This document shows positions 1 to 64,000 of a DNA stretch of 64,000 nt, piece by piece. The DNA comes from Euryodendron excelsum. Taxonomy: Eukaryota > Streptophyta > Magnoliopsida > Ericales > Pentaphylacaceae. The stretch is from contig CM065392.1 in the NCBI GenBank assembly GCA_033060915.1, positions 15,837,501 to 15,901,500 of the forward strand, given 5' to 3'. Below the pieces are notes generated by a model. That model was not told where the DNA came from. It saw nothing but the letters and a program-made list of their open reading frames with translations, and did not search any database. Position numbers and translations under genes: made by a program. Numbering within the stretch: position 1 is the stretch's first letter; every line of letters starts with the position of its first letter.

Positions 1-705
1 TGTACAGACCTCCGTGGAACAAGCGATGCAAAGACCGTGCTTGATTGCCCTATTCAATCAAAGACTAAGGTTCCTGACTTTGGCTTACCCAAGCGATCAA
101 AGACAAAAGGCTTGGTTGGAGTTATTGAAGCATTTTTGTGATATAGTGATTAGTTAACTTTTTTTATCACGATACACATAGGAGCAGGTGGAGTGTACCC
201 GAGACCAATATAAGAATTTTGAACAACATAGCCCTTTTGCTTGAGTGTGTTTTGAGTTGAATTTAAACTATGTGTTTTTTTTCCAATGGCTTCAGATGAT
301 AGTTTTCCTAAGGCATTAGACTCTTGAGGACCATATCCGGCCCTTGCAAGAAGTTTATAAGTGATTGGGTTAAAACCTTCTTTTATTCTTTGTGAAGACA
401 AATCTCCATGCTCCACTACAGAACCTTATGTTGGTCGCACAAATCCCTTCAATGGCGTAGAAAGCTTTATCGGGCTAAGGTTGGTGATAGGAAAGGTCAA
501 ACCTTTCAAAGCTTGATCCTCATTATTCTTTAACTTGGGCATATAGCGAAGAACTGGGGGCGCCTTTGAAGTTTTTTCTCAAGCTTCTTATCCTCGTTAT
601 GACTTTTCTTATTCTGCTCAACTCCTTTCTTTTTGTTAGTAGAAGTAAAGTCTTCAAGGATTAGGACTTCATTATCCTTTTGAAACTTGTAGGTCGATAA
701 AGAGA
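1..705 (-). pseudogene. Post-protease linker of element A, partial
   Basis: This continues the element A polyprotein towards the reverse transcriptase, which is off the left edge. The open stretch 150-416 contains a G-patch-like segment (GFNPITYKLLARAGYG and ALGKLSSEA) typical of the region between protease and RT in this plant Ty3/gypsy family. Near the edge, 1-118 encodes repeated FDRLG/FDRIG-type motifs with an in-frame TGA where an arginine codon is expected. Several stops separate the blocks. Nothing here is functional, but the domain order is still readable. Confidence 0.7.
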
Positions 706-838
706 CGACAGGTTATAATTCTTTCACTATGATATTCGCCATGTAAAATTTAGTATCGGCAAAATGTGATTCTGCTTTGGTGAAAGGTTTGTCATCAAAA
801 ACAATCTTTTTTACGACACCGTTGTGGCAATACTTGAA

Positions 839-1650
839 GCATTGGTGGAGGGTAAATGGAACAACACCATTCTCATGCAACCAAGGTCACCCTCGCAGCA
901 TGTTATATGAAATCTTAGCATCAATGATGTGAAATAACGCACTTGATGTCATGTCATCGATGAATAAGTCGAGACGAAGAACTCCAATAGCTCTTTGTCT
1001 TCCTTGATTAAACCCTTGTATCATCAAGCGACTAGGAGAAAGCTCTTCCATCATGATGCTAAATTCTTTCGTAGCACGAAGAGACAAAATGTTGACAGCT
1101 GATCCACCATCCAAGAGCATCCTATTGACTCTTTGCTCCCGCGCGTATCCAGTAATGAAGAGAGGACAATTGTGTGGCGTTAAGCCAAGCAACAGATCTT
1201 CATTTGAGAATGTGATATTTGACATGCAAGCAACATAATTATTCGAACAAGAATGGACATCATGCTCAATCGAAATCTACCTAGGTGAAGAAGGTAAGTC
1301 CTCAACATGCTTAGAAGATTCTTCAACATCTACGTCATTACATGCAGCCACATCACCTTGCCGCATTGATTTTGGGAAGAACTCCCACAGGGTAATAGGA
1401 GTGCGTGATTTTTGGACAAATGCGTCCTTTGGTAATGCCAATGCTACCTTTTTAGCCTTTCTCTTATTTTGTTGCTTCCTTGCCTTCAGCTTAATAGAAG
1501 TACGGTTTGATTGCACGTGTTGAGAACGACGTAACTTTGGATTTCTTTTCCTTCTACAAGTGACGAGGATCTATCCTTCGTCATCTGAGGCAGCCGACTC
1601 AATCACATTATCATCATTGCTCCCATTTGTGGATGGCTGAACTGGAGGTG
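839..1650 (-). pseudogene. gag-protease linker and aspartic protease of element A, broken
   Basis: Coding resumes on the far side of Z in the sense expected for the same polyprotein. A basic segment and a PITLWEFFPKSM motif (about 1,380-1,410) are followed by the retropepsin (887-1,225). The retropepsin has the catalytic-loop sequence LLDGGSAVNIL and the downstream LMIQGFNQG and FHIIDAKISYN motifs. Stops interrupt the frame at about 1,568-1,570 (TAG), 1,274-1,276 (TAG) and 884-886 (TGA). After the TGA the same frame continues through WLHENGVVPFTLHQCFKY and ends at a TAA near 706. The stops are of the type produced by C-to-T change on either strand. Element A therefore has no active protease. 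Confidence 0.85.
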
Positions 1651-1655
1651 CAAGT

Positions 1656-4585
1656 TGACACGACCTAAAACCCAGCCTATACGGATTTAGAGTACATGAC
1701 CGGCTAGTAGCTTTGCTACCCACGGCCACATTTCATAACCCGGTTGAACACCTGTACATTTATCATTTAAAAGGTACAAAATTGTAGAATTTAAAACTTT
1801 ATAAACGTAAAATAAAACGTTTATCATACATAGTAGAGTTGTGCCTAATCTCCGAAACATAATCATTCTATAAGATGGGCCTATTAAAGGCCACCACAGT
1901 TATAGCATTATAATATTATAAAATATTAGGGTCCAACCCCTATATCAATACATAACATAAGGCCCGTGGGCCGCAATCTAAATGTCCATGTAATGGGCCT
2001 CTTTCAGAGCCTCCCAGTTTGTTCACCTGAAAACATTTTTAAAAAAACATAAACTAATACTTAGTGAGTAACAATAATGCAAAAGCATAAAATATCATAT
2101 GCTACATTTATATTTAATGTACATGACAATAAAAATACATTTATGCATAAGTGGTATAAACTTAGAATTGCATAAGCATAATCTTAAGGACACTTGAAGG
2201 ATAGGCTTTTATATTACAACATTTTATCATTTCTAAAACGTAATGTGGAAGAAGAGGGGCAGGTGTATTATAGCATGAACTATTTAAACGTAACATAACT
2301 TGTCATAAGCATAACATACCATATCTTGTAAGTGTACATCTTGGCTCGCCGTATAATATAAGATACATCAAATATTATCATTCATAGTAACTTATAAAGT
2401 GTAGCTTTAGAAACGTAAGTAACATAAATATCACATTGAGATACTATAACATTTCGAACATTGTATCATAGAAGTGCGGCATAACACATAACATGATTTC
2501 ATAAGGCATAACGTAATTGTCATAAGTATGCATTGGCATTATACTGTACGGCATTTTATAATATCGTAGAAAGGAGAGATATATCATAAGATTAGAACTT
2601 ATGAAAACATACGTAACTTGTTATGAAACATTAGGACCTATCATATTTCTCATTCTAGAGCATAAGTATGTTACGTCTCTATATCTGAGCTAAGCTCTGC
2701 ATAAATAACCTTAAAAGTCATATATAGGGCTCTTTAAGCTAAGATCTTAACCATGCACAATATTGCCTGCTTTGGTGCTTCATGTCACGTATGTGCCTAC
2801 CTCACGGTTTTAAACGCATTGCGACGGTAACATTTCGCCCTGCCTACTCCCTCGGGAGCGCTTGAGCTATCTGAGTACTCAGTACAATATTGTCTGTTAT
2901 GGCTCGCACCTGCCTACCCCATTTCAAGGTATGACATTTGTAGTTAAACATAGCATTAATGCATTGAAAATGCGTGGAAAACATTGCATGATATGGAAGT
3001 GCATTTAAAACGTTTAGAAATTAATAAAGTTTTACTCATGGCATATCGTTACTCACCTCTTTCCAATAGAACGAGTGCTAAACATGGTGTTCCTACACAA
3101 AATGCACATAAAAATAGAGAAACATGAATACAAGACTGTAAGGCAAAGCAATAACATATAAACTGAGGGTAAACACATAAGTCCCTCAACCCCAACTCAA
3201 AAACAAATCACTCAAACAACGGGAAAGTGAGGCTAAACCCTAGGATAAGGCCTAAATGTAAAACGAGGACATAAGGTTAAGGTTTGAACATTGAAGCCGA
3301 GACATCAACTCCTTCATTGCATCTCAAACACTTCTCAAGGAATATTTCACACTCTAGGTTAGTTTCATTTGAAAATAGACTTAAAGGGCTTTAATTTGAT
3401 AGTTCGTGGGCTAAAAGCACATTTCAGATGAAAAAGTTATACCCCATAGAAAATTGACTAAAGTTTTGGAAGGCTGACTGAATTTTGGGTCAACTTCAAA
3501 ATTCAATATCTTTCAACTTATAATGAATTAGAGTACAAATTTTATATGAAAACAAAGCTCTATGACTCTACTATCTAATGTTTTAAACGGTGCATCAATC
3601 AGAGTTTTCTAGAGAAAGTTATGCCCGTTTTACGAAACAGTGTCTGAGTTGAAAAGTGAAACCGGGGCTGGACAAAAGTGTCGGTTTCAAAAGCAAAAGT
3701 GTCGACTCCAAAGCTAAATGGATGAATCTGGGAGCTCTCTGGGCAAAAGTGTCGGCTCCGAAGACTAAAGAGTCACCTCCTGAGCTGAATAACGAATCTG
3801 GGAGTTCTTTGGGACAAGGAGTCGCCTCCAAAAACTAAGGAGTCCACTCCAAAGCTAAATATCCATATTTCAATCCGAAAATCTTCAAACCTCACTCAAA
3901 TCAAAATCAAACTCTATCAAAACTCTCACAAACTCTTCCAATGCTTCTAGGATCTAAAGATGGACCCAAGAAGACCACAATAACTCAAAACCAAACACTT
4001 TAAATAAGAAAATCGAAGGGACCTAGAGTTTTAGGGACCCAAACCCTAACTTGCATAAGTTGGGGATTTCACATTCCAAACCCTCAAATCTTTTAATAGG
4101 ACTTTCAACATTCAATACTTAGCTAATTTAAAACTCAAAAGAGTCACCCACAACAATCTCAACAACATAACTCACAAAGATATATACATACACATGTACA
4201 ATTGGAGGAGAAAATGAAAACTTATCTTTCTTCAAGCTTGGTCAAGTCTTCTAATGGCTTAAATTTCTTCCTTCACCTCTCCTTCAAGCTCTTCCTCTTT
4301 CAATCTCCCTTTCCCTCCTTCTCCTCTCTTTTCTCCCTCTCTCAACCGATCGGGTGTGTGTATCTGTGGATGTGTGTGTTTGTTTTATATATATATATAT
4401 ATATATAAGAGCATACAAGATGACACACATGGGAATAACTCCATGTGTCTCACCCCATAGGCTTAAGCTACAACCCAAGCTCCCATTGGTCACTCTTGAC
4501 TCAAATGAGACAATAATTAATATTAAACAATGCAAATACTAGAAATTCTCATTAATATAAATAAGTAGAAGTTTGGGATATTACA
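1656..4585 (-). mobile_element. Element Z: solo-LTR-like insertion inside gag of element A
   Basis: This 2,930-bp non-coding block interrupts an otherwise continuous gag-protease reading region. On the - strand it runs from TGTAATATCCC to GTCGTGTCA, giving TG...CA ends. The flanking pentamers CAAGT (1,651-1,655) and TAGGT (4,586-4,590) match at three positions and differ by two transitions, as a decayed target-site duplication would. A TATA-rich run at 4,386-4,407 precedes pyrimidine/purine-rich leader-like sequence on the - strand. I found no internal LTR boundary, PBS or coding region, so a solo LTR fits best; a non-coding LARD is possible. Confidence 0.6.
3655..3870 (+). repeat. Short degenerate repeats with GTCG/GGAGTC cores inside Z
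   Basis: Six or so near-repeats of about 30-40 bp carry the cores AAAAGTGTCGRYTCC or GGAGTCNCCTCC, separated by CAAAGCTAAAT and GAATCTGGGAGYTCTYTGGG segments. The repeats read open on both strands only because they lack TA-rich stops; nothing suggests a protein. Confidence 0.55.
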
Positions 4586-6517
4586 TAGGTGATGGGAGGT
4601 CAACTAGGCCAATTGATCCAAATTGAACCTCTAATCTGGGTGATGTAGGGATGTGTCTTTCAAATCTTTGAGTTCCTCCATTGAGGACTATGGGGTCAAA
4701 GGACCCAAAGACAATGGCAGTTTGATTTGTCGCTATCACTTCCTTTTCTTCTTCCAACATAATCTTCCCTTGGCTAGCTAATCCCAAAAATTTTTCCTTC
4801 AGAACAAAACAACGTTGGGTTGGATGGCTGACCAAACGATGGTACTTGCAGTAGTTCAGGTCATTAACCTTCGCAGCTTTCTCAGGTCGCTTCATCTCTC
4901 GGAGCTCAATAACATTCAATTCTAATAGTTGATCAAGCATTTTAAGGACTTCAGCATCAGGAAAAGGGTACTCCTTAGCTTGTATTTCTTGTAATGTAAG
5001 TTTCTTCCTCCACTTAGCTTGAGTAGAATTAGTTTTCTCTGCTTCTTTCTTCTCGGACTGAGCAGAGATTTTGACTGGTGCTGTGATTATACTCATAGAT
5101 TCTTTAGTATTTGGTTTAGAGAAAGACTTGTTACCCCCTTTTCGATTGTCAGGTTTATTTTCTCCTCTACGATGATCTTGGAAAGGCGGCCCTTGACTTC
5201 CATTTGCAGCAATGCTAAGCTTCATATCATGAGCTCGCGTTGCCAATTCTTCAAAGGTTTTGGGCTTGATTCCTTGAAGAATATAACGATGTCCCCATTG
5301 CATGCCTTGGATGCACATCTCAATTGCAGAAGCCTCACCCAACCTATCCTTGCAGTTAAGGCTCAGGTTCTCTAGCGATTGATGTAGTCAACTACTGGTT
5401 CGTCTTTCCATTGGCAAGAACTGGTAAGCTCGATCATACTAACAATACGATGAGTACTGTAGAAGCGATTCAAAAACTCTTGTTCTAACTGCTCCCAACT
5501 ATCAATTGTGCGAGACTCATGGTCACAATACCAATCAAAAGCATTGCCCTTGAGTGTGCGAACAAATTGTTTGACAAGAAGATCTCCAACAGTTCCAGCA
5601 TTGTTGCATGTTTCCACAAAATGGGCAACATGTTGTTTTGGATTACCTTTGCCATCGAATTGTTGGAACTTCGGTGGTTGGTAACCAACCGGCTTCTTCA
5701 GCTGATCGATCCTTTGAGTGTAGGGCTTGGCATAAGTGAGAGAAGATTTCAAAGTCCCCTCGTACTTATCCTTAATAGCTCCTAGAATGATCTCCTTCAG
5801 TTGGTAAACAGAGATTGATCCATCAGCCGAAACTTGTAAGTTATTCTGGGTCTCTTATTGTTTAGCAGAAGACTTAGTAACATCTGGTAATTTTAGAGGG
5901 TTGTCAGCAACTTGGTTCAACTCCCCCAGACTCTCTATCTTGTTCATCATGGACGCCATTTGGACATCACGGTCTTCCATCGTTTTGCATAGTGCCTCAA
6001 CAGTTTTTGTCAAGGCAGCAAGTTGTTCCTCCATGACAAGAGCGTTTGTTGTCATGACAGGCATAGCAACAAAGCTAAAAGAACCAGTAAAGACATCCGG
6101 TAGGTTGAGCTTTGACCAGGGATTACCAGAAGATAAACTAGAGTTGAAGCTAGTTACATCCTCAATCTCTTTACCATCATGTTGAGGCTTTGAAGCAGAG
6201 TTTGTAGACGTTGAAGGTTGTGAGAAAGCCTCTTCCAGCATTGCAGCAGTGTCCTTTGCCCCCAGTGCAACAGTTTCTCCTTTACCTTCTAGGAGGTCCG
6301 AGGAAGTTATTGATGTCTTTGGTAAATTCGAACCAAGAACAGGAATTGATTTATGAAGAAGCGAGGTTAGAACTAGTGTCTCAGCAACAGCCTTTGCCTT
6401 GCTTCAAGTTATTGGACCGGAACTTTGAGTGCCCGAGCTAGTGTGAAAAGTTGCTGAAGATTTAGAACCTTCAGCCTTGCTTTGAGTAGCCTTAGAATTA
6501 TCCTTCTTGGGAGCCAT
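4586..6517 (-). pseudogene. gag of element A, broken
   Basis: The gag polyprotein starts at an ATG at 6,515-6,517, 67 bp after the LTR, and forms the retrotransposon particle. A basic, low-complexity N-terminus is followed by a coiled-coil-like segment. The conserved gag core (about 5,372-5,752) has the YQPPKFQQFDGKGNP and SWEQLEQEFLNRFY motifs, and the C-terminal part (4,581-5,342) has a Cys/His segment ([17 protein letters not shown]). In-frame stops lie at 6,404-6,406 (TGA), 5,855-5,857 (TAA) and 5,372-5,374 (TAG). A one-base deletion just after the last shifts the frame. The frame ends where the Z insertion begins, whose first bases supply a stop. No intact gag could be made from this copy. 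Confidence 0.9.
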
Positions 6518-6583
6518 TGCGAAGTTGTTTGGATTTGTTTGTCAAAGAGGAGAGATGAGAGGTAAAGAAGGTCCCACTGGAGG

Positions 6584-7264
6584 TGTCAGAAATTTTTACA
6601 CACAAATTTCTTGTCTAAGATAATAAGACAGAAAATTGTAATAACAAATTGATTTTATTGTTTTTAAATGAGCGGATTACAATCTCTGAAATAATTGTTA
6701 ATCAAAAAAATTAATCCTCTGATTCTTTTCTTCTAGAACGTTAACTCGAGAGCTTGTAGCTTAATCCCGAATCACTCGTCGTGTTCTTCTCCAATTTATG
6801 TGAAAAAGATGATTGAAGGAGAAAGTTCTTTAAGACTTTGATGCTTGATCTGCAGAACTCTCTCTTACTTGTGTAGACAGAAATCTTGTCTTCTGTATGT
6901 CCTTTTTGAAGGGTCACCCTCTATTTATAATTGAGAATGAAAAATTTTGATGAGCTTAAACTTTCTCATGATAATTATCTCTATTTAATTTTGAAAGATA
7001 ATAATCAATTAGGATATTTGTAGACACGTGTCCAACTTTAATTGGAGAAAATGTGTCTTCTTCCTTGTGAATCACATTTGAACAAGTGGCGCACTTTAAT
7101 TGGCTTAAAACTTGTCATTTAAAAGCAGCATCATTTTGACACGTGGTGGCATTTTATTCGCCCCGTCTTACAAGTTTTGACACATGGCAATATTTGATTA
7201 GTCAAAATTTATGACTTTATAAACACTTAGAGAATTCCGATTAGCTAAATTTCGCGTGTCTACA
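6584..7264 (-). repeat. 5' LTR of element A
   Basis: On the - strand this 681-bp block begins TGTAGACACG and ends TTTCTGACA, so it has TG...CA ends, and it abuts the gag leader. A TATA box (TATAAATAG) lies at about 6,922-6,930 on the - strand and an AATAAA signal at 6,654-6,659, in the right order for U3-R-U5. A primer-binding-site-like stretch (CCTCCAGTGGGACC) follows immediately at about 6,570-6,583. No second LTR is available for comparison, so the boundaries rest on the termini and the TATA/polyA layout. Confidence 0.8.
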
Positions 7265-7364
7265 AGAGGCATCTTAGGCTCTTCCATGAAAACTTGCTCC
7301 ATTTTTCAAATTATTTAAACATCCTCTTATATTAGCCTTAAAATTTACTAAGAGCAAATTACAA

Positions 7365-7685
7365 CAAACATGAGTGCACAAAACAACCAAAAATCAAACC
7401 AATTTGATCTCTTTCGGCCGGTTTGGTTCGGGTATGTGAGAGATTCAATTCAATTTTGCGTCTAAAAATTAACAAACTTGACAAACTGATAAGTTAAGTT
7501 CAATTCGATTTTTAATTTCACATTTTCTAAATCCGAATCGAGACTAAGTCTGTATATATCATAAAAGTCTATATATATTGTATCCAAAATGATCGGTTCA
7601 ATTCTGAATCCAAAAATTGGATATTAACTAAGTTCAAATCAATTCTAAGTCTATTATGAATCTAATTCATGCACACTCCTAACAA
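7365..7685. mobile_element. Possible degenerate MITE with GGTTCGG/CCGAAT sub-terminal motifs
   Basis: The stretch begins near GAGTGCACAA and ends CATGCACACTCC, which resemble each other as inverted ends. Inside are GGTTTGGTTCGG, AATCCGAATCG and GATCGGTTCAATT motifs, a signature often seen in hAT-like miniature elements of plants. The inverted ends match poorly and no target duplication is clear. Confidence 0.3.
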
Positions 7686-10378
7686 CAAATGACCTTCCTT
7701 AGTTTCTACACTTTGTAACAAATTACCTCTCGGTTGGTCAATCATAGTTGATCGGATGCAATTTGCTGATGTCATTTTTAGATTTCTTGAAAAATACCAA
7801 CTTGTTATCTTTATCAAACCACATTGATATAAGTAAAATAATCATTTTGGATACCAGAGTCGCTCAGTGAGTCAACTCCCTTAACTTATTTTCGTACAAG
7901 GGAGAAAAATAGTAAATTAATTACTTCTATTGGCTCCATTTGGCAACGGGGAGTTTGTAATTTCTAGCTTCTAAGGAGGTCGTAATCTTCCCCAAGTTAT
8001 TATCCTATCCGAATAGGTCATTAGAATAGTAAGTGATTGTAATTCCAGGTAAATTAGGTTATTGAAGATTTAACTTTTAGCAGGACGAATTACGCACTAA
8101 AAAAAATTGGTAGCTTGCCTTTTGAAACAGTTCTCTTTTTTTTAAAAAAAAAAACGAGGATTATTTGAATGGAATGTGGGAGTGCTGACGAAGGTGAATT
8201 AACTTACTAGTTCCTGTATAGTAATACTATTCAAAACACCAGTGGGGGAAGAAGGGGCAAAAAAGGAGAAGACAAATTGAGTGGGTTTTACACTGGGTGT
8301 GCTACTACGTATTGGAGTGAAAAAATGAGGAGAAAGATCTGGGTTTAATGGAGGAGGCCGGAGGAAAGGAAACAAGGAGAAAAACTTTGAGAGGTTAAGA
8401 ATGTCTTTTACAATATTTATGTTGCAGAAATACTCACCCACCTAAATCCAAGAGCACGTCTGCTACACGTCTGTTAACTAGAGGGGGTGAGTCATTCCAT
8501 TTTCACTGAAATTATAAGAATGTAAAGTGTAATTATCGATATATATATATATATATATATCAAAATGGGTAAAAGCATTTCTAAGGTGCTTATGGTGCTG
8601 CCTGCAAATGTTTTATGTTTGAAAATTATTAACAGTAGCTGGCGCCCTGCGCCCATCCCCTAGAAACTTAACTTTTGTAGCTAACAAAAAATGGAAGAAT
8701 GTTTGGTCAAAATAAATGAATAAATAAAAAAAAAAATTTTTTTAGGATGAATCCGTCGCACTATCCAAATTATTAATATGTTTGATCTAAATATGCCCCC
8801 TCAAGCAGCAGCTACAAACAATAATCCCTCAAGTTAACAGATCCAACAAGCAACATAATAACAGCAGAAAGAACAGATACATGTATCACCATCATTATCA
8901 TTACATACGTGTATATATATATAGACACGTTTAATCTCCCTTTAATCTTTAATTAATTAATTAATTAATTAATTAATTAATTAAGAAACCAGTACTTTTC
9001 TTCTTCTACTACTACTCCATCTGACAAGATCATCCATCCTCTTCACCTCTTATTATTAAAGGTAAAACCAAAGGTTTTTTAGAGGCCCATTTTGAGATAT
9101 GCCAAAGAATGAATGCCCCACAATGCATGGATATAAAATATAATAATACTAAGGATACTGATAAATTAAAAAATATATATATTCAGACATAACGGTAAAA
9201 AAATGGCTGCCTCTTTTACCATTGTAAGAAAAAATTTATTATACAAAATTGGTCACACAAACAGAGCATATGTAAAAATTAAAACAATTCTCAAACTATA
9301 GTGAAAATTTTGAATAATCAAGAATTCTCTCAAGATCTAATCTGATTTTCATAACATTTGATAGTAGATTTCATTTGTTTACAGATGATGAAAACAAAAG
9401 TATCCTCATGCATTAATACAAAAAGGTTAAAAGTGCATATATTACACTTTCAAGACTTAATAAAGATGAGCATACATATTTAACAACACAACAAACTCTA
9501 TATGAACATTGATAGCAAGCTTTACCAAGAGCAAGTCTATTGTCTGCTTCCAAAAAAAAAAAAAAAAGGAATTGAGTTTTCTTCTCTTTTAGACATTGCC
9601 TTCACATTTTCTATTTTCTTTTCCCTTAGAAAAAATAGTAAACTATGGTAGCCAAAAACAAAAAATGATAACCAAATTAATGTCTTGCTCAAAACTGATA
9701 ACAACGCTTATGTTTTTTATCCAAATTAATTGAACCTGCATATAAAAAGGCATTTGAGAGGACAAAAACTTAATATTAAGACAAATGTACATTGGATGTA
9801 AAAAATGAACACAGAGAGATCACCTTATAATTTGCTTTAAATTTTCATCCACCAGTAAATTTTAGAAAATAAGACGAAGAAAGAAATATTAACTGCACAT
9901 TTGCCTTTATTTATAATAAATATGAGAAGAGTAGAAATTTCAAATAGAGGCTACTTTACTGTTTTTTATAAGTAAAACAGTGGATTGTAATTAAAGAACG
10001 AGTGCTCCAAAAAAGTGTGATTTTTCAACCACAAATAACGAAAAAATCTGAAACTGGCAGCGAGCACACTAAGACCCAACTCATTATTAACCATAAAAGA
10101 GATGGTGGCAATTACCCATTTTGTAGTACAGCAGGGCTCTACTCTGCTCTCTCAACCAAGTTATGAACTTAAACCCTTAAGAGAGACCGAGGGACAAAGC
10201 AACAACATTAATAAAATAATAGAGAACGTAAATTTCATATGCAAAGAAGAATAATAAAAAAAGAATTTCTTATGAACAAAAAAAAAAGTACAACAAGATT
10301 CCATGTCATGCAATCACTTCCATATAACACAAATCCTCCTTTAAATCATCGGTGATGCAATACAAATCAATTAACATT

Positions 10379-10710
10379 AATGCACTTATCTAAACAACCA
10401 AACCAATGGCTCAAATACAGTAGAAGCAATCAAAGTCTTCTCAATTAAGAAATTGAAGCTAGATATCAAAAAACGTTACATTTTAAATCAAATTGTCAAC
10501 TACTTGAAACAAAATTTATTGAAACAAAAAGAAAGAGAAAAGTTAATGCACTTATCTAAACAACCAAACCAATGGTTCAAACACAGTAGAAGCAATCAAG
10601 GTCTTCTCAATTAAGAAATTGAAATTAGATATAAAAAAAAATTACACTTTAAATCAATTTACCAGCTACTTTAAACGAAATCTATTAAAACAAAAAGAAA
10701 GAGAAAAGTT
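10379..10710. repeat. 166-bp tandem duplication
   Basis: The segment beginning AATGCACTTATCTAAAC at 10,379 recurs at 10,545 with the same order of sub-motifs (AGAAGCAATCAA, CTTCTCAATTAAG, AAAAGAAAGAGAAAAG). The two copies look about 90% alike by eye. It is non-coding. Confidence 0.85.
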
Positions 10711-12060
10711 AATTAAACAGGGGAGAGAGGGCACCTTTTTTTCTAGTGTCATCTTCAATTTCCACTCCAGTATTAATGCAAAGCTAACAACTTTTACCAC
10801 TGTTTTCTTCTTTCTCTGTTGGATTCAACCCACAAACTTAAAAAACCAAACCAAAAATTGAATCCACAAAATGAAATTAAATAAGGAAACAAAAGAAAAA
10901 AGCATTTAACTGAAGTCACACAACTTTAAAACACAACATAAACCCCCACAAAAGACAAAGAGAACTCAGCACATCATAACCCATTTGTACATAAGAGAGA
11001 GAACTACAAAGAGGTGGGTTGGTTGCAGCAACCCTAATGCCCCTGCCATGAAATGTATATGCCCATTAGAGAAAATGACCACCTTATCATTAAAAAAGGA
11101 TATGCCATGAAAACATTTTCTTCTCTTTGGACACAACAAAAGGATTATTACCAAATTGGAAAATGCCATTATCAAAAAAAAATTTAAAAGTGCATGTTTA
11201 ACTTATATCATAAAAATGTTTAACTTATATAAAAAAAATTTAGAAAATGTTCTTTGCCCCTTTCACAAAGCAATATATCATTCCACATATTCTGAAAAGA
11301 AACTTTCAATAAAAAGAAAAAGAATAAGAAAAACAACTAACTCCATTACCAAATTTGATCCAAAATCAAACCAGAAAATAAGTGACCAAGCAAAGGCAAT
11401 GTTAAATTAGCAAAGTAACAGAATCAGGCAAATCCATAGCCATAGGTGAACATACTTCATTTTACCGGCCCTTAACCTTGATCACAACACCCAAGTAACG
11501 CCACTAACAAATCAACCAAATTTCTCTGTTTCCATAAGAGATCTGAAAAAGATATAGAAACCATCCAACATTCTGAACCATTCTCCATAATATATACATA
11601 ATATTACCATTCTCCATAAGCTCCATACATAACGCCACTGCGTTGAAAAGATAATTACTGGAGGAAGAGTTGCTTCTAGTCTACCTACAACCATAGACCA
11701 TAGAGGAAAAACCATGAAATCAAAATGGTAAAATCAAGTACAAAGATAACATCAGAGGCTCCTTTGAGAAAGCAAGCTCAAAATGGGGAAACAAAGAAAA
11801 AGGAACTTCGAAGTGGTTGATTTATTATAGAAATTTCAGCTTTCTTTTCAATCTCCTGAAAGCCTCAATTTCCTTTTTCATCGATGACTGTTGTTGATTG
11901 CAAAATTACACTAAGAAAAGCACTAATAAAGGGTCAGGTGAGCACTATTCAAGGCCCTAATTTTTTACACTCTAGTTCTAAGATCAAGGACAGAACAATC
12001 AAAATTTAGGGTTACCAAGCTTACCAGTTCTAGGATCATGGACAGGTGAGCCCCAACCTT

Positions 12061-12420
12061 CAATTACTTAAACCAAACACACAGAGATGTTGGTGGGTCA
12101 CTCGGCCGTCGGTAGGTCACTCGGCTGTGGGTGTTTCCACCACTGGGGATGTTGATGGAGGAGGTGATCCGGTCGGTGGGTCTTCGCCATGGGTGTGGAG
12201 GAGAGAGAGAGAGATAGGGTGAGGAAGATGGTAGCAAGGTTTTGGCCATAGTGGCTGAAATGGGTTGGTTCGGTGATGGAGATGGCAGCAAGGTGACTCA
12301 CAGTGGTGCTCCGGTGATGGCCAATGGTGCATTGGTTGTGCTCTTCGGCAATGGTGGGCACCCATGGGACAAGATAAGGAGGGGCGTTTAATGCCCCATG
12401 TACTCTTACACACCACATCT
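12061..12420. other. GC-richer patch, coding status doubtful
   Basis: This 360-bp patch stands out from its AT-rich surroundings. It is rich in GGTGATGG, GGCAGCAAGG and CGGTGATGGCC words and stays open in more than one - strand frame at once. That is what G/C-biased simple sequence does, and no family is recognisable. A fragment of a captured gene or a decayed element is possible. Confidence 0.3.
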
Positions 12421-14663
12421 CTACACACGCAGAATTTGAATTAATGGCTGAGATTGTGGAAGCTTTTGATCTAACGACTGAAAGATAGATGTGAAGATAC
12501 CAATTGACCGTTGATTGTTTTGGGCGGGATTTTAAAAGTCATCTGAGCTGGAAAAATGATGTAGGCTATAAATTTTTACTCAAAATAAATCTCAACCCTC
12601 AGACTGAATTGTATATGTACGTGAAAATGTCCCATCAAAATTTAAAAAATATTATGTTTTATTAGATAGATAGACATGTACGTTTCCTTAGACCATGCAC
12701 AAAGCTAGGTAGGTAGGTATTTATTCCCTCCACCCTGCTCGATCTCCCCCTCTTAGGTTAGAGTTAGCTAGCTAGGTGTACCTTAACTCTACTACTTCCA
12801 AGTGTACGTTCATCTTCCTCTAGGGAGATAATGCACTCCCAAACAATTCTCTCAATTCTTACAGAACCATGTGCATCTTTCAAATCCAACTTAAACATGC
12901 TTGATCATTTCCAGAGTATAGAGTTTCACATAAAAATATTCTAATTGCATTTAATAATCGGAACTAGTACCCCCTAGTTAATTGTTCGTTTAATTTTTAA
13001 CATACTTATACAGAATTTCTACTGTCTTGTTTAAGTTATTTGTATGTATCAAATATCCTAAATGTCCTTCTAATTTTTTTTACAGGACCACCGAACACAC
13101 TCTTTAATACCTTTGCATCTTTTGTTTCTGTAAAAATACTAAATAATTTCTTAAATTTTATAAAACACTTTAAAAAAATTTATTTTATTTTGTACCTTTA
13201 AATGAAATTATATTAAGTAGTTAATACTATGTGAAATAATTAATTTTTTAATTGATATCATTATTAAACTAAAAACATCTAGAGATTCTCAAAAATTCCT
13301 AATGATTCCCAAAGAGACTAAATTAGCTATCAAAGACTATATTTATCTCAATCAATTTCATATTAGGGTTTAAATTTTTTTAACTCCGAAAATAGAATTT
13401 CGAGCACGTTTTAGTTTTAAAAATTCAAAATAATTTTTAAAAATTAAGAAATTAGACACTCTTCTTCAAGAGTGTTCTAGGAATTAAAATACCCCTTCCA
13501 TAATTGATTTATAATTTTCAGAACATATTATGTATTTTCTCCTTAATTTTATCCTAAATAATTTATGAAAAAGAATTAGACATGTCCGATCTAGTCAAGT
13601 AATATATAAAAAAATTTCTCTTAATATAAGAAACATTTAAAAAAGTGGCCCAAAAATACTTAGGGCACGCGCTCCCATGTACGCTAACCCGAGTGGGCAT
13701 GTGCTGAAAACATTATTCATCATCTTCTTTGTTGAATTTCGCCTAATTTTGACTTAAAAACTCTAAAATTCATTTTCTCCCACATTTCTCAAGCTTTTTA
13801 AGTGATTCTTGAGCCTAAATTGTATATTTCAGAAAGATCTATGCACTCGTATCAAGGGATGCACAACCAACCGATAGACCCGAGACCAGAATTGAAATCG
13901 AGTGTAATAGTTCGATTTGGTTTGATGCTCCAACTCCACGGTTCAGTTCTGATTCTACATTTTAAAGAATTGATAAATATCGGTTCGGTTCTAAGTTTCT
14001 CTCTAATTAAATTAAAATAACTCGAAAATTGAACTGACCTAGAACCGAGTACTAAATAATAGAAAAATAGTTAATTACAAACACACCCCTTAACTATGAC
14101 TCAGTATGATAATACCCTCTAAATTATAAAATGTAACATATAAACCCAGGGATCTTTAAATTTGTATCAATCAATCTATTCTGTTAGCAATTTGTTACAA
14201 AAATAGAGGAGAAATTGTTATTTGATTTGTACATATTCACAAACTATAGTATTATATTTAAATTTATTTTTTCTTGTTATAATAATTGTCTAAGTAATTA
14301 TTACAAATAAAAAATATAATTTAGATATAAAATGAACTATTATAAAAAGAAGGGATTGATGTTGTCGGTAGGTTGGCCTCTTTTTCCTACTCACTTTGTT
14401 TCTACACTCACCTATTAGTGTGTTCGGTAAACTTAATATTTAAAATTTTTCAGACTCTTTATTTCACTACGTGTACATTATGTATTAATTACTCAGATAT
14501 AATGAATAATATTATGTTATTTAAAATCATGATTTTATTTAATGTTAAAAAAAAACTAACAAAACTAGAATGTGATAAATTATGTTATCTATCGGTCTAA
14601 TTGGCCATAATATAACAACTTGATCTAAAGATGTTTAACAATATTAACGTTTAAGTAACAATA
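12421..14663. other. AT-rich intergenic DNA, left flank of element B
   Basis: No gene is supported. Around 13,850-14,050 lies a second GGTTCGGTT/GAACCGAG-type stretch resembling the MITE candidate at 7.4-7.7 kb, starting near GGGATGCACAACC; its ends are too degraded to fix. The rest is AT-rich single-copy-looking DNA and originally adjoined the sequence now at 51,264. Confidence 0.5.
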
Positions 14664-14668
14664 ATGAA
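14664..14668. repeat. Target-site duplication of element B, left copy
   Basis: ATGAA immediately precedes the TGATAGTG start of the left LTR. The same pentamer follows the right LTR at 51,264-51,268. Confidence 0.9.
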
Positions 14669-15256
14669 TGATAGTGCAGCAATCTCGTGGAGTCTTGCCT
14701 TCAGGTCTTCAACGAGCCATCTCCCATCTTTTAGTGATCTCCTGTTCTAAGACACACCGATGTGGTGCTTGCCAAAGGTCCTCTGGCGTTCCAGTTAGAT
14801 TCAAGAGAATAATGTTGCATAGAGAATGTAGTTTGCTAGGGTTTTCTTTTTTGCGTACCCGGAGAAAGGACTGTGGTTTTCCTTTGTATGCATGCATGGG
14901 AGTGGTTGACGACCTTTCTACGTGGCGGCCTTTCGTTGGAGGGTCAGAACTGTGACAGGGCACTTGAGAGGGTCATATCTACACTCCATGGTAGCGTGTG
15001 TCAGAACTGTGTCAGGGGTAGGGCGGTTGCCCCTTGTACACTCCACACCCATGTCAGATGTGGACCCTACCGATGTGATAGTGAGGCCGACCAGAGTGGG
15101 AGGTCCCCAAACGGTTGGTCTGTTCGGGACTCAAGGGGATGGTGCATCAAGGGTCTGGTCCGAGCCCGATCGGATAGCATGGTGTGCAGTGATCTGAAAG
15201 GCGCTAGACTAGGTGTCCATGGGGTCTCTGATCTGGGCAGAAAAACACAACTACCA
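14669..15256 (-). repeat. 3' LTR of element B
   Basis: This 588-bp repeat begins TGATAGTGCAGC and ends CACAACTACCA on the + strand. It aligns along its length with 50,649-51,263, about 85-90% by eye, with some indels (the right copy has additional sequence near 51,030-51,060). Many differences are C/T or G/A. The divergence points to an old insertion. Confidence 0.92.
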
Positions 15257-15277
15257 GATGCCCCCAATTCATCTGGC
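15257..15277 (-). other. Polypurine tract of element B
   Basis: Directly inside the 3' LTR the - strand reads AATTGGGGGCATC, a G-rich tract of the type that primes plus-strand DNA synthesis. Its position against the LTR edge supports the - strand orientation. Confidence 0.65.
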
Positions 15278-15924
15278 CACCTGCTCGAGGCCAGGAGAAT
15301 TCCATGAGTCAGCCCACCCGTGAAACCCGCGTCCCATTTATGGCGAGGCCGACGCAATAATGGTTCCAGCGGGTGCGTCTTTTCGTGCACCGCTACTTGG
15401 CGATTGCTGATTGGTAGCAGGTGGTTGACGGGACAGGTAGAATCTCGGCCTTGTCAGAGTAACTCATCTAGGCCGTTGGTTTGAAAGAAGAGGGGGAGTT
15501 TTGTTTGGTGGTTGCACCCATTGCCTCCTCATTTGCCTTTGTTAGTTTTTTCACAAAAAGAACACAGAGGGATAAGGGGAGAGAGGAAAAATCGTTGATC
15601 GATTTGACGTTCAACAAGTTGGTGGATCGATTGCTTCCAGCCATCCCTCGTCAATCGTGCTCCCAACATTCGATTCAAGGTTCACTGTTGCGGTCAGGCT
15701 TTCTCTTTGGTTGTATGTATTAGTTGGCAACCCGTTGCGTCTGGGTTTATAAGAAAAGGGAAAAAATTCCCAACCTCCTAGGGTTTGTCGATAGGCCAGA
15801 GTTCGTTAGGTCGATATTCGAATAAGTAGCTTCGTTGTTCAAACCAGTATTACATAGGGTTGAGAACGAGAGGCGCCTGGGTACTATAGGGAACCCAAAG
15901 CATGTAAGTTCGAACTCTGAAAAA

Positions 15925-18157
15925 ATGGATTCGAAAGAGCTCAGGGTAGTTAAGCGTGTGGCCGGAGAGGAGGCCTCTGTTGGTAACTCTGGAGCCTCTC
16001 TAGAGGTTTTAGAGTCAAGGGAGGGTAGAGCTGCCTACTCTGGTGTTAGAGAGGGAGAAAAGTCAAGGGAGCCAGATGAGGAGGAAGAGAAGGGTCCTGG
16101 TACGAGGCCATTGAAGTGTCCTCCGTTCTAACGAAGAAGAATGTCGAATATTTGTGGGCCGTGTATCAAATCCCACGTGGTTTGAAGCTCAGGATCCCCA
16201 AAAAGAAAGATTGGGGGTGCTTAGCAAGGGAGGACGAGATCACAATATATGAGGGTGCATTGGCCGGTGGCCTTCGTATGCCCTTTCCTCAGCCCATTAG
16301 GAAGATACTGCAACGGCTTCGCTTGTTGCCGGGGCAGATCTAGCAGAACGGGTGGAGGATCCTCCTTGGTTGTGTAATCCTCCAACAGATCATCCATAAA
16401 AGGGATATTACGCCGGAGGAATTCTTGTTTTGTTATAGACCAGCCAAAAGGGGCAGAGGTTGGTGGTACTTCTCGAGCAGGTCGAAGGAGTATAACTTGG
16501 TCGGTGAGCTTCCTTCATCGAACAAGAACTGGAAGGATCAGTTCTTCTTTGCTAGTGGTGATGGATGGGAGTTTCAACCCTGGAAGACCGACTTCTCTAT
16601 TTGGGTCCCCAGGCAATGGGGCTACCCGAGCAAACAAGGTACATTCTCTCTCTACTAAACGCTTTTCATTTCTTTTTATTTAAGTGTCGGTGCCCTGACC
16701 TCAGTTTGCCTTGGGTGTCAGGCCGGTCCAAGCCCAACCTATCTAAGGACTTGAGGGAGGCCGTAAAAAAGGTCCAGGAACACGACATCCATAGTCATAA
16801 GGACCTGGTCACCGTCGAGATCCTATCCAACTACTTGTGAGGACCTGAGCCAACTAAAGAGGCTCTGACTCAGAACGTGAGAGGAGTGAGTGTTGGGTTT
16901 TCTTTATTGAGTCTTCAAACGTTTTCTGACTAACGTTCCTTTTCCTTGCAGCTAGTTCAGTACCTGTCGACACTTCAACTCCTGCGCCAGTTCCTGACCT
17001 TGCAGTTGAAGAGATGAGCTTCAACATCGCTTTCTTAAAAAAGAGGAAGACCGAGGGGACTGGCACCCAGCCCAAGCACCCAAGAGTTGCAAAACCTTTA
17101 GACTTGAGCAGGAAGGACCCCACTCCAACGAAGGCTCCTCTGCCAAAGGCTAAGGAGGTGCCTCAGAATGTTGTGTAGCCTCTTCCTCCTCCTATATCTG
17201 GGCCGAGGAAGAGTCCAATCGTTCCTGCTGAACCTTAGATAAGAGTCGAACCCACTACTTCTTCTTCCAGGAACATTTTTGACAGCGCAAATGAAGCCTG
17301 GGCGAGGACCGGAGATGTCGTCAAACCTGTCGACCTGCAAAGGATTGACAAGCACCCCAATAGCTGCTTGATGAAGGAGATGAACCACGATCTCCTCAGG
17401 GTACAGACTCCCCATTTCTCGGTCTTTCCTTTACTTCATTCATAACTGTTTCCTTGGTCTATTCTGATGTTCCGCTTCGTTGCCAGGCTACTTCCAGGAA
17501 CATGAAGTTAGGACACTGTCTGGCTAGTCTTGAGAGGGCAGTCAATCAAGAAAAGAAGACCACTACTTTTCTCGATGCCGAGCTGAATGACATGAAAGAG
17601 GAGATCACTACTGCTTGTGCTCTAAAAGAGGAAGCTCGAGTCTTGAAAGAGGAACTGGCCACTACTCGTGCCGATAGGGATTCGGCCATATCTGATCTGA
17701 AGGCTAGAAAGGAAGAACACAAGGAGCTGAATGCCACTGTTAGTAAGCTTCTACTGGATTTCTCGGTCGAGCAAGCCTTGAGGCACGACCTGGAGAGGAA
17801 GGTAGCCTCTTTTAATGAAGAACTTGTGAAGGCAAGAACCAAAATAGTAGAGAAGTTTAAGAACGGGGACGACTTCTAGGCATTGTTAGCGCCCACCTTC
17901 CTTCAAGGCTTCGACTTTGTCGAGGATAAGGCATCCCAGAAGTATCCTGAGCTGGAGTTTTCTAGCCTTAACCCAGTTGAGGAGAAAGTTTTGCCTGCCT
18001 CGGGGGGAGGGGGGCTAATCAGGATGCTGTTGGCCGGGCTACGACGAAGGCCACTGAGGAGGCTCAACAGAAGGCCCCAGAGGTGACGCCTACTGAAGAG
18101 GTTCAATAGAAGGTTTCTGAGGGGAAAGAAGGGAAGGCTGCTGAGGAGCAGCCCTAG
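15925..18157 (+). pseudogene. Antisense gene of element B: coiled-coil element protein, spliced, broken
   Basis: This gene lies antisense to gag-pol between the tandem array and the 3' LTR. The protein begins near MDSKELRVV with an acidic region. A conserved N-terminal domain follows (16,116-16,640; PFPQPIRKIL, PEEFLFCYRP, GELPSSNKNWKDQFFFASGD), then a linker, a long coiled coil (about 17,487-17,870) and a tail (TFLQGFDFVEDKASQKYPELE). I recognise it as a plant retrotransposon-associated protein of unknown function. Likely introns are 16,639-16,704, 16,877-16,951 and 17,401-17,486, all GT-AG. A frameshift near 16,080-16,110, stops at 16,341-16,343, 17,877-17,879 and 18,107-18,109, and a shift in the G-rich run near 18,002 break it. 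A TATA-like TTTATAAG at about 15,744-15,751 fits a start about 180 bp upstream of the ATG. Confidence 0.75.
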
Positions 18158-18364
18158 ACATGAAAAAGTCTCTCTGTTTCCCTTTTTTTTTTTTTTTGAA
18201 AAGGGGTGTCCACCTTTGTGTTCCCTTCATTATTAATGGAAACTTCTTTTTCAACCCAGTTCTTGTCAAATGCTTTAGATAATTGTAGAAGAACTGTTGA
18301 ATTCGTGCAACTGCTTTCTGTCGTTTTGGTATGGTTGAAATGCCTAAGGGGGATGACTGTGTTG

Positions 18365-19060
18365 ACTACACTCGACTCTGTTCGGCTCACCAGAATCGAG
18401 CAGAATTCTATGCTATTGTCATTGAGGCCTTTTGGCTCTTCTCGGACAAGTAGACCGAGCAGATTCTCTGCCATTGCCAACTAAGGCCATCGAATTTGCT
18501 CAGTCAAGTAAGCCAAGCAAATCTAAGCCATTGCTAACTAAGGCCATCTGGCTCTGCTTGGTCACGTGAACCGAGTACATTCTTTGCCATTGCCAATTAA
18601 GGCCATCTAGCTTTGCTTGGTCACGTGAACCGAGTAGATTCTTTGCCATTGTCAATTAAGGCCATCTGGCTCTACTCGATCATGTGAGCTGAGCAAATTC
18701 TTTGCCATTGCCAATTAAGGCCATCTAACTCTGCTCGGTCACGTGAACCGAGAAGATCCTTTGCCATTGCTAATTAAGGCCATCTGGCTCTACTCGGTCA
18801 TGTGAGTTGAGCAAATTCTTTGCCATTGCTAATTAAGGCCATCTGGCTCTGCTCGGTCACGTGAACCGAGAAGATTCTTTGCCATTACCAATTAAGGCCA
18901 TCTGGCTCTGCTCGGTCATGTGAACTGAGCAGATCCTTTGCCATTTCCAATTAAGGCCATTTGGCTCTGCTCGATCACGTAAACCGAGCAGATTATTTGC
19001 CTTTGCCATTGCCAGTTAAGGCCATCTAGCTCTGCTCGGTCACGTGAATCGAGTGAATTT
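18365..19060. repeat. 59-60-bp tandem array, about 11-12 copies, in element B
   Basis: Each unit reads roughly GGCCATCTGGCTCTGCTCGG, then TCACGTGAACCGAG, then CAGATTCTTTGCCATTGCC and AATTAA. Most units contain the palindrome CACGTG inside a longer inverted repeat, CTCGGT-CACGTG-AACCGAG. Units differ mainly by transitions and drift towards the array ends. The array sits between integrase and the antisense gene; no open frame runs through it. Confidence 0.9.
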
Positions 19061-19388
19061 TATGTAGATTTCATTGGAGTAGACAATTGTTAAATAGTCG
19101 CTTTTATTGATGATCTATCGAATTACAATTAGGAGCCTTTCAAAAGTAGTACTTCCTTAATTGCTCTGCGTGCCACGGCTGTGGTAGTTCCTTACTTTCT
19201 AGATTCTTCAATCTGTAGGTCCCTTTCCTGGTGCTGCTAATCACCTCGTAGGGGCCTTCCCAATTAGGCCCGAGCTTACCTTCTCTCGGATCCTTTGTAG
19301 ACTGGTTGACCCTTTTCAAAATAAGGTCCCCTGCCGAGAAGTCTTTTGATCAAACTCTGGAGTTGTGGTATTGGCGCATCCTCTGTTG
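19061..19388 (-). other. Post-integrase tail of element B
   Basis: This stretch continues the integrase frame in part (on the - strand, WQRMRQYHNS-like and FEKGQPVYKGSE-like remnants) and then runs into the tandem array. Reading is interrupted by stops and frame changes. It corresponds to the C-terminal extension of Tat-type integrases, but the match is loose. Confidence 0.5.
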
Positions 19389-20351
19389 CTAGGACGCTAC
19401 CCTTATAGCTGTGTGTAGCCTCTGTTCTTCCAATAGATCTAGCTTCACATTCATAGCCTCGTTGTTGGTATCGGGGTCATACTGCACTGCCCTCAGGCTA
19501 GGGAGACAGATCTCCACTAGGATGACCGCTTCAGTGCCAAAGGTCAGTGAGAATGGCGTCTGCCCGGTAGACACTCTCTCCATTGTCTTGTAGGCCTAGA
19601 GGATGTTAGGGAGTTCTTTTGCCCACAAGCCCTTGGCTTTCTCCAATTTCGTCTTGAGGATCTTCATGAGGGACTTGTTCGTAACTTCGACTTTGCCGTT
19701 GGCTTGAGGATGCTCAGGGGAGGAAGCGTGATGACTGATTCCCAGGTCGCTGCATAACTGGTTGAACTGTCTACCTTCAAACTGCTTTTCATTATCCGTG
19801 ATGACGATTCTGGGGATTCCAAACCTGTAAAAAATATTCTGCCACAAGAATTTCTTCATTTTCTCTTTGGTGATCGTCGGTAGTGCCTCTGCTTCCTCCC
19901 ACTTAGTGAAATAATTGATAGCCACCATTGTGAACTTTCTCTGCCCTTTGCCCAATGGCAACGACCCTATAATGTCGATTCCCCATTGGGCGAAGGGCCA
20001 CAGGGTCTGGATCGGGGTTAGCTCCTGAGAGAGAAGCCTCGGTACATTGGCAAACTGCTGACACTTATCACACTTCTTGACGAATTCTTGGGCGTTCTTT
20101 TCCATGGTGAGCCAGTAATAGGCTATTTGCATGATCTTCTTGGTGAGGGATCGACCACCCGAGTTATTTCTGCAAACTCCTTCATGAACCTCCCTTATCA
20201 CGTACTCTCCCTTTTTCTTTGTAGCGCAGCGAAGCAACGGCAAAGCGTGCCCCCTCTTGTAGAGAACCCCATTTTGTATGAGGTACATGTTTAAACGGTA
20301 CTGTATTTGCCTTGCTTCTTTCTTTTCATTAGGGTGGGCACCGCTTTCCAA
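19389..20351 (-). pseudogene. Integrase of element B
   Basis: The integrase inserts element DNA into the genome. The N-terminal zinc-binding region is visible as REVHEGVCRNNSGG...CDKCQQF. The usual second histidine is replaced by asparagine (CRNNSGG), so the HHCC site is damaged. The catalytic core shows the first Asp in WGIDIIG, the second in VITDNEKQF and the Glu in ANGKVEVTN, with normal spacing. A stop at 19,593-19,595 divides the core from its C-terminal part (19,389-19,583, TGQTPFSLTFGTEAV). Neighbours are RNase H upstream and the tandem array downstream, as expected for Ty3/gypsy. Confidence 0.92.
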
Positions 20352-20359
20352 GAAACTTC

Positions 20360-21243
20360 TGATCTAGCTCATCCATGAAGTTATAGGCCCGTTCTAGTTG
20401 ACTTCCTGACTCTGAATGCTCTATGAATCAACAATCTCCATTAGGACGTTCAGGTCTGGCTCATTGGACGAGGCGATCTTAGCCAGTCGGTTTGCCTTTT
20501 CATTCTGGAGCCTCGGGACTCATTCTAGTATAATCTTTGCAAACCTCCTGGCTAAGCTCTTAGCTATTTGGCAATATTGCTTCATGTTATCCTCTCTGGC
20601 CTCGTACTCTCCCTGAACTTGCTCCATCACTAATTGAGAGTCGCTTCACACAACTATCTACTCCGCCCCCATTTGCTGAGCCATTCTAAGTTTGGTAATG
20701 AGGGCTTCGTATTTGGCCACGTTGGTTGTGGGGAACTTGAAGCGAAGAGTATAGTCGATCTTGTGACTGTTAGGAGTGACAAGGACCACGCCGGCACCGC
20801 TTGAATTGCTAGTCGAGGAGCCGTCAACATTCAAGACCCAATGGCTGTCTGTAGGGTCGTCTTCGAGGGTGGCAATGGGAGGGTTAGTGAACTTTGGCTA
20901 TAAAATCTATAGCAGCCTGCCCCTTGATCGCCAGCCGGGGTTGGTAGTGGATGTCAAACTGACTGAGCTCGACTGACCACTTTACCAATCATCCCGAAGT
21001 CTCTGGTTTATGTAGGATGCTCTTCAAAGGCTGGTCGATGAGGACCACGATCATGTGGGCTTGGAAGTAAGGTCTCAGGCGCCGAGCTGCTGTCACCAGG
21101 GCGAGGTCCATGAGCTTTATTCTCGGGTATCTTTCTTCTGCGCCATGTAGTGCCTGACTGGTGTAGTATACTGGCTTTTGGATTCCTCCTTCTTCTCTAA
21201 CCAGAGCAGAGCTCACCGCTGTCGCCGAAATTGCCAAATACAA
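20360..21243 (-). pseudogene. RNase H and second (archaeal-type) RNase H-like domain of element B
   Basis: The first domain (20,989-21,243) shows YLAISATAVSSALVREE, QKPVYYTSQAL and LRPYFQAHMIVVLIDQPL, the standard Ty3/gypsy RNase H that degrades the RNA template. A second RNase H-like domain follows at about 20,640-20,870 with HWVLNVDGSSTSNSSGAGVV and TNVAKYEALI. A duplicated RNase H of this kind is a known feature of the Tat lineage and supports placing B there. The + strand open frames over this stretch are shadows. Scattered stops and frame breaks separate the domains. Confidence 0.85.
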
Positions 21244-21259
21244 AAAAAGTTCCTCCCCC

Positions 21260-22201
21260 AGAATAGTTCAGCTGAACAGCGGGACCGAGCTTAGGTATTG
21301 CTTGAGTTAGGTAAAAGCTGCTTCACATTTGTAGGTCTATTCGAACACCTTCCGTAGAATTTTGAAGGCAGGCAGTTATCGATGGACCTAAAGATAAACT
21401 TGTTCAGAGCCGCCACATGATCTGCTAGCCTCTGAACATCCTTTGTCGTTTGGGGTGCTTGTATGTCAATGATGGCATGGATCTTTTCTGGGTTCGCTTC
21501 AATCCCCTGGTGCGAGACCATGAACTCAGGAACTTCCTCGAGGCTACACCGAAGGCACACTTGATGGGACTGAGTTTCATCCAATACTTGCACAGTGTTA
21601 AGAACGTCTCTTCGAGGTCTTGCAGGTGACTAGTGGCCTCCTTTCTCTTTACCAACATGTCGTCCACGTATACTTCCATATTATGCCCGATTTGCGATTT
21701 GAACATGAGGTTGACCAGCTGTTGGTATGTTACCCCTACATTTTTTTAGCCTGAACGGCATTACGTTGTAGTAATAGAGTCCCTGGTTAGTGATGAAGGC
21801 CGTATGCTCCTAGTCGCACTTGGCCATCCGGATCTGATTGTATCTTGAAAAGGCATCTATGAAGGTTAGCATTTCATATCCTACCGTGGAGTGGACGAGA
21901 AGGTCTATTGTTAGTAGAGGGAAGTTATCCTTTGGGCAAGCTTTGTTTAAGTCGATGAAGTCAACGCATGTTCGCCACTTCCCGTTGGACTTCTTCACCA
22001 TGACGACGTTGGAGAGCCAGGTGGGGTACTGCACTTCTCTAATGAACTTCGCTTAAACCAGCTTCTCAACCTCTTTAGCCACTGCATCGTTTCTTTCTGG
22101 CATGAAGTTCCTCCTTTTCTATTTGATCGGCCTGGCCTTGGGATTGATATTCAGGTAATAAGCTGCTACTCGTGTATCAATACCGGGCATGTACTGTGAG
22201 A
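21260..22201 (-). pseudogene. Reverse transcriptase of element B
   Basis: The RT fingers/palm region is readable in pieces. 21,810-22,034 carries WLSNVVMVKKSNGKWRTCVD and DLNKACPKDNFPL. 21,425-21,706 carries the catalytic box YVDDMLVK followed by HLQDLEETF and KLSPIKCAFGV. 21,291-21,593 overlaps in another frame with the thumb (GIEANPEKIHAI). At least two frameshifts and several stops break it, one near 21,745 in a T-run and one near 21,540. The catalytic Asp pair itself is intact. Confidence 0.92.
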
Positions 22202-22850
22202 CTAGGCGAACACATCAATATTTTCCTTGAGGAACCTCCGCAACTCTTGCTTCAACTCCTCTGGTGCGACCGCCACGATTTTTACTATTCTGTTCTGCCC
22301 TTGAGCACTGATAGGAATATCTTCGAGCTCTTCTACCAGCTCGCCCTTTCTGACTTCTTCTTCATCCCTCAGCTCAAGCTCCTCGATGACTAGGGTTTCT
22401 TTGCTGGCTTCCCCATTTAGGGAAGTCATGTAATATTCTCGGGCCTCCTTTTGGTCGCCTCTTGAGCATCTGACCCCAGTCTCGGTTGGAAACTTTATCC
22501 TGAGGTAGTAGGTGGACTTGACAGCTTTGAACTTGTTCAGAGCTATTAATCCAATAATGGCGTTGTAGGCAGACGAACAGTCTACTACCAAGAAATTGAT
22601 CATTTTTGTTGCTCGATGTGGTTCCTCCCCCAGGGTCACCGAAAGGACGATGGATCCAAGGGGAACTACCCAGTCCCTAGTAAAGCCAACCAGGGGAGAG
22701 TTGACTGGTTGCAACTTCTCCTTGCCGATCTGTATATTCTCGAAAGCCCCCAAGAATAGAATATCCACTGAGCTCCCACTGTCAATTAGGACTCTCCAAG
22801 TTTAGAAGTTGGAAATCATCGAAGATACGATCAAAGGGTCATCGTGTGGT
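22202..22850 (-). pseudogene. Aspartic protease and linker to RT of element B
   Basis: The protease active-site loop LIDSGSSVDILF is intact at about 22,755-22,795, preceded by a TAA stop at 22,802-22,804. Downstream motifs are FLVVDCSSAYNAIIGL, a member of the usual PR signature, and a long acidic linker (ELELRDEEEVRKGELVEELED) leading into RT. The domain order gag-PR-RT is therefore conserved. Confidence 0.88.
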
Positions 22851-23606
22851 TGATGCAACTCGGCGGCTTCCTACTCCGTGAATGTGATCGCGGGACCTTT
22901 GGTCTTCGTCTTCTTGGTGGGCACCCCGAACAACATCACTTCCATCTCGATTCGAATATCCTGAATGTGCTTCTTACACGCTGGAGAGGACTCTCCTCCT
23001 CCCGCAAACCCACCTGTTATGACCCTTATTTCCCTGATGGGCTGGGTGTTGGTTTCTGTTCGCATTGGGCTACCTCGATCTCCTCGCGTTCGGTCCCGAC
23101 CCGCGACATATCAACTAAGCCTGCCTTGCTTTATCAGATCCTCGATCTGTTGCTTCAAGTCGATGCAGCCTTTTGTGTCTTGACCATGATTGTGAAGGAA
23201 CCGACAATACATATTTCTATTCCTCATGCTCGAGGGTGTCTTCAGATGCTCGGGCCATTTCAAGTCCAGATCGTCCCTTATCTCCATCAGGACATCCTTC
23301 AACTTCATCGTGATGGGGATGAACGTTCGATCTAGGCTGCAATAGTGCTTGCGTCTTTCTTCTCCCTAGCTCCGTGTCCGGTTGCTACTCTTACTTGTCT
23401 TTATTTCCCTTTCCTCGTTTGAGGTATCACCCGACCTCTTCTTATTTGCGAGCAAGCTGCTTCCTTTGTCATTTTCTCGCCTAGCACTCATAGCATCTTC
23501 TACATTCATGTGCTTCTGAGCTCGAAACATCAACTCAGCCATGTCCTAGGGTGGCCTCTTTGACAAAGAGAAGAGGAGCTTTTTATTCTTATACCGCTCA
23601 TAAACG
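22851..23606 (-). pseudogene. 3' part of gag of element B (after the C insertion)
   Basis: Downstream of element C the gag frame resumes with FMSGIRNKKLLFSLSKRPP at about 23,550-23,606, which continues directly from the gag part at 49,691. Further on, 23,111-23,308 has a Cys/His knuckle-like segment (YCRFLHNHGQDTKGCIDLKQ) typical of Tat-type gag, followed by basic, Arg-rich sequence. Stops and frame changes occur throughout. The clean join across 26 kb is the main evidence that C is nested in B. Confidence 0.88.
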
Positions 23607-23611
23607 CCGTG
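23607..23611. repeat. Target-site duplication of element C, left copy
   Basis: CCGTG lies directly before the TGTCGCACCCC start of C. It is repeated at 49,691-49,695, directly after the GGTGCTTACA end. Removing C plus one copy restores a continuous gag-coding region. Confidence 0.95.
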
Positions 23612-24984
23612 TGTCGCACCCCGATTTTTGGACCGAGTCCTTTCGGCTTGAAAAACCACAGAACTCAGTCTTAGAACTCATCCTCCGAAAAGGACGAGTG
23701 CGACTAGGTTTGATCTTAAAATGGGTTTGATTAAGGGCTTTTTAGAAAAGTAGGAGTCTCCACCTGACTTGATTAAGGTGAGTTAGGTCACCTAAAACTA
23801 AGTATAATCCGAAGATTAAACTCAGGGTTTTTGAAAAAGGTTTTAAAAAACTTTCTTGAGAGAGAGTTTTTGAGAAAATAGGTTGTTGGCAACCTTTAGA
23901 AAGATTTAAGCCCTTTTTGAAAACAACTCCATGGTTTTTCAAAAATAAAAATTTATGGTCCGGGGGTTGGTTACGTGTATGGAAGATATCCTAAGATCAT
24001 CACCCTACCCAGCCCTTTCGGTACCTACATGTCTAATCAACATTTTGCTCACTCACTAGAATAACTGGTTACCATTATTTACTTAATATCCACTTTAGAA
24101 TTTTGAAAACGAGGTTTAGTCATCACTTCTTGGATGAATGATGTATGATGCAAGTCTGAAGGAAAAATGTTTGAAAAAATGGAAGCTTTGATGGATTTTG
24201 AAACAAGATCTTAAATTGATAGAGGGTTTTGAAAAAGGACTTGGGTTGAAATAGGAGTTATGACCGCACCATTTTAGGTTGCCTACATATCTCATTTGGT
24301 GAGAATCAGGTCATTCGTAGTTCGGGCAAGAGCCCGATGAAAAATAGGTGCATTAGGGCCTTTGGAATGTTTGAAGATACTTGGGGGTCTTTGGAAGAGT
24401 TTGAAGACACTTTGTGGTCTTTAAAAAAAAAGAACTTGAGAGTTTTAGAAAAAGGCATTTGAAATAGGACTTGAGATGTTTGAAATGTTTTGAAATTGAA
24501 TTGTGGAGTGTCTTGAAATAGAACTTTGGAACTCTTGAAAGGGGATTTTGAAGTGTTTTGAAATGCTTTTAGAATAACTCAAGGGAGTTTTAGAAATGCT
24601 TTGGAGTCTTGTTTTGAAAACTTCAAAATGAGGTAGAGTTTGGAGTGTTTTAGTAGATTGGCATTTGAAAAGTTTTTTGAAGTGGTTTTTGAAAAGACCT
24701 AGGACTTTGGAGCTTTAATATGGACAACTTTGGAGGTTGTTCTTGATGTATCACCTTCCTTTGGAATCCTTAACCATGAAAGGGGTAGCGACATCTTAGG
24801 GTTATGAGTTCTTGAAAACATTTTTGAAAATGCTTTAAAGATGGAATGTAAGAGTATCTAAAAAGGTTGTGGAGTCGGCTTTTTAAAATCTCAACAAGAG
24901 TAAGAGGATTTTGAGAAAGAGGTTATGAGAATAGTCTTGAATTGAAAGTTCACTTGAAAAGGGGGCCTTAAGTTGGAACCTTGA

Positions 24985-25187
24985 AGCATACTAATCTAGG
25001 TCAGGTTGATTTTAGGTTAAGGGTGACCTAAGGTTAACTAACTAGGGTTAGGTTAATCTAGGGTTAAGGTGGTCTAAAGTTAGCTAACTAAGATTGGGTT
25101 AACCTAAGGTTAAGGTGACCTAGGGTTAACTAACTAAGGTTAGGTCAACCCAGGGTTAAGGTAACTTAGGGTTAACTAATTTGGATT
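24985..25187. repeat. GGTTAACC/GGGTTAG-type tandem repeats in the C LTR (left copy, part 1)
   Basis: Degenerate 20-25-bp units are built from GGTTAACCTA, GGGTTAAGGTGACC and AACTAACTA. The array continues beyond D at 27,133-27,275 with GTTAACCTAGGGTTAGATAACT units. The matching array in the right LTR is 46,275-46,577. Units resemble telomere repeats locally but are not TTTAGGG arrays. Confidence 0.85.
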
Positions 25188-25192
25188 AAGTT

Positions 25193-27132
25193 TGTTAACT
25201 AAAGGTTGATCCCCATGTTGATTTTGATGATAACTAAACCTTGTGTTATTTTACTAATGCATTTACTTAGTGTGCAGATTAATAAAGTTTATTATTTAGA
25301 CTTAAAATTCAACCTTAAGTCTAATATATGTTAAAGTGAATACAGAACAAGCTCAGGATCAAGCAATGAACTTTAAGAGCTATGCAATGAACCAAACAGA
25401 GCATTGACGCCTATTTCTACTTCAAACAAATGATTTACATTCGAAGAGATTTAATATGTTCAAATAAGGCTTTCATCAAGTATGCATAGACTTAATGAAG
25501 TTGTCTTACACTCAAAGGGATTGAAGACTTCATCAGAGTGTGCAAAGGTCAGTTAAAGATGATTTGATTATGAATAGATTGAAAAAGTTCAAAAGAAGAC
25601 TTTATCTAGTGTGCAAAGATCAAATTCAAGATAACCTGATGAAGGATGCTTGAGAAGAAAATTCTTCTTAATTGCATGATCTCTACAAAGAATCCAAGCA
25701 AAGAATTCTTCTGAATTGTAAAGAATCAATAAAGACAATATGTTTGAATAGATTTCATTAAGCTAACAAAAGTCTCATTGAGGTGATTCCAAAGAAGAAA
25801 AGAAGAATTTCTAACAAAGAGAAGAAATCGACAATGAAGCATTTTGATGCCCTACATAAAAAAGAAATCTTGGCATTGGAAGAGAAAGCTCTACAATAAA
25901 AGAGGAAACTTTGCAACAAAGAAGAAGAGATCAACATTGATAAGATAAAGCCCTTACAGTTTGAAAGTCAAGAAAAGATGAATATCAAATGATTGATTCA
26001 ATCCAAATTAAATAGAAGATAACTTTCTTAAGTTAAAAACTTTGATTGATCATCATACCCCAAAGAGAAGACTGCTTGGAGATCTTATAATATTGTTGAA
26101 GATGAACTTGATCATTGGAATACAGAATGAAGATTTTTGGGTAATGAGCCAACTCATGGAAATAAAGAGTCGCCTCATGAAGATAGAAACAAAAACTCAA
26201 AGACCAAATGATCAATGAGTTGTCCCTTGAATATAAAGAATCAACTCATGAAGACAGAAACAAGATTTCTGTACAAAGAGTCGACTCATGAAAATAAAGA
26301 GTCGGCCCATGAAGACAGAAGCAAAACAACTCAAAGACAAAATGATCAACGAGTTGACACATGAAAATGAAGAGTCGACTCATGGAGACAATGGACAACA
26401 TCTGAAAAATACAGACCAGATGAGTAGACCCATTAAGTCTAGAGTCGACCCCTTGGGATACAATGGCTAGTTTATCTAACGTTATAACGGACTGGACGTG
26501 CATTAAATGAGCCCTAACAACCTCCAACATATGAAATCAATACAAGGGTTTCTACACAAGCTTCCAACTGCATTTATACAAGAAGAGAGATAAGAAACAA
26601 ACATCCACTAACTTATAAAATAGAAAAATTCTGAACATTCTCTTTATCTTCATTTTGTGAGATTTGATTGTTTAATCCACTCTTATTAGAGAGTTTGTAA
26701 ATCATTTGTATATCTTTATATACATGTAAGTGAGAGTTTGAGAGTTCTCTTATAGAAGAAAAACTCTTATAAATTTGAGTGGATCTTAAATAAAACCACT
26801 TGGTGGCTGAAGAACTTGGGAAGAAGTTCTTGTGTATATAGTGAGCTGAGCACTTGGTCAATCAGCATCCATTTGTAATTGGAGATTACATAGTAGAGGA
26901 AGACTTCAAGGGGATCTTGGGATGAGGACGTAGACCACAAATTGTGGTTGAACCTCGATAATTCTTTGTGTTCTTTCTATTGCTTTGTTTTCTATTCTTC
27001 TTTTGATTACATTGCTTTATATATAGATTGATCTATGTTACATTGATAGATTATTTTTAATTAGTCTTAATTGCCTTTAATCTTCAACAAAACCTAATTC
27101 ACCCCCCTCTTGGGTTGCCTTTTGGGCCAACA
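25193..27132 (+). mobile_element. Element D: solo LTR, probably Ty1/copia, in the 3' LTR of C
   Basis: This 1,940-bp block runs TGTTAACTAAAGG...GGGCCAACA and is flanked by perfect AAGTT repeats (25,188-25,192 and 27,133-27,137). It is absent from the right LTR of C. Its 3' part has GAGGACGTAGACC, a GGTTGAACCTCG segment and a CACCCCCCTCTTGGGTTGCC end, a layout I associate with copia (SIRE/Maximus-like) LTRs on the + strand. No coding region, PBS or second LTR is present, so it is a solo LTR. Confidence 0.85.
26135..26465. repeat. GAGTCGACTC-type repeats inside D
   Basis: Around four degenerate units of roughly 80-110 bp carry GAGTCGACTCATGAAAATAA, GAGTCGSCYCATGAAGA and ACTCAAAGACMAAATGATCAA. 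The core GAGTC-GACTC is palindromic. Confidence 0.65.
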
Positions 27133-27275
27133 AAGTTAACCTAGGCTTAGATAACTCGGGTTAAGTTAACATAGGGTTGGATAACTAAGGTCAAGTTAAC
27201 CTAGAGTTTGATAACTAGAGTCAAGTTAACCTAGGGTTAGATAACTAGGGTCAACTTAACCTAGGGTTAGATTGG

Positions 27276-28710
27276 AAGATGGTTTTAAAAGGTGGTTTTG
27301 TGCTCTTTGAAAAGAGTTTTGACAAATAAATCATGTCAAGAAAAAGACTTTGGTAGATAACCTTTTTGAAGATCATTTCCATAAAAATTTGACTTTAGCC
27401 AAGAATATAGTTTATATGGTTGGTATTTGAAAACCATTCCGGAGAGGGTTTTCCTAGGACCATTATAACCTTTATCTTGACAAGAGTAAGGATTTCAAAA
27501 ATCAACATAATGATGCCAACTTTTAAAAAATTATTTTTAATGCAAAAATGGAGTGAATGAACTTTTGAAAACCATTTTTGAGAGAAAGACTTTGAGAACC
27601 ATTTTCGAAGGGAATTATTCTAATAAGTTAGGGTTCCTATGGCTGATATAAAAGGACACCACTCAAGGGAGGGTTCCATGGGCCATTCCAACCACTGAGC
27701 TTGAGAGAATAACAACCTTAGAGATCAAAGAGTTCGAAAATTATTTTCGTGCAAGAAAAAAGAGAAGGGAACCATTCTAGCAATTTAGGGCTCATATGGC
27801 CAATATAAAAGGGAAACCACTCAAGAGAGGGTTCCATGGAGCCATTCCAACCACTAAATTTGATAAAATAGAACCCTTAAGAACTAGAGAGTTTGAAAAT
27901 CATTTTTATGTAAGTTGGAACGCAAAGATGCCAAGGTGGGAGTTAGGGCTCAATGAGAGATTTTCTAAGGCATGATTTCCTATAGTATCATCCTAAACAT
28001 TAAGGGACCAACTCTTAGAACCATTTTGAAGGGGATATTGATCTTGAAAATGGCATAGAGATAAGAATAGTGTAAGTTTTGAAAATCATGATTACAAACA
28101 TGAAAATAAAGCCAAGCACATAAAACATGAATAAGATAGCAATATGCAAGAGGGTCATGAATACATACAAGGCTTTAGGCTAGACCATATAATCAAGGAG
28201 CTCCAAGGTCATACCATCTTAAGGTAGCCTAGTGAGAGATCCCCCTACACGGTGGCTCTCACCAACTTTCCCCTAGGCATGAACTAAGAGCCTTCTTGTT
28301 TTAAGCATGCAACAAAAGGGGGGTAGAAAATGGGGATTAAAATAGATAATAGCCTAAGTAGGCTAAGAGGGAGAAGAGAGGAGGGGGGGAAGACAAGAAT
28401 GTAAAAGAAATACCACATTTTGCCTTCAATACACTCGCAATCTTCTATGGATGTCTTAACTTGAGCTTGGAGGGCTTTAAGTGTGCTTGAGGGGCTGGAT
28501 GGAGGTATTCTATGGTGTAGAAGGCTATGTAGGTGAAGTGCATGGGTTAGGAGAAGGTGAAATCTAGTCTAAGTGTTTGAGAGGTATGATGTATATAGGA
28601 TTTTGAGGTTCTACAGCAATTTTGCAGAGTTTCGCTTTAATTTTTGATTCTGGAATATGCAAAAGGGGAGACCTGTATCTATAGCCAACCTGGGAGAGGC
28701 CTGGCATATG
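27276..28710 (-). other. C LTR sequence between D and E, non-coding
   Basis: This stretch is collinear with 46,580-48,010 of the right LTR and lies in the inferred R-U5 part of the - strand transcript. It contains repeated words such as GGGTTCCATGG, GCCATTCCAACCACT and GAAAACCATTTT. No open frame of interest is seen. Confidence 0.8.
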
Positions 28711-28715
28711 TGCTA

Positions 28716-31700
28716 TATCGTGCCTAGATTTTTCACACTCGAGGAATACACACATAAGCGGAAAAAATACTGTACTCTCTCGTTAGAACTCATCCTCCTA
28801 AAAAAATGAGTGCGACTAGGTTTGAATTAAAAACTTAATTTGAATCAAGGGCTTTTAAAAAAAGTTTGGAGTTGCCACCTAACTTGATTAAGGTGAGTTA
28901 GGTCACCAAAAAACTAAGCATAATCTGACGATCACACTTGGGGTTTTTGAAAACGATTTTGAAAATACTACCTCAAGAAAGGGTTTTTAAGAAAACAGGT
29001 TGTTTGGCAACCTTTGAAAAATAATTAAGCCCTTTTTTGAAAATAAACTCCATTTTAGTCTTTGAAAATAGTGATCCTAGGTTCGGAGGTTGGTTACGTA
29101 TAGGAAAGACGCACTAAGCCATCACCCTACCCCGCCCTTGTGGTACCTACACGTCTATTCACCCTAAATTCACCTATGAGAGTCTTCAACTAACAAATGT
29201 CCAATCCTATCCACTTTAGAAAATAATTTTGGAAAGAATGATACATGATATGCAATTGCAAGAGAGAGAGTTGGAAAATTGATTTGGAAAGAGATTTGAA
29301 AAGAAAATTGATTTGATTTGAAAGAGATTTGAAAAGACAGACTTGAAATTGGAAAGTTTTGGAGATTAGAAATAGAGATTTGAAAACAGATTTTTGGAAT
29401 TGAAAACTCGAAAATAGATTATGGAATTGGAGATTTGAAAAGAGTTATAGAAATAGAAGCTTGAAAAAGGTTGTGGAATTGGAAATTTGAAAAAGGTTGT
29501 GATCGCACCCATAAAGGTTGCCTACGTATCCTTTTGGAGGAATCAAGTCAGTCGTAGTTTGGACAAGAGTCCAATAGAAAATAGAAGGTTTGATTGGAAA
29601 AAGAAATTAAATTAGAATTTGGATTTGATTTGAATTTAGAATTGAAGATTGGAATTTGAAATGGAAGATATTGAACTTTGATTTAGAAAGATAGAGATTT
29701 AGGAAACCTAGACATAGGAAGATAGAATTGGAACTTGAGAGAAAGATTTGACTCAAACGTTGGACTTGGAAGATTAGGGAAAGATTGGATTTAGAAAGAT
29801 TCGAATTTAAAAAAGTTTCAAAATATGGAAGTTTCGTTTTAGGAAAGTTTCATTTTAGGAAAGTTTCGAATTAGGAAAGTTTCGATTTGGGAACGTTTCA
29901 ATTTAGAAAATTTTTGAAATAGGAAAAGTTTTGTTTTAAGAAAGTATTGGAATTGGAAAATTTTGAATTTGGAACGTTTTGAAATAGGGAAGTTTTGAAA
30001 GTAAGAAAGTTTTGAGTTTAGAAAGTTTTAGATTTAGAAAGATTTAAAGTTTAGGAAAGTTTAAAATTTAGGAAGTTTCAAAGTTTGAGTTTTAGAAATT
30101 CTTGAAATTCGAAAAGGTTTGAGTTTAAGAAAGATTTGAAGATTTATATTTGGAAAGGTATGGAGTTAGGAAAGGGTTGAATTCTTATTTCCTAAAATGA
30201 AAGATTGGATTTTGTTTCTAAAGAGGTGTTTTGATTTTGTTTCCAAAAATGGAGGATAGGATCTAGTTTCCTAAATGGGGGATTGGATTTGGTTTCCTAA
30301 AGGGAAGATAGGATTTGACATAGATTTGGAAAGAGAAGTTTTATAAACCTTAGATTTGGAAGACTATAGTTTTGATATAGAAAATAAGTTTTGGAAACTT
30401 ATGATTTTGATGTAAAAGGGAGATTTTGAAAACCTAGATTTTAAGGTAAGATTGAAAATCATGTTTTTGGAAAGGAAAATTAGGGTTTCCTAATCGTTGG
30501 CTCTAAGGTTTAACTTGGACACCAAGAAAAGGGATTTTTGGAAAGTGAGTTTTTAGAAAGAGAGATTTTTGGAAGGAAATCCTAGAAATGGGTTTTTAGA
30601 ATGTGAACTTGAGAGGAGTTTTAGAAAGAAAACTTTGGAAGAAGTTTTTAGGAAATAGATTTAGGGGGCATTTTTAGAAAGTGAATTTTGAGGAGAGTGT
30701 TTTTGGAAAGGAGTTTAAAAAGAAGTTTTGAAAAATAGATTTTTGGAGGAAGTTTTTGAAAACAATTTTGAAAAGGAGATTGGAGAGAGTTTTTAGAAAG
30801 CATGTTGGAAAAGAGGTTTTTAGAGAGAGATTTGAAAAGAGAGATTTTAGAAAGTTTATAAAAATATCTCACTTTCCTAAAGCGATTCTAACCATAAGAA
30901 GGCTAGAACCACTTTAGGATAGTGGTTTTGAAAACAACAATTATTTGAAAATATGGACCATATTGGTCACTTTAAATATAACACTTTCCTAAAGCAACCA
31001 TAGCCATGGAAAGGCTAGAATCACTCTAGGATTGTGATTTTGAAAACAAGTTTTGAAAAAATAATTTTTGATGCGAGTTTTGAAAACAATTTTGATGCAA
31101 ACTTTTGAAAACGAGTTTGAAAACGAATTTTGAAAGAATGCAAGATCATGATATGCATAATGCAAGTTGGGGTCGTGAACATACAAGGTTAAAGGGTTCA
31201 CCACATAATCAACGGGGCCGAACCCACGTGGTCTTCGGTTAGACTAAAAGAAAGTCCCCGACACGGTGACCCTCCAATAGCCTAATCCTACACATGGACC
31301 GAGAAATCCCTTGTTTCAAGCATGCAAGAAAGGGGGGAAAGAATATAGGGGATTAAAATAGAAGAAAACCCAAGTGAGTTCAGAGAGAGAAAAGAAGGGG
31401 AAGATGCGTAAACTTAAATAGAAAGCCTACCTTGTGTCTTGTTTATTTTGCTTTGCTTTGCACACTTTGTTTCTCTTGCTTCGCTTCGGTCTTCGATTCA
31501 ACCTTCGTTTTGATCTTCGAGAGCTTCAGTTTGCAGCACTTTAAGTCTTCAATGGAGGCTTTGGAGGCTAGTATATTAGTATATGAGAGTGTATGAGTGT
31601 ATAGGAGGCTAGGGTTTGTGTATGGAGGCTAGGGTTTAAAGAATTTAAAGGAGACTAGGGTTTAGGGAGGCTACCAGCTATGTATATCAAAGAATAAGGT

Positions 31701-33243
31701 TTTTTAAACTGAGTTTGCGGACCTCTTTTACTCTGGAGGAGGCTCAGTATTTATAGAGAGAAGGATGACTTGGCACCTGTTACAATGGTGCCAGGCCAAT
31801 ATTTGGCTTTAGTGGCACCAGCTACTTAGGAAAGTTTTAAGGTCGGCAAGCAACATATCTTCAGAAGATTTGGGCACATGTACTAGTGATTACCATGCAA
31901 TTTTTAGCCTGGCTTCACTAGGAGTGGCTTCGGAAGGTCTGGGAAGGATTTAAGGGACCGGGAATGGCTCGGAAGGACAGAAAGGGACAAGAACCCTTAG
32001 AATAGGGTCCCGGAGGTAATGGACTTGAAAAAGAATGTCAAGGTTTGTTAGAGGGGTCGATCAGGTCATTAGGGCAAAACGATCAACCAGGCCGAAAAGC
32101 TGCTAGAACGGACTCGGAATGTCCCAGAAGAAGACTCAAGATTTGGAAACATTATTTAGAATGTTCCCAAAGGTTACTGGTTTGATACCCAGAGCTGATG
32201 TGGTTGGAAAAAGTGACCGACACACTAGGGGCAAAACGGTCATTTTATACTGGGTTTGCCGAAAATGAGTTGGAATGATCCGGAAAGATAATGGAAGGTT
32301 GAGAATACTATAAGAAGCATTCTCGAGAGGTTACCAGTTCGGATGCCTAGGGGCAAAATGGTCATCTTAATCAGAAAGTCTCAGAATTGGCCCGAAATAA
32401 ACTAAAAGGCACCTAATCATGCCGGATTGCCTTTAAGACAATCTTGGAAGGGTGGACTTACCGTTCTGAGGACTTAGGTACTTTTTCTAGAAACGTGCTG
32501 AAAATGGCCCTAGGGGTAGTTTGGTCATTTTTCACCAAAGTAGGCTAGCAGGCACCGATGTTGACTTGGGTTTTGAGTGTTTCCGCCACTCTGATGGCGG
32601 TCTCGTGATACAGGAGTTTGTTGGCAATTTCTTATATCGACATGTTTACGAATACTTTCACTACTCTGACGGTTGCTATGTTTACGAGTATTTTCACTAC
32701 TTTGATGATTTGCGATCATTCCCGAGACTATCTGATATCGGAAAGTTACTAAATGGACTTAGCGCCTGAGGAATCAACTTTTTCAAAAGGTGTGTCGAAA
32801 CGGATATTTCTGCATTGGCGGGCTAGTAGGCGCCAAAGGTGGATCGTTCTACCATCTAGGGGACTCGGGGTCTCGTCCCGGCCGACGGGTTTGAAGTTAC
32901 TTATCGTTCTGAAGAGTTTACTCAGAAACGTGCCAGATTGGAGGGTCTTACCACCTTAAGGAATCAACTTTTTCGAAAGGTGCACCAGATTTAATTGGAA
33001 TTGAAATTGGAAATGGGACTTACCGTCTTCATAAAGACGTGCCTGTTGGAATTGAACCGAACATTACCCCCAACGGCATTTTAGTAATTTTGCATTTATT
33101 TGGGCCCGACGGGCTTGCGAAGCGGTTTGATTGATGAGATTAGACTTGGAAAGCTGATTTGACTCAGAATATGTCCACATTGACTTGAATACAAGTCTGG
33201 ACAAACTGTAGACTGCCTAACGGTCAATAATGGGGTGCTTACA
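28716..33243 (-). mobile_element. Element E: solo LTR related to C, inserted in the 3' LTR of C
   Basis: This 4,528-bp block runs from TATCGTGCCTAGATTTTT (TG changed to TA) to GGGGTGCTTACA. It is flanked by perfect TGCTA repeats (28,711-28,715 and 33,244-33,248) and absent from the right LTR. Its first 600 bp resemble the C LTR start (GTTAGAACTCATCCTCC, GAGTGCGACTAGG, GTGAGTTAGGTCACC), so it is a solo LTR of a sister family in the same orientation. A TATAAATA box lies at 31,748-31,755 on the - strand. Confidence 0.9.
29230..30870. repeat. Low-complexity GGAAAGTTT/GATTTGGAAAG tract in E
   Basis: About 1.6 kb is built almost only from permutations of GAAAG, TTTGGAA and GATTTAGAAAG on the + strand, with very little C. 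It is an expanded, diverged simple-sequence region; local units of 10-25 bp recur irregularly. The short - strand frames over it encode Phe/Leu/Ser-rich nonsense. Confidence 0.8.
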
Positions 33244-34504
33244 TGCTACATGCACCTGGCCAGAATTTGCCCTAATGCATGTAGCACATGCGCCAGTACT
33301 ATTCCATTACCAGAATGCCACGTCGCACCCATTGTACTAGCTAAATTCTGACGGTTGATCAAACTTTTGTCAATTTGATCAAAATCTGAACGCATGTAGC
33401 ATACGCTCTGTCACCGAGAGTTTTATTTAAACTTTGCCTCGATAATTGAGCCAACCAGGAAGGTTTCAGAGGAATTGGTTGCACCGCGATGTTTTCCTAG
33501 GGTTTCTCGTGAACTTTCGTGTTTTTGAAAAGTTTGAACGGTGTTCGGAAGTGTGAGATATCGTCTCTGAAAATGTGCATGAAATCGTATTTCTGTGGAG
33601 CGTCTGTGATACACTCTGCAGGGGTTCAAAAGTAGCTGTTTTTGTGTCGCATGATCGAGGCCTTCGGGAAGCGATCTCTCCGATCGGACCATACCGATGG
33701 AAAGTACTCTGAAAATACTTTTGGGAATTCCTTAATTTATGCATTTCTCAAGTTGTTTGATGGTGTGTTATAATCAAGGAATTGAGAAAGAAGTCAATCT
33801 TGGCGAAGCGTCTGTGAGACGCTCTAAGGTTTGCTGTAAGTGGTTCAAGCTATGCGAGGAAGAGCTTCGGGAAGCGATCTCTCCGATCGAGCTGTATCGA
33901 TGGAAAGATCTATGAACGAACTTTCGGGAATTCCCTAATTTACGCATTTCTCAAGTCATTTGACGGTGCGTTATAACCAAGAAATCGAGAGAAAATGCAA
34001 TTTTGGCGGAGCGTTTGCGAGACGCTCTATGAAACTTCTATTGAGTCGGGGGTGTTTAGTGTCGTAAGGTTCTCTTTAAGTTAAACAGGGGTGTACGACT
34101 AGACCCGCTGTTCAAAATCCTAGGACCAATGCTGTTTTAGGACGTGTTCGGGTTGTCAGGGGCAAAATGGTCATTTTGACCAGGTTCGTTTGAATAGGAA
34201 TGGATCGAAGTGTCATGTTAAGTGTGTTGGGTCATTCAGGGATGATCCCGGGAGAGTCTTTCACTGTTCGGTAGGATTTGTGCGGGGTTGTGGCGTTCAG
34301 GGGTAAAACGGTCATTTTGACCAGAGTTAGCTGGAATGGGACCGAATGGCATGCGAAGTACGCTTAAGTGCTTAGTAACATTTTGGAAAGGTGGACTTAC
34401 TGTTTTCAGGGATTTTAAACTTTCTCAAAACTTGTCTGGAGGCCCAAGGGCCAAGTTTGGTCATTTTTCACTAAGTCGGGCTAACAGGCATCGGTATTGA
34501 CCTA

Positions 34505-34885
34505 GGTGTTGGTTCCCTAGACCGCCCGGCCTTAAAAAACTACGTGTGTGGTGTTGGTCCCTGAGACCGCCCGGTCTCAAAAAGCTACCTGTAGGGTGGT
34601 GTTAGTTCCTGAGAACGCTTGGTCTCAAAAAGCTACTTGTGAGGGTGGTGTTGGTCTCGAAGAACGCCTAGTCTTGGAGAGTTACCTGTGTGGTGGTGTT
34701 GGTCTCCGAGAACGCCTGGTCTTGGAGAAGTACCAAAGGACGGACATTCTAAATTGGCGAGCTAGCAGGCGCTAAAAGTGAGCCGTTTGGAATTTGATAA
34801 GGTGTTGGTCCTCGAGATCGCCCGATCTCAGGAAGTTACCTAGATGGTGTTGGTTTCCGAGATCACCCGATCCCAGAAAGCTGCC
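34505..34885. repeat. Tandem array of hairpin-forming units in the C LTR (left copy)
   Basis: Six or so units of 55-65 bp share GGTGTTGGTCYCYGAGA, an inverted repeat, and an AAAAGCTACCTGT spacer. Two units are perfect hairpins: GAGACC-GCCC-GGTCTC (34,563-34,578) and GAGATC-GCCC-GATCTC (34,814-34,829). The matching array in the right LTR spans about 49,205-49,530. Confidence 0.75.
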
Positions 34886-35054
34886 TGGAATGATGTTTAT
34901 GGCTTCAGTTGGGCTTTTGTGTGCCTGTGAAGCAACTAGCTGACTGGATTGGAGTTTGAAAAACCTGTCTTGGGTTTGTATGTGTTGTGATTGCTTGAAA
35001 ACTGAGCTCGATCGGGCCCAAGATCGCCGAGCAGGCAAAAATGAGGTGCTTAGA

Positions 35055-35080
35055 GCTACCCCTCTTTTTCTTTCTTTGTT
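35055..35080 (-). other. Polypurine tract of element C
   Basis: Immediately inside the 3' LTR the - strand reads AAAGAAAGAAAAAGAGGGG followed by TAGC, a long polypurine run at the position where plus-strand synthesis is primed. It confirms the - strand orientation of C. Confidence 0.8.
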
Positions 35081-35399
35081 TGTTGAAGGCAAAAAAATAA
35101 CAAAGTAAGGATCCCTTTTTGGTCGTGAGCCAATCGGACGGACGATAACCTGGTAGGCTTGAAATGTTTCGGACCCCCCCGTGGGTCGCTGGTTTGGAAA
35201 ATCTTGAAATTTGAAAACTTTGTGTTTTGAAAATTTTGATCGAGATTTGAGTTGCCGGTTTGACAAAGTTCGGTTTAGAACATCGGATTTTTGAAAATAA
35301 ATTTTGAAAGCTTGATTTTCGATTTTTGAAAGCCTCGAAAACAATTTCGAACTCTCGGGGAATTGAAAATTGGTTTTGGGTGGGAAGCTGAAGAGCTAG

Positions 35400-35530
35400 G
35401 CTCATATGCTACATGCACATAGCCTCTGGTTATACTGGCACATGTGGCACATATGCTAGTTGGAATTTCCTTCTGGCACATCTACTACACACGCCAGGCC
35501 GTGGGTTTTAAATAGAGCAGTCTCTCATTT
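35400..35530 (+). promoter_or_regulatory. Probable promoter of the antisense PMD gene
   Basis: On the + strand, TTTTAAATAGAG (35,516-35,527) is a good TATA box. It is preceded by TGCTACATGCAC (35,407-35,418), GGCACATGTGGCACAT and CGCCAGGCC. The first 12-mer is identical to C LTR positions 33,244-33,255. A GCACATGTG plus CCAGGCC arrangement also precedes the LTR TATA box at 47,984-47,991 on the other strand. A start about 30 bp downstream would give a 5' UTR of about 150 nt before the donor at 35,706. Confidence 0.6.
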
Positions 35531-35705
35531 TCTCATTGCGCGTTTTACATTTTGTGGGTGATTCGGGATTTTCTCTAAAGGTTTTTCAAAGGATTTCAAC
35601 CAGGGATTGCTACAGGAGTGTTGGGTGACGTCGGGTGTTTTCCAGAAACTGTCATTGTCGTCGGATTTTTGCCAGAAAGTTTATCTTTCGCCGGAGAACC
35701 CAAAG

Positions 35706-37380
35706 GTTAGTTTTTCAGAGATTTTGTTGATTTTGATGCGTATATTTCCGTTTCTTGCAAATGATTAGCATAAATCTATGTTTTAGGATGTTTAGAACAT
35801 AATGGGTGGATTGTTTTTGCGATTTGGTGAAGATTTGAGTGTGTTTGGGGTAATTTTGCATGTTTATGAAAATGGGTTTCCTACAGGGTTAGAAAAATCG
35901 TCTCTATAGGCCTGGACATTATGTGTTTGTGTGTGATTTTTGTATAGGGAACCTTAGAAAAATGTGTAGAACAACCATATGAAGTTTGGTAAAGTTTTGA
36001 AAATTTTTGAATTTTTAAATTTTTAGAAATGATGAAAAATAGGAAAAATTGAGGAAAATTAGAAAATGGATGTTGTTGAAGGTTGAAAAATTACGGGACA
36101 CTTTTGAAAAATTATGGTGACACTCTCGAATGTTTTAGGAATTTTCGGAAATAAAAATGAACCTGAAAATTTTGAAAAACCAAAAGAATTGGCTTTAAAA
36201 ATTAGGTTTGGAAAAGGGACTTGTACCGTGGAAGATGGGGTTGTTTTGACTGATTTGGTTAAAGGTTTGAGGTGTCTCGGACCGTGCCTATGGCTCGTTG
36301 AATCTTGGGATAGTGACTTTTTAAGGCGAACCCTTACCGAAATTTTCAGAAAGGTATTAAGCCTATTAAAAATTTAACACCTAGCTCCAAATTTTTCGAA
36401 AAAGCAATTTTTTTTTTAGAATTGGGCTTTTGAACCAGAAAGCCCTCAGAAACTGAAATTTCATAAGACTTTTAGGAGTAGGGTTTTTGAAGGAGAAAAA
36501 TCGAGAAAACCAATTTTAGAAAAATCATAGAGAACTTTGGAACGGGGCTTTTGAAGGAGAACATCCCAGAAACTGTTTTGAAATTTTGACATGAAACTTT
36601 TTGAGGGGAAAATTCAAAAACCTGTTAGAAAACATTTGGAAACAGAGCTTTTGAAGGAGAAAGCCCCGACAACCGATTTGAAATTTTGAAATGAAACTTT
36701 TTAAGGAAAAAGCTTTAGAAAACTGTTGGAAAACATTTAGAAACAGGGCTTTTAAGGAGAAATCCCAGGAACCCAGTTAGAAAATTAAAAATGAGACTTT
36801 TGAGGAAAAAGCTTGGAAACAGTTTGGAAACATTTAGAAACAGGGTTTTTGAGGAGAAAGCCCGAGAAACCGGTTTGAGATTTAGAAACCAAACTTTTTG
36901 AGGGAAAAGCTTGAAAAACCATGGAAAACTTAGAACCAGGGCTTTTAAGGGAAAAGCTCGAGAAACTGCTTTGAAATTAGAAGTGCGGCTTTTGAGGAAA
37001 AAGCTCGGAAACCGTTTGAAAATTAGAAACAAACTTTTTGAGGAAAAAGCTTGAAAAAAGCGTGGGAAAACATTTAGAACGAGGCTTTTGAGGGGAAAGC
37101 CTGAGAAACTGATTTGAAATTTTGAAATGAAAAATGGATGGGCCCTTAGCCCCGCCCCCCCCCCCCCCTCCCCCTTTTTCTTTCTTCTCCCTTTTTCTTT
37201 TCCTCTCTTGTTTCTTTTTTTTTTTCTTCTTTTCTTTTTCTTTTTTCTTTTTTTTCTTCTCTTTTTTTTTTCTGTTTTTTTTTTGTTTCTACTTTATTCT
37301 TTCTTTTATGTTAACGTATTCATCTTTTTACTTTTCATACATGCTCAATAACTGATCAATGTTTTAAATTACTTTTCCAG
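35706..37380 (+). other. 5'-UTR intron of the antisense PMD gene
   Basis: The donor AAAG|GTTAG and the acceptor TTTTCCAG|G, just before the ATG at 37,382, bound a 1,675-bp intron. Its 3' part is an exceptionally long pyrimidine tract (37,150-37,330), with a C-run followed by T/C sequence. The open frames over that tract are Phe/Pro-rich artefacts of simple sequence. The intron also holds the hairpin repeats at 36,420-37,120. Confidence 0.6.
36420..37120. repeat. Hairpin-forming tandem repeats in the PMD-gene intron of C
   Basis: About a dozen units of 55-65 bp alternate between GGGCTTTTGAGGAGAAAGCCC-like and ACTTTTTGAGGAAAAAGCTT-like halves, linked by GAAACNGNTTTGAAATTTAGAA. Many halves are inverted repeats (GGGCTTT/AAAGCCC near 36,424-36,444; AGGCTTT/AAAGCCT near 37,082-37,102). 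Confidence 0.75.
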
Positions 37381-37381
37381 G

Positions 37382-39223
37382 ATGTCGAAAGCTGGTGGTG
37401 ACAGTTTTGTCAGGAGGCACCATGGTAAGGCGTCGCGGATCAATCCTAGGGAGGGCAGCGCCAGCAAGAGTGGTTTAGCTCAGGGCGGCAGTAGGAGCAA
37501 TTCAGCTTAGGGCGGCAACAGGGGTGGTTCTACTCGGGGCGATAGCAGTGGGTTTCAGCGGTCTTCGAGTAAAACGGCCTCTAGTGGCAATTCTGCGATG
37601 GGGCAGCCTTTGGTTGCTCCAGATGAGAGAGCTGAGGATGATATTGATTTGGCCATAGACCCGTGGATTGGGTATGGCATGGCGTTAGTTCGAGATAGAC
37701 AGAGGGATACTTTTTTTACGAATGACCAGTTAGTGATCCCTGACGTCCCATCACTACAAGACTTGGCTTACCACCCGAGCCTATACTCGCATTATGGTTG
37801 GATGCCGTCGTAGACTCACAGTTCCTTTAGAGGGGCCAAGTATCTCAACCTTGAGAGCCATATAGGTGTCGGCCCCGTCCTATCAGGATTCCTACACCGG
37901 ATAGGCTTTGGTGCCTTTATGATGCTTCAGACGGATAGGCTTGATCACCGGATAGCGATCGGGCTATTGGAGCGATGGTTCGAGGAGACTGGGACAGTGC
38001 ACTTGGTAGGCTTTGAGCTGGGCCTACTCCCGTTAACTGGGCCATGATTACTGGACTGTCCTTTGGAGGTGTTCCAATTTCTCTACGGGCCGTGTCTCTG
38101 GATGAGGCTCGTCTTCTCTTGGGTTTGCTGGGGATTGCAGGCTCGAGCTTCTTGGCTTCACTTTCATACCCAGCAGAGACAGCATTTGCTCTTGAGCCCT
38201 CTCCAGCCAATCAGGTCATCATGAGCTGCCGATTGGTACTATACATCGTCTTTAGTTGCTTTTGCAATAATAATAAGTCGACGGTTCCTCTATCCCTAGT
38301 AAGCCTGGTAGCAAACTTGGATGCGCTAAACTATGTGGATTGGGGTGTCTTCACCTTTGCTAGATTCTTACGAGGGATGAGAGTGAGGACATCTGGGGCC
38401 TGGGGGAGCTTGACGGGCTTTTGACCATTTCTGATATGGTAGAGCTATGAGTACCGCCTGTTCACCGCCCAGAGGTACTAGTTGATGATGCATTCCCGCA
38501 AGCCACGAGGTGGGCCAGTTAACAGGTAGTCTAGCAGTCCCTGCTTAAAGATTTTGTCGCCCTCCGGGCTAACCTGGAACTGTTGAGACCTTGAGACATG
38601 TCTTGGGTGCCTTACCGCCGATCGCTTCAGTATGCTGGTATGAGGGATCTCATCCTTCTGTCCAGGTCGCGGGTCACTTTTCGGGGTCCTTTTTCATGGG
38701 AGACGTATTTGGGAAAGCATCACTGGCGGCAGCTGCATATCGACTTTCGTGCTGCAATGGATCCTCCCCACAGTCGGGGTTCCTGGCGACCACTTCCTTC
38801 TTCCGCCCGGTGTGGACTACGAGACTCACTTCAAAGCGAGGTCTATTGGCACTTTTACTCAGCTGGATCTAGTGGTTGGAGGGCAGGTAGACAGTAATAA
38901 GGTAGTGGAGCTATGGCATCAAGCTTAGGGGTTTGTTTCCTCGGAGGAGTACTTAGGGGCTTGCTAGGCACGAGATTAGTATCGTGCTGAGGTGGAAGCC
39001 TTAATTGCTCGAATATCTCTGATGGAGGCCTACTGGGTATGCTATTTACAATTCATTTTTCATGTTCTTCATGCATCATCTGTGTTCTAATGTTAGGTTT
39101 TTTTTTTCTTTTGTCTTTTTCCTTGGTTAGGGCCCTTATGATGCCGGAGCTTCTTCCAGCCAGCCCTTGTCATACATGCCACACATGGGTGACTTTGACT
39201 GGGATGATGACCCCGCTCCTTGA
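37382..39223 (+). pseudogene. Antisense gene of element C: plant mobile domain (PMD) protein, spliced, broken
   Basis: The reading region starts at an ATG 1 bp after a splice acceptor. The N-terminus is Gly/Ser/Arg-rich and low-complexity. The plant mobile domain follows: LDHRIAIGLLERWFEETGTV, ITGLSFGGVPISL, then further PMD hallmarks in NNNKSTVPLSLVSLVANLD and YVDWGVFTFARFLRGM (to about 38,390), and SRSRVTFRGPFSWETYLG (about 38,660-38,710). An intron at 39,037-39,130 (GT-AG, strong pyrimidine tract) joins in frame to a short acidic C-terminus ending DFDWDDDPAP, stop at 39,221-39,223. Breaks are TAG at 37,508-37,510 and 37,811-37,813, a one-base loss near 38,020, and stops around 38,422, 38,520-38,530 and 38,590. 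PMD proteins act in silencing and plant development, and the domain is known in transposons; the function in this element is unknown. Confidence 0.85.
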
Positions 39224-41144
39224 GGCATTTCTTTTCACCTACTGTCACAGTTATAGTTTTGTTAGACTGATCGTATTATTTACGTTTTGGGGCCATGTGT
39301 TGACCCTCATGGATGATTGATTGTATGACGGTTATATGTATATTATCATTATTACCTCTTTGTTTCTTTGTATGAGATGATGATTGGTTTTTTATTTTAG
39401 TCTTGTCTTGAATGTACGCATGCGAAAATATAAAACACAGGACTATAGAAATCATGACACACATAAGAAATTGTGAGTATGTGCAAGCTTTAAATAGATG
39501 TGAGAAGAGGTGGGTGTATTGTTATACGTGTTCAGGCTGAGCATACGGGTATATACAACTTTTATGAAAACAGGCCTAGAGGTAGGCTTCAATTTCCTGT
39601 GTGTAACTGAATATTCCCCTGGAGCTGATCATTTCGGACTTTTGCTCCTTCCTTAAAAATTCTTTTCTTTGTTATGCCCTTTTCTTGTCGTGATGATATA
39701 GTAGTTGCCCCACTCTTAGGGTTTCCATTTTTTGACCCGACTATACTCTCTCTTCGGAAAAGGAAGAACCTGTCACTCGCTCAACTTCCCCTTGGGGCCT
39801 TACATTTGAACCAGTGGGCTCTCTAGGTGACAACCAAAGTAGCCTTTAGCAAAGGAGCAAGCAGTTTTCATCCCCAATCCTAGAAGGCTTTATTTTGGAC
39901 CGTAATGTAGGCTAAGTTGAGGGTGAGGAATGAAGGGTATGCAGGCTCAAGTAATTTCTCTACTCCTTAACGGGGGCGATAATGAACCAGAACCACCTCG
40001 AATCAGTTTTTGCTCATTTTGCTCAAATGTCACCATTTTCTTTTGAACTTGTTTAGACTAGGCAATCTTTTTTTATTTGAGAGGACTTTTCATTGGGTTG
40101 TAGTGTGGCTAGGTTATGGGGTTTTCAAAGGAAAGGGTATTGAAGGCCCAAAGGGTTATACTCTTCCTAGGGTTTACTGGTGATCACTTTTTTAGGTCTT
40201 TCCCTTTTTAGGTCCCCAAACTTCGTATAAGGCTCCTTGTTTCTTTTGATTTTGCCCCAGCACTGCTATTTTGCATAGCTTATAGAGTTCTTGGGGCACC
40301 TCCTTATTCATTCATCATTCATTTTTTTTTTTTTTTTTGATATTACATTGTTTCCTCTCTCTTTTGACGTACGAGAAAGCTTTCTTTCTCCTCACATTCC
40401 CTTTTCCTCATTTTTCTTTCCAAATTTACTTTCACCTATTGTGGGCAGTGATCACCCGGACGGGTTTGCCGAAGGAATGCGATTTGGCTCAAAAGGTGTT
40501 TCTCAAAGGGGATTCTTTTAACTTTATGGTAGAAGAGTAAATGGCCCCTCTTACTTTCAGACAAGATTGCTTTGTCTATGAAGTTCAGTCTTAGAACCTT
40601 GACATCATCCTTTGAGATTAGCAAATGTTTAGCTTAATTGTTCTGTTACTCGTACTTGCCCCAATGTTGGGAGTGGTTCCTGGTTAGGGTGTTTGAATAA
40701 AAACTACTTACGACTCGAGTGGGCTGTCCAAGGGAATCGCTGTGCTATTTAGGGAATTTAAAATGATGGCTTCTCTTCTTTTCGAAGGCCTAACTACCGA
40801 CTACTTTGCCATGGCATCCTCCGAGTGCCACCCTTTTTTTATGATCTGCTCCCTCTCTTTCTTTTCCTCAGTGTCTCCTTTCTTTGGATCAGGAACGATC
40901 CCCACAGATGAGAGTGCTCGTACTATCCTCCCTTTCAAGTCAAGGCATTGCAATGAGAGGGGAAATTTCTAAGAAAGAGCAAATACCGAAGATGACAAAT
41001 GCAAATTTCAAATTCTTTTCTTTCATTTCAAAGATTTTGCATACATGACAAGCTCTTGATTAGCAAAAGATAAAAAGTAAAGTTGACAAAAATAGGATTA
41101 ACAAGGAAGTAAAGATAGAGTTTGATGAAAAGGACATCCTTTCG
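39224..41144. other. Interior of element C between the PMD gene and gag; no pol found
   Basis: In autonomous Tat elements this region would hold protease, RT, RNase H and integrase. I searched both strands for YxDD, D[ST]G, HHCC and the other motifs seen in element B and found none. The sequence is T/C-rich on the + strand and may be the 3' UTR of the PMD gene, with pyrimidine runs at 40,320-40,440. Short open stretches (for example 40,291-40,540) are Phe/Ser-rich and unconvincing. Confidence 0.65.
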
Positions 41145-42146
41145 CTAGCCGCTACTTGAAATGGGCTTTGGGATCACGCCTGCCTCATCTACGCTCCATT
41201 CGCCAACTTCTTTGCCCAGTTGTGCTGAACGAATTGTCTCATTGGCTGCGGCGTGGCAAAGATGGGTAGTTATAGTGTAGTTGGGGACTCCTCCTTTTCC
41301 TTCCCTTTCTCCAGTTGGGTCATTAAGGTTATGCATCCCATCTTGGGTTCTATGAAGGCCTTCCTTTGGTTGAATGGTTTTCTTTTGCTCAGCTTCTTCG
41401 AGTTTCGTAGCCAAGCTTTCTTCTAGGACTTGCAGTGGCTTTTCCTCTTTTTCAGCTTCCACTTTGTCTATTTCAGCAAATAGGCTATCCAAATTACCCT
41501 TACTGAATTCGAACGGGTGGTTTAGCATTCTCAGCTCATAGATGCCCTAGCCCATATTCTCATAGTCGAAGAGCTCCTCTTTCAGGCGGGCCTCAGCTTC
41601 GGCATATTTGGGGTGTAGGAATTCTTCTCCCCAGCCATCTGCAGGCACAGTATTAGCAGGAACGTCTTCTATGGGCTCTTTCACAGGCCAGTCAAAAGGA
41701 TCTTACTCTCCACTTGCGTTGTACAGATAGATAAGGCATGGCGGTAGCTCCTCTTCCTAGTCACTTTCTTCCTCAGTGTCTGACTCTCCCTCAAAATAGT
41801 CTGCAGTTATGGTGCCATCCGGATCTGCCTCTCCTTCTGTGATGATGTTAACAGCATGGTCGGGTAAGGGGTTTGCCGTGACATTACGAGCGAGGACCGG
41901 TTTTGCCTCTTGGGTATTGATGACCTTGTTATTAATGAGGTCTTCGATTTTATGCTTAAAAAAGAAGCAGGACTCTGTGTCATGCCCCTGTCCCCCAGAA
42001 TGATATTCACAAGTAAGGGTAGGGTTGAAAGTCGAAAGCAGCGGGCTTGGCAATGGTCATGGGGGTATAGGGTTTATGTGCTTGGCTTTGAGGAGTTTAT
42101 GGTAGGCCTCTATTTGAGTGCATGCTAGGCGGGTGAATTCTCGGTT
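41145..42146 (-). pseudogene. gag-linked C-terminal region of element C
   Basis: Downstream of gag the - strand has a knuckle-like Cys/His block (42,053-41,757: CEYHSGGQGHDTESCFFF, then KIEDLINN and NPLPDH). An acidic run (EGESDTEEESD) follows, then a Glu/Lys-rich, partly coiled-coil segment (41,528-41,145; LFAEIDKVEAEKEEKPLQV). Stops such as the TAG at 41,758 and a TAA near 41,703 interrupt it. The first block is standard for Tat-type gag. I do not recognise the last segment as protease, and it ends at 41,145 without leading into RT. Confidence 0.7.
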
Positions 42147-43300
42147 TTACCTGTTGTTCTTGTTAAGGTTGAGGTAGGGTCGAACGGCGACGGGTCCAAG
42201 AGCAGGTGTTTGGACATTGGCAACAGGAATGTTGACGATAAGAGTAGGCGATGGTGGTCGAGCTTGATATTGAGGATAGTGTGGCTGTTGTTGTGCTGGC
42301 AAGATGGCAGATACCTCTCCTTCTTTCTTGCCAGTACCTCGAGTGGTTGCTACTTTTTTTGCTGCATTTGCAAATCCCTCACCTGTCTTAGCATTGGGGT
42401 CTGTGATTCTGCTAGTTTTCAATCCATTCTCAATCATTTCTCCTTGCATTATCAACTCAGAGAAACTCTTTCCGATGCTCACGCACAGGCGTTCATAGTA
42501 CAGAGCTTGGAAGGTGTTCACAAACAGCTGCACATACTCTTTTTCCAGTAGTGGAGGGTTGACTTGAGCAGCTGCCTCCCACCATCTTAGAGCGTAACTC
42601 TTAAAGCTCTCCTTCTCCCCTCGGGTCATTATCATCAAAGCACACCTATCCATGTTCAGGTCACTGTTGTGTCGAACTGAAAGGCCGTGACCAATTCTTT
42701 CCAGGTTGTTATCTTCCTCAAATCTAAATGGGTGAACCACTGCAAGACGGGCCCAGTCAAGCTATGTTGAAACAGTTGTATCAGAAGTTTGAGGTCATTC
42801 CCATGTCCACTTAATGTGCCTGCGTATAGCCTCAGGTGAGCCACGGGATCTCCACTTCCATCATATTTTTGAAAATTGGGCATTTTGAATTTGGGTGGTC
42901 TTGGGTGATCAAGAAAGAAGCATAGTTCATCATAAGATGTCCCACCGAAGGTGTCATGACCTTGTAGGCTGCACATAGACTCTTCTAAGCCTTATATCTT
43001 GAGATCGAGAGGGTCCGAGCTTTCCTTCTTTGATGTAGCAGTTAGTAAGATGGTTTTAGGGTTGTCTTCTTCTCCTTCCTCAATGTGTACTGCTTTGGGG
43101 AGTTCCTTGTTCTTTCTCATATTATCTGTTCACAGGACGACCCTTGGCAGGATGGCTTCAGCTTCTTTGGGGTGTGACGTCGAGGTTGACGAATTCACGG
43201 CAGGTCTTTTGAAGGCCATTAGTTGTACGAGCTTGAACATCTTGTCTATTTTTGCCTTCATCTCGTTCACTTCCTCTCGTGTCATCGAGTTGTTTTGTTA
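42147..43300 (-). pseudogene. gag of element C
   Basis: The N-terminal part (about 43,000-43,290) starts near MTREEVNEMKAKIDKMF, with an acidic linker. The gag core (42,656-42,976) has PPKFKMPNFQKYDGSGDPVA, LIQLFQHSLTGPVLQWFTHL and WKELVTAF. After a one-base frameshift near 42,665 it continues at 42,147-42,660 with MDRCALMIMTRGEKESFKSY, ALRWWEAAAQVNPPLLEKE and a Pro/Gln-rich tail. This is a Tat/Ogre-type gag and would form the particle. A stop near 42,986 and the frameshift make it inactive, but the core is well preserved. Confidence 0.9.
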
Positions 43301-44920
43301 ATCAAGGGTGTTGCCTTCACTTATCCTTTGCGTTGCTCACTGTCGAGTAAGGACTGGTGTTCGGAGTACAAGGGGCACTCGCGTTCCTCTTTTTTCTTTT
43401 CTAGGAGCAATGGTGACCTAAAATGCAAGCAGTCTCACCAGAAGCTATTGCTAGTCTTTTGATGGGATAAGAGGAGAAAATAAAAAATAAAGAAAAACAA
43501 AATAAAAGGATTATATGTTAGGTTCTGAATTAAAAAGATTTTATGCAATGCATGACCTAAGGATGCCCCTACCTTTTGAGGGGAACTGAGCGTGATGCTT
43601 TGGCTCACGTCAGGAGATAGGGAGTTGCCCCTGTATGCAATATTGTACCTGTACGAGCCTGTTCATACATTCATTCATACATTCATTCATTTGATGGCAA
43701 TAACAGCTTTATTGAGATAAATTCTCTTTTTACATGGAATTTTCAAAAATACATCAAAATAGGGAGGGGAAACATTTTCCTTGGGACTTCTGCCTATTCT
43801 ATATTTACATCATGGGATCCTAAACTATTCTTGAGTATTTGGATTCACCTTCTTGGATGGAAGTTGGTGGGAGACGTTTGATTTGGCGTCTTCTTGGCAG
43901 CCCTATCTCCATGAGCGAAGAGGGATTAGAGCCCCTCTTTGTGGGATGATTTTTTATGCATGTCATGAATCCTTAGGGTCTCTTGGTACCCTTAGGAGTT
44001 TTTGGGGTTGGCTTGATTTGAGCGAGAAGGTCTTTGGGCCTTTCTCTGGGGGTTGATTAGATGCATGAGGATGCAATGACTCGAGCCACTTTGAGAACTC
44101 TTGTCTAGAATTGAATTCCAATGCATGAGTCATTATGATATGAAAGGATACATGACATAGCGACAAAGATTAAGCATGATATCATAAACAGAAAGTAAAG
44201 GAAAGTAAAGCGGTCGCCCTTTCCTCCTTGGTTTTGAAATTGACGCCTGTGTCCTAAATTTCGGCAGAGGTTCGACTATGCATAGGGTGCTACATGAGCA
44301 TGAAGTTGGGGGTTTACTAATGCTTCCTAAAAAGCTTGGTTCCCAAACCTTCAAACCTCCAGTGTCCACCCCCCCAAAGGGTGAACTCCATCTTTGGTTG
44401 GTGGTTCAAGTGGGAGAACTATCAAGAGACCGTAGGCTGAGAAACTGACACAGCATCCGCCCACAGTCAATATACTGTTCTCCCTTCTATCTAGAAGAGT
44501 AGTAACCAGGTAATATATGCAAAATGCAAATGCAAGTGAGCGCACCAAGTGTGTATAGAATTTTTAAAAATGGAGGAAATGACCCAATAACACACATCAC
44601 ATCTTGTTCATTCATCACATACATGGCAATAAATAAGACATGAAATAAAGTGTGAACCAAGGTCCACCTACAAAAGAAAAATGCAAAGAGTTAGTAACTT
44701 TTCAAAAAACTCAATGCAAGGGAAAATGAATGGTTAATGTAAGAGCATGAACGTAAGTAATGAATGCAAGTGATAACACTTATTTAAAAATTGCTTTGAA
44801 AAATAATATTTGCTTTGGAAACTTTGAAAAAATTTGAAGAGTGTATAAAACTGGACAAAGTAACCGGAGATTCTGGGTGAGTGAAGGGTGAAGAGACATG
44901 TCAATGGCCTAACCCTCTAA
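43301..44920 (-). other. Leader between PBS and gag of element C
   Basis: About 1.6 kb of non-coding sequence, usual in length for large Tat-type elements. No recognisable ORF. It includes a CATTCATTCATA microsatellite near 43,664-43,692 and runs of A-rich sequence near 43,470-43,510 and 44,640-44,860. Confidence 0.6.
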
Positions 44921-44942
44921 GTATCCCCAGCGAAGTCGCCAA
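44921..44942 (-). other. Primer-binding site of element C
   Basis: Just inside the 5' LTR the - strand reads TGGCGACTTCGCTGGGGATA. It closely resembles the TGGCGACTCCACTGGGGA type seen at this position in Tat/Ogre elements. A tRNA 3' end would pair here to prime minus-strand synthesis; the exact tRNA was not determined. Confidence 0.75.
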
Positions 44943-44943
44943 C

Positions 44944-47900
44944 TGTCGTGCCCTGGTTTTTGGACCGAGTCCTTTCGGCTCAAAAAAACACAGAACTCTG
45001 TTATTAGAACTCATCCTCCTAAAAGGACGAGTTCCACTAGGTTTGATCTTGACATGGGTTTGGTTAAGGACTTTTTAGAAAAATAGGAGTTGCCACTGAA
45101 CTTGATTAAGGTGAGTTAGGTCACCTAAAACTAAGTATAATTCGAAGATTAAACTCAGGATTTTTTAAAAAGGTTTTAAAAACTTTCTCGAGAGAGGGTT
45201 TTTGAGAAAATAGGTCGTTTGGCAACCTTTAGAAAGATTTAAATCCTTTTTTAAAACAACTCCATTTTAGTCTTTCAAAAACAGAAATCTATGGTCTGAG
45301 GGTTGGTTACAGATAGGGAAGATATCCTAAGATCATCATCCTATCCCGCTCTTTCGGTACCTACATGTCTAATCACCCTTTTGCTCACTCACTAAAATAA
45401 CCGTTTACCATTATCCACTTTAGAATTTTTAAAACGGGGTTTAGTCATCACTTCTTAGATGAATGATGCATGATGTAAGTCTGAAGGAAAAATGTTTGAA
45501 AATATAGAAGCTTTGATGGATTTTGAAACAAAGATCTTGAATTGATAGAGGGTTTTGAAAAAGGACTTCGGTTGAAATAGGAGTTATGGCGCACCATTTT
45601 AGGTTGCCTACGTATCTCATTTGACGAGAATCAGGTCATTCAGAGTTCGGACAAGAGCTCAATGGAAAATAGGTGCATTAGGGCCTTTGAAATGTTTGAA
45701 GACACTTTGCAGTCTTTAGAAAAAGAGAACTTGAGAGTTTTAGAAAAAGGCCTTTGAAATAAGACTTGAGATATTTGAAATGTTTTGAAATTGAATTGTG
45801 GAGTGTCTTGAAATAGAACTTTGGAACTCTTGAAAGGGGATTTTGAAGTGTCTTAAAATGCTTTTGAAACAACTCAAGAGAGTTTTGGAAATGCTTTGGA
45901 GTCTTGTTTTGAAAACTTCAAAATGAGGCAGAGTTTGGAGTGTTTTAGTAGATTGACCTTTGAAAAGTTTTTGAAAACACCTAGGACTTTGGAGCTTTAA
46001 TATGGACAACCTTAGAGGTTGTTCTTGATGTATCACCTTCCTTTGGAATCCCTAACCATGAAAGGGGTAGGGGCACCTTAGGGTTGTAAGTTCTTGAAAA
46101 CATTTTTGAAAATATTTTAAAGATGGAATGTAGGAGTATCTGAAAGGGTTATGGAGTCGGCTTTTTGAAATCTCAACGAGAGTAAGAAGTTTTTGAGAAA
46201 GAGGTTATGAGAATAGTCTTGAATTGAAAGTTCACTTGAAAAGAGGGCCTTGAGTTGAAACCTTGAAGCATACTAATCTAGGTCGGATTGATTTTAGGTT
46301 AATGGTGACCTAAGGTTAACTAACTGGGGTTAGGTTAACCTAAGGTTAAGGTGGTCTAAGGTTAGCTAACTAAGGTTGGGTTAACCTATGGTTAAGGTGA
46401 CCTAGGGTTAACTAACTAAGGTTGGGTCAAGCCAGGGTTAAGGTAACCTAAGGTTAACTAATTTGGGTTAAGTTAACCTAGGGTTGGATAACTAGGGTCA
46501 AGTTAACCTAGGGTTGGATAACTAAGGTCAAGTTAACCTAGGGTTGGATAACTAAGGTCAAGTTAACCTAAGGTTGGATTAGAAGATGGTTTTGAAAGGT
46601 GGTTTTATGCACTTTGAAAAGAGTTTTGACAAATAAATCATGTCATGAAAAGGACTTTGGTAGACAACCCTTTTAAAGATCATTTTCATGAAAATTTGAC
46701 TTTAGCCAAAAATATGGTTTATATGGTTGGTGTTTGAAAACCATTCCGGAGAGAGTTTTTCTAGGACCATTATAACCTTTACCTTGACAAGAGTAAGGAT
46801 TTCAAAAATCAACATAATGATGACAACTTTTAAAAAATCATTTTTAATGTAAAGATGGAGTGAATGAACTTTTAAAAACCATTTTTGAGAGAAAGACTTT
46901 GAGAATCATTTTCGAAGGGAATTATTCTAACAAGTTAGAGTTCTTATGGCCAATATAAAGGGATTCCACTCAAGGGAGGGTTCCATGGGCCATTCCAACC
47001 ACTGAGCTTGATAGAATAACAACCTTAGGGATTAAAGAGTTAGAAAATCATTTTCATGCAAGAAAAAAGAGAAGAGAATCAATCTAACAATTTAGGGCTC
47101 ATATAACCAATATAAAAGGGAGACCACTCAAGAGAAGGTTCTATGGGGCCATTCCAACCACTAAATTTGAGATAATAGAACCCTTGGGAACTAGAGAGTT
47201 TGAAAATTATTTTTATGTAAGTTGGAAAGCAAAGATGCCATGGTGGGAGTTAGGGGTTAATGAGGAGATTTTCTAAGGCATGATTTCCTAGAGTATCATC
47301 TTAAACATTAAGGGACCAACTCTTAGAACCATTTCGAAGGGAATATTGATCTTGAAAATGGCATGGAGACAAGAATGGTGTAAGTTTTGAAAACCATGAT
47401 TATAAACATAAAAATAAAGCCAAGCACACAAAACATGAACAAGATAGCAATATGTAAGAGGTCATAAATACATACAAAGCTTTAGGCTACACCACATAAT
47501 TAATGAGCTCCAAGGCCATACCATCTTAAGGTAGGCTAGTGAGAGATCTCCCTACACGGTAGTTCTCACCAACTTTCTCTTAGGCATGAACTAAGAGCGC
47601 TCTTGCTTCAGGCATGCAAGAAAATGGGGGTAGAAGATGGGAATTAAAATAGAGAATAGCCTAAGTAGGCTAAGAGGGAGAAGAGAGGAGTGGGGGAAGA
47701 CAAGAATGTAAAAGAAATACCACCTTTTGTTTTCAATACACTTGCAATCTTCTATAGATGTCTTGACTTGAGCTTGGAGGGCTTTAAGTGTCCTTGAGAG
47801 GCTGGATGGAGATATTCTATGGTGTAGAAGGCTATGTAGGTGAAGTGTATGGGTTAGGGAAAGATGGAATCTAGTCTAAGTGTTTGAGAGGTATGATGTA

Positions 47901-49690
47901 TATAGGATTTCGAGGTTCTGGAGCAATTTTTACAGAGCTTCACTTCAATTTTCGATTCTGGAATATGCAAAGGGGGAGGCCTGTATTTATAAGCAACTTG
48001 GGAGAGGCCTGGCACATGTGCTACATGAGCCTGGCTAAAACTTATCCTAGCGCATGTAGCACATGCGCCAATACTGTTCCATTGCCAGAATGCCACGTCG
48101 CACCCATTGTACTGGCTAAATTCTGATGGTTGATCGAACTTTGGTCAATTTGATCAAAATCTGGGTGCATGCAACATACGCTCCGTCACTGGGAGTGTTG
48201 TTTAAACTTTGTCTTGATAATTGAGCCAACCGGAAAGGTTTCGGAGGAATCGGTTGCACCCACGGTGTTCTCCTAGGGTTTCTCGTGGACTTTTGTGTTT
48301 TTAAAAAGTTTGAACGGTGTTCGGAAGTGTGAGATATCGTCTCTGAAAATGTGCATGAAATCAAATTTCTGTGGAGCGTCTGTGATATGCTCCACAGGGG
48401 TTCGAAAGTAGCTATTTTTGTGTCGCATGATCGAGGCCTTCAGGAAGCGATCTCTCTGATCGGACCGTACCGATGGAAAGTAATCTGAAAATAATTTCAA
48501 AAATTTCCTAATTTATGCATTTCTCAAGTTGTTTGACAATGAGTTATAATTAGGGAATTGGAAAAAAAGTCAAGCTTGGCGGAGCGTCTGTGAGATGCTC
48601 CAGGGGTTGCTGTAAGTGGCAGTGTTCGAGCCATGCGATGAAGAGCTTCGGGAAGCGATCTCTCCGATCAAGCCGTATTGATGGAAAGATCTATGAAGAA
48701 CTTTAAGGAATTCCCTGATTTATGTATTTCTCAAGTCATTTGACAGTGCATTATAACTAGGGAATTGAGAGAAAAGGCAGTTTTGGCAGAGCATCTGCGA
48801 GAGGCTCTAGGGAACTTTTATTGATTCAGGGGTGTTTAGTGTCGTAAGGTCCTCTTTAGGTTAAATAGGGGTGTACGACAAGACCCGCCGTTCAAAATCC
48901 TAGGACCGGTGCTGTTTTGGGGAGTGTTCGGGTTGTCTGGGCAAAACGGTTATTTTGACCGGGTTCGGTTGAAATTGGTCAGGAATGGATCGGAGTGTCA
49001 TGTTAAGCGTGCGGGGTTATACAAGGATGATCCCGGGAGAGTCTTTTACTGTTCGGTGGAATTTGTGCAATGTTGGGGCATTCAAGGGCAAAATGGTCAT
49101 TTTGACCAGAGGGATTTTTAACTTTCTCAAAATGTGCTTGGAGGCCCAAGGGCCAGGTTTGGTCATTTTTCACCCAGTCGGGCTAGTAGGCACCGGTGTT
49201 AACCTAGGTGTTGGTTCTCGAGACCACCAGCCTCGGGAAACTACTTGTGCGGTGTTGATCCCTGAGACCGCCCAGTCTTAGAGAGCTACCTGTAGGGTGG
49301 TGTTGGTTCCTGAGAATGCTTAGTCTCAAAAAGCTACCTGTGAGAGTGGTGTTGGTCTTCGAGAACTACCAAATGACAGATATTTTACATTGGCGGGCTA
49401 GCAGGCACCAAAAGTGAACCGTCTAGAATTTGATAAGGTGTTGGTCCTCGAGATTGCCCGATCTTGAGAAGCTACTTGGTTGGTATTGGTTTCTGAGATC
49501 GCCTGATCCCAAAAAGCTACGTGGAATGATGTTTGTGGCTTCAATTGGGGCTTTGTGGGCCTGTGAAGCAACTAGCTGACTGGATTGGAGTTCAAAAAAC
49601 CCGTCTTGGGTTTGCATGTGTTGTGATTGTTTAAAAACTGGGTCCGATCGGGCCAAAGATTGTTGGGAGGGCAAAAATGGGGTGCTTACA
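44944..49690 (-). repeat. 5' LTR of element C, uninterrupted
   Basis: This 4,747-bp LTR runs TGTCGTGCCCTGG...GGGGTGCTTACA on the + strand. Transcription is on the - strand, with a TATAAATA box at 47,984-47,991. That gives a U3 of about 1.7 kb with the hairpin array (49,205-49,530) and a long R-U5 of about 3 kb with the GGTTAACC array (46,275-46,577). A paired GCATGTAGCACATGC-like palindromic block lies just upstream of the TATA box at about 48,015-48,070. Small open stretches such as 47,854-48,126 cover this promoter block and are not genes. Confidence 0.93.
46275..46577. repeat. GGTTAACC/GGGTTAG-type tandem repeats in the right C LTR
   Basis: The counterpart of the split left array. The last three or four units here are regular 28-bp repeats of GGTTGGATAACTAAGGTCAA plus GTTAACCTAG, more homogeneous than the rest, which suggests recent local amplification. 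Confidence 0.85.
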
Positions 49691-50606
49691 CCGTGACGGC
49701 AACCTTGTCGTCCACGTTGTCTGCTATGAGAGTTTCCTGATTGAACCTCCCTACATACTTCTACAGCATCTCCTATTTCTTCTGACTCACAGTCAACAGG
49801 TATGCTGCGGGCCTTCTTTGCCTCTGCGCCCCAATGTAGTGACTCACAAAGAGCTTGTTAAGTTTAGTAAACGTGGAGATCGTTGCTGGCTTGATCTTGT
49901 TGAACTAGGTTTGCGCCGAACCTTTCAACGTGACGCGGAAAGCTCTGCACATGATCTCGTCCGGCACTGCCTGCAGGTGCATAAGTGCCCTAAATGTCTC
50001 CAAGTGGTCCACTGGATCTTTGGAGTCATCGAACACGTCCACAGTCAGCATTTTGAACTTCAAGGGAAGTGGGTAGTCCATCACCTTTTGGGTGAATGGC
50101 AAAACTATTCTACCAATGACCGCATCCACCGTGTTTGGAGCCTTGGCCTCCATGGCAGCCAAGACCCCCGCCATCTGGGCCTGCATGGCCCTCAGTTGTT
50201 CGTCCCAAGCATGGGAGCTTTCTGGTTTGTCACCTACCATCTCCATTCTGGATGGGACTGCATGGTTGATTTGTGCTTCCTCGATGTAGGGCTCACGGCG
50301 TAAGATTGGGTCCTCAACCAGTCCTCCATTTTCGTTCTCATTTTTGTTGCCGTGGGGGGGAAAAGAAGGCTCTTTGTCAATTTTCTAATCCTCTTTTTTC
50401 ACCATTGGCGGGGCAACTGGCGGTGGAATCCCTCTAGATGGAGCTGGAGCTCGTTGGAGCAACTTTGCGTTTTGCCGAGCCAACTGTTGCATGTTGGCCA
50501 TCATGTCAACCACCGTCTTATCCAGGGCGGCTATCTTCTCTGCACGTGAATCTATCATTAAGCTTCCTTCGGGGTAAGTGCTAATCTTAGACCTAGTCAA
50601 AACCAT
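49691..50606 (-). pseudogene. 5' part of gag of element B (before the C insertion)
   Basis: The ATG at 50,604-50,606 starts MVLTRSKIS, 43 bp after the LTR. A heptad-like segment (EKIAALDKTVVDMMANMQQL) leads to the gag core (49,905-50,246) with KVMDYPLPLKFKMLTVDVFD, DPVDHLETFRALMHLQ and CRAFRVTLKGSAQT. The frame is continuous but for stops at 50,383-50,385, about 49,902-49,904 and about 49,760. It runs to the CCGTG duplicate, where element C begins, and resumes at 23,606. Confidence 0.9.
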
Positions 50607-50627
50607 GAAAAGTCATGAGAATATTCT

Positions 50628-50648
50628 GTTCCCACAAACGGTGCGAGT
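50628..50648 (-). other. Primer-binding site of element B
   Basis: Adjacent to the 5' LTR the - strand reads CTCGCACCGTTTGTGGGAAC, resembling the TGGCGCCGTTTGTGGGA-type site common in Tat/Athila-group elements. Its 5' bases appear mutated. Confidence 0.6.
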
Positions 50649-51263
50649 TGATAGTGTAGTAATCTTGTGGAGTCTTACCCCCAGGTCTTCAATAAGCCAT
50701 CTCCCGTCTCTTGGTGATTCCCTATTCTAAGACTCATCGGTGGGGTGCCTGCCAAAGGTCCTCCAGCTTTCTAGTTAGATTCATGAGAATAATATTGCTT
50801 AGAGAATGTAGTTTGCTAGGGTTTTCTTTTTTGCGTACCTGGGGAAGGGACTGTGGTTTTCCTTTCTATGCATGTATGGGAGTGGTTGACGACCTTTCCA
50901 CATAGCGGCATTTCGTTGGAGGGTCAGAACTGTGACAGGGCACTTGAGAAGGTCATCTCTACACTCCACGATGGCATGTGTCATAACTGTGTCAGGATAG
51001 GGCGGTTGCTCCTTATACACTTCACGCCCATGCTCCGAGTGCTCACCAGAGTGTCTGGTGTCAAATGTGGACCCCACCAATGTGATAGTGAGGTCGACTA
51101 GAGTGGGAGGTCCCCGAACAGTTGGTCTGTTCGGGACTCGAGGGGATGGTGCATCAAGGGTTTGGTCGAGGCCCGACCAAACTTCACGGTGTGGAATAAT
51201 CTGATCGGAGCCCAACCAGCCGTCCATGGGGTCTCTAATCTGGTCGGAAAAACACAACTACCA
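50649..51263 (-). repeat. 5' LTR of element B
   Basis: This 615-bp LTR runs TGATAGTGTAGT...CACAACTACCA. It aligns with 14,669-15,256 and is followed by the ATGAA duplicate. Open stretches over it are chance frames within the LTR. Confidence 0.92.
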
Positions 51264-51268
51264 ATGAA
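51264..51268. repeat. Target-site duplication of element B, right copy
   Basis: ATGAA follows the LTR end directly and matches the left copy at 14,664-14,668 exactly. Confidence 0.9.
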
Positions 51269-51608
51269 TGAACATAGATGAACACTCACATCTATGAAAA
51301 TATTAATAGAAATCAAAGCATACTTCACCTGTGCATGCCAGTAATCAATAGAGTCCAAAATTTACATATGGAATTGAAAAAGAAAAATAAAATCTAAAAG
51401 AAAATTTTGATGTAAGTCCAAAAAATAATAGATGGTCCCTTCGCAAAAGGGGCAGAAACTTTTATGGACACTTATGGCAAATTACCCTCTTATATTCCCC
51501 GCGAAAAGTCCGCTTGAATACTAGAGGCCTCCGAGGCTACTGTTGAAGGTTGTTCTGTGGAGAGACTACGAAGTTGAAAATTCCATCGGTTTGTTTTGGA
51601 TTGGTTGG

Positions 51609-51647
<39 letters not shown>

Positions 51648-51686
51648 GCAGGGGAACCTGGTATTAGTCCCCAGAATGAAAAAAAA

Positions 51687-51725
<39 letters not shown>

Positions 51726-51893
51726 CTGGGGAGGGATGATTGAGAGCCTTGTTCTATCTAGCCCTCTCCCTGATTTGAGTGTCCCCTCAGTACCAGACCA
51801 GCATCCTTTGCAAGGAATTGATTTCCCAATCTCAGACACATCATTTATGGGCATTGTTTCGGATGTTGTGAAATAACAAAGGAAAAGGCAATC
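51269..51893 (+). promoter_or_regulatory. Upstream region and 5' UTR of the acyltransferase gene
   Basis: The 625 bp between element B and the start codon must contain the core promoter, unless it was displaced by B. No clean TATA box is obvious. It holds a GA dinucleotide run (51,612-51,645), an A-run and a 37-base G homopolymer (51,687-51,723). GA-rich tracts in 5' UTRs of plant genes are common; the G run is not. Confidence 0.5.
51612..51723 (+). repeat. (GA)n run and 37-base G homopolymer
   Basis: A GA run of about 17 repeats is followed 41 bp later by 37 consecutive G. The homopolymer lies 170 bp upstream of the acyltransferase ATG. Confidence 0.9.
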
Positions 51894-54800
51894 ATGAGTG
51901 AGATCAAGATTCAGAATCGATGTCCTTCCTCCAATGGCATTGACCCTCCCCAACCCAAGAGGCTCTATCAAGTTTGGAAGGGCCGCAATGTAAGCTTTTT
52001 CCTCTCTTATATTTATTTGTTTTTATCCTTTTTTAAAATATTATATATATATATATATATTTCTTGTTCTCTTTGGACAAAAATGTTAGTAAGTCATTGT
52101 TGATCCTCATCTCCCGTTCGTTAACCATATATTTATATTGTCTCTTATGACTAAATATGCTGCTGTTTCCATTTCATTTAATTTCTTTTTTAGTTTTGAT
52201 AAGTATTATGCGGCCAATTATTCTTTAGTTTCTCTTTACTATTCTCCCCATATATAAATTCTTTTTATAGGGAAAAAGTTGAATTTAAAATGAGGAAATT
52301 TGAAACTTCGCTTTATGATTGTATTATATTCATCATGATGAGATTTGTTTGGATGGTTTTAATCACAGAATGCAATCGTTTGATCACGAAATCAGCTGAA
52401 CTCGCCTACATGTTTTCCTCTATGCCTTCTTGCTGATAAATACCCAAACAAATCCTCTTCTAAATATTGATGTGCAAGTAGCATGCGAGATTAGACTGAA
52501 CAGTTATAGGGATGAATACTATATCCACTGGGATAAGATTATATCTACGCCAACTAAATTGTATTCATTTTTTTTTTTTTTGGTGAGGTTTGAACAGAGT
52601 GCATAAGGTGATACCAAGGTAAATAATTTTTGAGTCTTAAAAGGGCAGAAAGGGCCACTTTGAAGTGGGTTTTTAATTGTATGATGTTGACCCTATTTTT
52701 AGTTAGCCAATATTGTAGGAATCACTATACACACCAATGAAATGTCTGCATCCCACCATGTAACAAGAGAGCGAGAGAGAGAATCAGTAAAATTTTGCAA
52801 ATTTCTCCTTGAATAGAGCACTATCAATTTTTATCTTTCATTTATATTTTTCAAAGTGGTTTTGGTATATCAAAGTATACATCGGCAGTCCTCCTAGAGT
52901 TCAGGAAATGGAAAGTTCACTTTGCAGAAAGGACATGCCCACTGGACTGCAGTTTGCATTGGGTGAAAACAACTTTGAAAGTAGATTGCATTGGTAAAGT
53001 CAGAAGGCATTATTCATATGAACTGTTGTACTGTCATTCATTATGGATCCTCGCTGCAGAAGCATGTTGCCACCTAATTATCATCAAGAAAGGGAAAATG
53101 TTTGTTTGTTTGTGTTAATGAAATCAGAAATATTGTTATTCTGACCGCATATGATGTTGGTTAGAGTTTCAGAGTTTGGCAACATGCTTATTGAATGCAA
53201 ATAAATATTTAGAACTTGACCGTTTTATAGCAATTCAAAGTCAGCTCCGAGTTTCAACTGGCAAAGAAGAATGGCAATGCTAATCCAAGCAGCCCAACTA
53301 TAGGACCACTCTACCTTTGCTTCATTACCATAGACTCATTTTTTAATAAGGTCCATGTCATTTCCTTTGTTTCTCTTCTGTCTTAGGGGAAAGTATAGCT
53401 CATCAAATCTGTCAAGCAGTAGTTCTCATCATAACTCCATCACTATGTTGTTTTCCTTCCTTTATCTTTTACCCTATAATTTTCCTCGGCTGGCCCATAT
53501 CAAGATGGAAAGCCAAAAGAAATATAGATCTGGTATCTCTTTAAGTATATTGCATTGGAACTTGTATTTGTAAATTTCAAACTGTTACCAAGCAATATTC
53601 ATAAGACTTTGGCCTTTTAACTGTAATAAAGTTTATTCAGAATTTATGGTGTTAAATTGCTTTGCACTTGGCTGTCCCACATAGGGAGAGTTTGGGTGCA
53701 TGTGTTGCTTTAAAAACCTCACCCCCACTTTCCGTTTTAACAGGTTGAGTTGGGTTTGGTTACTTAAAAACAAAACCAGTTTTTCGGTCCGCAGCACATT
53801 CCTCTGATCTTTGGGCCTCCCATGTGCGGGCGGGTCTCTTTGGCACGGGACCGCAAGGGGTTTCGTGTTGGCCTGGCTCTCCCACCTCGGGAGAGTTTGG
53901 GTGTGTGGGTTGCTTTAAAAAGCTTCCCGTTTTAACCGGTTGTGTACTTCAAAAGAAATTTGCTTTGCACTTTTTGCTTCCTTCATGAATAAACTTTGCG
54001 GATGAATATGCTGGTGTACCCAATCCATTGAATGGAACCACAGGATTATCTTAATTTCTACTCAGTTGATAATAACATAGATGAACCAGATCTTTAGCTG
54101 ACGATTTATATTTGATTACATTCTTGGTGCATAGTAAATACGATTCCTCATTTGGTCAATAAAGTTCCTTGCTTGAAAACATTTCTAGGGAATAGAATCA
54201 TCATTTACTGGTTTTTAGCTTTTAAAATCAATAAGAGACTATACTGCTATAAATGACTTAGGAAAATGTACAACTTTATTCATAATGGGAACAACCGAGA
54301 AAAGCTGTCCTTGTCATGGTCTATTTTTGATAGGAGTTATGAAAATTTGTTGAATGACTACATTATAAGTAAAGGCCCTTTCATCAACTGATAAATTTTT
54401 TTCCAAATGAATGGAAAGGAAAAAGAAAAATTGCATTTGTAATTATTTTTTACAGAATGGCGCACTGATGAAGCATGTCTCTTGTTTCTTTCGAAAACTA
54501 TGTCAGAAATTTTTGTGAGGTGGGAGATTGATCTTTGGTCCTGATGCAGCATCACTATTTTTATCTGCATTCCTAATAGGGGGCCCTGCGATAATCTTCA
54601 GCATAAAAATGCTTTTGAGGATTAAGGAAACCGAGCCCTTGTATGGGTATTCTGTACTGATGGTGGGATTTGTCCTCACAGTTATGGCAAGTATAATGAG
54701 ATCTTTCTTGGTAATTTGGGGGTTAGATTAAGTGAATGGTGACTGAATTTGACCTGATGGCTTTTATGCAGGATTTGACTTTCCTCTTCCTTACATCCAC

Positions 54801-56467
54801 AAGAAATCCTGGAATAGTACGGAGGAATTCACGGCCACCTGAATCAGATGAAGCCTTGGATGCCAATACCCCATCCTTGGAATGGGTCAACAGTGCAACT
54901 GCTAATTTGAAATTACCTCGAATGATGGATGTGATGGTCAATGGCCACTCAGTTAAAGTGAAGTACTGTGACACTTGTTTGCTATATCGTCCACCACGTG
55001 CTTCTCACTGCTCAATTTGCAACAATTGCGTAGAGAGGTTTGATCACCACTGTCCATGGGTGGGTCAATGTATTGGAATCGTAAGTCATTTGATTCTTTA
55101 GACATGAATGAAGTATTGGGATGTGTCATGAAAGTTCAATCCATTGCATTTGCATAGGTATTTAAATGAGTTTATTGTATATGATCTTACAAGACTCACC
55201 CGCAGCATAGTGGCTCTAAATTCACTTACCTTAGGTCCAACTAACTAAACTCATTTATGTTCATCTTATTTTGTTTTTATTGTTGTAGCATCTCAATACT
55301 AAATAATTAAATTTTATGTTTTTCTTTTCCTTATGTTTTAAAAAAGAAGATGTCAATGCTAATAGTACTGCTATTTTGATTACGGGTCTTTCTAACATGT
55401 GCCCTAAGGGCACATTTTAAGCATGCTTTGTTTAGTTGTACAAAGCGTTGGAACTTGTGTTTTCACAATTTTCAACATTGAAAACACAATTACTAACACT
55501 ACGTACAACCAGATAAAGTATGCTTAAAATGTGCCCTTAGGGCACATGTTAGCATTTGCCTTTGATTATATCCAAGGTTGAATGGCATGGCTTTTTCAGT
55601 TTCCATGGACATTAATTGCACTTCAAAGCCATCTTAGTTTCGTGCACCATGTCTACATTTATGTCCCCATATCAGTGCTTATGAGTCAATAATTTATGAG
55701 TATCTCACTATCTCAAATATACCAAATAGTAAATAAACATTCCTTTTTCTAAAGTTGCATGCACAGGTACAGAACAACTATGTAAAGCTTGTGTTTTAAC
55801 ATTAAGATGCATTAGACACTCAAAACTAGTCCAATCTGATGCGTTCTTGTTTGATAGCTTGAATACAACCATCTGTTAGGAGATTGTTTAGTACATTTAA
55901 AATGGTGATCTGGCAAACAATTTAGGAAGATTCACTATTCTTTTTCGAGCATAGGAAATTTTGTTCTCTGTTTACAGTTTGTCCATTTGTACTTTCCTTT
56001 GAAGAGAACTGAATGAATTTACTGTTTCTGTTAAACCATTATTTGGAGTAAAGGGTGGTTCACTATCATCAAAATGTCTCCACAAGATCCTCCAATATAC
56101 TCCTTTTCATGACTTTCAATACCACTAAACATGAACTAAACTTATGTAGTACATAATGCACAGAATTTTGATTGCATTAAAGGAAATTTGTTTCAAACAA
56201 CTGGAAATACACTAACCTGCCTCTTCCATATTGATTTGGTTGCAGCGCAATTATCAGTTCTTCATTCTGTTTATATCATCATCAACAACACTGTGCTCAT
56301 ACGTCTTCACGTTCTCATTGATGAATATTCTGCAGCAACAGGGCAACTTATGGAACATTATGTCACAAGATCTCATATCAGTTGCTTTAGTAGTATATTG
56401 CTTCATAGCTGTCTGGTTTGTTGGCGGGCTTACTGTTTTCCATTTTTATCTGATATGCACCAACCAG
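51894..56467 (+). CDS. DHHC-type protein S-acyltransferase (palmitoyltransferase), exons 1-4, 3' part not in view
   Basis: The product attaches palmitate to cysteines of target proteins in internal or plasma membranes. Exons are 51,894-51,989 (32 codons), 54,507-54,686 (60), 54,772-55,080 (103) and 56,246-56,467 (74), all phase 0. Intron 2 is GC-AG (donor ATG|GCAAGT); the others are GT-AG. Features in order: [11 protein letters not shown] at the N-terminus, [12 protein letters not shown] leading into membrane segment 1, segment 2 across the exon 2-3 join, [10 protein letters not shown], the Cys-rich domain from about residue 156 ([20 protein letters not shown]), catalytic DHHC at 183-186 in [12 protein letters not shown], then segments 3 and 4 ending [10 protein letters not shown]. 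Codon 36 (54,516-54,518) is TGA where this family has cysteine in the FLCGG motif. The C-terminal third (expected after CTNQ) is not found before 64,000. Plant members are usually 400 residues or more, so this is partial, and possibly a recent pseudogene. Confidence 0.9.
51990..54506 (+). other. Intron 1 of the acyltransferase gene
   Basis: This 2.5-kb GT-AG intron is AT-rich, with a TA microsatellite at about 52,043-52,060 and a T-run at 52,569-52,581. It contains the TRIM-like repeat at 53,669-53,950. No other coding sequence is supported. Confidence 0.75.
53669..53950. mobile_element. TRIM-like miniature element in intron 1
   Basis: Two direct repeats of about 75-80 bp (53,669-53,748 and 53,872-53,949) share CCCAC, GGGAGAGTTTGGGTG and GTTGCTTTAAAAA and enclose about 125 bp of GC-richer sequence. 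TCCCAC near the start and a TTTAAAA box are typical of TRIM LTRs. No clear PBS or target duplication, so the class is a guess. Confidence 0.45.
55392..55552. mobile_element. MITE in intron 3 with about 45-bp terminal inverted repeats
   Basis: The left end CTAACATGTGCCCTAAGGGC and the following CACATTTTAAGCATGCTTT are repeated in inverse at the right end (AAAGTATGCTTAAAATGTGC then CCTTAGGGCACATGTTAG). Total length is 161 bp. The outer 30 bp of each arm is itself palindromic around GTGCCC-TAAGGGCAC. The target duplication is unclear. It lies inside the 55,081-56,245 intron and needs no coding capacity. Confidence 0.85.
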
Positions 56468-56643
56468 GTAATCCTCTTACTCCTCAAAAGGCTATTTATG
56501 TAGTTCAGAATTAAGTGGGACAAATCCAATTTCATGTCGAATTACCCTTTTCCAGATGATATGTGCATATTATTCACAAATATTTTGCTTTTATGCTGTC
56601 ATGGATATGCTTATCCATCCAAAGTTCATATGGTTTAGCATAT

Positions 56644-56644
<1 letters not shown>

Positions 56645-56692
<48 letters not shown>
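56645..56692 (+). repeat. (GA)n microsatellite
   Basis: About 23 GA repeats, in the long intron after exon 4 of the acyltransferase gene. Confidence 0.95.
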
Positions 56693-56695
<3 letters not shown>

Positions 56696-56864
56696 GGGTG
56701 AGAGATTCATTCTCTATCACTCCAAACATTTTGTTTTTTTGAGAAAATAAATTACAATATGCCAGAGGTTACAGATTTCAGTTAATAACCCACAAATAAT
56801 GAAAAATTCAAAGCATTCCTGTTTAAGTTGGTGCACAAATGTATTGATTGGTCAAAGCATTCCC

Positions 56865-58890
56865 TACAGTGGGTCCCCTTGCCTTGAGCCCTTAGCCGTC
56901 TGAAGTAGCCATTAACTCTCCATTGATGCTAGCTGAGAAACTTGGAGTGGTGATGCATGCCTCAATCCATCTCACCGTCTTTTCTGGGAAACCCATACTT
57001 TGAACTTGCCTTAAGCTCTTAGCCGTCTGAAGTAGCCATTAATTCTCCATTGATGCTAATTGAGAAACTTGGAGTGGTGATGCATGCCTCAATCCATTTC
57101 ACCATCTTTTCTGGGAAATCCATACTTTGAACAACATTATCATAGACTCCCATTCTCATATGCCTTCACAATAACAACCTTCATAGCACGCCTTGGTGTA
57201 CTTGATGGCTTGTGGTAGTTGCGCATCAGCTCTTGAGAGAGAAAAGTGTTGTCTTCAATTCTCCGCACTTTTGAAATTTAAGGAATAAGGCTAGTTTCAC
57301 AGCCTTGATAATGCATTCCCTGACTACATCCCATGCTTTTTTGAAAACCCTTGCTGAATATCCATATAGCCCTGGAGCTTTATTAGTCTTTAGGAACCAA
57401 AACACTTCTTAGATCTCCTCCTTAGTAACATCCTCTTCCCTTTTTTACTTCTCTGATCACTCCTGAGCTTCCTCCTTAGTAACTTCTCTTCCATTTTACT
57501 TCTCATGATACACCATAAGCTTCTGATAAAGTTTGAAAATCTCCTCCTCCACCTTTTCCACATCATTAACACATGTACCATCATCCAACATAAAGGATTT
57601 TATTCTAATTCTAATACTGTGTATATTGATGGATGTGAAGGAGAAACCGGTGTTTTTGTCTCCTAAATCAACCACTGAATTCTTGACTTCTCCCTCACAA
57701 AGCTGTCCTCTACTTTGCTGGCCTCAACATGTTCCCGTACACTTCACTCTCTTTTCTCAATAATTCCTGATCTCCAGGCTTCACATCAAACTATTTTTTA
57801 AGTTGATCAAGTTCACTCTTTAGTGTTTTTACCTTTTACTGAATTCGCTTCTGTTAAAGTTCTTCAGTCCCCCCTAAGCATTTTCAGTTTCTAACAAGCT
57901 CTAAACATTGGAGTGCCTGACACTTCCACATTCCTGCTATTTTCATACAACTAGGAGAAACTGTTCATGCTCTTCCCAGATGTCAAAATATTTGAAAGGC
58001 TTCCTTAACTTCGCATGCTGATCAATTAAATACACAATAGCTGTTGAGTCATCAGAAATCCCAGGTGCAGCGAGCTCAGAACTGATCTGAGGACAAACCT
58101 TAATCCAAGCTTCATTCATAAGAGCACTTTGTCAATTTTAGAAGTAATGTATCCTCCCTCCTCTTATTTGACCATGTGAATTCATGGCCATTGGCCACTG
58201 TATCTCAGATCTTATAACTCTGAGGTGTATAAACAATTGTTGAAACCCTCCATTAACCGCCAAGATGTTTGACCTCCAAATCTTTCATAAGGGAATCTTA
58301 CGGGACTGAAATCCCCTAGCAAAACCCATGGCGTATTAGATCACTGAGGTGTGACAGCCTCAACTTCTCCCATAGAGCTTCCCTCTCCTTGTTAGCAGCA
58401 TACACAAAAGATGCTTCAAAGCTCACCCTTGCATCTAAACTTGTCACAGCATAGTGTATCCACTAACTAGACTTACAAATATTTCTTACAACGAAAACAG
58501 TTGGGTCTCAGTTCACCCAAATTCTGTCCAGTTCAACCCACTGACAATTATTCTCTAGTTTCCTTTTTGGAAACATTGATGCAAAAATTCTGTCCAAGTT
58601 TATGGGTTTTACTTTTGTTTCAACGAATGCCAAAAGTTTGATATTTTCTTTGTTTACCACTCTGAAACTTCTTTCTAGTTTAGAGGATAATTTAGACCCC
58701 TAGTGCTCTGTGCAGCAAAATTAGCCATCAGCTACTGGGGAAGAAGTCTTACCCCTTGTAAATTCATAGCGCCAACTGGACTTACCTTCTTATTCTTCTT
58801 CATGCCATTTCTACCCTTTTTCTGAGCTACTTCATCCACTACCACTAATCTGTCTCTAAAATTTGTGCCTGGTAGGGGAGCCTAAGGACC
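56865..58890 (-). mobile_element. Decayed L1-type LINE fragment in the acyltransferase intron
   Basis: Read on the - strand from about 58,890 downwards, remnants appear in the order of a plant L1 ORF2. An endonuclease start (NIKLLAFVETKV-like, 58,600-58,700) leads to DRIWVN and FEASFVYAANKERE (58,390-58,430), LLGDFSPVRFPYERFGGQ (58,260-58,330) and SSELAAPGISDDS. The RT region follows with NKAPGLYGYSARVFKKAWDV (57,320-57,390), MKVVIVKAYENGSL (about 57,150-57,190), EACITTPSFSASINGEL and a frameshifted RQGDPL (56,867-56,884). The catalytic YADD box is missing, so the 3' end is truncated. Stops and shifts are everywhere. A 127-bp segment of RT is tandemly duplicated (56,878 and 57,005). Confidence 0.8.
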
Positions 58891-59841
58891 TCTTATAGAG
58901 AGCCTTGTAGTGAAGTCCAAGTAATATTGGACTTACCAATGATAAGGCACATCCATAATAGTTCCTTTCACTAGTAGTTAAGGGAATCAGAGTCCCAGAT
59001 AGAGAAGTCTCCCTCTCTTAGTTGGATTGGCCTGAAGGTGGTTAGACTTGCATGAGGTGCAGTGCCAAGGCAATGCCTTAGTCTTGAGCCATCAAGCAAC
59101 TAAGGCCTCAGAGTTATTGCAGTGCCTGTCGAACAGGTCGTTTGGGCTTACCTAGGGCTGCCTCAGAGTCCAGGCTTAGGAGGGTGTAGTAAAGCGAATC
59201 AGTGGACCAGTGACACGATACATTGACCAAAGCACACACAAACTGCTTGTGGTCCTCAATTCATGTTACTATTTCGTGCGCCTAGTTTGGTATCCCAAAC
59301 ACGGAAGGGCATGGACACATGCCGCAGCCTTATGGGATGTGTGGAGAGCCTTCTATATATAGGGCCCTATGTAGAGGTGGCATACACGTGGCATGTATGT
59401 AGGTATGAGGTATATACCAAAATCAAAGATGTGGTTCGGACCATCTTTCTAATGCAGATGGCATACACTCTAAATTGGTCAAACTCCTCTTGTGCATTCT
59501 ATTGACTCGTCATATTAAGTGAAAAAGCACCTTTCTCATGATAGAATTGGTCAATCTTTTCTTGATAAATGAACAAGCAGGCTTCCCACCTTTCAGAATG
59601 AGAAATTGCTTCTTACATTCCTTTTGTATTTCTTGGAAACATAATTGCCGCTCCTTATGGGTTGAATTGAGAAGAACCCTTGTATAAACCAATCAGTTTT
59701 CAGCTTCATACATTGGTTATAATGGATTAGGGTAATTAGCTCTATTACTGTACCACTCACATGAGCTAAACTACCCTATTCCTAATGGATCGACTCCAAT
59801 CAAATGGACACCCTTTTTTTTTCTCTCTTCTTGGCAATTGT
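58891..59841. other. Intron sequence of unclear origin
   Basis: No coding region supported. There is a TATATATAGGGCCC stretch near 59,353-59,366 that looks promoter-like. The sequence 59,010-59,240 is moderately GC-rich and may be an old repeat; I could not assign it. Confidence 0.4.
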
Positions 59842-60496
59842 TGTTGGGGTCCACCCACATGGGTGGACACCTTTTTTTGTTGAAACCTCAGCAGCCCACT
59901 TTCTGGACTTGACTCCAAAAGCAACCAACATAGAGAGAAGACACGGAAAAAGTAGAAAGAAAGAAAAAAAAGAAAGAAGTGATGACTTTGTCTTCCTACA
60001 GCCACGTGAATGAACAGTGAGAGAGCTATGATAAATACTCCTTCAGGCAGAGGATTTCAATACGCCGAGCATCGATGTACGTGTCAAGGTGCAAGTCTGG
60101 AGAGCACCGCCCCCAGTGTAGGGGTGCGAGTCAGGAGATGAGCCAGGGTGGTAGAAAGAGAGTTGTTCCTCTGTGAGTCCTTCTGTTACAGAGAGTTAGT
60201 TTCTCTGTTGAAGAGACTGTGAGGATGGGAGAACAATAATAGTGGGGGTTTGTGTAAAAGAGTGTTTGTGCCTTATAACTTCTCTTGTAATCCTCTGTCC
60301 TATTTATTCATAGTGAAACCTCTCTCTCGCTTCTGTGGACGTAGCCCTAAATTGGTTAGATGAACCACGTTAAATCTGTGGGTTTTTTTTGGTGTGTGCG
60401 TATTGTTCATGTTGTGCTTTTGCATGTGTACGTGGGATTAATCCCATCATGTGGCTATACCAAAATTGCTTCCGCTGTGCAGCACCTTCCCCAACA
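59842..60496 (+). repeat. 5' LTR of element F
   Basis: 655 bp. Its start includes a perfect inverted repeat GTCCACCC-ACAT-GGGTGGAC (59,849-59,868). The LTR pair looks roughly 90% alike by eye. Confidence 0.85.
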
Positions 60497-61711
60497 ATTG
60501 GTATCATAGCCTGGGTTGCTCGGAGCAATGTGTGAGCATGCTCAACTAAGTGGGAGGTGTGCAGATATGAGTCTGGAGATAGGCAGAGGACACTGGAGTG
60601 TTTTGGTTCACACAAAAGATGGCAAATGAAAAAAAAAAATTCCAGGTGGAGGACAGCGTGCTGATGTCGAGGCAACAAATGTTTGTTTGCCATAAACACA
60701 ATGAGGCCATTCACATGGTGACACCAAGAGGAGCAGGAAAGAAATTGACAAGAGTCTTATCTCTTATCTCAAGTGGGCCCATGAGATAAAGAGAAGAAAA
60801 GACACTGCAGTTTTCTTTAGCTTCTCTTGCGAAACGGATCTAGTGTGACAGGTCCTTAGATCGAGGATTGTGATTGGCCGGTTCGACATGAAATTTCGAG
60901 TGCAACATGGTTCGACGAAAGTTGCCCAGAATTTAAAGAGGGAGGTGTCCCTGAAATTTCGGGTGCAATTTTGTTGATTTCTGCACAGTTTTGTTCGAAT
61001 TGGACCCATCTTCTGAGATCAGAGGTGATCGGGTGCATCTGGTTCAATTGATGGCAAATCCAGTCATCAATCGGATAGCGTGATCTTGATTGGATGGATT
61101 GGCAACTCGTACAGGCTAGTGGAGAATGTTGTGATAGGAGGAGCCACTATCAAACATGAGACATGTAGTATAGGTCAACGATAGTGAACAAGAAGAGCAA
61201 GAATTACTGAGACACACACACAAACAGGCACAGAAGTACATGGATGAGACATGCAAGTGCACGATCGAAGGTGTTGAGTGCGTGGGATTCTAGCCAGAAT
61301 GAGGGCAACGAATGCTGGATGTTCACATGGAAGCTCCAGGCAGAAGGATTGAGACAATTAGTGACGAATGTGCGCGTCTTGGATAGTCTCTTTACTCTAC
61401 AATTTTGTGGCTGTGATTGATCTCTCCAAGTTGAGCTCAAGTTGAACGAGGGATGGAGCCCTGGAGAGGCATCCTAGTTGAGGGGTTGTGGACACCTTGA
61501 TGAGTAGGTGTTGGCCATGCCAGGTAGCTGGGGGTAGATTGATAGGCACTCCAATTGAGGGGGTGCTAGTTTCTCTGTGAAGGGGGTTCAAGTTTCTCTG
61601 TGTGTAGGTGCAGGCCATGCAAGTTTGGGTATGGTAGGCAGGCAGGCAAGTGGCAGACCCTGATAGAACAGTAGTCATGGCAGGTCCACTCATATGAGTG
61701 GAGGAGGTGAT

Positions 61712-62020
61712 TGTTGGGGTCCACCCACATGGGTGGATGCCTCTTTTGTTGAAACCCTAGCAACCCACTTTCTAGACTTAACGCCAAAAGCAATTGACAT
61801 AAAGAGAAGACAAAGAAAAAGGAGAAAGAAAGAAAAGGAAGAAAGAAGTGATGACTTTGTCTTTCTTCAGCCACGTGAATGAACAGTGAGAGAGCTGTGA
61901 TAAATACTCCTTCAGGCAGAGGCTTTGAATACGCCGAGTGTCAATGTAGGCGTCAAGGGAGAAGTCTGGAGAGCACCGCCCCCGGTGTAGAAATGCGAGT
62001 CAAGGGACGAGCCAGTGTGG

Positions 62021-62051
<31 letters not shown>

Positions 62052-62385
62052 GTTCCTTTGTGAGTCTTTCTGCTACAAAGAGTGGGTTCCTCTGTTGAAG
62101 AGACTGTGAAGATGAAAGAACGATAATAGTGAGGGTTTGTATAAGAGAGTTTTTGTGCCTTGTAACTCGTCTTGTAATTCTCTGTCCTATTTGTTCATAG
62201 TGATACCTCTCTCTTGCCTGTGTAGACGTAGCCCTAAATTGGTTGGGTGAACCACGTTAAATCTATGTGTTTCTCTTTGGTGTGTGCCTATTGTTCATGG
62301 TGTGCTTTTGCATGTGCACTTAGGATTTATCCTATCATGTTGCTGTACCAGAATTGCTTCCGCTGTGCGGCACCATCCCCAACAA
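61712..62385 (+). repeat. 3' LTR of element F
   Basis: 674 bp, collinear with 59,842-60,496. It is longer mainly because of an expanded GA run at about 62,022-62,049. The start hairpin has one changed base (GTGGAT for GTGGAC). Confidence 0.85.
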
Positions 62386-62774
62386 TAATATCATGATAGC
62401 TTACTTGCACTTTCTATAATATGTTCTAACATTCTAAATAGCTAGAAGACACATCAATTCTAATTCAATTCAAACTCTAAGTAACACTTAAAAATGAGTC
62501 TCTGTAGTCTACACACCTTTCAAACACTCAACTTTAAGAAAGCTAACCACCAAATTGCATTTTTTTGTCAAGAAACCAAATCCATAGTGAACTTGTCCAC
62601 TAAAGGTCCAATTTCGTCCCTAGGTGCTTCAAACCACTGCCCCACCTCTCCACCCAAAAAACCAAAAAAATAATGAAAAATGAAAAACGAAAAACAAAAA
62701 CAAAATAAACAAGATAAAAAAATGTTTTGACGAATATAGGTAAGTGAGGGAAACCAAGAAAGCTGAATGTTAAG
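62386..62774. other. Intergenic or intron sequence, nothing recognised
   Basis: AT-rich with an A-rich tract at about 62,655-62,722. No gene supported; the short - strand open frame from 62,912 into this region partly overlaps the TRIM and is not a gene. Confidence 0.5.
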
Positions 62775-63109
62775 TGTCACGATCCCACATCGGGTAGAAG
62801 GAGGGAGATCTTGGGTCATATAAGGGGGGTAGGCAGCACTGTCTAACAGTTTAGGTTTTTGGGTTGGATGGCAAGTGTCCAGCCCGTGACAAGCGGTATC
62901 AGAGCAGCTCAACTCCTGATCCGATTCTACACCAAGCGCTCAGGTAGAATAGGCAGGGTGGTCCCCTTGTCGCGGATTTGGGTGGGGGAGTATGTCACAA
63001 TCCCACATCAAATAGAAAGAGAGAGGTCTTGGGCCATATAAGGAGGGTAGGTTGCACCACCAAATAGCTTAGGCTTTTGAGGTGGACGGCAAGTGCCCGG
63101 CCCGTGAAA
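62775..63109 (+). mobile_element. TRIM: 335-bp miniature LTR retrotransposon
   Basis: Two 117-bp LTRs (62,775-62,891 and 62,993-63,109) start TGTCACRATCCCACATC and share GGAGATCTTGGG/GGTCTTGGGCC, CATATAAGG and GGCAAGTGYCCRGCCCGTGA. The left copy is followed by GCGGTATCAGAGCAG (initiator tRNA-Met-type PBS) and the right is preceded by TGGGTGGGGGAG (polypurine tract). A TAAG repeat flanks both ends (62,771-62,774 and 63,110-63,113). There is no coding room, as usual for TRIMs. Confidence 0.9.
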
Positions 63110-64000
63110 TAAGGCAAAACTACCACAGTTTCTAAATGTTGGGATGCAGAGCAAGATTACAAGAAAACAGGAAAACCTTGCATTTTGCAGGGGCAGCTAG
63201 TAGGACCGCACCCAATCAAGTCTTGATTAATTTTTTGTCTTAAGATCTGTTTTCTGTAGGTAAGTTGCTGCTTGTCTATTTCTAAGTCATGTTTTATAAT
63301 GTTTTAGAAGTTATGGATATCTGGGTCATTTCTTAGGTGCTGGACTTGAACCACAGTTTTGGTCCATGAAACGTATTATTACGGCTCTTGATAGGTAGTC
63401 TACAGTTTATCTAGAATATTTTAACTAGTTAAAAGTCTCAAGGGTTGATCCTTGCAACTTTACTGAAGACTGCCAATCCAAAGCCACGTGAATGGGTTGA
63501 ATTCATGGGTGAAGAATTATTTAAAAGGAGCAGAATTAGTAATTATCCAGCAATTTTCTAAATTTACAAAAATCAATCAACTAATTAATTAAGGAAAAAT
63601 ATAACACCTCTCATTGTGGAACAAATCAACCAGCATGAGATATAGAACAGGCAATGTGATTTCACCACTGATTAATACTACAGATGTTGAAATCAGTGTT
63701 CCGTTGCCACTGTTAATACGTTTAATCATCCCTAGCTAATATCCAATATTATATTGCCATATGTGCTTTTATTGTGTTTTGCGAATGTTTTTATGACTCA
63801 TTTTTTTTATCTCGGCTCTGGTATGGTGGATTTCAGTTAAGTGCATCTATTGTTTTCAAGGTGAATGAATAATGAAATTTTGTTAAATGATGGATGTCAC
63901 CTGACATTGTCGAGAATGAATTATTGATGTGCAAATTGTTTGCAAACTTCTAAACAAGTAAATGATGACACCACTTGATTTTATTTTTTATTCTTTCGGA
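63110..64000. other. Right edge, no gene recognised
   Basis: Low-GC sequence with no exon matching the missing C-terminal part of the acyltransferase and no transposon motif. It may still lie in the same long intron or downstream of a truncated gene. Confidence 0.5.

What the first reader, a model, noticed from the sequence alone, without database searches (positions are those of the whole stretch)
35400..39223. Spliced antisense plant-mobile-domain gene inside a pol-less Tat-type element
C carries gag on one strand and, on the other, a full eukaryotic-style gene: TATA box, 5'-UTR intron of 1.7 kb, PMD coding exon, a 94-bp intron joining in frame, and an acidic last exon. PMD proteins act in silencing in plants, and PMD-bearing transposons and antisense ORFs in Tat elements are known. 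The combination of gag plus antisense PMD with no RT or integrase would be a non-autonomous element that keeps a possible host-silencing-related gene. That function is inference.
Basis: partly seen in the sequence, partly recalled or inferred. Interest (0 to 1): 0.8.

Follow-up and report, generated by a model that had tools for sequence, protein, structure and literature searches.

The report
Enzyme-less plant retrotransposon with antisense gene
This is one old, broken copy of a plant jumping-gene family that seems to have lost its copying enzymes long ago yet kept two genes, its shell protein and, on the opposite strand, a spliced gene related to plant gene-silencing proteins; each part is known, the lasting combination is the interesting point.

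Summary
The anatomy is real. Element C is one LTR retrotransposon on the minus strand (TSD CCGTG at 23607 and 49691; 4.7-kb LTRs; Ogre-like primer site) with gag and no detected pol. On the plus strand lies a plant-mobile-domain (PMD) gene with a 1,675-bp 5'-UTR intron, a 94-bp intron and an acidic last exon.

It is not a one-off deletion. Of 20 sister PMD loci fetched from the same 1.06-Gb genome, 18 show PMD, spacer, gag and leader in the same order without pol. Of 35 gag-PMD pairs from two separate capped searches, 30 lie 2.3-2.5 kb apart. PMD (median dN/dS 0.19) and gag show codon-position marks of purifying selection; so does the last exon, and the intron before it does not.

PMD in Ogre elements, antisense extra ORFs and gag-only elements are in print; my paper searches found no account of this combination. 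A silencing role is untested, no cDNA was available, and no helper element was found.

The parts
23607..23611 (.). target-site duplication CCGTG, left
23612..35054 (-). 3' LTR of element C, interrupted by a nested solo LTR; 90% identical to the 5' LTR over 4,725 aligned columns
28716..33243 (.). nested solo LTR of a related element, TSD TGCTA at 28711 and 33244
35055..35078 (-). polypurine tract (AAAGAAAGAAAAAGAGGGG on the minus strand) next to the 3' LTR
   Evidence: read by eye
35506..35515 (+). TATA-like string TTTTAAATAG, putative antisense promoter (weak)
35706..37380 (+). predicted intron 1, 1,675 bp, in the 5' UTR of the PMD gene; donor G|GTTAG kept in 8 of 8 rows that reach it (window and 7 loci)
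36515..37130 (+). minisatellite of about 98-bp units inside intron 1; longer arrays in many sister copies
37382..39036 (+). PMD coding exon, broken in this copy (TAG at 37508 and 37811, frame changes after about 38017)
39037..39130 (+). predicted intron 2, 94 bp; donor GT in 28 of 30 and acceptor AG in 24 of 30 aligned copies; no codon periodicity
39131..39223 (+). last exon, 30 codons and stop, acidic tail; open in this copy
39224..41144 (.). spacer where pol would be expected; no coding domain; end-to-end in 29 of 39 other scored copies
41145..42976 (-). gag, frame-broken in this copy
42991..44923 (-). gag leader, mostly about 80% alike to sister copies
44924..44941 (-). primer binding site TGGCGACTTCGCTGGGGA (minus strand), tRNA-Arg type as in Ogre
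   Evidence: tRNA partner recalled, not tested
44944..49690 (-). 5' LTR of element C, 4,747 bp, TG...CA
49691..49695 (.). target-site duplication CCGTG, right

Best explanation
Element C is a decayed copy of a high-copy, non-autonomous LTR retrotransposon family of the Ogre/Tat lineage (Ty3/gypsy). Shown: the family carries gag on one strand and an antisense, intron-bearing PMD gene between gag and the 3' LTR, without pol, in many copies; gag and PMD evolved under purifying selection while the shared spacer and the small intron did not show codon periodicity. Inferred: genomic RNA from the 5' LTR makes Gag; an antisense promoter inside the 3' end of the internal region makes a spliced PMD mRNA; reverse transcriptase and integrase come in trans from a related autonomous element; Gag and PMD are retained because they favour the copy that encodes them, Gag by packaging its own RNA and PMD, probably a nuclear protein, by acting on expression or silencing of the element. 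This particular copy is dead.
For: Structure: TSD, LTRs, PBS, PPT. Architecture shared in 18 of 20 fetched PMD loci, with 0 tblastn hits of pol ORFs in all 20; 30 of the 35 gag-PMD pairs 2,308-2,520 bp apart, out of 64 gag hits, 29 of which had no partner in the capped PMD list; spacer end-to-end in 29 of 39 other scored copies. Selection: PMD median dN/dS 0.19 over 136 pairs of 17 protein-picked loci; 9 DNA-picked loci against L011: differences at codon positions 1/2/3 are 0.193/0.131/0.421 in the PMD exon, 0.287/0.219/0.280 in intron 2, 0.094/0.117/0.462 in the last exon; gag 0.094/0.065/0.201 in 10 loci against L024 with downstream control 0.145/0.176/0.158, and the window 0.147/0.101/0.403 against control 0.301/0.276/0.274. 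The spacer is homologous in the window's group and in the larger group (K2P median 0.37 to 15 loci), so pol loss most simply predates their split. PMD in 57% of Ogre elements and Ogre tRNA-Arg priming are in print (PMC6317226, PMC9289625, passages).
Against: No RT exists in C, so the Ogre placement rests on PBS sequence, LTR size and PMD only. No helper element was found, so trans-mobilisation is inferred. All 9 DNA-picked close relatives and the window itself have stops in the PMD match, and only 4 of 105 scored PMD hits have none: the family looks old. The 20 loci were picked by protein score, which favours conserved copies; the unbiased set has only 9 loci that share one reference and one branch. 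With minimal changes per column the periodicity is modest: last exon P 0.017, last 45 codons of the PMD exon P 0.057, intron P 0.68. Among only the window's close group it is weaker (0.158/0.135/0.258). Pol was sought in the sister loci only with ORFs of one outer element of uncertain kinship. No RNA data.
Confidence: 0.72

Rival explanations
1. Repeated deletion: an autonomous Ogre element with antisense PMD is the active unit, and pol-less copies arise again and again by internal deletion; selection acts on the autonomous ones.
For: Autonomous Ogre elements with PMD are common (PMC6317226, passages); my hit lists are capped, so rarer pol-bearing copies may be missed. The distances of 2 of the 5 wide gag-PMD pairs (7,457 and 12,402 bp) were not examined, and the insert of a third (12,283 bp, L010) was not identified.
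Against: Independent deletions should leave different junctions, but the spacer joins gag at the same place in the 18 loci and is end-to-end in 29 of 39 other copies. Of the wide pairs that were examined, one insert (L040) is a solo-LTR-like stretch and one (L023) is a 1.7-kb insert inside the spacer; neither shows pol.
Confidence: 0.15
2. The antisense PMD gene is a passenger or a source of antisense RNA that damps the element (siRNA), and the protein has no role; the codon signal is a leftover from before pol loss.
For: Antisense RNA regulation is proposed for such ORFs in the review PMC7264820 (parts 1 and 2 of 3 read). The window copy and its 9 DNA-picked relatives are broken.
Against: The codon signal is seen between copies that already share the pol-less spacer, and the last exon keeps its frame across an intron in most of 30 copies.
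Confidence: 0.1
3. Gene capture: a host PMD gene was recently taken up by a gag-only element.
For: The genome holds many other PMD loci, some with full-length open PMD matches that look genic; MULEs captured PMD-C genes (PMC5418596, passages).
Against: The gene is present in both sequence groups of the family with K2P 0.37 in the spacer; in print, clades PMD-A1 and A2 are exclusively Gypsy-borne. I built no PMD tree, so the clade is untested.
Confidence: 0.03

Closest known systems
Ogre lineage (Tat clade, Ty3/gypsy) with PMD extra ORF
   Same: tRNA-Arg-type PBS sequence, LTRs near 5 kb, PMD in an extra ORF; PMD reported in 57% of Ogre elements (PMC6317226, passages)
   Different: no RT, RNase H or integrase found; the spliced antisense gene structure is not mentioned in the passages I saw
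TR-GAG elements (terminal-repeat retrotransposons with only gag)
   Same: two LTRs, gag as the only replication gene; transposition of one shown in Arabidopsis ddm1 (PMC8704663, passages)
   Different: C also keeps an antisense PMD gene under selection, and is far larger
Antisense aORF-3R elements: maize Grande (gene23), Retand (TRP28)
   Same: antisense ORF between the gag-pol side and the 3' LTR, own promoter in Grande, tandem repeats nearby, non-autonomous members (PMC7264820 parts 1-2; PMC11963269 passages)
   Different: other protein domains (TRP28, none for gene23); pol usually present; the passages seen in the Retand paper name lost GAG, AP, RH or INT, not gag kept with all of pol lost
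Host PMD-C genes MAIN / MAIL1
   Same: plant mobile domain; host proteins act in TE silencing (PMC5418596, PMC7156037, passages)
   Different: gene of the plant, not of an element; kinship within the PMD family not tested here

Membership tests
LTR retrotransposon | paired LTRs with TG..CA ends, PBS, PPT and target-site duplication | tested here: met
   the right end of the left LTR reads GA instead of CA in this old copy
Ogre lineage (Tat clade) | RT-RNase H-integrase phylogeny with extra (archaeal) RNase H | tested here: not met
   no such domain present to place it; filed as 'derived from / works with' the lineage, not as a full member
Ogre lineage (Tat clade) | PBS complementary to tRNA-Arg | tested here: inconclusive
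   TGGCGACTTCGCTGGGGA fits the recalled Ogre/tRNA-Arg site and recurs in sister copies; the tRNA search did not complete
Ogre lineage (Tat clade) | PMD extra ORF (57% of elements in print) | tested here: met
TR-GAG | LTRs flank gag and no other retrotransposon protein | tested here: met
   for sister copies pol was sought by tblastn only
TR-GAG | a single ORF | tested here: not met
   antisense PMD gene present and selected in the family
PMD (PF10536) protein | match over the Pfam cut-off | tested here: met
   met by sister copies L011 and L018 (74.3 and 70.8 bits) and P0001 (79.6 bits) against 34.9; the window's broken pieces score 12.4 and 12.6
PMD-A clade (Gypsy-borne) | phylogenetic position among PMD-A1/A2 | not tested
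   no named reference PMD sequences were at hand
Spliced protein-coding gene | introns removed from mRNA | not testable with these tools
   only comparative support: splice sites and codon periodicity

The most novel reading that the evidence does not exclude
A non-autonomous retrotransposon lineage has lived for millions of years on borrowed enzymes while keeping exactly two genes of its own, Gag and a spliced antisense PMD protein that interferes with the host's own PMD silencing pathway (MAIN/MAIL1 with PP7L) as a decoy. Selection on both in copies without pol would show that these two proteins act mainly on the copy that encodes them.
Probability: 0.2. Interest if true: 0.75.

Novelty: new variant of a known kind. 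Interest (0 to 1): 0.45.

Why it matters
Extra antisense genes in plant retrotransposons have no known function, and they are usually found beside pol, so one cannot tell whether they serve the element or ride along. A pol-less family that still shows selection on gag and on the antisense PMD gene separates these roles: whatever PMD does, it pays without the element's own enzymes. It makes two questions testable: do these proteins act in cis, and does an element-borne PMD touch the host PMD silencing pathway.

Tried and rejected
Rejected: 'a single deletion derivative' (18 of 20 fetched loci share the layout). Rejected: 'intact gene in this copy'. Looked for pol in a wide gag-PMD pair, C11, 7,644 bp: the spacer there is intact and the extra 5.3 kb resembles the window's solo LTR. 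A first look at another PMD family (L039, 9 kb downstream of one locus) showed no gag or pol. Relatives in viral contigs, genome contigs and plasmids: none. Protein searches gave one PMD relative, two gag relatives, and P0001 itself plus three others, none with a name. The AlphaFold model of P0001 is useless (mean pLDDT 32.9), so no fold search was made. A first codon count held five reversed loci and was replaced; one search failed in part and was redone. Of the 20 loci, three (L021, L022, L027) were left out of dN/dS for unequal length; gag counts used 10 of the 17 gag-bearing loci other than the reference; L017 and L023 were left out of the spacer distances. No PMD tree and no helper search by RT were made.
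Full report
What is there. The finding sits inside one LTR retrotransposon on the minus strand. The right LTR (44944-49690) and the left LTR (23612-35054) are 90% identical over 4,725 aligned columns (K2P 0.110, 381 transitions to 94 transversions) and are flanked by the same five bases, CCGTG, at 23607-23611 and 49691-49695. With substitution rates that I recall (1.3e-8 and 7e-9 per site and year) this is about 4 to 8 million years. The left LTR is split by a nested solo LTR at 28716-33243 with its own duplication TGCTA. Next to the 5' LTR, on the minus strand, is TGGCGACTTCGCTGGGGA, which fits the tRNA-Arg primer site that I recall for Ogre and that two papers name for Ogre elements (PMC9289625 passages; PMC6317226 passages); sister copies keep it. 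I could not test the tRNA itself.

Genes. The minus strand carries gag at 41145-42976, broken into overlapping frames; the best piece matches Retrotrans_gag at 1.5e-4, and an open sister gag of 691 residues matches at 2.4e-10. Pfam scans of all minus frames of the internal region and of the plus frames to 41400 give no protease, reverse transcriptase, RNase H or integrase. But the long exon is not open: TAG at 37508 and 37811, then frame changes from about 38017 on. Alone its pieces score 12.4 and 12.6 bits for PMD. The assignment comes from relatives: P0001, found by a read-through query, is a PMD protein by Pfam (E 3.2e-22) and aligns to the window at E 4e-94, with 82% identity over its first 33 residues and 50% over residues 35-390, partly out of frame.

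Is it one deletion? The window's genome is held (G000, 1.06 Gb). P0001 matched 105 scored places, a capped list drawn from 8,937 first-look candidates, which are not copy counts. I fetched 10 kb around 20 of them. In 18 of 20, PMD, the 1.9-kb spacer, gag and the leader follow in the same order and orientation as in the window; L010 and L015 do not show it within the fetched stretch. None of 26 pol-region ORFs of the neighbouring outer element hits any of the 20 loci, though that element's kinship to this family is uncertain. A separate search with gag gave 64 scored places; 35 have a PMD hit on the opposite strand within 40 kb, 30 of them at 2,308-2,520 bp, and 29 have none in the capped list. 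Of the five wider pairs, one is L023 with a 1.7-kb insert in the spacer, one holds a solo-LTR-like insert, one is L010, not identified, and two were not examined. A search with the spacer alone gave 39 other scored places, 29 of them end-to-end matches.

Selection. Among 17 loci of equal length the PMD stretch has a median dN/dS of 0.19 (5th to 95th percentile 0.12 to 0.34, 136 pairs). These were chosen by protein score, so I repeated the test with 9 loci chosen by DNA similarity to the window against L011: differences per site at codon positions 1, 2, 3 were 0.193, 0.131, 0.421 in the long exon, 0.287, 0.219, 0.280 in intron 2, and 0.094, 0.117, 0.462 in the last exon. The last exon is thus read as codons in the frame that splicing predicts, and the intron is not. 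Weaker results: within the window's own close group the pattern is 0.158, 0.135, 0.258 (exon), 0.181, 0.114, 0.183 (intron) and 0.119, 0.118, 0.286 (last exon); counting minimal changes per column over 30 copies gives P 0.017 for the last exon, 0.057 for the 45 codons before the intron and 0.68 for the intron. Gag shows the same: 0.094, 0.065, 0.201 in 10 loci against L024 with a downstream control of 0.145, 0.176, 0.158; the window against L024 is 0.147, 0.101, 0.403 with a control of 0.301, 0.276, 0.274.

Splice sites. Donor GT of intron 2 is kept in 28 of 30 copies and acceptor AG in 24 of 30; 27 of 30 keep a stop codon at the aligned place. The intron 1 donor G|GTTAG is kept in 8 of 8 rows that reach it. 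By eye, the intron 1 acceptor AG is kept in 15 of the 18 rows that align there, and the start codon in 15 of 18. This is comparative support, not proof of splicing.

State of the family. Only 4 of 105 scored PMD hits have no stop in the matched stretch, and 9 of 9 DNA-picked relatives have one to ten. The window's spacer differs from that of 15 loci of the larger group by K2P 0.34 to 0.40, from L026 by 0.22, and those 15 from each other by 0.17 at the median. Since the same spacer without pol is found in both groups, the loss of pol most simply precedes their split. For the window's own close group the full order with gag was seen only in the window and L026; the other nine were fetched with 1.5-kb flanks.

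Reading. I take C as a dead copy of a non-autonomous, Ogre-derived family that kept gag and an antisense spliced PMD gene. Enzymes must have come from elsewhere; I did not find the source. Retention of both genes in pol-less copies suggests that they act for the copy that encodes them. What PMD does is open. Host PMD proteins MAIN and MAIL1 act in silencing (PMC5418596, PMC7156037, passages), and in print the clades PMD-A1 and A2 are borne only by Gypsy elements.

What is known. PMD in 57% of Ogre elements (PMC6317226), antisense extra ORFs with own promoter in Grande and TRP28 in Retand (PMC7264820 parts 1-2; PMC11963269 passages), and gag-only TR-GAG elements that can move (PMC8704663 passages). 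The paper searches list no account of gag plus antisense spliced PMD without pol, but the key paper on extra ORFs (Steinbauerova 2011) is known to me only as a reference, so this is a weak absence.

Noticed in passing
window 14669-51266: Element C sits inside an older minus-strand LTR element: a 159-residue gag-like ORF without a Pfam match at 49908-50384, integrase at 19599-20363 (rve E 1.2e-12), and a repeat pair 14669-15260 / 50649-51266 at 84-88% identity that look like its LTRs.
   Followed up: partly
window 28716-33243; L040:2189-7467: Solo LTR with duplication TGCTA inside C's left LTR, and a similar 5.3-kb stretch inside another family copy; a related family inserts into this one.
   Followed up: partly
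window 36515-37130; L009-L028: Minisatellite of about 98-bp units in intron 1 of the PMD gene, with longer arrays in many sister copies.
   Followed up: no
G000 C10:3349513-3378289: Four full or nearly full PMD matches without stops (open frames of 650 to 958 residues) within 29 kb, looking like a cluster of PMD genes rather than transposons.
   Followed up: no
window 4581-5854: Another minus-strand gag (Retrotrans_gag E 2.6e-8) of a different element.
   Followed up: no
window 23612-35054 / 44944-49690: Transitions exceed transversions four to one between the LTRs, as expected from methylated, silenced DNA.
   Followed up: no
window 18375-19054: Tandem repeat of about 59-bp units downstream of the outer element's integrase.
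   Followed up: no
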